Of a DNA stretch of 39,903 bases, positions 1 to 39,903 are shown piece by piece. Position 1 is the stretch's first letter. Each line of letters begins with the position of its first letter. The stretch comes from an uncultured SAR86 cluster bacterium (GTDB lineage Bacteria > Pseudomonadota > Gammaproteobacteria > Magnimaribacterales > Magnimaribacteraceae). The translations under genes were made by a program, and so were the position numbers. The stretch covers positions 1 through 39,903 of the forward strand of contig CALJGK010000056.1 of NCBI GenBank assembly GCA_938075195.1. The letters are read 5' to 3'. The notes under the pieces were generated by a model. The model was given only the letters and a program-made list of their open reading frames with translations, was not told where the DNA came from and ran no database searches.

Positions 1-27
1 CTCCCTTTTTTATTTTAGAATTTAGAA

Positions 28-1473
28 ATGGCGTTTTTTACTAATAATAAAGGTTTTGTCCTAGGAGTCTTGACTGCCTTATTAGTGCTTACCCTCCCTA
101 CTCCTGAGTCACTATCAATAGAAGCACACAGAACAGCTGCTTTATTTTTATTAATGGGTGTATGGTGGGCCACAGAAGCAGTACCTGTTGCTGTAACCGC
201 CTTAGTACCCTTAGCTCTTTTTCCTCTTCTTGGAATAGTAGATATTCAAGATGCGGCAAATCCCTATGCGAACAAAACAATCTATTTATTCTTTGGTGGA
301 TTTTTGATTGCCACTGCTATTCAAAAGTGGGATCTCCATAAAAGAATAGCACTATTTGTACTTGAAAATGCTGGATCTAATGGAGCATCTCTTATTTTTG
401 GTTTTATGCTTACAGCTGCAGTCATAAGCATGTGGGTTATGAATACAGCTACAACTATTATGCTCCTTCCTATCGGTTTAGCGGTGGTATCTGTTGTCAA
501 AACAACAGTTAACTATTTATCTGAAGAAGATATAGAATCTTTTCAATTAGCATTGTTGCTAGGTATAGCTTATGGAGCAACCATTGGAGGTATGTCTACT
601 TTAATTGGTACAGGACCGAATGGCATGTTAGCTGCTTTTATGGCTGATAACTATGACCTAGATATAAGCTTTGTAGACTGGATGAAAGTTGGAGTGCCTT
701 TAAGTGCAGTTATGCTTCCTTGCAGTTGGTTCATTCTTACTAAAGTGATCTTCAGGGTAAACTTCGAGACCTCATCTGAAACCAGAGACCTACTTTCAAC
801 TATGAAAAATGATCTTGGCGAACTAAAAGGTCCTGAGTTAAAAGTCTTAATTGTCTTTTTCTTAACAGCACTAGCTTGGATGTTCAGAACTGTACTCGAT
901 AATTTTTCATTACTAAGTGGTCTGTCTGATGCCGGGATTGCAATGATATCTGCATTACTTCTTTTTCTACTACCAAGCGGAAGTAAAGATAAGAAGGGTG
1001 CTTTATTGGAATGGCAAGATGCACAAGAGAATGTGCCTTGGGGTCTTTTAGTTTTATTTGGTGGCGGTTTGAGTCTTGCAAATGCAGTTCAATCAACCGG
1101 TTTAGCGGTTTGGATAGGTAGCCTTATTCCTCAAGGAATAAGCTTAGTCTTAATTGTGATACTTGTTGTGATTCTCATAATATTCTTAACAGAACTTACT
1201 TCAAATATGGCTACAACCGCAACCTTCCTCCCTGTAGTAGCTGCAATTGCCATACAGTCTGATTTTGACCCTATTCTTGTTACTGCTGCAGTTGCTTTAG
1301 CGGCAAGTTGTGCTTTTATGCTTCCAGTAGCAACACCACCTAACGCAATTGTGTTTGGCTCTGGTCTCATAAGAGTGCCTCAAATGGCTCGAGCAGGTTT
1401 TTTGATAAACGTACTAGGAATTATTATTGTATCTTTTGTAGCAGTTGTATCGGTACCCTACTTCCTGCTTTAG
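28..1473 (+). CDS. SLC13/DASS-family dicarboxylate:sodium symporter-like transporter
   Basis: The 481-aa polytopic inner-membrane protein has the divalent anion:Na+ symporter (DASS/SLC13) layout. Near the N-terminus is the WATEAVP segment (47-53). The first substrate/sodium loop is MWVMNTATT (135-143), the IGTGPN turn is at 193-198, the second loop is TSNMATTATF (391-400), and the family signature LPVATPPNAIVFGSG is at 432-446. The likely role is sodium-coupled uptake of C4-dicarboxylates or related anions such as sulfate or citrate; the substrate cannot be read from sequence. The two SNT motifs are altered to MNT and SNM. The ATG lies 27 bases into the window, so the promoter is not seen. 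Its stop codon overlaps the stop of the convergent gamma-glutamyltransferase gene, leaving no room for a separate terminator. Family assignment is secure. Confidence 0.9.
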   Translation: MAFFTNNKGFVLGVLTALLVLTLPTPESLSIEAHRTAALFLLMGVWWATEAVPVAVTALVPLALFPLLGIVDIQDAANPYANKTIYLFFGGFLIATAIQKWDLHKRIALFVLENAGSNGASLIFGFMLTAAVISMWVMNTATTIMLLPIGLAVVSVVKTTVNYLSEEDIESFQLALLLGIAYGATIGGMSTLIGTGPNGMLAAFMADNYDLDISFVDWMKVGVPLSAVMLPCSWFILTKVIFRVNFETSSETRDLLSTMKNDLGELKGPELKVLIVFFLTALAWMFRTVLDNFSLLSGLSDAGIAMISALLLFLLPSGSKDKKGALLEWQDAQENVPWGLLVLFGGGLSLANAVQSTGLAVWIGSLIPQGISLVLIVILVVILIIFLTELTSNMATTATFLPVVAAIAIQSDFDPILVTAAVALAASCAFMLPVATPPNAIVFGSGLIRVPQMARAGFLINVLGIIIVSFVAVVSVPYFLL

Positions 1474-3170
1474 TTACCTCGCGCAAGAGCTCCTGGCCTT
1501 CTAGAATCAGCAACTCCAAACAACTTATCTTGGTCTATAAATATTGCCTGCACACTTCCCATTGTTGTTGAAATTTCAGGTTGATGACCTTTTTCCATAA
1601 GAAGTTTAAGAGTGTCAGGACTAAAACCAGTTTCTAGTTGAAGTTTTCCTTCCAATCTTTGATTTATTCTAGGAGTCATCACCGCTTCTGAAAAACTCAT
1701 ATCATGATCTATAACATTGCTAATGACTTGAGTAATGATATTAGGAATTCTTCCACCACCTGGTGATCCTAGAACCATCATTAATTCTCCACTAGGTTTA
1801 AAAACTAATGTAGGAGTTTGGGTACTTATCATTCGCTTTCTTGGTTCCAATCTATTGGCTTCACTTGTTCCATATTCAGCACCTTCCTGGCCATAGAAGT
1901 GAGAAAAATTTCTCATTTGATTATTCATCAAAAAACCTCCTTTCTTAATTGTTACCCCAGAACCGAAGGAAGATCCCAATGTATAAGTATTTGATACGGC
2001 ATTACCAAAGGAATCTATTATAGAAAAATGAGTCGTATCAGGACTTTCATCGTATTGCTTCAAATCACCTTCAAATATTTGTCCATCAGGAGTTCTGGTA
2101 TCAGAAATAGATTTCGCACGATCAGCAGAATACTTTTTGTTTAACATTTGCTTTACGGGCACATCGTAAAAATCAGGGTCTCCATGAAATTTGACCCTAT
2201 CAGCAAATGCACGTTGCATAGCTTCTGAAAGAATATGAACACTTTCAGCTGAATTAGGACCAGAATCTTTCAAATCAAAATTTTCTAAAATATTAAGCGT
2301 TTGAAGCAGAACTAATCCACCACTTGCTGCTGGAGGCATCGTAACAACTCTGTATCCTCGGTAGTTAGTCTCTATGGGTATTCTGGTCTTAGCTTCATAT
2401 GAAGACAAATCATCCAAAGTAATGAGTCCGCCATTAGATAATGATTCTTCAGAAATCCATTTAGCTATTTCACCTTTATAAAAAGAATCCTTTCCATTCT
2501 TGCTTATCATGAATAAAGTTTTAGCTAGATTGGGTTGTTTAAATAATTTTTTTACTTCAATTGGTTCTTTTTTTACATTATAAAACTTCTCTCTAGAAGC
2601 TTTATTTGCAAGCATTGACTCTCCCCCCCATTCAAGTACAAAATTTAGATCATAAGTCACTTCAAAACCATTTTTGGCTAATCTGATTGCAGGTTTTAAT
2701 AAAGTAGATAAAGGAAGACTTCCATGATTGTCATGGGCTTTCAGTAACCCTGCAACTGAACCTGGAACTGCATTCACGAGATGACCAAACTTAACAACCT
2801 TTCCGTCTTGAATAAACATTTCACTTTTAGATGATTCTGGTGCAGCGGAACGATAGTCAATGGAAGATATCTCATTTTTATCTTGATCATAGATTAAGAC
2901 AAAACCACCGCCACCTAAATTACCGGCACGAGGTAAAGTTACAGACAAAGCAAAGCCTACAGCTACAGCAGCATCAACTGCATTTCCTCCTTGTCTCAAT
3001 ATTTCATAACCAGCTTCAGTGGCATGCTTGTTTTGTGTTACCACCATGAATTCCGAACCAATCTCAGGATGAATTCTACTTTGGTAATCTAAAGTTGTTT
3101 GAGATCTGGCTTGAATTGAACTTTCAAAAAGTAGCAAAAATAGAATGCTAAGACAGTAAAAATTATTCAT
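1470..3170 (-). CDS. ggt: Gamma-glutamyltransferase (first paralog)
   Basis: This 566-aa protein is an Ntn-hydrolase that cleaves the gamma-glutamyl bond of glutathione and similar peptides, probably in the periplasm. A hydrophobic N-terminal segment (about 1-22) looks like a signal peptide. GGNAVDAAVA (61-70) and the glycine-rich NLGGGGF loop (84-90) are family hallmarks. R107 in IDYR is the likely alpha-carboxylate-binding arginine. The autocleavage site is D378-T379, with T379 as the new N-terminal nucleophile in TTHFS. PPAASGG (279-285) and GSPGGGRIP in the small subunit complete the family pattern. The length is normal. It lies 8 bases downstream of a second ggt on the same strand, so the two are probably cotranscribed. 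Residues around the active site match the paralog, while the lid and linker regions differ strongly, suggesting different substrates. Confidence 0.95.
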   Translation of the reverse strand: MNNFYCLSILFLLLFESSIQARSQTTLDYQSRIHPEIGSEFMVVTQNKHATEAGYEILRQGGNAVDAAVAVGFALSVTLPRAGNLGGGGFVLIYDQDKNEISSIDYRSAAPESSKSEMFIQDGKVVKFGHLVNAVPGSVAGLLKAHDNHGSLPLSTLLKPAIRLAKNGFEVTYDLNFVLEWGGESMLANKASREKFYNVKKEPIEVKKLFKQPNLAKTLFMISKNGKDSFYKGEIAKWISEESLSNGGLITLDDLSSYEAKTRIPIETNYRGYRVVTMPPAASGGLVLLQTLNILENFDLKDSGPNSAESVHILSEAMQRAFADRVKFHGDPDFYDVPVKQMLNKKYSADRAKSISDTRTPDGQIFEGDLKQYDESPDTTHFSIIDSFGNAVSNTYTLGSSFGSGVTIKKGGFLMNNQMRNFSHFYGQEGAEYGTSEANRLEPRKRMISTQTPTLVFKPSGELMMVLGSPGGGRIPNIITQVISNVIDHDMSFSEAVMTPRINQRLEGKLQLETGFSPDTLKLLMEKGHQPEISTTMGSVQAIFIDQDKLFGVADSRRPGALARGN

Positions 3171-3178
3171 TAAATAAT

Positions 3179-4900
3179 TTATGGTATTGCGACACCTGCG
3201 CTTGGTCTTCTGGGATCCGCAGACCCATAAAAGTAGTCACCCTCTTTCATAATCGCTTGAACACTCCCCATAGTAGTAGATGGATAAAGTTTATATCCTT
3301 TTTCTGTTAAAAGCCTTTCAGTATCTGGTCCGAATCCACTTTCTATCATTAAGACTTCAGGCAACCACTGATGATGAATTCTTGGACTATGAACTGCTTG
3401 AGCTATATTCATATCATGATCCATTACATTGAGCGCGACTTGCAATACCGTTGTGATGATCCTGCTTCCTCCTGGACTGCCAAAAACCATATAAGGTTCA
3501 TTATTCTTAAAAATAATTGTTGGAGTCATAGAGGATAAAGGTCTTTTATTTCCCTCTATAGCATTGGCTTCAGAGCCTAATAATCCATAACCATTGGGTG
3601 TTCCGGGTTTGGAAGAAAAGTCATCCATCTCATTATTAATTAACATCCCAGTTCCAGGAATCATCATCCCAGATCCATAAGAAAAATTAAGAGTGTAAGT
3701 ATTTGAGACAGCATTACCTAATGAGTCCATTACAGAAAAATGAGTGGTGTCTGGGCTTTCATAAGGATAAGGATTGCCTGGAGATACCTCATCAGACGGT
3801 GTTACCTTGTCACCAGAAATAAAAACATTTAAAGACTTCGCATATTCCTTACTAGTTAAACTAGAAGGGACTTTATAAAAATCAGTATCTCCTAAATATT
3901 TACTTCTATCGGCATAAGCTCTTTTCATAACCTCAGCGAGTATATGTATACTCTCCGCACTGCCGAAACCCATTTCCTTAATAGGAAATTCTTCAAGCAT
4001 ATTAAGCATTTGAATTAAATGAGTGCCACCTGAACTACTGGGAGGCATAGATACAATTTTATAATCTTTATAATCACCTACGAGCGGTTCTCGCTCAACA
4101 ATATTATAGTTTTTGAGATCTTGTAGAGTAATCAGACCTCCATTCTTTTGCATTTCTTTAACAATCAACTCTGCTATCTCACCTTTGTAAAAAGCATCTG
4201 GGCCAAGTTCGCTGAGTAATTTGAGTGTTCGAGCAAGATCCTTTTGTATAAGGATTTCTCCTGCAACATAAAGACTCTTATCTTCTTTATAAAAAACTTT
4301 GGCGGCCGCTTCATTAGACGACAGCCTGGCTCTATATCGTTTTGAAGCTAATGTATTAGCCAGATCATGAGGTATCTCAAATCCCTCCTCCGCAAGCTTG
4401 ATAGCAGGTTTTAGTATTTCCTCCCAGCTCAATGTTCCGTAATTGATTAGAGCATGATGAAAGCCTGCCACTGATCCCGGTACCCCCGCAGATAACAATG
4501 AAAACTGAGCTTTCTTCTTATCATAGTTTCCTTCTTCATCTAAGAATAGATCTCTGAATGCTCCTGAAGGTGCCTTCTCTCGGTAGTCTATCGCTATCGT
4601 TTCATTCTTATCTTTGAGATGAATGATCATAAATCCACCCCCACCTATATTACCCGCCCTTGGTAAAACAACAGCAAGAGCTAGTCCCGTTGCCACAGCT
4701 GCATCTACTGCATTACCTCCATCTTTTAAGATTTTCGCCCCCACTTCACTCGCAATTTTTCTCTGCGAAACAACCATCCCATAATCATCTATAACAGGAT
4801 GGTTTATTGATTGGTATTCAATAATGGGTAAGTCATTGGCAAACAAGGAGTGCAAAACTAATAAGGAGATAACAGAAGTAAGAATTTTTTTCATTTTCAA
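3179..4900 (-). CDS. ggt: Gamma-glutamyltransferase (second paralog)
   Basis: This 573-aa protein is a second complete gamma-glutamyltransferase with a signal peptide (about 1-21, ending LFA). It shares GGNAVDAAVA (61-70), the NIGGGGF loop (84-90), R107 in IDYREKAP, PPSSSGG (286-292) and a predicted processing site at D384-T385 in DTTHFS. GSPGGSRI is in the small-subunit half. Residues 115-135 contain a charged stretch not matched in the neighbour. Two in-frame ATGs (M1 and M3) are possible starts; no clear Shine-Dalgarno separates them. It sits between a beta-lactamase-like hydrolase upstream and the first ggt downstream, 8 bases away. The likely role is periplasmic salvage of glutathione or gamma-glutamyl peptides for Cys, Gly and Glu. 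The family call is firm and the substrate unknown. Confidence 0.95.
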   Translation of the reverse strand: MKMKKILTSVISLLVLHSLFANDLPIIEYQSINHPVIDDYGMVVSQRKIASEVGAKILKDGGNAVDAAVATGLALAVVLPRAGNIGGGGFMIIHLKDKNETIAIDYREKAPSGAFRDLFLDEEGNYDKKKAQFSLLSAGVPGSVAGFHHALINYGTLSWEEILKPAIKLAEEGFEIPHDLANTLASKRYRARLSSNEAAAKVFYKEDKSLYVAGEILIQKDLARTLKLLSELGPDAFYKGEIAELIVKEMQKNGGLITLQDLKNYNIVEREPLVGDYKDYKIVSMPPSSSGGTHLIQMLNMLEEFPIKEMGFGSAESIHILAEVMKRAYADRSKYLGDTDFYKVPSSLTSKEYAKSLNVFISGDKVTPSDEVSPGNPYPYESPDTTHFSVMDSLGNAVSNTYTLNFSYGSGMMIPGTGMLINNEMDDFSSKPGTPNGYGLLGSEANAIEGNKRPLSSMTPTIIFKNNEPYMVFGSPGGSRIITTVLQVALNVMDHDMNIAQAVHSPRIHHQWLPEVLMIESGFGPDTERLLTEKGYKLYPSTTMGSVQAIMKEGDYFYGSADPRRPSAGVAIP

Positions 4901-4954
4901 AGGTTAAATTTTATAAAATCTTTTGTCTAATAACATTATTTTATGGAGCTATAA

Positions 4955-6337
4955 CTAATCATCAATCGCCTGATAAACTAATGCTGAATAGGTCTCTCTC
5001 AATAACTCAGAGCTGCCTAGAACCTGAGTCATCAATACGGCGACCAGTTCTTCTTCAGGATCTATCCAGAAAATGGTGGAAGCTGCTCCTCCCCAAAAAA
5101 ACATTCCTTTAGAACCATATTGTCCTGCTTTTGCAGGATCAGTTAACAGTCCTACTGTTAAACCTATTCCCGCCCCTCTTCTATATCCGCCGGCTGTTTC
5201 TAGATAAGCATCAGAAGAGAAAGTATCCGGAAGATGATTACCCGACATAAGTTCTACTGATTTCCTGCTCAGGATTCTTTGATCACCAAGCTTTCCTCCA
5301 TTCAGTAACATTTGTGCAAATTTAAGGTAATCTTCTGTTGAGGAAACTAACCCAGAACCTCCATCAAATACAGTAGCCTCTTTAAAGTATGCACTATTTT
5401 GCTTTCCATCTACTCGAAGCATAGTTAAATCATCAGGTATGCTATCACCCATATCAGGCATATAAGTCTTAAGGTCCTTAACTTCGGCATAAAGAGTAGT
5501 AAATCTATCCCTTTTAGATTCTGGAACAGAAAAGAAAGTGTCTTGCATATTAAGAGGCTTAAATATTCTGGTATTGAGAAACTCATCAAATTGCACTCCA
5601 GAAACTCTCTCTATTATGCACCCCAGCACATCCATACCCATAGAGTAGGTATATCGTTCAGAAGGTTGATGCATCAAAGGGGCTTTCGAAGCTAGGGCTT
5701 CAGCAAAACTACAGATATCTTTAAAGGTTTTTTCTGAAGAAATCATGCCACTTACAAGTGTTTCTTTTGTTGGAGTATTAATAGAGAAATAAGGGCTTAG
5801 CTCGTTTTCTCTATATATCTTTGCTAGCGCTTTATTGGCCGTAAAGTCATAAGCTATTCCTGAGGTATGTGTTGCAAGATCCCTTATTGTCATGACTTTT
5901 GTTTGATCAATTAAAGTGGTGGTGCCGTCTTCATTGACTACCAAGACTTGAGTCTTTCCAAATTCAGGAATGTATAACGAAACTGGGTCATTCAATCTCA
6001 ACTTACCCTCTTCCAGAAGAATCATTAAAGCCACTCCGGTAATAGGTTTACTCATGGAGTAAATTCTAAAGAGAGAATCCTTTTTTAAACTTTCTCCTGT
6101 CTCTAAATCAGCAAAACCAATAGTTTCATAATGCACCACCTTACCTTTTCTAGCTACAGCAGATACAAATCCAGGAAATTTGCCATTTTTCAAATATAAA
6201 TCATTCAAGCTAGGAGCAATTTTTTGGAGTCTTTCATTAGACATTCCTGATACAGAAGCTTCATATGAATTTGAAGCCACTGAAAGACTAAAAAATATTA
6301 GAGAAAAGAAAATCCATTTAGATTTAAACATAAGCAC
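4955..6337 (-). CDS. Class C beta-lactamase-like serine hydrolase (Beta-lactamase superfamily, EstB-type)
   Basis: This 460-aa exported protein has a hydrophobic signal segment (about 5-22). The SxxK motif S94-M-S-K97 (in RIYSMSKPITG) supplies the nucleophile and general base. The Tyr motif is Y231-S-M (YSMGMDVLG), and a C-terminal KGMFFWGGAAS stretch takes the place of the KTG box. Proteins with SMSK, YS.G..VLG and WGG are usually esterases or D-aminopeptidase-like hydrolases rather than true antibiotic-resistance enzymes, so resistance should not be assumed. The length is slightly greater than AmpC (about 380 aa) because of an insertion around 165-215. A gap of 54 bases separates it from the downstream ggt pair, and the three may be one peptide or cell-wall scavenging unit (inference). 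Confidence 0.85.
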   Translation of the reverse strand: MLMFKSKWIFFSLIFFSLSVASNSYEASVSGMSNERLQKIAPSLNDLYLKNGKFPGFVSAVARKGKVVHYETIGFADLETGESLKKDSLFRIYSMSKPITGVALMILLEEGKLRLNDPVSLYIPEFGKTQVLVVNEDGTTTLIDQTKVMTIRDLATHTSGIAYDFTANKALAKIYRENELSPYFSINTPTKETLVSGMISSEKTFKDICSFAEALASKAPLMHQPSERYTYSMGMDVLGCIIERVSGVQFDEFLNTRIFKPLNMQDTFFSVPESKRDRFTTLYAEVKDLKTYMPDMGDSIPDDLTMLRVDGKQNSAYFKEATVFDGGSGLVSSTEDYLKFAQMLLNGGKLGDQRILSRKSVELMSGNHLPDTFSSDAYLETAGGYRRGAGIGLTVGLLTDPAKAGQYGSKGMFFWGGAASTIFWIDPEEELVAVLMTQVLGSSELLRETYSALVYQAIDD

Positions 6338-6407
6338 CCCATTGAGTTTAATATTGACAATGATACTAAATAAATAGATTAATATGAGACTAAAATAGAT
6401 ATTAAAT

Positions 6408-7205
6408 ATGAAATTAAACCTTACAAATAAAAATGCAATCGTCTGCGCATCAAGTCAAGGGCTGGGTAAGGCTGCGGCTATTGATCTTGCTTCTGAAGGA
6501 GTCAATCTAGTCATCTGCTCGAGAGACCAAAATAAAATAAATAAAGCACGAGAAGAAATTCTCAAGAAAACCAATAACTCAGTTAAAGTCATTGCCCTAG
6601 AGATTGATCTGGACTCTGCCGATGATATCAATACCCTTTTTAGTAAAGCTCAAAAAGAGCTCGGATCTGTCGATATTCTGATTAATAATAATGGTGGACC
6701 TCCGCCCAGTACATTTGAACAATTAAGTGATGAAGATTGGCAAGGCGCCTTCAATTCAACCATGATGTCCTGTCTTAGGCTTTCAAGGTTAGTGCTACCT
6801 AAAATGAAAGAAAATAACTGGGGCAGAATTATTAACATTTCTTCTGTATCAGTGAAAACTCCTGTGAATGGATTATTTTTATCAAATAGCTTGAGGATGG
6901 GAGTATTAGGTTGGGCAAAGGCTTTGGCCGATGAAGTGGCTCCCTTTGGCATAACAGTCAATACCGTATGCCCAGGCTATACTAAAACAGAGAGGGTTGA
7001 AGCTATTTTAGAGTCTCAATCTAATGCAAGCGGTCTAAAGAAAGAAGATATTGAGGAAAATATCGCTCAAGGTATACCGATGAAAAGAGTGGGTGAAGCA
7101 GAAGACCTTTCGGGCTTAATTACTTTTTTAGCTTCTGAAAAGGCAAACTATATGACCGGCCTCGCCGTTCAAGTTGATGGGGGTTCAGCAAGAACCTTCT
7201 ATTGA
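6408..7205 (+). CDS. Atypical short-chain dehydrogenase/reductase lacking catalytic Tyr/Lys
   Basis: This 265-aa Rossmann-fold protein has SDR architecture. The nucleotide-binding loop is ASSQGLG (14-20), the adenine-region motif is NNNGG (93-97, instead of NNAG), the catalytic-strand serines are S145/S146, and the PG motif is CPGYTKTE (178-185). At the expected YxxxK position it reads S159-N-S-L-R163, so both Tyr and Lys are replaced. The C-terminus has the usual GLAVQVDGG strand. Such divergent FabG-like SDRs exist as a recurring subgroup, so the substitutions need not mean a dead gene, but ordinary carbonyl reduction cannot be assumed. The gene is divergent from the serine hydrolase, with 70 bases between starts, and its end overlaps the convergent downstream gene by 7 bases. 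Confidence 0.85.
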   Translation: MKLNLTNKNAIVCASSQGLGKAAAIDLASEGVNLVICSRDQNKINKAREEILKKTNNSVKVIALEIDLDSADDINTLFSKAQKELGSVDILINNNGGPPPSTFEQLSDEDWQGAFNSTMMSCLRLSRLVLPKMKENNWGRIINISSVSVKTPVNGLFLSNSLRMGVLGWAKALADEVAPFGITVNTVCPGYTKTERVEAILESQSNASGLKKEDIEENIAQGIPMKRVGEAEDLSGLITFLASEKANYMTGLAVQVDGGSARTFY

Positions 7206-7528
7206 TCTTTAAAGTGTCTTCTGAGTCTTCTAACTTGATTGGGTGGATTACGCATCAACCAATAAACTAATCCCGAGAATAATCCAGAGATAACTACTGG
7301 GGTTAAGAAGTAACCTATATAGAAATAATTAGAAGCACCAGATGGCAGTTCACCGCCGTAACTTTGTAAGAAGAGCAAAACCAAAGAAAGAACAACGAAT
7401 AATGAGAATAATTTTTTTCTATACGCCTGATGTCTCGATGCCTCTTCAATCAACTCATGTAAAAGATACTGTTGATCAGTTTCAGCAGAACTGACATTTA
7501 GCTTTCCATTTGTGTAAGACCACTTCAT
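7199..7528 (-). CDS. Hypothetical membrane protein, two TM segments
   Basis: This 109-aa protein is of unknown function. Residues 1-38 are hydrophilic. Two hydrophobic helices (about 40-57 and 70-91) are separated by a short Gly/Ser-rich loop, and the C-terminus is strongly basic (RRLRRHFK), which suggests a cytoplasmic tail. A good Shine-Dalgarno, GGGAGAA, precedes the ATG by about 7 bases and supports the start. It lies downstream of tRNA-Asp on the same strand, and its stop overlaps the convergent SDR by 7 bases. I do not recognise a family. Codon use and base composition resemble the neighbours, so it is probably a real gene. Confidence 0.6.
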   Translation of the reverse strand: MKWSYTNGKLNVSSAETDQQYLLHELIEEASRHQAYRKKLFSLFVVLSLVLLFLQSYGGELPSGASNYFYIGYFLTPVVISGLFSGLVYWLMRNPPNQVRRLRRHFKDQ

Positions 7529-7658
7529 TAACTGTTTCTCCCTAAATCATTATAAAGGAAAAAGTAGACTTTATTATGGTTTAGCCTTTTTAGACCCAGA
7601 TCGAATAAATTATGGAGTTGATGAGTGTTGCTAAGATCTTTAAGAGTAAAGACTAAAA

Positions 7659-7736
7659 TGGCGGACCGGACGAGACTCGAACTCGCGACCTCCGCCGTGA
7701 CAGGGCGGCGTTCTAACCAAACTGAACTACCGGTCC
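7659..7736 (-). tRNA. tRNA-Asp (GTC)
   Basis: On the minus strand the sequence folds as a complete tRNA. The acceptor stem GGACCGG pairs with CCGGTCC and is followed by the discriminator G and an encoded CCA (7661-7659). The anticodon stem-loop has a CTGTCAC loop, giving anticodon GTC, and the T arm contains GTTCGAGTC. The D loop is one base longer than in Escherichia coli tRNA-Asp, giving 78 nt. It stands alone between the peptidase E-like gene and a small membrane-protein gene. Confidence 0.96.
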
Positions 7737-7749
7737 ATAGAACGTGGGC

Positions 7750-7758
7750 ATTTTAACA
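7750..7758 (-). promoter_or_regulatory. Candidate extended -10 promoter for tRNA-Asp
   Basis: Upstream of the tRNA on the minus strand is TGTTAAAAT, an extended -10 element, followed by a GC-rich discriminator (GCCCACG). Transcription would start about 5-8 bases before the mature tRNA 5' end. A GC-rich discriminator is typical of stable-RNA promoters under stringent control. The -35 region is weak (CTGCAA at 16-bp spacing). Confidence 0.5.
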
Positions 7759-7794
7759 GGACTTAGAAATTTTGCAGAGATTACTTTTAATTTT

Positions 7795-8493
7795 TTATGT
7801 GCGAATAGAAAGCCGATTAAAGGCAGCTTCTTTTACTTTGTCTTCATCTATAGAAACGATATAAGCATTCTTTTCTTTGCCAAAATTTACAGATAAGTAC
7901 TCGTCGTCATTCTTGATATGAAGAGCACAATTACCTTCTACGGAATAAAATGAATCTGCTATGCCATCCTCTAAGAACTTTTTGACTGCGGGACGTCTTT
8001 GAGGCTCCTCGTCATAATGAGGACAGCAATTACCTTTCACAAACCCCAGACAATCTATGACCCTGAGATCTTCCTCCCAAGAATCAACTACTGCCCTTTC
8101 GAACCAACAATTGGCTCCTGCGCTCACTCCGCTCATCACGACTCCTTTTTCATAGGCGTCTTTTAAAAGTTTATCTAGATTCCAATCTTTCCAAACAGCC
8201 AACATACTTTTGGTATTTCCTCCACCAACAAATATGACATCTTGCCGAGGAATAAGTTGCTCTAAATCTGGAGTTCTTTTGAAAAAATCTAGATGGATTG
8301 GATTGCAGTTCAGTTTTGAGAAGGTTGAGTAGTAATTCACTTTATAAGCTTCATTATCCCCAGTCGCTGTTGGGATAAAGCAAATATTTGGTTTTTCTTT
8401 GCCTGTTTGATCAAGAATGTATTGTTCAATAACTCCATCCCCTGGGTTTCTTCCAAAACCTCCGCCGCCTATTGCTATGATTTGTTTATCCAT
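7795..8493 (-). CDS. Peptidase E-like (MEROPS S51) serine peptidase / glutamine amidotransferase-like protein
   Basis: From the chosen ATG the protein is 232 aa and begins MDKQIIAIGGGGFGRNPG, the typical S51 N-terminal strand and glycine loop. The nucleophile lies in SGVSAGANCWFE, equivalent to the GxSAG elbow of peptidase E. FVGGGNTKSML and HYDEEPQRRP are also typical of the family. Family members hydrolyse Asp-X dipeptides or, in the cyanophycinase branch, cyanophycin; the exact substrate here is unknown. A longer reading from 8517 adds MYQLLCFP, but the internal ATG at 8493 places the start directly at the first beta strand. That ATG overlaps the stop of the upstream gene by 8 bases, implying translational coupling. 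It is the last gene of a five-gene minus-strand run. Confidence 0.85.
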   Translation of the reverse strand: MDKQIIAIGGGGFGRNPGDGVIEQYILDQTGKEKPNICFIPTATGDNEAYKVNYYSTFSKLNCNPIHLDFFKRTPDLEQLIPRQDVIFVGGGNTKSMLAVWKDWNLDKLLKDAYEKGVVMSGVSAGANCWFERAVVDSWEEDLRVIDCLGFVKGNCCPHYDEEPQRRPAVKKFLEDGIADSFYSVEGNCALHIKNDDEYLSVNFGKEKNAYIVSIDEDKVKEAAFNRLSIRT

Positions 8494-8707
8494 GGGAAAA
8501 CATAAGAGCTGATACAAATAGAATTCCTGTCATTAGCACACCAAAAGTCGAGACGGCTAAACAGATCAACAGAGTCTTAGTTAGAGAGGCTATATTTATC
8601 AGGTTGGTTGAATTATTTTTAAAATAGACAAACATTAAAACGGACCAATTCACCAAAAAAGTTAATCCACCTAAGCAAAAAATTAATGTAATAGTATTAG
8701 AGCTCAT
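8486..8707 (-). CDS. Small hypothetical membrane protein, two TM segments
   Basis: This 73-aa protein has two hydrophobic helices (about 6-27 and 46-69) joined by a short polar loop with NNSTNLIN. No family is recognised. Its ATG immediately follows the stop codon of the upstream DUF4345-like gene with no gap. Its own stop overlaps the start of the peptidase E-like gene by 8 bases. The tight coupling on both sides is the main evidence that it is a real gene. Function unknown. Confidence 0.6.
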   Translation of the reverse strand: MSSNTITLIFCLGGLTFLVNWSVLMFVYFKNNSTNLINIASLTKTLLICLAVSTFGVLMTGILFVSALMFSHG

Positions 8708-9103
8708 TTAATAAGCAACCTCATTACTATCCTTAGCTAATAGACGCCAGATACAAAGCACTACGACAAGCAATTCTGCAACAATGGCAAATATAATGGC
8801 ATTTGCTAATTCTCCAGTTAAAAAGTAGTTCAACAATCTACCGATAATAAAGCTGGTAAAAATAACGATGTAAATGATGTAAGTTTGCTTGGCTAATTTT
8901 TTAGAGAAAATTGAAAATAAAGCCATGAGACCAATAACAGCAAACATAGTGTAATGAGCTCTGATTTCTGAAAAGGCAAAAGTGCTTGCCAATTCATATC
9001 CAGTTAAATTAGCTATAGAGCCAGGTGCATATAGCCCATAAAAACCAAAGCCTAAGTGTTCTATGGCCAGTAAACTTAAAATAATTTTATCTGCTTTACC
9101 CAT
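8708..9103 (-). CDS. DUF4345-like four-TM membrane protein
   Basis: This 131-aa protein is predicted to span the membrane four times. The SEIRAHYTMFAVIGLMAL segment (45-62) and the later IIGRLLNYFLTG segment (86-97) match the pattern I recall for DUF4345 proteins (a conserved E-x-R-A-x-Y helix start and a G-R-L-x-S/N helix). The assignment is by pattern only. It begins 8 bases inside the end of the small DUF2256 gene and abuts the next gene directly. Function unknown. Confidence 0.65.
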   Translation of the reverse strand: MGKADKIILSLLAIEHLGFGFYGLYAPGSIANLTGYELASTFAFSEIRAHYTMFAVIGLMALFSIFSKKLAKQTYIIYIVIFTSFIIGRLLNYFLTGELANAIIFAIVAELLVVVLCIWRLLAKDSNEVAY

Positions 9104-9236
9104 GCTTATCTCCTTTGCATTTTTTACTACAGAACTTAACTTCGTTCCAGCTTCTTTCCCATTTTTTTCTCCACGAAAAAGTCTTGTTGCAATTGGAACA
9201 AATTTTTTCTGGAAGATGTACTTTATTATGCGCCAT
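9096..9236 (-). CDS. DUF2256 small zinc-ribbon-like protein
   Basis: A 46-aa gene begins with an ATG at 9236 and is followed by a TAA at 9098-9096. The core reads LPEKICSNCNKTFSWRKKWE, then RSWNEVKFCSKKCK. This is the DUF2256 pattern: a C13-x2-C16 knuckle, WRKKWER (22-28), W30 and C36-x3-C40. Four cysteines could bind one zinc. DUF2256 has no established function; I recall it near photolyase/cryptochrome genes in some gammaproteobacteria. Here a photolyase-family gene lies about 14 kb away. The start overlaps the upstream gene's stop by 11 bases and the end overlaps the next gene's start by 8 bases, so it belongs to the overlapping run. Confidence 0.85.
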   Translation of the reverse strand: MAHNKVHLPEKICSNCNKTFSWRKKWERSWNEVKFCSKKCKGDKHG

Positions 9237-9669
9237 ATTTAAGAGCCTCAGTTACTTTTTCAAAACTAAATCCTCGCATAATGACCTCTTCGGGACTTAA
9301 ACCTTCTTGAATGAGCTCCAATATTCTTTCTATTGCCGGTATATCAACTCTTTCATGTACTCCTTCCATAGAAGCTTTTCCTTCATCAAAAGTAGCAATG
9401 CCTTGATAATTAGAATGTTGGATCAATCTAAGGATATGATCCCATGAAGTGATGACTTCTTCTTTTGTTTTTGACTGCCTCCATACCCTACCCCAGAAAA
9501 GAATTTCTGCTGCAGTTCTTATCTCTAAATCTTTTTCTTCATCAGCCATGATTACAGAGACTTCTTTAAAGGAAGTTAGAAAACCTCTTGAAGTCAATGT
9601 AGCGAGTGCTTGCGCCTCCCAAGAATTGAGAAGTTTTCTTGGATTTTTGTGATAAGTAAGATCTTTCAA
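9226..9669 (-). CDS. Hypothetical protein with DUF433-like C-terminal helix-turn-helix pattern
   Basis: This 147-aa protein is soluble and of unknown function. Residues about 1-85 are mainly helical and rich in Trp and charged residues (NSWEAQALATL, WGRVWRQ, SWDHILRLI). The C-terminus IPAIERILELIQEGLSPEEV, followed by IMRGFSFEKVTEALKYGA, resembles the DUF433 pattern 'iLelL.eGlspeeil..yp.lt.edv.aAl.ya', a small DNA-binding-like fold seen in some antitoxins. It is first in the five-gene run; its stop overlaps the DUF2256 start by 11 bases. No recognisable Shine-Dalgarno precedes the ATG. The family link is a pattern judgement. Confidence 0.6.
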   Translation of the reverse strand: MKDLTYHKNPRKLLNSWEAQALATLTSRGFLTSFKEVSVIMADEEKDLEIRTAAEILFWGRVWRQSKTKEEVITSWDHILRLIQHSNYQGIATFDEGKASMEGVHERVDIPAIERILELIQEGLSPEEVIMRGFSFEKVTEALKYGA

Positions 9670-9692
9670 TTGTTAAATTTTCTTTATTTTAT

Positions 9693-9740
9693 AATCTATT
9701 GAATAATTATTTAATTTTAACTCTATACGGGCAATAGATT
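9693..9740. repeat. 9-bp inverted repeat in divergent promoter region
   Basis: AATCTATTG (9693-9701) and its exact reverse complement CAATAGATT (9732-9740) flank 30 AT-rich bases. They lie between the starts of the divergent minus-strand run (9669) and the SDR (9769). They could be operator half-sites or a long-loop hairpin. The region is AT-rich, so chance is possible. Confidence 0.35.
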
Positions 9741-9768
9741 TAAGTTATATTTATACCAAGGGGAAAAA

Positions 9769-10512
9769 ATGAAAAGTATATTAATTACTGGTGCGAGTGG
9801 TGGACTAGGATCTGAAATAGCAATTCAAGCAGGCGCGAATGGTTACAAGGTTGGACTCATTGACTTAAATGAAGAAAAAATCAATGAATTACAATCAAAA
9901 ATTCCTAATTCCCTAGCGCTTCCTACTGATGTTACAAACGAGGATTCTGTTAATGAGTCTATCAAGAAGTTTGGTGATACACCTTCTGCGCTTGTAAATT
10001 GTGCAGGCATAGTAAGATTTGGAAGTTTATTGGAACAAAATGTCCAAGACTTCAAAGATGTCATTGCGGTCAATCTTCTGAGTAGCTTTATTGTTTCTTG
10101 TGCCACTGCAAAACTGATGGAAGAAAAAGGGGCAGGAAATATTATCAATATCAGCTCTATTAGCGGAGGGAAACATCCGGCAATTCACTCAGGTGCCTAT
10201 GCAGCTGCTAAGGCGGGTCTGGTGATGCTCAGTGAGCAGATGTCTTTAGAATGGGGAAAACTTGGAATAAGAGTTAATACAGTTTCGCCAGGATTTATAG
10301 ATGCTGGCATGTCTGCATCTCATTACCAAGATGCCGAAGAAAGAAAGAAAAGAGAGGCGATGGTTCCAATTCAAAGAATAGGCACAGCTGACGATATAGC
10401 AAAAGTTGTCATGTTCTTACTATCAGAAGATTCATCTTACATACATGGTGAAAATATATTAGTAGATGGCGGTGTAATGAATAGCGTTCTTGCTAATATC
10501 GGAAGAACTTAA
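9769..10512 (+). CDS. Canonical short-chain dehydrogenase/reductase
   Basis: This 247-aa classical SDR has the glycine loop TGASGGLG (7-14), an acidic D32 after beta-2 (favouring NAD(H)), NCAG (77-80), catalytic S130, Y144 and K148 in YAAAK, and the SPGFIDAGM segment. The C-terminus has GENILVDGG. The likely reaction is reversible oxidation of a secondary alcohol or a dihydrodiol-like intermediate. A strong AAGGGGA precedes the ATG. It is the first gene of the apparent catabolic island and converges on the amidohydrolase gene 4 bases away. Its context with a Rieske oxygenase makes a diol- or hydroxy-dehydrogenase role attractive (inference). Confidence 0.92.
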   Translation: MKSILITGASGGLGSEIAIQAGANGYKVGLIDLNEEKINELQSKIPNSLALPTDVTNEDSVNESIKKFGDTPSALVNCAGIVRFGSLLEQNVQDFKDVIAVNLLSSFIVSCATAKLMEEKGAGNIINISSISGGKHPAIHSGAYAAAKAGLVMLSEQMSLEWGKLGIRVNTVSPGFIDAGMSASHYQDAEERKKREAMVPIQRIGTADDIAKVVMFLLSEDSSYIHGENILVDGGVMNSVLANIGRT

Positions 10513-10516
10513 AGGT

Positions 10517-11494
10517 CTAACTAAGTCGTAATAGCTTCTTTGCATTACCTGATAGAAAATCAGGGGTTTCTTTAAGTGAATCTCTTTTGGGCTGATCCCA
10601 TCCTAAAAAGTTAGTACCAAGAACTTGTCTGTCAGATCCAACAAGACTATCTAATAAGTCTAGGGACTCTTTTTGATGTACATGGTTATCAAACCAAATA
10701 AGCTTGAGCTGTCTTAAGAATTCACCCTTTTCTCTTATCCAATCAGGAGATGTGTGACGATTCTCTGCTGCTAAAGCCATTCTTCCAGCTAAAAATGCAA
10801 TATTGCCACCGCCATGGCTTATGCAAATATCAAGATCTGGATTCTTATGTAAGACACCACCAAATATAATATTGCCTAGAGCTGCGGTTTCATCATTAGC
10901 AAACCCTACAGTCAAATCTAGGCTGTAATTATCTAATCTATTATCAGAGTAAGGACCATTTATTCCTTGAGGTGCGGGGTGAATAAACAAAGGAACATCC
11001 AGTTCAACAAATGTCTTATAAAGTTCATCCATAGAGTGATGGCTGATACCTGAAGGAAAATCAGTTCCTATATAAGCTCCTTTTAGACCTAAATCTTGAG
11101 TACATCTTTCTAGTTCTTTTGATGCTTCATGAGGATCTTGCATGGGCAAAGTGGCAAAACCTCCTAAAGAATCTTCATGTCCGAGTATGGCTTTGGCCAT
11201 AGTGTCATTATGCATCTTGCAATAATCTATCGCCAAATGCTTATCAATGAAATGGAAATAAGTGATAGGGTTTGGTGACAGAACCTGATAATCGACTCCC
11301 AAATTATTCATGGCCTCAAGCCTTAAACCGAGATCCATAAAAGGGGTATTCCTATAACGAACTCCCTCTAATTTATAATCTCCTACTCTAAACCATGGAT
11401 TATTTGCATCGCCGCCTATCTCGGGACCTTCTTTATCGAGAAAATTTAAAGTTTCTTCAAAAACGATATGTGCATGAACATCGATAACTTTCAT
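10517..11494 (-). CDS. ACMSD-like amidohydrolase-2 family protein
   Basis: This 325-aa protein is of the amidohydrolase-related (PF04909-type) TIM-barrel family that includes 2-amino-3-carboxymuconate semialdehyde decarboxylase and hydroxybenzoate decarboxylases. Metal-ligand candidates are H7 and H9 in VHAH, H172 in FIHP and H227 in SHGGG. The position normally filled by the catalytic Asp (GSD) reads G293-T-N295 in VLGTNFLGWD. It is the last gene of a minus operon, 12 bases after the Rieske oxygenase. The likely role is decarboxylation or hydrolytic cleavage of a ring-cleavage or carboxylated intermediate. If N295 truly replaces the Asp, the chemistry may differ from ACMSD. Confidence 0.85.
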   Translation of the reverse strand: MKVIDVHAHIVFEETLNFLDKEGPEIGGDANNPWFRVGDYKLEGVRYRNTPFMDLGLRLEAMNNLGVDYQVLSPNPITYFHFIDKHLAIDYCKMHNDTMAKAILGHEDSLGGFATLPMQDPHEASKELERCTQDLGLKGAYIGTDFPSGISHHSMDELYKTFVELDVPLFIHPAPQGINGPYSDNRLDNYSLDLTVGFANDETAALGNIIFGGVLHKNPDLDICISHGGGNIAFLAGRMALAAENRHTSPDWIREKGEFLRQLKLIWFDNHVHQKESLDLLDSLVGSDRQVLGTNFLGWDQPKRDSLKETPDFLSGNAKKLLRLS

Positions 11495-11506
11495 AGAATC
11501 TGTGGA

Positions 11507-12715
11507 CTACCAATCTGTTCCATTCTTAGACATAAAGTCTTTGATCCAAGAATGGTAGTTTTGAACGGCAGGTTCATTTTTTCCGTAAATAAAGTTATTT
11601 GAGCCAAGATGAGAAATATTGTCTTGAATCTCAAGTCCAATTTTATAATCTTCATCAACAACAGCTTGTCTGACCATTTCACTGAACTCATTGGTATTTG
11701 CTATTTCTTCTGGGGTCTTGGGTTCTTTTGCTGATAAAATTGTTTGCCTGGTAATAGTTCTATTCGGTGAAGCAGTTGGGAAAATTTGACTCACCAGACA
11801 GTGATCTCCTAACACGCCGGATATTGAAAGATTTGGAAACCCTGAATGAATAAGTCTTATATTTTCTAGTGGTGAATCCCATTCAGACTCAGGCTTTCCA
11901 ATTAAATCTTTTAAAGATTTTCTACCAAAAGTTAAGCGCTGGTGAGGACCATAAGTATCCAATACCAATAGATTTCCAACTGTATGCTTCCCAACGGTAT
12001 CTCCATGCAGTTGATTATGATGATAGGCTTCCAGATATCCATCTAAAGCGACCTTCCATCCGGGTCCCACCAATTCTCTCTGCTCATGAATATGCCACTC
12101 TTTAAGATTTAAAGTCTCTAGCTCGTCAGTAAAGTCTCCAAGCCACTGATCTATATCAAATGTTTCTCCCGGAGAAAGCATTACCCATACCAGTCCTGAC
12201 CTTTCGGCGCACTCCAGCTCGATTAGACCAAATTCTTCTTTTTGTATTTCACCAAAAGTTTTTTCGCCATACATACCAACGAGCTTTCCTTGATGATCAT
12301 AAGTCCAAGCATGATAAGGACAAATAAAATTTCTTTTTACTCCGGAACCTTCTTCACAAACCTTTGAGCCTCTGTGTCTGCAAACATTTAAGAAAGCTCT
12401 AATCTTGTGATTCTTATCTTTTGTGATCAAAACAGGTGTATCGATAACATTCATCGACCTATAAGAATTTTCTTCTGGAAGTTCGCTACTTAGACATAAG
12501 GCCAATGGTAGATGTTTAAATATTCTCTCTACTTCTTCTTTATATCGAGTTTCGTTTATATAAGCATCTATTGAATTAGGCATCACTTCAGGTGCCTGAT
12601 CTGTTGTTTTGTTTTCGTAATGCGCTAAAGCTCTTCTTACAAGAGTTAGCATTTCATCAGAATGAGGGCTATTCTTAATCAACTTTTTGTTCGTTTCTTT
12701 TGAAATTCCGCCCAA
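11507..12715 (-). CDS. Rieske non-heme iron oxygenase, alpha subunit
   Basis: Counted from an ATG at 12715 the protein is 402 aa. The N-terminal Rieske domain binds [2Fe-2S] through C112-x-H114 and C132-x2-H135. The C-terminal catalytic domain carries bridging D225, Fe ligands H232 and H237 (EAYHHNQLH) and D356 (VDEDY). It should hydroxylate or dihydroxylate an aromatic or otherwise hydrophobic substrate, using electrons from a ferredoxin/reductase not present in this window. The ATG at 12715 overlaps the upstream gene by 37 bases. A TTG at 12682 forms a TTGA stop-start overlap with that gene and is a plausible real start, since the first 11 residues look unconserved. ATG 12652 is a third option. 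Confidence 0.93.
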   Translation of the reverse strand: MGGISKETNKKLIKNSPHSDEMLTLVRRALAHYENKTTDQAPEVMPNSIDAYINETRYKEEVERIFKHLPLALCLSSELPEENSYRSMNVIDTPVLITKDKNHKIRAFLNVCRHRGSKVCEEGSGVKRNFICPYHAWTYDHQGKLVGMYGEKTFGEIQKEEFGLIELECAERSGLVWVMLSPGETFDIDQWLGDFTDELETLNLKEWHIHEQRELVGPGWKVALDGYLEAYHHNQLHGDTVGKHTVGNLLVLDTYGPHQRLTFGRKSLKDLIGKPESEWDSPLENIRLIHSGFPNLSISGVLGDHCLVSQIFPTASPNRTITRQTILSAKEPKTPEEIANTNEFSEMVRQAVVDEDYKIGLEIQDNISHLGSNNFIYGKNEPAVQNYHSWIKDFMSKNGTDW

Positions 12716-13236
12716 GAAGGTATGGATTCAGGTATATCTGCTGCTATTTTACTTTCTCCCATGTTGACTCTCATTGGATCATTTAAGCTATCTAAATAAT
12801 CTTCTGATTTAACGTAATAGAAAAAATTGATGGTTCTTTTGAAGAACTTCCAAGTGCCCTCTTTTTTTGAATATAAATCATCGTAACGCATGGCTGCTAA
12901 GCTTGCGACTCCATCTCTTGTTGTCTCAGCGTGACTATATACAGTTCCTTCTGCAAGATGATTATCTTCAGGATTGATTGAGATAGTTACATCATGCGTC
13001 CAATGAAAAGAGGGTCCACGCGATAGGAAAACTTCATGATACATATCTAATATATTTTGACGTCCTTTGCTTTGTAGTGAACCATTAGGGGAATCAAATG
13101 AAGCATCAATGGTAAATATTTTTTCAAGTGCCTCTAAATCTTGTCTATCGCAAGATTCTGCATAATTAGAGACAAGCTCTCTAATTTCATCCTTAGCTTC
13201 TAAAACTTCGAGTCTTTTTAATATGTCTTCACTCAT
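12679..13236 (-). CDS. SnoaL/NTF2-like protein (possible Rieske small-subunit-type partner)
   Basis: This 185-aa protein has the alpha+beta cone pattern of NTF2-like proteins: an N-terminal helix DEIRELVSNYAESCDRQD (16-33), ALEKIFTIDASFDSPNGS, and central strands including WTHDVTISI and AEGTVYSHAE. The SnoaL-like branch includes cyclases, dehydratases and beta subunits of ring-hydroxylating dioxygenases. Its position immediately upstream of, and overlapping, the Rieske alpha-subunit gene makes a beta-subunit or accessory isomerase/dehydratase role likely. It starts 11 bases after the glyoxalase stop. Known two-subunit dioxygenases usually have the alpha gene first, so the order here is reversed. 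Confidence 0.8.
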   Translation of the reverse strand: MSEDILKRLEVLEAKDEIRELVSNYAESCDRQDLEALEKIFTIDASFDSPNGSLQSKGRQNILDMYHEVFLSRGPSFHWTHDVTISINPEDNHLAEGTVYSHAETTRDGVASLAAMRYDDLYSKKEGTWKFFKRTINFFYYVKSEDYLDSLNDPMRVNMGESKIAADIPESIPSWAEFQKKRTKS

Positions 13237-13247
13237 GCTAAATCAAT

Positions 13248-13760
13248 TTAAAATTGAGACGAACCCCTGGCTGACAAAATCTCTATCCAGTAGCCATCCG
13301 GGTCTTTAATAAAGGCCAAGCCCTTCATGGCGCCATCATCAGGTTTCTTAACAAACTCTATATTCTGTTCTTCAAAACGTTTTGAGGCTGCATAAACATC
13401 TGGAACAGTAATGCCTATATGACCAAATCCTCTAGGATCAGAGTTTCCATCATGATAAGAAAAAGATTCATCTTTTTCAGTTCCCCAATTATGGGTCAAC
13501 TCAAGCATTGCTTTTTGACTAAAGGCATATTCAGCTCTTTTCACAGGATCATTAGGTACTTCTTCATCGAAATCTCTTAGATAACCCAAGAAGAAAAGAC
13601 TAAACTCCATTTCTGGAAAGTCTAATTGCTTTATAAGTGTCATGCCTAATTTGTTGACATAGAAATCCAATGAAATCTCTGGATCTTTGATCCTGAGCAT
13701 CGTTTGATTAAAAATAAAACCCTCAGTGCCCAACGCATTTGGTTTTGTTAGTTCATCCAT
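13248..13760 (-). CDS. gloA: Glyoxalase I (lactoylglutathione lyase), eukaryote-type zinc form
   Basis: From the ATG at 13760 the protein is 170 aa, beginning [11 protein letters not shown]. That start has a TGGGG Shine-Dalgarno about 9 bases upstream; a longer reading to 13811 would need a TTG and has none. The sequence follows the long human-type glyoxalase I closely, with [40 protein letters not shown] and [10 protein letters not shown]. Metal ligands (long numbering) are Q36, E104, H131 and E177. It isomerises the hemithioacetal of methylglyoxal and glutathione. It is the first gene of a minus operon with an NTF2-like protein, a Rieske oxygenase and an amidohydrolase, so it may instead act on a pathway aldehyde-glutathione adduct (inference). 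Confidence 0.9.
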
Positions 13761-13871
13761 ATTGTTTACCCCAGCACTTATTATAGACAGCATATTCAAG
13801 AAAAATGACAAAAAATTAATCTTTCACTAATTTCGACGAAGGGTAGTAATAGAAAAAAAAGGGGTTAATTG

Positions 13872-13901
13872 TTGTTAATTAATCAGATTTATTGGTAAAT
13901 T
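13872..13901 (+). promoter_or_regulatory. Candidate promoter for the TonB receptor operon
   Basis: TTGTTA (13872-13877) and TAAATT (13896-13901) are spaced 18 bp and the -10 is preceded by TGG, an extended -10 arrangement. Transcription would start near 13908, just before the inverted repeat. An alternative pair is TTGGTA (13893) with TATAAA (13917), which would place the inverted repeat over the -10. Confidence 0.4.
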
Positions 13902-13910
13902 AGGCGCACA

Positions 13911-13928
13911 ACGTCATATAAATGACGT
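13911..13928. promoter_or_regulatory. Perfect inverted repeat, candidate operator
   Basis: ACGTCAT-ATAA-ATGACGT is a perfect 7-bp inverted repeat with a 4-bp spacer, placed between the divergent operons and 24 bases upstream of the TonB receptor ATG. The symmetry and position fit a dimeric repressor site (TetR, GntR or LacI type). No regulator gene is in the window. Confidence 0.6.
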
Positions 13929-13952
13929 CAAAACAATTAATTGGGGAGAATT

Positions 13953-16112
13953 ATGAATTTTAAAAGCAAATATCTTTGCGCGTCATTGGTTATTTCATTC
14001 CTTTCATTTCCTGCATTTTCAGACGAACCAACTGAAAATAGTGCAACTACTTTGGATGAAATTATTGTCACTGCAAGAAAAAGAGAAGAATCTCTGCTAG
14101 ATATCTCAGAATCTGTTTCTGCTATCTCTGGTGCAGACATCGATGCTCGCAATATCAAAGGACTTGATAAAATTGGTTTACTTATTCCAAATCTTAACCT
14201 AGCTAAAAGAGCGGATGGTTTTCCTAACGTCTCTATGAGAGGTATAGGTGCATTTGGATTAACACAAGGTGTAGGTTTCTATTTAGACGATGTTCAGCTT
14301 TTTAGTGATGCTTCTTCTAGATTTGGTGATCTTGAAAGAATAGAAGTCCTAAAAGGACCTCAAGGTATCTTGTATGGTGGAAGTAACATTGGTGGTGCAA
14401 TTAAATTCGTAAGTAAAAGACCAAGTGCAGATGAAGGTTTTACTGGAAGAATTAAGTACCAGACAGGACAACAAGGTATAAATGATGCTGAGGTGTCTGC
14501 CAACATCCCTCTTCAAGGTGATTGGGCCATGAGAGTATTTAGTTATACAAGAGATGATGATGGTTTTATAACAAACCCGAATTCTGACGGTGTAGATAAT
14601 CAGCCCGTAAATATTGATAAGTATTCTGAAGATGGAACTAGAATTTCAATAGCAGGATCTTTATCAGATAATCTTTCAGTTTATGCTTCCGTAAGAAGAA
14701 ATGAATATGAAGGACCTGTAAATACATGGGCTAGAGAGCTTGGACAACCTGGTTCTTTTTTCTATCCGAAGCAACTCGATACAGGAACAAATTCCAGCAG
14801 AAATGCAGAAACAACTGCGGCTACTTTAGAACTTAATTGGTCTCTAGATGGTTTTGATATCACAACAATCACTTCTCAAACAGATACTGAAAGTACAAGA
14901 ATAACTGATGTTGATTTAACGCAATTCTGGTACTTCAATACTACAAGACCAGAAGAAATGGATGTGCTGACACAAGAAATACGCTTTACCTCAACAACTG
15001 ATAGTAATCTTCAGTGGATATTCGGCGGTTACATGTCAGATTATGAAAGGACAATGGACTCATTTTTAACTTTCGGTCCTGATGCAATTGGACTTGGGTT
15101 TGTGTTTGCTATGCCTTTCGAAAAAATTGTAGAAGAAAACACTCATAATGCCCTATTTGGAAATATATCTTATGAAGTTGATCAATGGAGATACGACTTT
15201 GGTCTTAGATATGACAAGTGGGAAGAAACAGAACTTAACCTAGATTCGGAAACTAATGGAGCAATTCATGGTGGAAAAGTTGATGATACAGAAACACTAC
15301 CTAGAGTTTCCATCACAAGAAGCTTCGATAATGGTTCTATTGCCTACTTCACTACCTCGCAAGGTTATGAACCTGGTGGATTAAATAATGGAGTTCCTTA
15401 CACGGATGCTGCAGGAAATAAACTACTAGGACAATTTGGTAAAGAAGAAGCTTTACAGAATGAATTAGGTTGGAAAGGAACAATGAACGAAGGAAGAACG
15501 TCTCTTTCATTAGCATATTTTGATATTGAATATAAAGATCGTGCATTCCAAGTTGTGGCGCCTAATCCAGGAGGTCCTGGACTTATTGAATATGTAACGA
15601 ATATAGGTGACAGTGATCAAAATGGTCTTGAACTTGAAGTCACTACGCAGGCCACAGATAATCTTGTGTTATCTTTTGCAGCTGGTTTTGTTAATTCAGA
15701 TTTTGCTGATGGAACTATCCTTGCCGACGGTACAGATTTAAGTGGTGTTACTCCTCCTGCCACTATAGACAAGAGTTTCTTGGTTGCAGCAGATTATTCA
15801 AATACTTTATCTAATGGCACAGAAATGACTCTAGGAGCTCAATGGAGCTTTACAGGTCAAGGTGTTGGAATGCCTGTTGTTGGAGCCTTAAAAAATCCTA
15901 GCTATAAAGTTCTGAATCTCCAAGCTGCATTTGTTACTGGACCTTGGGATTTCACGTTGACTTTAGATAATGCAATGAATGAAGACTACTATACAGATAT
16001 GGAAGTTTTTCCTAACTTATCCAATGACCAAGCGACAATTGGGGACACATTCATAATTGGAACATATGGTGTTCAAAAGCTTTTCCAAGCTAGCTTAAGC
16101 TACAACTTTTAG
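13953..16112 (+). CDS. TonB-dependent outer-membrane receptor
   Basis: From the ATG at 13953 the protein is 719 aa. TTGGGGAGA lies 4-12 bases upstream and decides this start over a TTG at 13941. A signal peptide (1-23, ending AFS) is followed by the TonB box region DEIIVT (35-40). The plug domain has SMRGIGAFG, FYLDDV, RIEVLKGPQGILYGG and GGAIKFVSKRP. The 22-strand barrel follows, ending in Phe (SLSYNF). Receptors of this class import siderophores, vitamins or, in marine bacteria, many organic compounds. No Fur box is seen upstream and the downstream genes are catabolic, so an organic substrate is more likely than iron (inference). The cupin gene begins 11 bases downstream. Confidence 0.95.
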   Translation: MNFKSKYLCASLVISFLSFPAFSDEPTENSATTLDEIIVTARKREESLLDISESVSAISGADIDARNIKGLDKIGLLIPNLNLAKRADGFPNVSMRGIGAFGLTQGVGFYLDDVQLFSDASSRFGDLERIEVLKGPQGILYGGSNIGGAIKFVSKRPSADEGFTGRIKYQTGQQGINDAEVSANIPLQGDWAMRVFSYTRDDDGFITNPNSDGVDNQPVNIDKYSEDGTRISIAGSLSDNLSVYASVRRNEYEGPVNTWARELGQPGSFFYPKQLDTGTNSSRNAETTAATLELNWSLDGFDITTITSQTDTESTRITDVDLTQFWYFNTTRPEEMDVLTQEIRFTSTTDSNLQWIFGGYMSDYERTMDSFLTFGPDAIGLGFVFAMPFEKIVEENTHNALFGNISYEVDQWRYDFGLRYDKWEETELNLDSETNGAIHGGKVDDTETLPRVSITRSFDNGSIAYFTTSQGYEPGGLNNGVPYTDAAGNKLLGQFGKEEALQNELGWKGTMNEGRTSLSLAYFDIEYKDRAFQVVAPNPGGPGLIEYVTNIGDSDQNGLELEVTTQATDNLVLSFAAGFVNSDFADGTILADGTDLSGVTPPATIDKSFLVAADYSNTLSNGTEMTLGAQWSFTGQGVGMPVVGALKNPSYKVLNLQAAFVTGPWDFTLTLDNAMNEDYYTDMEVFPNLSNDQATIGDTFIIGTYGVQKLFQASLSYNF

Positions 16113-16123
16113 AGGAAAAAATT

Positions 16124-17191
16124 ATGAGCGAAGTACCAAATCCTGAATATAACCCATCTGGAGTAGCGGACTGTATTGATACAAATAAACTACCCTGGAT
16201 GCCTCTCCCTAACGTTCCTGGAATGTCGATAAAGCCAGCTAGAGCGTCAGGTGAAAGTGGTATCTTTAGTTTAATCTTTAAACTAGAAGCAGGCAGTTCT
16301 TTGCCTGCTTCTGTTTACCTCGGAAGTATGGATATGCTGATCCTCTCTGGAAAGGCAGAATATACTCAAGAAGATGTTACGAGCATATTAAATCCTGGTA
16401 CCTGGGGTTTTGTATCTGCAAATTCTAGAGTAAATTCTTTTCATGCTATTGAAGAGACAGAAGTCTTAGCTAACTTTTATAGCGGAGTCGCATTTTTAAA
16501 TGATGATGGTTCTTTAAGCTCCTTATTTACTGCTCTTGACGTCCTGCAGATGGCTAAAGATTCTAAAATTACCTTGGTGCCTAACTCATTATCTGCATGT
16601 ATGGACTTAGATCCAGAAGCTTATAACGGTAATGGTGAGCCGCTTGCAATAACTGCTGGAAATGCAGGGAAGTTAGTAAATGACGTTGCCGATGCATCCA
16701 TCACCAACGAACTTACTCATCCACACTTTGTAGATACTAAAGCAGTACCTTGGCTGGTGTTGCCAGGCATGGAAGATGTAGGTCTTAAAATACTAAGAGT
16801 CAGTGAAGAAACTGGCTACGTATCTTTAATAGTGAGACACAATGGTGTAGCTGACCCTCATACACATATAGGTGCAAGCGATTTCCTAGTTCTTCAAGGT
16901 AGATTAGGAGTAAGAAACGGTCCTCCTGAAGGTTATGGTCCTGGAATATGGTTCTATGAACCTGCTGGTGCAAGACACAATGCCACTCAAAGAGTGACTG
17001 ATGAAGATCTAATATATACAGCTAACTTATATGGGCCAGTTATGTTTGACTCAGGTCCAGGTACTCAGATTGAATCACTACTTTCATGGGTAGAGTACAA
17101 AGGCATGGCTGAAGCAAACGGTATTAAATTAGTACCGAGCACCAAACCTGAAGATTCAAGTTTACTTGCCTGGGCTCCATTAAAGTCTTGA
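16124..17191 (+). CDS. Two-domain cupin protein (dihydroxyacetophenone-dioxygenase/ChrR-cupin-like)
   Basis: This 355-aa protein is an internal duplication of a cupin domain. Half 1 (about 18-130) contains LPWMPLPNVPGM and half 2 (about 204-320) contains VPWLVLPGMEDVG. Half 2 keeps the metal motif P245-H-T-H248-IGASDFLVLQG and a distal H285 (GARHN), consistent with a mononuclear Fe site. In half 1 the two histidine positions are A62 and V64, so only the second domain should bind metal. The layout recalls 2,4'-dihydroxyacetophenone dioxygenase and ChrR-type cupins. A GAGGAAAAA ribosome site precedes the ATG. Inferred role: oxygenolytic C-C cleavage or binding of an intermediate in the pathway served by the TonB receptor. 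Confidence 0.75.
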   Translation: MSEVPNPEYNPSGVADCIDTNKLPWMPLPNVPGMSIKPARASGESGIFSLIFKLEAGSSLPASVYLGSMDMLILSGKAEYTQEDVTSILNPGTWGFVSANSRVNSFHAIEETEVLANFYSGVAFLNDDGSLSSLFTALDVLQMAKDSKITLVPNSLSACMDLDPEAYNGNGEPLAITAGNAGKLVNDVADASITNELTHPHFVDTKAVPWLVLPGMEDVGLKILRVSEETGYVSLIVRHNGVADPHTHIGASDFLVLQGRLGVRNGPPEGYGPGIWFYEPAGARHNATQRVTDEDLIYTANLYGPVMFDSGPGTQIESLLSWVEYKGMAEANGIKLVPSTKPEDSSLLAWAPLKS

Positions 17192-17223
17192 TTTAATCTT
17201 TCAGAATAGGCCTAATTACGTAG

Positions 17224-18531
17224 GTGGGTAATTCTATTCTTCTTAACAATGCATCAATCATAGATGGAACTGGTTCTGTCCCCTATTCGGGACATATACA
17301 AATCATAGATGACAAGATTGTTTCTGTATCTAGGGAAGAAATAAAGCCCGAGAAAGAAAATACCGAAATTCTTAATTTAGAAGGTAAATTTATTATGCCT
17401 GGGCTAATCGATGCCCACTGTCATATAAGCTTTGATGAACCTAAGTCTAATGATGAACTTTTTTTTCACAGAAGAGAGGGCTTAGCAGCAATCATTGCTG
17501 GAACCAATGCACTGAAAGTACTTCAGTCAGGAGTAACAAGCTTTTTTGACGCAGATAGTCTCTATAGCGTGGGTGTTGATCTAAGAGATGCAATTGAAAG
17601 CGGAATTATCCAAGGTCCTAAGATGGCAGTTGGAGGAAATGCACTGATTACTTCGGCCGGAGGCACTGCCGGGAGACTTATACCTGATGAAGGAAAAAGA
17701 GGCTATGGTGCTGTTGTAACCAGTAAGGATGAAATCGTCCTAGAAATCAGAAGACAAATTAAAATGGGCGTGGATTGGATAAAAATTCATGTTTCTGGAA
17801 TGGTTCCAAGACAAACTTCAGAAGGAGAATTACAAGCGTGGAGTTTGGATGAACTCAAACTTGCCTGCGATACCGCACATGAATTAGGCATTCCTGTTGT
17901 AGGCCATTGCAGAGGTGCAGGAAGTGTTAAAGATTCGTTGCTTGCCGGTATGGATATGATCTTACATGGCACTTATATGGATGAAGAAGGCCTTGAGCTT
18001 ATGATTGATAAAAACATACCTTTAGTCCCTACTTTTACATTCCAAGCTAACTTGATTGACTATGCAGAAAGGATGGATGCCTCAAAAGACTACAAAGATA
18101 TCTTTGAGAAAGAGATACAAGATAACGTTCCCATGTTTAGAAAGGCCTTTGAAGCTGGAGTTCCTTTTTTATGTGGAAGTGAAACAGGATTCTCAGTAAC
18201 ACCTTATGGTGACTGGCATTACAAAGAGCTAGAGGTCTTTGTTGATAAACTTGGCTTAACGCCATTAGAGGCCATTACATGCGGAACAAAGAATGCCTCA
18301 CAAGCCATGAGAAGAGATGACATAGGTGTAATAGCTGAGGGTAAAGTGGCTGACCTTTTAGTACTCAGCGAAAATCCTTCTAAAGATGTTTCTGTATTAG
18401 GAAATAAAGAACTAATAGAAAAAGTTTATCTCAGTGGGAAAGAAGTTGATCTAAATCCAGCACCAAAAAGAATCAAAGATCCATCTGGGTGGAGAATCTC
18501 ATCTTACTCAAACAAAATTTTAGAAAAATAA
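17224..18531 (+). CDS. Metal-dependent amidohydrolase (imidazolonepropionase/prolidase-like branch)
   Basis: This 435-aa amidohydrolase starts at a GTG, which is needed to include the first beta strand (NSILLNNASIIDGTG). Motifs in order: IMPGLIDAHCH with H65 and H67, K187 in WIKIHVSG (likely carboxylated lysine), H228 in VGHCRG, H248 in ILHGTY, and FLCGSETGF with E320 where the family usually has Asp (GTD). The C-terminal strand EGKVADLLVLSENP is typical. A binuclear metal site hydrolysing a C-N or lactone bond is expected. It lies 32 bases after the cupin and 8 bases before the FAD dehydrogenase. No signal peptide is seen, so it is cytoplasmic. Confidence 0.88.
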   Translation: MGNSILLNNASIIDGTGSVPYSGHIQIIDDKIVSVSREEIKPEKENTEILNLEGKFIMPGLIDAHCHISFDEPKSNDELFFHRREGLAAIIAGTNALKVLQSGVTSFFDADSLYSVGVDLRDAIESGIIQGPKMAVGGNALITSAGGTAGRLIPDEGKRGYGAVVTSKDEIVLEIRRQIKMGVDWIKIHVSGMVPRQTSEGELQAWSLDELKLACDTAHELGIPVVGHCRGAGSVKDSLLAGMDMILHGTYMDEEGLELMIDKNIPLVPTFTFQANLIDYAERMDASKDYKDIFEKEIQDNVPMFRKAFEAGVPFLCGSETGFSVTPYGDWHYKELEVFVDKLGLTPLEAITCGTKNASQAMRRDDIGVIAEGKVADLLVLSENPSKDVSVLGNKELIEKVYLSGKEVDLNPAPKRIKDPSGWRISSYSNKILEK

Positions 18532-18539
18532 TTTCCTAA

Positions 18540-19916
18540 ATGACCATAATCCAAGATATTGAATCGGTTGTAGGCGAAAAAGGTTTAATAACCGGAAAAG
18601 ACGTATTCAATAGAAAAGCAGGCATCTGGATAGATGATGGAATAAGGGCAGATGCAATAGTTAGGCCAAAAGATACACTTGAGCTATCTAAAGTTTTAGC
18701 CATTTGTAATAAAAACAAACAAGCCGTCATTCCTCATGGGGGACTGACTGGATTGGCAGAAGGTGCCATCACTCAACAAGGCCAAATAGCAATTTCTTCT
18801 GAAAGATTAACAGCTATTGAAGAGGTTGATGAAATAGGTAGAACCATGACTCTTCAGGCAGGAGTGCCTTTGGAGAAGGCTCAAGAAGAGGCCGAAAAAT
18901 ATAATTTAATGCTTCCAGTGGATCTTGGTGCCAGAGGTTCTTGTACTGTTGGTGGGAATATTTCTACTAATGCTGGCGGTAACATGGTTATTAAATATGG
19001 AATGATGAGAGATTCAGTCTTAGGATTAGAGGCAGTATTAGCAGATGGTCAAGTCATGACATCTATGAATCAAATGCTCAAGAATAATTCAGGTTATGAT
19101 CTTAAACAGTTGTTTATAGGTACCGAAGGAACACTTGGCTATGTTACTAAAGCCGTCTTGAGACTTAGAGAAAAACCAAAAAGTACCAATACCGCTTTAT
19201 TGGCCATTGATTCTTTTGATGGTGTTATAAAGTTTCTTAAATTTATAGACAAAGGGCTTGGGGGCAGTCTCAGTGCATATGAAGTAATGTGGAAAAACTT
19301 CTACGAGCTTATTACTGTAACCGGATCGAACCATAACCCTCCCCTTCCCTGTGAGCATAATTACTATGTACTAATTGAAACATCCGGAGCAGATCAAGAA
19401 AAGGATACAGGTCATTTTGAACATCTATTAGAGCAGGGTCTAAGTAATCAGATAATTAAAGATGCGATAATTGCTCAGTCAGAATCTGAGAGATCACGCC
19501 TATGGGCTATAAGAGATGATGTAGAGCAACATTATCAAGAAGGACCCGTTAAGATGTTTGATGTCAGCATGCCTATTTCAGAAATGGAAAATTACGTGCA
19601 AGAAGTTAACAAGAGGTTTGCGGCTAACTGGGATGATTACAAATGTGTTGTATTTGGTCATGTTGGAGACGGTAATCTTCATGTGATAGGAGGCATAGGT
19701 AGCGATAACCTAAAAGAAATAAAGATTATGGAATCATGTATATATGAACCTTTAAAACCTATCAATGGGGCTGTCTCTGCAGAGCATGGAATAGGACTAG
19801 AGAAAAAAAATTATCTTCATATTTCTAGGTCTGAAACTGAAATAAATTTAATGAAATCTCTTAAAAAAGCTCTAGATCCAAATAATATTCTTAATCCAGG
19901 AAAAGTATTCGATTAA
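18540..19916 (+). CDS. GlcD-like FAD-linked dehydrogenase
   Basis: This 458-aa flavoprotein has the FAD_binding_4 (PCMH) and FAD-oxidase C domains. PHGGLTG (65-71), VGGNISTNAGG (137-147) and GTEGTLGYVTKAVL (194-207) form the FAD site. GHVGDGNLH (373-381) and AEHGIG (414-419) supply the catalytic/metal histidines of the 2-hydroxyacid dehydrogenase branch. Relatives oxidise glycolate, D-lactate or D-2-hydroxyglutarate; the substrate here is unknown. It is the last gene of the TonB receptor operon and converges on the ABC permease gene 14 bases away. The role is probably oxidation of a 2-hydroxy acid released by upstream steps (inference). Confidence 0.9.
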   Translation: MTIIQDIESVVGEKGLITGKDVFNRKAGIWIDDGIRADAIVRPKDTLELSKVLAICNKNKQAVIPHGGLTGLAEGAITQQGQIAISSERLTAIEEVDEIGRTMTLQAGVPLEKAQEEAEKYNLMLPVDLGARGSCTVGGNISTNAGGNMVIKYGMMRDSVLGLEAVLADGQVMTSMNQMLKNNSGYDLKQLFIGTEGTLGYVTKAVLRLREKPKSTNTALLAIDSFDGVIKFLKFIDKGLGGSLSAYEVMWKNFYELITVTGSNHNPPLPCEHNYYVLIETSGADQEKDTGHFEHLLEQGLSNQIIKDAIIAQSESERSRLWAIRDDVEQHYQEGPVKMFDVSMPISEMENYVQEVNKRFAANWDDYKCVVFGHVGDGNLHVIGGIGSDNLKEIKIMESCIYEPLKPINGAVSAEHGIGLEKKNYLHISRSETEINLMKSLKKALDPNNILNPGKVFD

Positions 19917-19930
19917 GTCAGTCCTGTAGA

Positions 19931-21019
19931 TTACTTGGCAACTTCTTTCCAAACAAAAAACTTCGTAGCCACAAAGAAAGCTATTAAAACCCATATCAAA
20001 ACTCCAAATGTTGGATAGCTCAAGGAGAAGAAACTAGCTCCATCATTAGCAATATCTCTCAAAGCAGATGCCAAGGAGCTCAATGGCAGTGAATAAACAA
20101 TGGGTTGTATATATTCGGGCATAGAGCTAATAGGAAAAAAGACACCAGATAGAATGATCTGAGGAAAGGTAACAAGACCTACAATGGGCCTAATACCCTC
20201 TTGAGTTTTTGCCAGGCTTCCTAAAGCAAAACCTATACAGAGAAAAATAAAAGTTCCCAAGATAACAGCTAAATAAAATGAAAAGTAGCTACCTACCAAT
20301 CTAATATCAAGTGCGAATAATGCAATAGAAAGAACTACCGAAAGCTGAACCAGTACGATTAGCATTCTTGCCAGTACAATTGAAACTATGAAATCCCGCG
20401 GTCTGATAGGAGTCACAAAGAGTCTTTTAAGAATTCCTCTTCTTCTATACTCAACTACATTGAAACCTGAACCGGCAATGCTTAAATTCATAATCATAAA
20501 AGCTAACAATCCAGGAAGAAGGAAATCTATATACCTTTGCGGTCTTGCCTTAACATCCTTCAGTTCAATTTTAAATAGTGGCGACGTATTTCTAATTTTT
20601 CTTTCTATAGAGATTAAAGATGAATCAATAGCCTTTTGAATAACACCAACTTGTCTAGTTTGAGAAGCATCTACATAAAACTCTAGTGCTCCAAGCTCTT
20701 CCAGTGATACAAAATTTTGAGGAATTAAAATTAAACCTTCTAAATCTCCAGCTAATAACTCTGATTCAAGATCAGCAAAATCTCCTTCAAGGACAGTGAA
20801 TAAATCCTCCGCCTCCAGACTTTGAATAAACTCACTAGATATTGAGGATTTTGATTGATCTGCCACTCCAATTAAGAAAGGGTCTCTTTCTCCACCTGAG
20901 AAAGAAAATGCTCCTATAAATATCAAAGGAAAGAAAAGACTAAATAAAATTGCCTGTCTATTTCTTAAAAAAATCTTTAAAAAGACACCAGCTAGATGCA
21001 TTTGTAATGAAGTAAACAT
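19931..21019 (-). CDS. ABC-2 type exporter permease
   Basis: This 362-aa membrane protein has one N-terminal TM helix (about 22-41), a large extracytoplasmic domain (about 42-170) with predicted periplasmic Gly/Leu-rich segments, and five further TM helices (from about 171). The ABC-2 signature GVFFPISSMPEYIQPIVYSL lies near the C-terminus, followed by LSSLASALRDI. It follows the ATPase gene with no gap. Together they form a half-size exporter like those for drugs, lipids or polyketides. Coupling to a Rieske oxygenase gene suggests export of its product or of a toxic intermediate (inference). Confidence 0.88.
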   Translation of the reverse strand: MFTSLQMHLAGVFLKIFLRNRQAILFSLFFPLIFIGAFSFSGGERDPFLIGVADQSKSSISSEFIQSLEAEDLFTVLEGDFADLESELLAGDLEGLILIPQNFVSLEELGALEFYVDASQTRQVGVIQKAIDSSLISIERKIRNTSPLFKIELKDVKARPQRYIDFLLPGLLAFMIMNLSIAGSGFNVVEYRRRGILKRLFVTPIRPRDFIVSIVLARMLIVLVQLSVVLSIALFALDIRLVGSYFSFYLAVILGTFIFLCIGFALGSLAKTQEGIRPIVGLVTFPQIILSGVFFPISSMPEYIQPIVYSLPLSSLASALRDIANDGASFFSLSYPTFGVLIWVLIAFFVATKFFVWKEVAK

Positions 21020-21772
21020 TTAGTCCCTTAAGTCCCGCCCAGTAAGAGAAAGAAAAACAGTTTCTAGATTCTCTTTTTTTCCGCTCTTTGTTTCAATATC
21101 GTGAATTAAATCAAGGGGTTTTCCTTCAATAATAATCTGACCTTTATCCATAATTGCCACTTTATGACATAAAGTTTCAGCCTCCTCCATGTTGTGAGTG
21201 GTTAATATGATAGTCATTCCTGAATTATTTAATTCTTTTATCAGTTGCCATAAATTATGTTTTGCTTGTGGATCAAGCCCCGTAGTGGGCTCATCCAAAA
21301 ACAGAACTGTAGGCTCATTTACTAAAGCGCATGCTATAGAAAACCTCTGTTTCTGCCCCCCAGACAGCTCTTCAGGTTTTGCATTTATTTTTTCTGATAA
21401 ATCCACCTTACTAAGAAGATCTTTGGCATCGATATTATTTTGATACAGCTTTCCGAATAAAATTAAGAGTTCTTCAAGGCTTAAAGAATCAAAGTATTCA
21501 TTGGATTGCAGTTGAACTCCTATTATTTCTTTTACTTGAAAGGGGTTATTGGCAACATTGATACCTTTGACACATGCTGAGCCTCCATCAATATCTGTAA
21601 GCCCTTCTATCATCTCAAGTGTGGTTGTCTTCCCAGCACCATTTGGTCCTAGAATTCCAAAAATCTGAACTTCATCAAGTAAAAATGAAACACCATCTAC
21701 GGCTTGAAAGTTATTTTTGGTCTGTGGATCTAAGTAAGATTTTTGTAAATCTATTACCTCAACAATGCTCAA
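21020..21772 (-). CDS. ABC transporter ATP-binding protein (ABC-2/DRR type)
   Basis: This 250-aa ATPase has Walker A GPNGAGKTT (42-50), signature LSGGQKQR (135-142), Walker B VLFLDEP (155-161), and the switch histidine in LTTHNMEEAE. Overall it resembles the CcmA/NodI/DrrA group that partners ABC-2 permeases. It begins 2 bases after the stop of the Rieske oxygenase gene and abuts the permease start, so the three genes form one tightly packed unit. Confidence 0.93.
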   Translation of the reverse strand: MSIVEVIDLQKSYLDPQTKNNFQAVDGVSFLLDEVQIFGILGPNGAGKTTTLEMIEGLTDIDGGSACVKGINVANNPFQVKEIIGVQLQSNEYFDSLSLEELLILFGKLYQNNIDAKDLLSKVDLSEKINAKPEELSGGQKQRFSIACALVNEPTVLFLDEPTTGLDPQAKHNLWQLIKELNNSGMTIILTTHNMEEAETLCHKVAIMDKGQIIIEGKPLDLIHDIETKSGKKENLETVFLSLTGRDLRD

Positions 21773-21774
21773 AA

Positions 21775-22974
21775 CTAAGCCTCTTCGAGAGGTAAAGATT
21801 GAAGGCCCAAAGCCTGTCGGTAAGTATTGTGGTAATGATGAAGAGCAGGTTCATTTTTTCCAAAGGTAAGATAATCTAAAGTTCCTGTCCTAAGACCTCG
21901 ATGCGAGGATGCTGCAACAACATAATCTTCATCTCTAATAACAGAAGCGAAGCCACCATATTGCTCTTCGAGTAGTTCTTTTCCATTAATACCTGTTTTT
22001 TCTAGTTCTTTTATATGTTCTAAAACATGAGGATAAAAATAAAATGAAATTTTAGAAAAACTTTTATGTGGTGAGTTTTCAGCGGGATACTCTTTCACCA
22101 AAAATGCACCCTCAGGAGTTGGCAAAAATATAATGTTTGGAAATAAATAATAAACAGGCAAAGATCCAGAGCAAATATCCCAATCCGATTCTGGTAATTT
22201 CCTCATTTCATCAATGGTTCTTTTACATAAAATTAATCTTCCATTTCTATTGAAACTATCAAACATTTGGCAGTTGCCATGAAAGCTTTGAAACAGAGAA
22301 TCTTTATGGAGCACCGAGAAATGATAAGTTTCTCCAAATGTATCTATTGCTAATTTCCAATTCATCTCAGTTTGGTATTCTTCTTCATTAGCAAAAGTAA
22401 GATCTTGAAAGTTCCAAGAGCTAAACTCTTCCATAAGATCTTTACCAAGTAGATCATCTAGCTCAATTTTTCCATCTTGAGAAGGATGAACCCAAAGAAA
22501 TCCAAATTTCTCAAGAGCCGGTAATTCTTTCAATCCGTAACAATCTTTATCGATTTTGCCAAATTGATCACTTTTGGGATAGCCTATCAAGGCCCCTTCG
22601 TTGTTATAAGTCCAGCCATGAAATGGACAAGAAAATTTGGATTTCTCACCTCTTTTCACATCTTCTACTATCACACCACGATGTGAACAGACGTTCGCAT
22701 AGGCCTTAAATTCTCCTGAACTATTCCTAGTTGCCAAAACCGGTACACCGAAGTCCTCTGTTGTCATGAATGTATCTGGTTTAGGAAGATCACCTGACAT
22801 ACCAATGATTTGGGGATGATTTAAAAAGAAAGTATCCCACTCTCTTTCAAATCTCTCACTAGAGGTATAAGTTTCGGCTGGAGTCCTAATAATCCCTCCA
22901 GCGTCTATATTGGTTTTTGCATCCAGGTGATTAATTAGACCTTTTAGCAATCTTAACTGTTCTTCTTTACGCAT
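21775..22974 (-). CDS. Rieske non-heme iron oxygenase (second)
   Basis: This 399-aa protein has the Rieske cluster ligands C96-x-H98 (VCSHRG) and C116-x2-H119 (CPFHGWTYN). The catalytic domain has bridging D211, Fe ligands H218 and H223 (ETYHFSVLH) and D350 (IRDEDY). It is only moderately similar to the first Rieske enzyme, with a different middle region (QDLTFANEEEYQTEMNWKLA), so a separate substrate is likely. It heads an operon with an ABC-2 exporter and is divergent from the photolyase-family gene (109 bases between). No ferredoxin or reductase gene is adjacent. Confidence 0.93.
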   Translation of the reverse strand: MRKEEQLRLLKGLINHLDAKTNIDAGGIIRTPAETYTSSERFEREWDTFFLNHPQIIGMSGDLPKPDTFMTTEDFGVPVLATRNSSGEFKAYANVCSHRGVIVEDVKRGEKSKFSCPFHGWTYNNEGALIGYPKSDQFGKIDKDCYGLKELPALEKFGFLWVHPSQDGKIELDDLLGKDLMEEFSSWNFQDLTFANEEEYQTEMNWKLAIDTFGETYHFSVLHKDSLFQSFHGNCQMFDSFNRNGRLILCKRTIDEMRKLPESDWDICSGSLPVYYLFPNIIFLPTPEGAFLVKEYPAENSPHKSFSKISFYFYPHVLEHIKELEKTGINGKELLEEQYGGFASVIRDEDYVVAASSHRGLRTGTLDYLTFGKNEPALHHYHNTYRQALGLQSLPLEEA

Positions 22975-23083
22975 AAATTGATTTTAACATTGATGATAAA
23001 AAATGGAAAAATGGAATGTATCATCTATCTTTTCATTCTATCGGTTATCATAAAAAACATTATTAAATCTAAAGATACTAATT

Positions 23084-24574
23084 ATGGAGAATAATCTTTT
23101 TATCATTCTTGGAAATCAACTCTTTGATCCTAACCTATTGAAGTCTAAAAATTGTACTGAGGTTTTCATGGCAGAAGACTTTGGTCTTTGCACTTATCAG
23201 AAACATCACAAGCTTAAGTTGTATTTATTCTTGGTGGCGATGAGGGAATATAAAGATGAACTAGAAGCAAGTGGAATCAAGGTTCACTACCATGAACTTA
23301 ATAAAAGGAATAAAAAGGAATCCTACGTAAATTGCCTGACGAATTTTTTAGAAAAAAATAAGATAACGAATATCAATTATTTTGAAATTGAAGATAAATC
23401 ATTTGAAGAAGAATTTAAAAATTTAGAAACACGCCAAATAGAATTAATAGAGCATCAAAACCCAATGTTCCTATTTTCAAGAAAAGAATTTCATGAATTT
23501 CATGAAGGTAAAAAAGTTTTTAGAATGGCCTCTTTTTATAAATATGCTAGAAAGAAATTGAATATTCTCATGGATAAACAAGATAATCCTCTAGGCGAGA
23601 AGTGGTCTTTTGATGAAGAAAATAGAAAAAAAATACCAAAAGGAAAAGAAATACCGACACTTCCAGAATGCGAACTCTCTAAACATCATGTTCCTATATG
23701 CACTCTGATTAATGAGCATTTTAGCGATCATCCTGGACTATTAAAAAATTTTTGGTTCCCTGTTTCAAGGGAACAAGCCAAGGAATGTTTAAGAATTTTT
23801 CTTAGAGATAGAATACATGAGTTTGGTATCTATGAAGATGCAATGCTCACTGAAAAGAACTTCTTATATCACAGCACGCTTAGTCCTGTTTTGAATATAG
23901 GGTTATTAACTCCCGCGGAAGTGATTAGTGAAACAATCAAAATATTTGAAAAAAATAATATCCCTTTAAATTCAACAGAGGGCTTTATTAGACAGATAAT
24001 TGGATGGAGGGAATTCATAAGAGGCATTTATCAAGAGCAAGGTAAGTTTCAAATGAGTCAAAACTACTGGAAACATAAAAACAAACTTACTGATAGTTGG
24101 TACGAAGGTACTACCGGAATCATACCTCTGGATGATTGCATTAAAAGTACCATCAATGATGGATATCATCATCACATACCAAGATTAATGGTAATAAGTA
24201 ATTTAATGAATATGTGCGAAGTAGATCCAAATGAAATCTATAAATGGTTTATGGAGATGTATATTGATTCCTCTGATTGGGTGATGGTTCCAAATGTTTA
24301 TGGAATGGCTACCTATGCAGATGGAGGTCTGATGTCCACTAAACCTTATACATGCGGATCAAATTATATTCTGAAGATGAGCAACTATTCTAAAGGTGAA
24401 TGGTGTAATACGGTTGATGGCCTCTATTGGCGTTTTACAGAAATTCACAGGCCTTTTTACGAAAAAAATGCACGAATGAGTTTCTTAACTCGCACACTTG
24501 ATAGACTTGATCCAGAAAGGAAAGAAATGATTTTTGAAAAAGCAGAAGAATTTATTGAAACCAATACCAAGTAA
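23084..24574 (+). CDS. Photolyase/cryptochrome of the FeS-BCP (DPRP) family
   Basis: This 496-aa protein has the N-terminal alpha/beta domain FIILGNQLFDPN (6-17) and the FAD-binding C-terminal domain. It includes TEGFIRQIIGWREFIRGIY (298-316), GYHHHIPRLMV (360-370), WFMEMYIDSSDWVMVPNVYG (388-407) and DGGLMSTKPY (413-422). This is the bacterial (6-4) photolyase/CryB-type branch, which normally carries a [4Fe-4S] cluster. Here the expected DYC-x2-C...CPFN segment is shortened to NYSKGEWCNTVDG (434-446), leaving only C352 and C441 as plausible former ligands. A role in repair of UV-damaged DNA, or as a light sensor, is expected. The ATG lies after an AT-rich leader without a strong Shine-Dalgarno. 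Confidence 0.9.
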   Translation: MENNLFIILGNQLFDPNLLKSKNCTEVFMAEDFGLCTYQKHHKLKLYLFLVAMREYKDELEASGIKVHYHELNKRNKKESYVNCLTNFLEKNKITNINYFEIEDKSFEEEFKNLETRQIELIEHQNPMFLFSRKEFHEFHEGKKVFRMASFYKYARKKLNILMDKQDNPLGEKWSFDEENRKKIPKGKEIPTLPECELSKHHVPICTLINEHFSDHPGLLKNFWFPVSREQAKECLRIFLRDRIHEFGIYEDAMLTEKNFLYHSTLSPVLNIGLLTPAEVISETIKIFEKNNIPLNSTEGFIRQIIGWREFIRGIYQEQGKFQMSQNYWKHKNKLTDSWYEGTTGIIPLDDCIKSTINDGYHHHIPRLMVISNLMNMCEVDPNEIYKWFMEMYIDSSDWVMVPNVYGMATYADGGLMSTKPYTCGSNYILKMSNYSKGEWCNTVDGLYWRFTEIHRPFYEKNARMSFLTRTLDRLDPERKEMIFEKAEEFIETNTK

Positions 24575-24579
24575 GATTC

Positions 24580-25257
24580 TTACCTGACTCGACTCAATAG
24601 AAGCCATATATATCTAAGAGATAAAAAGCTCGTTAAAGCACCTACAACATAGGTAAAAGCTGCAGCCTTAAGGACGTTCTTACATTGAGCATGATACTCG
24701 GAAGGAATTTTTTCTTTCAGGATAGGCATAGCCCTATTGAAACTGGCATCTATTTCTACATCCAGTGTAATCATGTGTATAAACACTCCAAGAAGGACTG
24801 ATAGCAATACCAGAATAAGACAAATTTTTATAAGGCCAAAAGATCCTGTTGCTAAAATTAAAGGCAATCCGCTATATAGAAAAACTCCACCTATTTTTGA
24901 TAGCCATTGAGTTCTTTCAACAATATTCGTGCGTTTAACTAAAGGTGCATATTCTTCTTTGTGTTGAATAGCATGACCTATTTCATGGCAAACGATTGCT
25001 AGAGAAGTAAGACTTTTTTTAGATAGCCTACCGGTTTGTACTCTTACCGTTCTTTCAGTCAAATCATAATGATCTACAAGACTGGTTTCTTCTATTTTTA
25101 CTCCCTCTAAGTTGTTTTCTTTTAAAATCAATTGGCCAAACTCGCCAGCATTAAAGGGCATATCTTCAAGCTCTTTATCATTGCTCTTCATGGCAGAATT
25201 TAACCAGAACTTAGGCAAGACAAAGACAACTAAGAAGAAGAAAAGGAATATAAGCAT
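24580..25257 (-). CDS. YugP-like neutral zinc metallopeptidase, membrane-bound
   Basis: This 225-aa protein has an N-terminal TM helix (2-21) and two or three later hydrophobic helices (about 130-165, 195-220). The zinc motif H91-E92-x2-H95 is in VCHEIGHAIQH. The preceding VDHYDLTERTVRVQTG and the following YAPLVKRTN match the Zn_peptidase_2 (PF04298) family. Its substrate is unknown. It converges on the photolyase gene with 5 bases between and lies 20 bases downstream of the P450 gene on the same strand. Confidence 0.88.
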   Translation of the reverse strand: MLIFLFFFLVVFVLPKFWLNSAMKSNDKELEDMPFNAGEFGQLILKENNLEGVKIEETSLVDHYDLTERTVRVQTGRLSKKSLTSLAIVCHEIGHAIQHKEEYAPLVKRTNIVERTQWLSKIGGVFLYSGLPLILATGSFGLIKICLILVLLSVLLGVFIHMITLDVEIDASFNRAMPILKEKIPSEYHAQCKNVLKAAAFTYVVGALTSFLSLRYIWLLLSRVR

Positions 25258-25277
25258 ATAGCTATATAACTATTAAT

Positions 25278-26606
25278 TTAATATCTATGGACCTTAACAG
25301 GCAGCTCTGTAATCCCTCTTATAAAACTTGAAGAAAGAAATTTCTGCTCTCCAGTGACCTCGATATGAGAGAACTTATTTAATATCTCCTCCCAAAGTAT
25401 CTTTAGCTGGAGATCGGCAAGTCTATTGCCTAAACATCTATGAATTCCAAAACCAAAAGATAAATGCTGACGAACGTCTTTTCTATCAATGATCAAATCA
25501 TTCGCATTCGGAAACATTGAAGTATCTCTATTTCCAGACGCATACCAAATAGCTACCTTATCCCATTTCTTAATCAGCTTTCCTCCTACTTCTACATCTT
25601 CCATTGCAGTTCTACACATATGAGCAACTGGAGATTGCCATCTAATTATTTCAGAAACCATACCTGGGAGAAGAGACTTATCAGCCTTAACTCTAGCCAG
25701 TTGTTCCGGATATTTATTGAAAGCAGCAATGCCTCCACTCATGGAATTTCTTGTAGTGTCATTACCTGCCACAATTAGAAGAATCACGTTACCAAGGAAT
25801 TCATTTGGTGACATATTCTTTGTTGCATCTCCTCTTGCCAGCATAGAGATTAAATCACCTCCACCCTGATCATTAGCCTTGCGATCTTCCCATATGGTGT
25901 TGAAGTACTCAAAGCATTTCCATAGCTCTTGGAATCCCTCTTCCGGCGTTTCAAAGAAATCAGGGTCTGAGATCCTTTCTACAGTATCAGACCAATGTAT
26001 AAGCTTGGCCCTATCCTCTTGTGGAACATCAAATAAGGTGGCTAACATTCTGCTAGTCAACTCAATTGAGACTTCCTGAACCCAATTGAAGCTCTCTCCA
26101 TCAGGCAGATCATCTAGTATTTCTATAGTCCTTGATCTAATTAGCTCTTCAAAAGTTGCTAAATGTGCTCCAGTAAACATAGGAGCTACTTCTTTTCTTT
26201 GTCCAGTATGTTTGGGTTGATCTTGCATGATGAACATAGGGAGATGAAATATTGCATCGGGTGGCTCATCCATAGGTTGACCACCAAGCCGAATTCCGCC
26301 ATTCATAATATCGGAGGAAAACCTTTCATGATCCATATCAATTGCCTTAATGTCCTCGTAAGAAGTCACTGACCAATAAGACCCAAACTGACTATCTTCC
26401 GTATAATGGACAGGACTTTCTTTTCTGAGGCGTTCAAATACTTCAAATTCCTGATTTCTAGAGAACCAATCATTATTTCCAGGATTTATATTCTCTATAG
26501 GAACATTTTGAGGGGTAATATCATCTTTTAATCCCCATTTCTTTTGGGTCTCTGCATTAGATATATTTTCGTATTCAGGCTGATGTGGTGTGTTTTGTTC
26601 AGACAT
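25278..26606 (-). CDS. Cytochrome P450, CYP153-like
   Basis: This 442-aa soluble bacterial P450 has QDQPKHTGQRKEV (128-140) in the C-helix region and the I-helix AGNDTTRNSMSGG (280-292). The ExxR motif is E319-I-I-R322, and the heme loop FGFGIHRCLGNRLA has C391 as the proximal thiolate. The GNDTTRNSM I-helix, the HRC[LV]GNRLA loop and the LWEEIL helix are features I associate with CYP153 alkane/terminal hydroxylases; this subfamily call is from recollection. It has no membrane anchor and needs an external ferredoxin system not found here. It is divergent from the iron-transport operon, so its promoter shares the Fur-box region, although the box lies about 80 bases from its start. Confidence 0.88.
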   Translation of the reverse strand: MSEQNTPHQPEYENISNAETQKKWGLKDDITPQNVPIENINPGNNDWFSRNQEFEVFERLRKESPVHYTEDSQFGSYWSVTSYEDIKAIDMDHERFSSDIMNGGIRLGGQPMDEPPDAIFHLPMFIMQDQPKHTGQRKEVAPMFTGAHLATFEELIRSRTIEILDDLPDGESFNWVQEVSIELTSRMLATLFDVPQEDRAKLIHWSDTVERISDPDFFETPEEGFQELWKCFEYFNTIWEDRKANDQGGGDLISMLARGDATKNMSPNEFLGNVILLIVAGNDTTRNSMSGGIAAFNKYPEQLARVKADKSLLPGMVSEIIRWQSPVAHMCRTAMEDVEVGGKLIKKWDKVAIWYASGNRDTSMFPNANDLIIDRKDVRQHLSFGFGIHRCLGNRLADLQLKILWEEILNKFSHIEVTGEQKFLSSSFIRGITELPVKVHRY

Positions 26607-26684
26607 AGTTTATTATTTTTTTTGAGTAGCTATTATGCCAACAAGAGATTTATTTTCATAATGTATATTAAAGTTCAAAAAATA

Positions 26685-26709
26685 TTTATTGAGAATGATT
26701 CTCAATAAA
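26685..26709. promoter_or_regulatory. Fur box upstream of the iron ABC importer
   Basis: A perfect palindrome with 12-bp arms, TTTATTGAGAAT and ATTCTCAATAAA, around a central G, ends 14 bases before the periplasmic binding protein ATG. The core TGAGAAT-G-ATTCTCA matches the 7-1-7 Fur model. Iron-loaded Fur should repress the importer; the divergent P450 could be affected as well. Confidence 0.9.
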
Positions 26710-26723
26710 GTAAAATTAAAATT

Positions 26724-27743
26724 ATGAAAAAATTACAACTACTCTTGATATTTTCTCTATTTGGCCACGTGGTCATGACAAATGAAGTTAATGTATATAC
26801 TTCAAGGCATTATGATTCTGATGATGCTTTATACGAAGAATTTACAAAAGAAACCGGCATTGCAGTCAATATAGTTTCTGGCAAGGGAAGCGCACTCCTC
26901 CAGCGACTTAAGGCCGAAGGAGTAAACTCTCCTGCCGATATATTCTTCACCGTTGATGCGGGAAACCTTTGGAAAGTTCAGAGAGAAGATTTATTTCAAA
27001 GTATTAAATCAGAACAAATACTTAAGGTCGTGCCTGAAAATTTAAGAGGACCAAATAATGAATGGACAGCGATCGCCAAAAGAGCAAGGGTCATTTTCTA
27101 CAATCCAGATAATGTTAATGAAAAAATGATTAAAGGGATAAGTTATGAAGATCTAGCAAATCCAGAATGGAAGAATAAAATTGTAATTAGAAGCTCCAGT
27201 AATATGTATAACCAATCCTTAGTAGCTTCACTGATAGCCTCTTTAGGAGAAGTAGATACTGAAATATGGGCAACAAAATTAGTCAATAATTTAGCAAGGA
27301 AGCCACAAGGTAATGATAGATCTCAAATAATTGCTGTCGCTAATGGAGAGGCAGATATAGCCATAGCTAATAGCTATTATATTGGAATAATGCTCTCTGG
27401 CTCGGCCGGGGAAGATCAACTTACAGCAGCAAATAAAGTAAGAATGATTTTTCCTAATCAAGACAACAGGGGTACGCATATTAATATTAGCGGGGCTGGT
27501 ATTCTAAAAAACTCCCCGAATCCTAAAAATGCCAACCTATTTCTTGAATTTCTTCTCTCCAAAAGAGTACAGAAATATATGGTCGATAAATCTTACGAGT
27601 ACGCCATATTAGACGGGGTGCTGCCAAGTAAAGAAATCGCTAGCTTTGGAATAAGCTTCAAAGAAGATCAGACCTCGGTTCAGAAATATGGTGAATTGAA
27701 CCCAGATGCTGTGAGGCTAATGGATAGATCAGGTTGGAAATAG
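26724..27743 (+). CDS. fbpA: Ferric iron ABC transporter, periplasmic binding protein (FbpA/FutA type)
   Basis: This 339-aa protein has a signal peptide (about 1-19) and a class-II periplasmic binding fold. Iron-ligand tyrosines are in NVYTSRHY (Y25/Y30) and ANSYYIG (Y218, Y219), the pattern of FbpA/FutA Fe3+ binding proteins. VDAGNLW (77-83) and the RGTHINISGAGI segment before the C-terminal helices are typical. It binds unchelated Fe3+ in the periplasm and delivers it to the permease encoded next. A Fur box precedes it. A 48-base gap containing a self-complementary element separates it from the permease gene, a layout that would favour more binding protein than permease. Confidence 0.92.
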   Translation: MKKLQLLLIFSLFGHVVMTNEVNVYTSRHYDSDDALYEEFTKETGIAVNIVSGKGSALLQRLKAEGVNSPADIFFTVDAGNLWKVQREDLFQSIKSEQILKVVPENLRGPNNEWTAIAKRARVIFYNPDNVNEKMIKGISYEDLANPEWKNKIVIRSSSNMYNQSLVASLIASLGEVDTEIWATKLVNNLARKPQGNDRSQIIAVANGEADIAIANSYYIGIMLSGSAGEDQLTAANKVRMIFPNQDNRGTHINISGAGILKNSPNPKNANLFLEFLLSKRVQKYMVDKSYEYAILDGVLPSKEIASFGISFKEDQTSVQKYGELNPDAVRLMDRSGWK

Positions 27744-27754
27744 CCATTATCTAG

Positions 27755-27782
27755 TTTAAGCTTAAATTCATATCTAAGCTTA
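27755..27782 (+). repeat. Paired TAAGCTTA elements, possible intercistronic hairpin
   Basis: Two copies of the self-complementary octamer TAAGCTTA (27757-27764 and 27775-27782) are separated by 10 bases, and the first lies within the 12-bp palindrome TTTAAGCTTAAA (27755-27766). The copies can pair with each other in RNA to form an 8-bp hairpin between the binding-protein and permease genes. No U-run follows, so it is more likely an mRNA-stability or attenuation element than a terminator. Confidence 0.4.
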
Positions 27783-27791
27783 TATTTAAAA

Positions 27792-29399
27792 TTGAATAGA
27801 CTTACCTTTTGGAGGTTGCTCCCTTTTGCAGTTCTTGTTGTATTTACAGCACCTTTACTAATTGTTTTATCAAGTTTGTTTGGAGATTATTCTGAGAACT
27901 GGTCTCATCTGTTTCAATTTGTTCTTTTTGATTATGTCAGTTCTTCATTCATATTAGTGATAGGAGTATCTATCCTAGTTCTCATACTAGGAACTGTCAC
28001 AGCATGGACGGTCACCAGCTATAATTTTGTTGGAAAGAATATTTTTGAATGGGCCCTTATTCTGCCTTTATCGATACCACCTTACATACTTGCATATACT
28101 TTTACTGGCTTATTTGATCATTATGGAGACGCAAATAACTTAGCAAGATTATTGCTCAATCTACAAAACTCTACGGCTATATTTCCAAATGTCAGGAATA
28201 TCTATGGAGCGATAATAGTTTTTAGTTTTACGCTTTACCCTTATGTTTACTTAGTTTCTAGAAGCGCTTTTATCAATCAATCTAGGTCAATGAAAGAATC
28301 CGCAAGAATGCTGGGACTCAATCAGTTTCAAGTCTTTTATAAATTAGCCCTTCCATTAATTAGACCAGCCGTAATAGGTGGTTTGATGTTGGTGATAATG
28401 GAAACTTTATCTGATTTTGGTGCTGTGGATCACTTTGCAATCCAGACATTCACTACCGGTATCTTTAGGACTTGGTATGGCTTATACGATATACAGACTG
28501 CAATGCAGCTCGCTTCTTTACTACTTTTAACAGTGGGTGTTTTTTATATCGCAGAAAGGAGTACAAGAAGCTCCGGAATCTATACTTCAAATAACTCCAC
28601 TTTTTCTCCAAGCAAAGAAGATTCTTTAGTGGGCTATAAGGCCCTAACAGCCTTTTTGATTTGTTTTATTCCAATTTTTATTGGCTTCATTCTTCCGATA
28701 ATCGAACTGATTCTGTGGGCTTATGAAGTAAATCTAGAATTCTTTAATCAAAAATTTATCTCCAGTTCAATTAATACGTTGAGCTTATCTTTAGTAACAG
28801 GAATGATTTGTGCCGGTTTAGCTTTATTAATCAATTTTTCAATTAGATATAAGCCAAGTGCTTTAGTGCAAAGATTCAGCTCCCTCCTCTCAATCGGCTA
28901 TGCTGTTCCAGGGCTCATACTGGCAGTTGGTATGGTTCAGTTATTGGTTTATGTAGATGCACTTGTTTTATCTGGATTAGATATAGTGATTACGGGCTCA
29001 CTGATTGGTCTTGTTCTTGCGTATGTTATAAAAACATATGCATTAGCTAATTCTTCTATCGAGTCTGGCTATGAGAGAATCAGCTCTTCTCTTGATGATT
29101 CCTCAAAATTATTAGGCTCCTCTGGTTGGAGCATGCTGAGCAGTATTCATGTACCATTATTAAAAACCAGCATCTTGACTTCTGTTCTTCTGGTTATGTC
29201 TGATGTAGTAAAAGAATTACCTGCAACATTGATCCTTAGACCGTTCAATTTCGAAACATTAGCCGTTTCAACCTATATTTATGCTTCTGAAGAGAGAATG
29301 TTACAAGCCGCAGCGCCTGCAATTGCTATAGTTTTAATTGGATTGATTCCCATAGTGTTTCTGTCAAAAATGATAAGATCATCGAGACCCGCACACTAA
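27792..29399 (+). CDS. fbpB: Ferric iron ABC transporter, fused permease (FbpB type)
   Basis: This 535-aa inner-membrane protein has about 12 TM helices in two homologous halves, as in FbpB/SfuB. Each half ends with an EAA loop: ARMLGLNQFQVFYKLALPLI (about 171-190) and SSKLLGSSGWSMLSSIHVPLL (about 435-455). It moves Fe3+ across the inner membrane with the binding protein upstream and the ATPase downstream. The only start in frame near the first TM is a TTG at 27792 with no obvious Shine-Dalgarno. The stop is 1 base before the ATPase ATG. Confidence 0.92.
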   Translation: MNRLTFWRLLPFAVLVVFTAPLLIVLSSLFGDYSENWSHLFQFVLFDYVSSSFILVIGVSILVLILGTVTAWTVTSYNFVGKNIFEWALILPLSIPPYILAYTFTGLFDHYGDANNLARLLLNLQNSTAIFPNVRNIYGAIIVFSFTLYPYVYLVSRSAFINQSRSMKESARMLGLNQFQVFYKLALPLIRPAVIGGLMLVIMETLSDFGAVDHFAIQTFTTGIFRTWYGLYDIQTAMQLASLLLLTVGVFYIAERSTRSSGIYTSNNSTFSPSKEDSLVGYKALTAFLICFIPIFIGFILPIIELILWAYEVNLEFFNQKFISSSINTLSLSLVTGMICAGLALLINFSIRYKPSALVQRFSSLLSIGYAVPGLILAVGMVQLLVYVDALVLSGLDIVITGSLIGLVLAYVIKTYALANSSIESGYERISSSLDDSSKLLGSSGWSMLSSIHVPLLKTSILTSVLLVMSDVVKELPATLILRPFNFETLAVSTYIYASEERMLQAAAPAIAIVLIGLIPIVFLSKMIRSSRPAH

Positions 29400-29400
29400 A

Positions 29401-30051
29401 ATGAGTAATTTAATACTAGAAATAAAAAATTTATGTCATTCTTATAGTGAACATGCTTTATCCATAGAGAATATTAATCTTGAGATTGGTTCTAGAGACA
29501 GAGTCTCAATACTGGGCCCTTCCGGTTGTGGTAAGAGTACGTTACTAAGACTAATAGCTGGATTAGAAAAACCTGATCAAGGTGAAATTAAAATTAATGA
29601 CATTAAGGTTTCAGATAATAAAAATTTAATTCCTCCTGAAAAAAGAAATATTGGTCTAGTTGTTCAAGAGAAAGCCTTATTTCCTCATCTTTCAGTTTTT
29701 GAAAATATCTGCTTCGGTATCAAAAAGAATAAAGATAAAGACTTGATCGCTTCTGAATTATTAAATCTTCTGAAAATAGATAGTTTAAAAAATAAATATC
29801 CACACGAAATATCAGGGGGAGAACAGCAAAGGGTAGCCCTTGCAAGATCTCTTGCACCCAAACCTAACTTCTTAATGCTAGATGAGCCCTTTAGTGCACT
29901 AGATGAAGATCTTAAAGAGACTCTTTATAAAGATATCTCGCAGGTTTTTTCTGATATGAGTAGTGCCATCCTATTGGTTACACATGATCGTAATGAAGCT
30001 GAGATCATGACAAATAAACAAATTAGAATGGAAGAAGGTAAATTTATATAG
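29401..30051 (+). CDS. fbpC: Ferric iron ABC transporter, ATP-binding protein (FbpC-like, short form)
   Basis: This 216-aa ATPase has Walker A GPSGCGKST (39-47), a Q loop near VVQEKALFPHLSVFENI (87-103), signature ISGGEQQR (137-144), Walker B LMLDEP (158-163) and the switch H in VTHDRNEAE. It ends soon after the switch region, so it lacks the C-terminal regulatory (TOBE/FbpC) domain of about 130 residues that full-length FbpC proteins carry. Position directly after the permease identifies the partner. It converges on the MFS transporter gene 3 bases away. Confidence 0.92.
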   Translation: MSNLILEIKNLCHSYSEHALSIENINLEIGSRDRVSILGPSGCGKSTLLRLIAGLEKPDQGEIKINDIKVSDNKNLIPPEKRNIGLVVQEKALFPHLSVFENICFGIKKNKDKDLIASELLNLLKIDSLKNKYPHEISGGEQQRVALARSLAPKPNFLMLDEPFSALDEDLKETLYKDISQVFSDMSSAILLVTHDRNEAEIMTNKQIRMEEGKFI

Positions 30052-30054
30052 CTA

Positions 30055-31368
30055 TTATTCGTTGAGATCTTTTTGATATGTTTCCGTTAAAAAATATACT
30101 GAAACTAATGACAATAAAGATGCAAAAGCTATATAAACAGAGACCCAAAAAATATCATAATTTTTCCACAGCAAAGTAGCGATAGTTGGCGCAAATGAAC
30201 CACCAATGATAGCTCCGATTTGATATCCTAGTGAAGCTCCTGAATATCTAACTTCTGTGGAAAAGAGTTCTGCAAAAAATGCGGCCTGGGGTCCGTACAT
30301 CATGCCCAAGAAAGTCAATCCACCAGCAACAGCTAAAACAACAAAATAAAAATTACCTGTATCGACTAGAGGAAATAATGCAAAAGACCATAGTGCCGTC
30401 AATACGGCGCCAGTCATAAATATTCCCTTTCTTCCATTCCTATCTGAGTAATCAGAGAATAGGAATTGCATCGGTACCATGACAGCAGAGCCAATAAGCA
30501 CTGCCATTAAAAGATCATTCCGAGATAAATCAGTTGTCTGCACTCCATAAGCAAGAATAAAGGCTACCAATATATAAAAAGTTACTTGGATTGATAAAAA
30601 TGCACCAGCCGCCAAAGATATTCTTGCGGGATATCTCCTTATGGCTTCTAAAATAGGCGAAGTTTTAATTACTTTTGCCTCTCCCTCTCCAGAGGCCTTC
30701 ATTTCCTGAAGTGCTTTGAAAGATTCCGTGTCCTCTAGTTTTAGTTGAATATACATACTAATTAATACCAGAACGAAACTAATCAAGAAAGGTATTCTCC
30801 ATCCCCATGAAAGGAAGCTTTCTTCTGTTGTAAGGGTACTTACGGAGATAAAGGCTATATTTGCAAGAATGACGCCTACTGGAGCTCCTGCCTGAGCATA
30901 AGCACCGTAGTAACCTCTTCGATCATGAGGAGCACTTTCGGTTACCAAGAGCATGGCTCCACCCCACTGACCTCCGATTGCAATTCCCTGACAAAATCTT
31001 AGGAGAGTGAGTAGGATTGGAGCTGCCACTCCTATCGTGTCATAAGTTGGCAGTAACCCTATAAAAGTAGACGATATACCCATTAACATCAAAGCAGTCA
31101 CTAACGTCTTCTTTCTTCCTATAGTGTCTCCAAAATGACCAAATATAATGCCCCCGATAGGTCTAGCAATAAAACCTGCAGCAAAAGTTAAGAAAGATAA
31201 AATTAAAGCCGTTGTAGGATCTACATCACCAAAAAATAATTTTGGAAATACCAGCCCAGCAGCGGCTCCATAAAGAAAAAAGTCATACCATTCAATGCTA
31301 GTGCCTGACAGAGATGTCAATGCAACTTTTCTAATATTTGATTCTGCCTTTATTTGATTCATATTCAC
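30055..31368 (-). CDS. MFS transporter, metabolite:H+ symporter (MHS) family
   Basis: This 437-aa protein has 12 predicted TM helices and the MHS features: GTSIEWYDFFLYG in TM1 (about 21-33), GFIARPIGGIIFGHFGDTIG followed by RKK (about 65-88), the motif RFCQGIAIGGQWGGA (about 124-138), and a second-half SDYSDRNGRKG loop. Relatives (ProP, ShiA, KgtP, CitA) import osmolytes or organic acids with protons. The substrate here is unclear. It is a single-gene unit on the minus strand, divergent from the small secreted protein with 69 bases between. Confidence 0.9.
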   Translation of the reverse strand: MNMNQIKAESNIRKVALTSLSGTSIEWYDFFLYGAAAGLVFPKLFFGDVDPTTALILSFLTFAAGFIARPIGGIIFGHFGDTIGRKKTLVTALMLMGISSTFIGLLPTYDTIGVAAPILLTLLRFCQGIAIGGQWGGAMLLVTESAPHDRRGYYGAYAQAGAPVGVILANIAFISVSTLTTEESFLSWGWRIPFLISFVLVLISMYIQLKLEDTESFKALQEMKASGEGEAKVIKTSPILEAIRRYPARISLAAGAFLSIQVTFYILVAFILAYGVQTTDLSRNDLLMAVLIGSAVMVPMQFLFSDYSDRNGRKGIFMTGAVLTALWSFALFPLVDTGNFYFVVLAVAGGLTFLGMMYGPQAAFFAELFSTEVRYSGASLGYQIGAIIGGSFAPTIATLLWKNYDIFWVSVYIAFASLLSLVSVYFLTETYQKDLNE

Positions 31369-31437
31369 ATAATAGACTTAAAACGTTTCTTTACACAGCA
31401 AACAAAAAGAGTAAGGTTTTAATTTTAAGGAGAAAAA

Positions 31438-31800
31438 ATGAAAAAAATATTAATGATTGCCCTACTTTCGATTCCCCTCTCAACCTTTGCTTCAACTTTA
31501 GTTATTCTGGAATGCGAATTACTTGAAGGAGGAACTATTGAAGAGGTAAAAAGAATTAATTCCGAATGGGTCAAAAGTGTCAATGACATGAATGAAAAGA
31601 AAGTTTCTAGTCAGGTACTAGAAGCTGTGCTTTCAGATAATACTGAAGGGTTTATGTATATCGATAGCTATGAGGATTCAATTCATTGGGGTCAAATAAG
31701 ATATGAGATAAAAAATGGATCAATACAAAATATTGATGAGCAATTTGATTCAGTATCTAAATGTACTTCAGGAAAGATGTACGACGCAGAACAGAGTTAA
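31438..31800 (+). CDS. Small secreted hypothetical protein
   Basis: This 120-aa protein has a clear signal peptide (MKKILMIALLSIPLSTFAS) and a strong AAGGAGAAAA ribosome site 2-11 bases before the ATG. The mature part (about 100 aa) is acidic and has two cysteines, one near each end (ECELL and SKCTSG), which could form a disulfide in the periplasm. The pattern of LEGGTIEEVKRINSEWVKSV and EGFMYIDSYEDSIHWGQIRY suggests an alpha+beta fold similar to dimeric ferredoxin-like domains, but I do not recognise a family. Its end overlaps the convergent alpha/beta hydrolase by 4 bases. Confidence 0.7.
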   Translation: MKKILMIALLSIPLSTFASTLVILECELLEGGTIEEVKRINSEWVKSVNDMNEKKVSSQVLEAVLSDNTEGFMYIDSYEDSIHWGQIRYEIKNGSIQNIDEQFDSVSKCTSGKMYDAEQS

Positions 31801-32801
31801 AGCTTAAAGTGATTTAACATCACTGGAATGATCTCTGACAAAGCTTGATCTGGAATTTCATGTCCTACGCCCTCTAAAATCAATTTTTTAGCGTTAGGTA
31901 TATTTTGTTGGAGATAAATTCCATGATCTACAGGTATTAATGGATCTTCAGATCCGTGAATAATCAATGTAGGTCTATTAATTTCTTGTAAGCTTGAGGC
32001 TCTGTTTGGGCTGGCCCCTACCGCTGCAATTTGTGCATTTGATGTGTTAATCCCTTGCTTTAATCTAATCTTAGCCTCTTTAGCAAAGTTAGCTTCATCA
32101 AAAGGATAACGAGAGCCTGTCAAAGACTTTTCCGTAACAATTAACGCTTCTTCATCTTTTCCTAACAAATTGAGCACGAATGATTCTTTCATGGCCATCT
32201 TAAAGTTCTCGCTTGGACCTGAGAGTCCTGGAGTATCAAATCCAGGAGTCGAAAAAAATAGGGTTAAAGACCTAATCCTGGCAGGATGTTCTAAAGCCAT
32301 TACTTGAGCTATCATTCCGCCCATAGAAGCTCCTACAATGTGGGCTTCCGATACTCCTACATGATCTAATAGTGAAACTCCATCCATAGCCATATCACTT
32401 AAGTTATATTCTGCTGGGGATGGATTCTCCATATTAAATTTTCCTTCTTCATCAAAAATAAAATCAAATATAAAATTTACAAAGGACTCTATTAGAAAAG
32501 TAGGTAGATATTTAATAAAGGTTATTAAGCCAGGCTCTTCGGTCACCCAAGTACTTTTCCCAATATCTCTGTTATCGTAAATTAAGACGTGTAAATCATT
32601 ATCTACAAGTTCTTTGATTGATTGATCTGACCAAACCTTACTATTTGAATTGAGCCCCATAATCATTAAAACTGTAGGATTTTTTTGATCTCCATAAGAG
32701 TCCCACCAAATGTCGATACCATTTAGTTTAGTAATCTGGCCCTCTTCTGAACTTAAGCTCATCACTAACAAAGCAAAAAATAATATAAATAATTTTTTCA
32801 T
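31797..32801 (-). CDS. Alpha/beta hydrolase, exported
   Basis: This 334-aa protein has an N-terminal hydrophobic segment (about 2-18) consistent with a signal peptide, then an alpha/beta-hydrolase fold. The oxyanion region is VLMIMGLNSNS (44-54), the nucleophile elbow is GAS159MGG, the acid is D286 in HGSEDPLIP, and the base is H314 in GVGHEIP. An insertion around 95-135 (a hydrophobic cap) distinguishes it from short esterases. The HG..D and VxLP-like pattern recalls esterases and epoxide/lactone hydrolases (aclacinomycin-methylesterase-like); the substrate is unknown. It lies 15 bases downstream of the MaoC-like gene on the same strand, so both are probably cotranscribed. Confidence 0.85.
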   Translation of the reverse strand: MKKLFILFFALLVMSLSSEEGQITKLNGIDIWWDSYGDQKNPTVLMIMGLNSNSKVWSDQSIKELVDNDLHVLIYDNRDIGKSTWVTEEPGLITFIKYLPTFLIESFVNFIFDFIFDEEGKFNMENPSPAEYNLSDMAMDGVSLLDHVGVSEAHIVGASMGGMIAQVMALEHPARIRSLTLFFSTPGFDTPGLSGPSENFKMAMKESFVLNLLGKDEEALIVTEKSLTGSRYPFDEANFAKEAKIRLKQGINTSNAQIAAVGASPNRASSLQEINRPTLIIHGSEDPLIPVDHGIYLQQNIPNAKKLILEGVGHEIPDQALSEIIPVMLNHFKL

Positions 32802-32816
32802 ATCGATTAGAGCGTC

Positions 32817-33620
32817 TTATGAGCCTCTAAGCTTATAAATGGCTATCAAGTTAATACTCATCACACACATTTCATCTTTTTCATCAAATAAGTTAACTTG
32901 AACATCTACAAATTCATGACCTTTTTTCTCATAAGTATCATTAATATCCATCTCTGCTATCAAGGAAGTATTCAAAGGTACTGCCCTATAATTTTGAGAA
33001 ATTGTTTGTAAATGAACCCAAGGATTCATGTAAGCATTTCCAGCCAGTGTCCAATTAGAACAACCCAATAAAAAAGCTAAATTAGAATAACCAGCTTTTT
33101 TTGGTTGAAGTAGATCTGGGAGAGAATCTTCTTCACGTAAATATAGTAAGGGATCGTTTTCATTCCACGAGAATCTGAAAGCTTGGCATCCTTCGGATTT
33201 AAGTTTCTGCCAAATCTCTTTATTTGCTTGAGGAGCTTTAAAATCCCCATCAACCAATTTATTACCTTTCATTAATGGTTGTTCAGGTATATCTTCATTA
33301 AGAGCTACCTCAGCATTTGCACTAACCACACCGCTACTCCTTATTAGAGTCGTGTTGGCATGAGTATCATTAATTAAATCGGATTTAACTTGAAAGATAT
33401 CATTATCGTACAAAGGCGAAGTAATCCGACAGTTCGCAAAGCCGCGATCAAGCCAATCCTTCCCCCAAAGCTCTATTAATGGATGGACAAGATAGGCAGA
33501 AATGGTCACTCCAGGAACCAAACCCCCCTCAAAACCATACTCTTTAGCAAGATCATCACCATGTATTTGATTTTCAGAATCTGGAGCTGTATTAAGTGCA
33601 GTTGCGGACCATATATTCAT
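32817..33620 (-). CDS. MaoC/hotdog-like hypothetical protein
   Basis: This 267-aa soluble protein is likely composed of two hotdog-type modules. The N-terminal segment contains IHGDDLAKEYGFEGGLVPGV and then TISAYLVHPL. It resembles the 'H-x-D...a...Gf.g.ivPG' active-site region of MaoC-type hydratases/dehydratases. A second beta-rich half (about 130-267) has WVHLQTISQNYRAVPLNTSL. The usual catalytic Asp/His pair is not clear. It is first in a two-gene minus unit with an exported alpha/beta hydrolase. The family call is tentative; a CoA-thioester or hydroxyacyl substrate would fit if it is right. Confidence 0.55.
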   Translation of the reverse strand: MNIWSATALNTAPDSENQIHGDDLAKEYGFEGGLVPGVTISAYLVHPLIELWGKDWLDRGFANCRITSPLYDNDIFQVKSDLINDTHANTTLIRSSGVVSANAEVALNEDIPEQPLMKGNKLVDGDFKAPQANKEIWQKLKSEGCQAFRFSWNENDPLLYLREEDSLPDLLQPKKAGYSNLAFLLGCSNWTLAGNAYMNPWVHLQTISQNYRAVPLNTSLIAEMDINDTYEKKGHEFVDVQVNLFDEKDEMCVMSINLIAIYKLRGS

Positions 33621-33741
33621 ATTTTTTCTTTAGTTTTATCAAATAACTATACGTCTTTTCAGGATATCAATACAGTTCAAATGAAGGTATCAGATAAAGA
33701 TTTGAATTCTTTTGATACAATGCCGGCCCACTAAATCTATT

Positions 33742-35601
33742 ATGCTTTCATTTAACAACCTTTCCCTTCGTAGAGGCTCGAACCTTTTATTCGAGCAAGT
33801 GTCTTTTACCATCCATAAAGATAATAAAGTTGGTCTGGTTGGTGCAAATGGGACAGGAAAAACAAGCCTGTTTAAAATGATCCAAGGTGAGTTTGAGTCT
33901 GACGAAGGAGATTATAAACATCCGCCTGATCTTAAGATGGCACATCTTGCTCAAGAAGTTCCTGGAACTGACGAGGAAGCTCTAGACTATGTTATGGGTG
34001 GAGACGAAAATCTAGTAAAGATTCAAAATGCAATTTTAGAGGCAGAAACTAAAGAAGATTATGGATCTCTAGGGGAGCTGCATGCTCAATTTGAAGATCA
34101 TGATGGCTTTACGGCCAAATCAAGAGCAGAAAAGCTATTAGTGGGATTAGGGTTCTCTGAAGATGAATTTAATAAACCTTTAAAGGATTTCTCTGGTGGT
34201 TGGAGAGTGCGATTAAATTTAGCTCGAACACTGATGCAACCTGCGGATCTATTGCTTTTAGACGAACCGACTAATCACCTTGATTTAGATGCAATTATTT
34301 GGCTGGGCAATTGGATTAAGTCTTTTAGAGGAGCTTTAGTACTCATTTCACACGATAGAGAATTTCTAGACGAGTGTGTTGGATTTATAGCTCATATTCA
34401 TGGTGGAACTATAGAGTTATATAAAGGAAATTATTCTCAATTTGAGATCAGAAAGGCTGCGAAGCTAGCTGAGCTTGAAAGTAACTACACCAAACAACAA
34501 CGTGAAATTTCTCATATGCAGGATTTCGTTAGGAGATTTAAAGCAAAGGCAACAAAAGCACGTCAGGCTCAAAGTAGAATAAAAGCACTTGAAAGAATGG
34601 AACTTATAGCTCCTGCGCATATCGATTCTCCTTTTCAATTTAGGATTCCAGAAACAGATAAGATTTCTAATCCTTTAATCATTCTTGAAGATGCAGACCT
34701 GGGTTATACAGATTCAGTGGTAAGGGATGTAAAAATTGCATTTCGACCTGGTGATAGAATAGGATTATTGGGTGTAAATGGTGCTGGAAAATCGACATTA
34801 GTCAAAAGTCTTAAGGGCGATCTGCCTCTTTTGAATGGACAAAAGATAGAAGGAAAAAATTTAAAAGTTGGCTACTTCTCTCAACACCAAGTTGATGATC
34901 TTAATTTACAAAAAAGTCCTATAGATCAACTCCAAGCAGTCGATGAAAAAGCATCTGAGTCTGAAATTAGGAGTTTTCTTGGAGGGTTTAACTTCCGTGG
35001 AGATAAAGCAAAAGGTTCTATAGAGCATTTCTCGGGTGGTGAAAAAGCGAGACTTGCCTTATCAATTATCGCATTCCAAAAACCTAATCTCCTATTAATG
35101 GACGAGCCTACAAATCACCTAGACATGGATATGAGGCAAGCATTAACGGTTGCACTGCAAGATTTTGGCGGAGCGATACTACTCATTTCTCACGATAGGC
35201 ACCTATTAGCAAATACAGTAGACGAATTCTTGATTATCAATGAAGGTAATTTAAGTTCATTTAAAGGAGATCTTGAGGACTACAGAAAAACAGTCTTAAA
35301 AGGATCGTCAAGTAAAGAAACAGCAAAAAAAGAAAAGAGCGAACTTCTACCAAAGCTAGGCAAGCAAGAAATTAAAGAAATAAAGAACAAGATAATAATC
35401 CATGAAAAAACATTAAAACGTTTGCAACGCAAATTATCAGAAACAGAAGAAATATTAAATTCTCCTGAATCCTATGAAAGTGATGACGGACCTGACTTGC
35501 ATTCTCTATTAAGGGATCAGGCTAATTTAACTTCTGAGATAGAGTTAACTGAGCAAGAGTGGTTAGAATTAAATGAAAAGCTTGAAGGTAGAAGCTTATA
35601 A
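33742..35601 (+). CDS. ABC-F family ATPase, YheS-like
   Basis: From the ATG at 33742 (MLSFNNLSLRRG) the protein is 619 aa. A longer reading from 33712 adds 10 unconserved residues. It has two ABC domains without membrane segments. Domain 1 has Walker A GANGTGKTS (34-42), signature SGGWR (151-155) and LLLDEPTNHLD (171-181). The linker has KAKATKARQAQSRIKALER (267-285). Domain 2 has GVNGAGKST (344-352), SGGEK (431-435) and LLMDEPTNHLD (451-461). A C-terminal charged coiled coil runs from about 540. This matches the YheS branch of ABC-F ribosome-binding translation factors. It is a monocistronic unit divergent from the MaoC-like gene. Confidence 0.92.
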   Translation: MLSFNNLSLRRGSNLLFEQVSFTIHKDNKVGLVGANGTGKTSLFKMIQGEFESDEGDYKHPPDLKMAHLAQEVPGTDEEALDYVMGGDENLVKIQNAILEAETKEDYGSLGELHAQFEDHDGFTAKSRAEKLLVGLGFSEDEFNKPLKDFSGGWRVRLNLARTLMQPADLLLLDEPTNHLDLDAIIWLGNWIKSFRGALVLISHDREFLDECVGFIAHIHGGTIELYKGNYSQFEIRKAAKLAELESNYTKQQREISHMQDFVRRFKAKATKARQAQSRIKALERMELIAPAHIDSPFQFRIPETDKISNPLIILEDADLGYTDSVVRDVKIAFRPGDRIGLLGVNGAGKSTLVKSLKGDLPLLNGQKIEGKNLKVGYFSQHQVDDLNLQKSPIDQLQAVDEKASESEIRSFLGGFNFRGDKAKGSIEHFSGGEKARLALSIIAFQKPNLLLMDEPTNHLDMDMRQALTVALQDFGGAILLISHDRHLLANTVDEFLIINEGNLSSFKGDLEDYRKTVLKGSSSKETAKKEKSELLPKLGKQEIKEIKNKIIIHEKTLKRLQRKLSETEEILNSPESYESDDGPDLHSLLRDQANLTSEIELTEQEWLELNEKLEGRSL

Positions 35602-35674
35602 AAAAAAATAAGTGCCAGATTCATTGTTTTGATTAATATATACAAAAAATATAAAAACTTTTTGTTTCAAAAAT

Positions 35675-37906
35675 ATGAATAAAGTAGATTTAAAAAGGCA
35701 GTTGTCATTATTGCTGTTAGTCACATTTTTTATCAGTTGCTCTGAAGTAGATGACACCGAAGTCATCGATGACTCTAATATAACTAGCGTAGATAATATT
35801 TCCTCTTCTCACTCAATTATTCTGCCTGGTGCCCCAGGTGAAGAATCCAAAAGAATCAACTCTGAGACTGCCACTAATATTGCAAGTACTTCTTACGTAA
35901 AAGCTGATGTAAATTTTCTTCAGGGCATGATCGTTCATCATGAACAAGCTATTCTTATGTCCAATATGGCAGACAAAAGGACTAATAATAAAACTATTGT
36001 TGATCTCGCTAACAGAATTGACTCTTCGCAAGAAGATGAAATTAATTTCATGAAAAATTGGCTAGAGTTTAGAGATGAAGAGACATCTTTTGGCCATACA
36101 AATCATGAGGGTCATATGGCTATGGCCGGTATGGCTTCTACTGACGAATTGAAGGAATTAGAAAATTCTAAAAGTACGGATTTTGATAAATTATTTTTAA
36201 GATTAATGATTAACCACCATGACGGTGCTCTTCAAATGGTTAAAGACTTAAAGGAACACCCAGGAACTGCCTATGATCCTATTCTCAATGAATTTGTCTC
36301 GGATCTGGTCAATGACCAAGGTGTAGAGATCGAAAGAATGAATGGTATCGCAGTCAATTTATCTGACGACCCAAGATCAAATTTGAGGCCTGGACTTTTT
36401 GATGCCGAACTCGCCATAAAAAATTTAGAGTTAGTAAAGTCACTGAGAAAACCTGCGGGATTTTATAATCCTAGTAACCCTAAAGCTAAGGGCGTTGAGA
36501 AGATAGACGATGATGCTGATGAAGAAAACAAAAAAAAGACAACAGAAGAATTATCTAAATCACTGCGCTCACCCATTCTAAGTTTTGCAAACACTGATAT
36601 GGCTTTTAGAGATGACTTACTCGTAACAGGTAGTTACCACGGCTTTAACATCTATCAGATCAATGCAGTTGGAATTCCTGAATTACTATCTTCCGTCGTT
36701 TGTCCTGGAGGTCAAGGTGATGTCTCAATTGTTGAAGACTTACTCATAATGTCAGTTGAAGAAACCAGGAGTCGTCTAAATTGTGGTTTAGAAGGCGTAT
36801 CTAAAGAAGCGAGTGCAGATAGATTTAGAGGCTTAAGAATTTTTGATATTTCTGATGTTTTCAAACCTAAACAAGTTGGTGCTGTTCAGACCTGTCGAGG
36901 ATCTCATACTCACTCTGTAGTATCCGGTCCGGGGCCTGAAGGGAAAATTATTGTCTATAATTCAGGCACTGCTGGCGTAAGGGAAGAAGAAGAAATGAAG
37001 GAATGCATAGGAAATATTCCAGGAGATAAAAGAACGGCTCTGTTTCGCATAGACATAATAGAAATCCCAATCTCTAATCCGTCAAAATCTAAAATTGTAA
37101 GCAGCCCTGCTGTATTTGCTGATCCTAATACGGGAGCACTTGGTGGTTTATGGGTTGGTGGAGATCATGGGGAAGATACTCAAGACACAAGACGTACAGA
37201 TCAATGTCATGATATTACAGTATTCCCTTCCGCTAACCTTGCTGCTGGGGCATGTTCAGGAAATGGAATTCTTTTCGATATAACTGATCCGTATAATCCT
37301 GAGCGGATTGATGTTGTCACCGATGTTGGTTTTGCTTATTGGCATTCTGCGACTTTCAATAATGATGGTACTAAGGTAATTTTTACTGATGAGTGGGGTG
37401 GAGGTGGTCGCGCTCGCTGCAGAGCTTGGGATCCGCTAGATTGGGGTGCTAATGCTATTTACGATATTGTTGATGGTAAATTAGAATTCAAGAGTCACTA
37501 TAAGATGCCTGCTCCTCAATTAGAAACAGAAAACTGTGTCGCTCACAATGGCTCTTTAATTCCAGTGCTTGGAAAGGATATTTTAGTTCAAGCTTGGTAC
37601 CAAGGAGGTATATCTATTATGGACTTTACGGATTCATCAAAACCTAAAGAAATAGCGTTTTTTGATCGTGGTCCTATTGATGAAGATTTTTTAATCACAG
37701 GGGGGTATTGGTCTGCTTATTACTACAATGGTTACATTTACGGGACAGAAATAACTCGAGGCTTAGATGTCTTCAAATTACTTCCAAGCGAACATCTAAG
37801 CGAAGAAGAGATTAATAAGGCTTCAGAAGCTTCTCCTTTGTATGGGCCTAAAGTATTCAATCCTCAGCAGCAAATCCCTCTGGGATGGTCAAATACAAAC
37901 AATTAA
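35675..37906 (+). CDS. Lipoprotein: DUF305 domain fused to LVIVD-type beta-propeller
   Basis: This 743-aa lipoprotein has a signal with lipobox FFISC (C22). Residues about 70-235 form a DUF305 ferritin-like helical domain with two paired-His motifs, IVHHEQA (H88/H89) and MINHHDGA (H181/H182), plus a His/Met-rich insert GHTNHEGHMAMAGMAS (140-155) suited to copper or another soft metal. From about 290 to the end is a beta-propeller with LVIVD-like blades: GFNIYQI, RGLRIFDISDVFKPKQVG, NGILFDITDPYNPERID and GGISIMDFTDSSKPKEI. The fusion suggests a cell-surface or periplasmic metal-linked protein. It is followed after 12 bases by an alpha/beta hydrolase. The function is unproven. Confidence 0.88.
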   Translation: MNKVDLKRQLSLLLLVTFFISCSEVDDTEVIDDSNITSVDNISSSHSIILPGAPGEESKRINSETATNIASTSYVKADVNFLQGMIVHHEQAILMSNMADKRTNNKTIVDLANRIDSSQEDEINFMKNWLEFRDEETSFGHTNHEGHMAMAGMASTDELKELENSKSTDFDKLFLRLMINHHDGALQMVKDLKEHPGTAYDPILNEFVSDLVNDQGVEIERMNGIAVNLSDDPRSNLRPGLFDAELAIKNLELVKSLRKPAGFYNPSNPKAKGVEKIDDDADEENKKKTTEELSKSLRSPILSFANTDMAFRDDLLVTGSYHGFNIYQINAVGIPELLSSVVCPGGQGDVSIVEDLLIMSVEETRSRLNCGLEGVSKEASADRFRGLRIFDISDVFKPKQVGAVQTCRGSHTHSVVSGPGPEGKIIVYNSGTAGVREEEEMKECIGNIPGDKRTALFRIDIIEIPISNPSKSKIVSSPAVFADPNTGALGGLWVGGDHGEDTQDTRRTDQCHDITVFPSANLAAGACSGNGILFDITDPYNPERIDVVTDVGFAYWHSATFNNDGTKVIFTDEWGGGGRARCRAWDPLDWGANAIYDIVDGKLEFKSHYKMPAPQLETENCVAHNGSLIPVLGKDILVQAWYQGGISIMDFTDSSKPKEIAFFDRGPIDEDFLITGGYWSAYYYNGYIYGTEITRGLDVFKLLPSEHLSEEEINKASEASPLYGPKVFNPQQQIPLGWSNTNN

Positions 37907-37918
37907 TAAGGTTTAGAT

Positions 37919-38785
37919 ATGGATAAAGTAATACAAGCAATAGACGGAAGAACTATAAGTTTTGCAGATTTCGGAGAAGACAATCAAATAACGGCTTTCT
38001 ATTGTCATGGTGGACCAGGATCTAGAAATGCCGCTAAAGGTAATGCAGATAAAGATACAGAGAACTTAATACGCTATATAGGGGTTGATAGACCGGGATA
38101 CGGCAATACCTCTCCTTTGCCAGGAAGAACTATAAATGACTGGACTAATGATCTCGAACTAATAGCAGACCACTTAAATATAGAAAATTTTTATATGATT
38201 GGCGTATCTACTGGAGGGAGCTATTCTCTTGCAACTGCCGCCAGATTCCCAGAGAGAGTATTGGGAGTGCTGGTATGCTGTGGTATGTCGGATATGAGAT
38301 GGGCCTCCGAATATGCAACTATGGCAGGGGTTGAACAATATGTAAGTCTGTCTAGAGAAGAAGCGTATGAATTAGCCGTTAAAGATATGGGAGAAGATGG
38401 CAGTAAAATGCTCTCAAACGATGATACAACTGGAGAAAGTAATCTATCTCCTGCAGACCTACTCTATCTTCAAAATCCAGAAAATATAAAAAGATTTATT
38501 AGTGATGATGCAACTTTTGCTCAAGGCGTCACGGGATATGCTGATGACAGATTAGCGGATTGCTCAGCTCAAGGCTGGTCAAGCTTTGAAGTAAATAATG
38601 TGTCTTGTCCAGTTAATATAATTCACGGAGAAACTGACACTATTGTCCCAGTTGCTCATGCGCACCATACTGCCGAGATAGTTAAAGATTCAGAGATAAA
38701 AATATATCCAGAGCATGGACATTTAAGCATTTCAGATGAAATACATGAAAATCTCCAGTTACTCATTCAAAGATCTTTCTCTTAA
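37919..38785 (+). CDS. Alpha/beta hydrolase, cytoplasmic
   Basis: This 288-aa protein has no signal peptide and an alpha/beta-hydrolase fold. The oxyanion loop is CHGGPGSR (29-36), followed by VDRPGYGNTS (56-65). The nucleophile elbow is GVS97TGG, the acid is D240 in HGETDTIVP and the base is H268 in EHGHLS. The HGGPG and DRPGYG patterns recall proline iminopeptidase-like and homoserine-acetyltransferase-like hydrolases; the substrate is unknown. It begins 12 bases after the DUF305-propeller lipoprotein and is probably in the same transcript. The downstream gene has its own candidate promoter. Confidence 0.87.
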   Translation: MDKVIQAIDGRTISFADFGEDNQITAFYCHGGPGSRNAAKGNADKDTENLIRYIGVDRPGYGNTSPLPGRTINDWTNDLELIADHLNIENFYMIGVSTGGSYSLATAARFPERVLGVLVCCGMSDMRWASEYATMAGVEQYVSLSREEAYELAVKDMGEDGSKMLSNDDTTGESNLSPADLLYLQNPENIKRFISDDATFAQGVTGYADDRLADCSAQGWSSFEVNNVSCPVNIIHGETDTIVPVAHAHHTAEIVKDSEIKIYPEHGHLSISDEIHENLQLLIQRSFS

Positions 38786-38818
38786 TAAAAAATTTAAAAT
38801 ATATAGCTAAGCGTTTCA

Positions 38819-38827
38819 TGCTAAAAT
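38819..38827 (+). promoter_or_regulatory. Extended -10 promoter of the candidate metal operon
   Basis: TGCTAAAAT is an extended -10 element (TG 38819-38820, TAAAAT 38822-38827) just upstream of the CsoR-like repeat. The start point expected 7-8 bases downstream falls on or beside the A of the proposed ATG at 38835, implying a leaderless or nearly leaderless transcript. No good -35 is seen. Confidence 0.5.
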
Positions 38828-38842
38828 ACCCCCTATGGGTAT
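38826..38842. promoter_or_regulatory. CsoR/RcnR-like operator
   Basis: ATACCC-CCTAT-GGGTAT is an inverted repeat with 6-bp arms and a 5-bp centre. It has the G/C-tract-plus-A/T-flank form of CsoR-family operators and, from memory, differs from the Bacillus copZA operator at about two positions. It overlaps the start codon of the next gene and begins within the -10, so binding would block initiation. CsoR-family repressors respond to Cu(I), Ni/Co or formaldehyde/persulfide. No csoR gene is in the window. Confidence 0.6.
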
Positions 38843-39434
38843 AAGAGTTATATTAATTATAGGTCTTGCATCATTTGGTCTTGATGCAAGACCTATTTCA
38901 TACTCTGGAGGCTCAACTCTCATGGGACATTCAAATAATATGAAAGATTCTTTCTACTACCATTATTCCCCTTCTTACAAATACTCCATTGGGATTGAAA
39001 GTCTAGACGATAAGGTTATTGGTGATAGTTATTCTTATACAAGACTTACTTATTTAATTAATAGAAAAAATACTGAGTTATCTCAAAGGAATTTATATTT
39101 TCAATCAGGAATAAGTACAACGGGGCTTAGCAATAATTTCTATGGTGTTCATGGTGATTGGGAAACAAGAAGATTTTTCGTAGGATTTGGATTCAAGCAG
39201 GTCGAAAATCAAATTAATGACTATGAAGAAAAATATATTCAGTTGGGTATTGCACCTTACCTAGGAGAATACGGAGATTTTCATACTTGGTTAATGTTCA
39301 AAGCAAAAAAAAATTCTTTGGATAAGAAATGGTCAAATTATCCAGTATTAAAATTTTTTAAGGGCAATGTTCTTATAGAGTTTGGTTATAGCGATGTATC
39401 TGAATGGGATGCGCATCTTATGTATAGATTTTGA
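38835..39434 (+). CDS. Predicted outer-membrane beta-barrel-like protein, metal operon
   Basis: This 199-aa protein has a short signal peptide (about 1-18, ending LDA). The mature region is rich in alternating Tyr/Phe/polar strands (YYHYSPSYKYSIGIESL, SYTRLTYLINR, NLYFQSGIST, RRFFVGFGFKQV). It ends in FGYSDVSEWDAHLMYRF with a terminal Phe, all features of a small outer-membrane barrel. No family is recognised. The ATG lies inside a CsoR-like operator, 8 bases after the -10 box, so it would be translated from a leaderless mRNA. The next gene encodes an HMA-domain protein whose Shine-Dalgarno overlaps this stop. A role in metal handling at the envelope is inferred from context. Confidence 0.65.
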   Translation: MGIRVILIIGLASFGLDARPISYSGGSTLMGHSNNMKDSFYYHYSPSYKYSIGIESLDDKVIGDSYSYTRLTYLINRKNTELSQRNLYFQSGISTTGLSNNFYGVHGDWETRRFFVGFGFKQVENQINDYEEKYIQLGIAPYLGEYGDFHTWLMFKAKKNSLDKKWSNYPVLKFFKGNVLIEFGYSDVSEWDAHLMYRF

Positions 39435-39444
39435 GGAAAAAATT

Positions 39445-39849
39445 ATGATAAAAATATTAACTACATTATTAGCACTTATTTCATTTTTGAGCACAGCTAA
39501 TGCTAGTGACACAGATCATCATTCTCATGAAGGTCATATCCACGAAAAAATGATAGATGGAAAGAAATTAGCAGTTGATCCTGATAGATTTGATAAATTC
39601 CTTGTAGGGCTTGAAGATGCACAAGTTGCCATTGTAAATGTGCAAGGAATGGTATGTGACTTTTGTGCCAGAGGCATAGAAAAAACTTTCAATAAAGATG
39701 AAAAAGTAAAAAAAATAGATGTTGATTTAAGTAAAGGCAAGGTATTAATTGCCTATTCTCTTAATGAAGAAATTGATTTCAATGATATCAAAGAAAAAAT
39801 TGTTATTAATGGTCAAAATGCAATAGATATGCAAGTTGTTAGTCTATAG
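39445..39849 (+). CDS. Periplasmic heavy-metal-associated (HMA) domain protein with His-rich N-terminus
   Basis: From the ATG at 39445 (preceded by TGAGGAAAAA) the protein is 134 aa. A signal peptide (1-20, ending ANA) is followed by a His-rich stretch (DTDHHSHEGHIHEK, 22-35, five His). A ferredoxin-like HMA domain spans about 60-134 with the metal motif GMVC71DFC74. HMA domains bind Cu(I), Zn, Cd or Hg; GMxCxxC is most typical of copper and mercury proteins such as CopZ and MerP. The longer reading from 39382 overlaps the upstream gene and lacks a signal peptide, so it is rejected. The protein is likely a periplasmic metal chaperone or scavenger coregulated with the barrel protein. Confidence 0.85.
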   Translation: MIKILTTLLALISFLSTANASDTDHHSHEGHIHEKMIDGKKLAVDPDRFDKFLVGLEDAQVAIVNVQGMVCDFCARGIEKTFNKDEKVKKIDVDLSKGKVLIAYSLNEEIDFNDIKEKIVINGQNAIDMQVVSL

Positions 39850-39903
39850 AGCTTATGAATGATAATTCAGCTAATTTTTTATCTCTCTTTGCTTCCTCTT
39901 CCA
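39839..39903 (-). CDS. Possible 3' end of a minus-strand gene, cut by the window
   Basis: The minus strand has an open frame entering from the window end and stopping with TAA at 39841-39839. It encodes a charged tail that reads EEEAKRDKKLAELSFISSID. It would overlap the HMA gene's stop by 11 bases, and short convergent overlaps are common in this window. The fragment is too short for identification. A plus-strand frame starting at 39857 (MNDNSANFLSLF...) is the competing reading. Confidence 0.35.
   Translation of the reverse strand, partial: EEEAKRDKKLAELSFISSID

Follow-up and report, generated by a model that had tools for sequence, protein, structure and literature searches.

One of the known systems closest to the locus described here is the degradation of acetylacetone by Acinetobacter johnsonii, in which Dke1 yields acetate and methylglyoxal and a glyoxalase then yields lactate (passages of PMC7226712). 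A related enzyme, 2,4'-dihydroxyacetophenone dioxygenase (DAD), is a single-domain, dimeric iron cupin with three histidines, H76, H78 and H114 (parts of PMC4219425). Dke1 adjoins glyoxalase I on a Tistrella plasmid and in genome G234, both outside SAR86, and on a Paraburkholderia plasmid it is accompanied by a VOC protein, SDRs, two gloB genes and a D-lactate dehydrogenase. The window, a 39,903-nucleotide stretch of a SAR86 contig, holds an island that resembles the A. johnsonii system in its three-histidine cupin with the Dke1 residue pattern, in its glyoxalase I and, plausibly, in hydroxy acid oxidation. Unlike that system, its cupin has two domains, one of them degenerate, and the island additionally carries a TonB receptor, a Rieske oxygenase, an SDR, an ACMSD-like enzyme and an amidohydrolase. 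With DAD it shares the three-histidine iron cupin type and, by prediction, scission of a C-C bond adjoining a carbonyl group, but the second cupin motif differs. The Tistrella and Paraburkholderia loci are like the island in having Dke1, glyoxalase I or a VOC protein, an NTF2-like protein and an SDR; however, no relative of the bicupin, Rieske or TonB protein was matched in these stretches, and the NTF2-like protein that they encode is another, shorter protein, which does not match the window's. A plasmid search with the bicupin returned one weak partial match. No match to a named pathway in its entirety was found, in agreement with the earlier note, and no description of the cluster was found in the openly licensed PMC literature among the matches listed, as titles and abstract starts.

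All nine open reading frames that the earlier note had placed at 9769-19916 were found there, in the same order (ORF list, Pfam and NCBIfam). In all seven fetched sister-species genomes that have the right flank or the flanking permease and lack the bicupin, the ABC permease and orf147 are adjacent, with 23-104 bases between their tblastn matches, which sets the island limits at 9670-19930, near those given before. Base composition gives no sign of a foreign block (GC 0.36-0.41, versus 0.33-0.39 in the remaining window). No long repeat paired both borders among the repeats shown, no integrase was present among the flanking genes scanned, and a single tRNA lies ~1.9 kb away. Across 35 family genomes, the genes for the bicupin, the Rieske oxygenase, the ACMSD-like enzyme, glyoxalase I and the amidohydrolase are gained or lost together. 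Because of this co-inheritance and the empty site, the unit is more than chance; the nine-gene block is a real unit, acquired or lost in one piece. One SAR92-type locus retains seven of these genes and ten alphaproteobacterial loci retain two, Rieske and bicupin, and the set is rearranged yet retained in locus L035. Together with the co-occurrence and the empty site, these retained sets bear out the proposal of a single catabolic unit with a TonB receptor, and they clearly contradict the outcome named as its refutation, that the genes are not co-conserved. In one genome (G009), the bicupin lies on a different contig from the remaining cluster genes. In L016, L017 and L020, a gene that we take to encode a Baeyer-Villiger-type monooxygenase is located downstream, and in L034 one that is 34% alike immediately follows the bicupin. 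It scores below the cutoff of the NCBIfam PtlE model and, as a neighbour, hints at terpenoids.

The bicupin (16124-17191, plus strand) has an N-terminal domain without the His pair and a C-terminal domain with a Dke1-type site, in which three His (H246, H248 and H285), one Arg (R264) and one Glu (E279) align with Dke1 (3bal) and are invariant in 14/14 bicupin orthologues. The three His occupy the positions of H62/H64/H104 of 3bal, which we take to be iron-binding. R264 and E279 correspond to Arg80 and Glu98, presumably second-sphere residues of Dke1 together with Tyr70, at whose position the bicupin has Phe254. The C-terminal domain matches Dke1 orthologues at 30-33%, and a profile search gave E=0.00097 to 3bal, with an alignment split over both domains, and 2.4e-8 to 2o1q. 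Since a Dke1 would be expected to have one domain and to resemble the known enzyme closely throughout, and this protein has two domains and remote similarity, it is classed not as a Dke1 but only as a protein predicted to work like one. The structural model (mean pLDDT 84.6) adds only the fold: in a fold search, its best 21 matches were bicupins, namely oxalate decarboxylase, MncA and quercetinase, with TM scores (by query length) of 0.45-0.49. A true Dke1 orthologue, the query for which matched 3bal at E=2e-59, occurs at 74-100% in 6/35 family genomes. In four (G017, G034, G016 and G009) it lies within the cluster, and as these genomes hold both proteins, the two may have different jobs; in G003 and G004 its neighbours are glyoxalase I, GlcD and a TonB receptor, and the other cluster genes are missing.

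The glyoxalase I (lactoylglutathione lyase) gene at 13248-13811 (minus strand; probable start near 13760, where most orthologues begin) scored 191 bits against TIGR00068 (cutoff 120) and matched the lactoylglutathione lyase 6l0u at 4.1e-68 over residues 28-181. All four metal-ligand positions, presumably Gln/Glu/His/Glu in glyoxalase I, are present (Q36, E104, H131 and E177), so that by equivalog cutoff and ligand positions the gene is a predicted GloA. It is found in 12/35 genomes, the ten with the bicupin and the two with Dke1 only, an exact match (Fisher 1.2e-9, with relatedness among the 35 genomes ignored). Among the 13 glyoxalase copies of the family, one (G003:C24) is on a stretch that contains no cupin and stops 1.7 kb past the copy. 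In the ten alphaproteobacterial loci, the Rieske/bicupin pair has no relative of glyoxalase I nearby. Glyoxalase II scored above cutoff in nine of the ten bicupin genomes versus 9/25 others. The last gene of the island (18540-19916, plus strand) encodes an FAD-linked D-2-hydroxyacid dehydrogenase of the GlcD/D2HGDH type (PDB 3pm9, 2.1e-92; D-2-hydroxyglutarate dehydrogenase 6lpn, 5.2e-80), with FAD domains and the GHVGDGNLH and EHG motifs, which we take to be characteristic of this class (GHxGDGNxH/EHG). Its score is below the GlcD equivalog cutoff, and GlcD identity itself is therefore not claimed. Its linkage is loose: two of the ten bicupin genomes have no match, four genomes without the bicupin have one, and in G009 and G013 the sole copy, at 59-60%, sits on a different contig.

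On the left side of the island, the SDR oxidoreductase (9769-10512, plus strand; Pfam adh_short_C2 1.5e-53) has relatives of 44-84% in nine cluster loci (L016, L018-L021, L035, L037, L038 and L044). The ACMSD-like Amidohydro_2 enzyme (10517-11494, minus strand; Pfam 4.1e-26; PDB 4igm 2.8e-32) has Asn295 aligned with Asp291 of the solved ACMSD chains, which we assume to be the conserved metal ligand. Asn stands there in 8/8 aligned rows, including that of a remote homologue at 22%, and the conserved Asp of an ACMSD-type decarboxylase is thus lacking. The Rieske protein (11507-12715, minus strand; Pfam Rieske 2.3e-18, Ring_hydroxyl_A 2.2e-26) has the features of an alpha subunit, C-x-H...C-x2-H at residues 112-135 and HHNQLH at 232-237, presumably the Rieske motif and the catalytic His pair. 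The adjoining SnoaL_4/NTF2-like protein (12679-13236, minus strand; Pfam 2.8e-21) matched only SnoaL_4, DUF4440, SnoaL_2 and NTF2 in Pfam at 0.001 and no ring-hydroxylating beta-subunit model, with weak PDB matches including LinA and steroid isomerase. No relative of it was detected by tblastn in the fetched stretches of the ten alphaproteobacterial loci, where Rieske and bicupin stand without it. The pairing of Rieske and NTF2-like proteins assumed before is therefore not obligatory, and a role as Rieske beta subunit was rejected. The prolidase/imidazolonepropionase-like Amidohydro_1 enzyme (17224-18531, plus strand; Pfam 2.7e-34; PDB 2qs8 1.8e-42) has Glu320 in 8/8 rows. In the divergent promoter region, a palindrome (13911-13928; 7+4+7) is possibly an operator, though a weak candidate: the nearest relative of the island (L015) retains the pairing with altered bases, no counterpart was seen in the other relatives examined, and arms of at least 7 arose in 191/1000 mononucleotide shuffles. 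Scans for promoters and terminators gave nothing beyond shuffles.

We lean, with modest confidence, towards a 1,3-diketone cleavage unit, with substrate, order and every enzymatic activity read from sequence. The TonB receptor would import a compound that is degraded via a 1,3-dicarbonyl: the Rieske oxygenase would hydroxylate it and the SDR oxidise the alcohol to a beta-diketone, which the iron bicupin, with O2, would split into a carboxylate and an alpha-ketoaldehyde of the methylglyoxal type. Glyoxalase I, together with a glyoxalase II whose gene lies in the genome outside the island, would turn the latter into a D-2-hydroxy acid. The GlcD-like flavoenzyme would oxidise this acid to a 2-keto acid, e.g. 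pyruvate, while the other half would be acted on by the ACMSD-like enzyme and the amidohydrolase. In favour of this reading are the Dke1-type residues of the bicupin and the association with true Dke1, glyoxalase I and glyoxalase II. Counting against it are the remoteness of the bicupin from Dke1, the four genomes with both proteins, Phe254 in place of Tyr70, the alphaproteobacterial loci in which the pair lacks a glyoxalase I neighbour, the separate contig of the bicupin in G009, the loose linkage of GlcD and the glyoxalase copy G003:C24. A bolder version, which we hold to be quite doubtful, is that the island is dedicated to phytoplankton carotenoid-derived 1,3-diketones, such as the peridinin-related 1-(2,6,6-trimethyl-4-hydroxycyclohexenyl)-1,3-butanedione of the dinoflagellate Prorocentrum, with the receptor importing an apocarotenoid and the bicupin founding a new family of C-C-cleaving dioxygenases.

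Several other readings were weighed against diketone cleavage. The bicupin might instead act like DAD, converting an alpha-hydroxyketone to a carboxylate and formate, with glyoxalase merely detoxifying a by-product. DAD is likewise a three-His iron cupin, and the annotation of the Dke1 orthologue from Tistrella places it in the DAD family; but in its second metal motif the bicupin has Glu six residues before His, as in Dke1, versus EGHTLV in DAD, no DAD chain is among its six profile matches, and glyoxalase I, which DAD chemistry does not need, tracks the bicupin or Dke1 exactly. We therefore regard this reading as unlikely. Aromatic meta-cleavage, with the glyoxalase-family gene as an extradiol dioxygenase, is suggested by the presence of both a Rieske oxygenase gene and a member of the VOC superfamily in one cluster, and by the SAR86 label catE/gloA and description as aromatic-degrading in sections of PMC11582366. 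We consider it very unlikely and rejected it, because the gene scores above the cutoff for lactoylglutathione lyase, and its product aligns over 154 residues with glyoxalase I chains of solved structure, with all four ligand positions in place. For the same reasons, and as Pfam and NCBIfam name no extradiol or intradiol enzyme in the island, the ring cleavage of the earlier note is not supported; 1,3-diketone cleavage combined with a glyoxalase route is a better description of the pathway's core.

A siderophore island, in which the receptor would take up a ferric chelate whose ligand is then degraded by the enzymes, draws on the TonB-dependent receptor (13941-16112, plus strand; Pfam Plug 3.2e-14; likely start 13953), whose best NCBIfam model is a siderophore receptor family. 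That score is far under cutoff (129 versus 223.5 bits), all 23 models listed score below theirs, and Pfam and NCBIfam name neither an iron reductase nor an ABC importer in the island, so that this explanation appears highly improbable. That unrelated genes are adjacent by chance would agree with the two transcription directions and the loose linkage of GlcD, but is contradicted by the empty sites, the co-occurrence and the rearranged yet retained set of L035, and is barely credible.

SAR86 accounts for as much as 6% of the microbial community in the surface ocean, and its catE/gloA category is broad and near-universal (portions of PMC11582366). At least in this island, the glyoxalase-family gene resembles a genuine glyoxalase I, and catE/gloA should therefore not be equated with catechol dioxygenase gene by gene. 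What most SAR86 TonB receptors import is, to our knowledge, not known. With this island, one such receptor gains a bounded enzyme set, held by some species and missing from their sisters, and with it a testable chemistry, which would lead from a 1,3-diketone through an alpha-ketoaldehyde to a hydroxy acid.

The nine open reading frames that the earlier note had claimed at 9769-19916 are real and belong to the families it named, as confirmed by ORF calls, Pfam and NCBIfam: an SDR, an ACMSD-like protein, a Rieske oxygenase, a SnoaL/NTF2 protein, glyoxalase I, a TonB receptor, a two-domain cupin (bicupin), an amidohydrolase and a GlcD-like protein. Inheritance of this island (9670-19930) was followed with six of the nine proteins in 35 genomes of the host's family, the window genome among them; SDR, SnoaL and TonB were followed in fetched loci only, outside these counts. 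A full-length bicupin match was found in 10/35 family genomes and, over the whole order, in 10/203, every one in the host's family. Rieske proteins of at least 72% identity occurred in 9/35 genomes, all with bicupin, and the ACMSD-like protein in the identical set; the tenth bicupin genome (G033), without a Rieske match, has a contig that begins inside the cluster. The amidohydrolase was present in all 10 bicupin genomes and in G005, glyoxalase I in all 10 as well as in G003 and G004, and the GlcD-like protein in 12/35, eight of which carry bicupin. Fisher tests, which ignore relatedness and genome incompleteness, gave 6e-8 to 3.6e-7 for bicupin against Rieske, ACMSD-like protein, amidohydrolase and glyoxalase I, and 7e-4 against GlcD.

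The sister genomes show the corresponding empty site. The right-hand flanking ABC permease is held by 11/19 genomes of the genus, with bicupin in four of those 11. In all seven permease-positive, bicupin-negative genomes, each of which was fetched, the permease directly adjoins the other flanking gene, orf147, with a gap of 23-104 bases between the two tblastn matches. The proposed co-conservation of the island genes is thus borne out by the shared presence of five of them over 35 genomes and by the empty site, GlcD being more loosely associated. The island is a real, bounded and recurring catabolic unit.

Outside the island, the stretch 21775-26606 includes another Rieske oxygenase, along with a P450; this Rieske was found in 7/7 fetched empty-site stretches and the P450 in 6/7, the seventh beginning too late to show it. 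Two different gamma-glutamyltransferase genes stand in tandem beside a DASS anion symporter (1470-4900), and both were found in 6/7 fetched sister stretches. A 743-residue protein at 35675-37906 has a Pfam match (DUF305) confined to residues 78-224, and no further match at 1e-10.

Among bicupin loci from named records, 16/21 contain a Rieske relative (44-82%). Two without one (L015, L017) begin inside the cluster, and three (L022, L023, L034) have none within the fetched stretch; the genome of L022 (G009) carries glyoxalase, SnoaL, Rieske, ACMSD-like protein, SDR and amidohydrolase together on a contig other than that of bicupin. In a single-cell genome the Rieske matches as two pieces (L020:5343-6541), and the gene may be disrupted or misassembled. 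Gamma proteobacterium HTCC2207 (L035), which we take to be of SAR92 type, has glyoxalase, SnoaL, Rieske, SDR, ACMSD-like protein, amidohydrolase and bicupin at 44-59%, in a gene order different from that of the window and with no TonB or GlcD match. In ten alphaproteobacterial loci (L024-L033), a Rieske (44-47%) lies immediately upstream of bicupin (65-66%); in the only one with annotated neighbours, L027, these look unrelated. The island parts have separate histories, because the window bicupin is nearer to the alphaproteobacterial proteins (65-67% vs 56% for L035), whereas its Rieske is nearer to that of L035 (59% vs 45-47%).

Two candidate regulatory elements were noted. A perfect 7-4-7 palindrome lies at 13911-13928, where the glyoxalase and TonB genes diverge; in the closest relative (L015) its bases are changed and pairing is kept, it was not found in the other relatives examined, and arms of such length arose in 191/1000 shuffles. 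Upstream of the SDR, the element AATTTTAACTCT ... TTTAAGTTATATTTA (9713-9753), also present in L019 and L021, is a possible promoter.

The island glyoxalase I exceeds the NCBIfam cutoff for lactoylglutathione lyase, and it matches solved glyoxalase I chains; its ligand positions are occupied by Gln, Glu, His and Glu (His at the first in L035). Since 23/35 family genomes have no match at E<=1e-25, its distribution here is unlike that of a housekeeping gene. Ten of the 13 family copies lie on the same contig as bicupin or Dke1, the single-domain acetylacetone dioxygenase, and two (G015, G016) reach them only across a contig break. The sole exception, on G003:C24, has no cupin in its stretch; this extra copy (L043:7714-8226) lies near a PhyH-type dioxygenase, an alpha/beta hydrolase and an acyl-CoA dehydrogenase. 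Glyoxalase II was above cutoff in 9/10 bicupin genomes vs 9/25 other family genomes.

Bicupin has no NCBIfam match. Its profile matches 2o1q (E=2.4e-8) and the acetylacetone-cleaving Dke1 chain 3bal (E=0.00097, the alignment being split over both domains). Three His, an Arg and a Glu aligned to 3bal are invariant in 14/14 orthologues, and the presumed His-pair positions of the N-terminal domain hold Ala/Ser/Asp and Val/Ile. Relatives also encode, as a separate protein of ~150 residues, a true orthologue of Dke1 (E=2e-59 to 3bal), found at 74-100% in 6/35 family genomes, four of which have a second, distant cupin (34-37%) elsewhere. In G017, G034 and G016 this orthologue is flanked by TonB and bicupin; in G009 it follows the amidohydrolase, and in G003 and G004 it has glyoxalase I on one side and GlcD on the other. 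Both bicupin and Dke1 are present in 4/10 bicupin genomes; the window genome (1.39 Mb, of which the window is contig C56) gave no Dke1 match, though it is 82.6% complete.

Dke1 also neighbours glyoxalase beyond the family. One of 398 genomes sampled across the phylum has an orthologue at E<=1e-40, and it adjoins glyoxalase I (L064). Three of four plasmid matches were examined: in Tistrella, gloA adjoins Dke1 and an NTF2 protein; in Paraburkholderia, Dke1 is accompanied by NTF2, SDRs, a VOC protein, two gloB and D-lactate dehydrogenase; and on the unannotated Caballeronia SBC2 plasmid, tblastn picked up an NTF2-like protein and a VOC relative. Overall, glyoxalase I (65-86%) is on the same stretch in 7/10 Dke1 loci and split over contigs in one (G016), and in 2/10 nothing closer than a distant VOC protein (30-33%) is present. 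The published Dke1 route runs via glyoxalase to lactate (PMC7226712), and the sequence of functions predicted for the island is the same. The island centre is thus most likely a 1,3-diketone cleavage leading into a glyoxalase route.

In the second half of the pathway, Asn of the ACMSD-like protein aligns with the ACMSD Asp, and because of this replacement its reaction may differ from a standard decarboxylation. The amidohydrolase falls among prolidase and imidazolonepropionase-like enzymes. Next after the cluster in L016 come an MFS transporter, a flavin monooxygenase and an acyl-CoA carboxylase. Monooxygenases near bicupin in two lineages (L016:13762-15366 and L034:11098-12711; 34% identity), presumably of Baeyer-Villiger type, hint at terpenoid substrates.

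According to PMC9230497 and PMC11351557, a natural marine 1,3-diketone, 1-(2,6,6-trimethyl-4-hydroxycyclohexenyl)-1,3-butanedione, comes from Prorocentrum and is an apocarotenoid seemingly derived from peridinin. We consider it a candidate substrate; its cleavage would yield methylglyoxal and a ring acid, or acetate and a ring ketoaldehyde. No description of the cluster was found in openly licensed PMC literature, among the matches listed. The island, which the earlier note had put forward as a strong candidate for a novel pathway, is a variation on already known chemistry and not a system of a new type.
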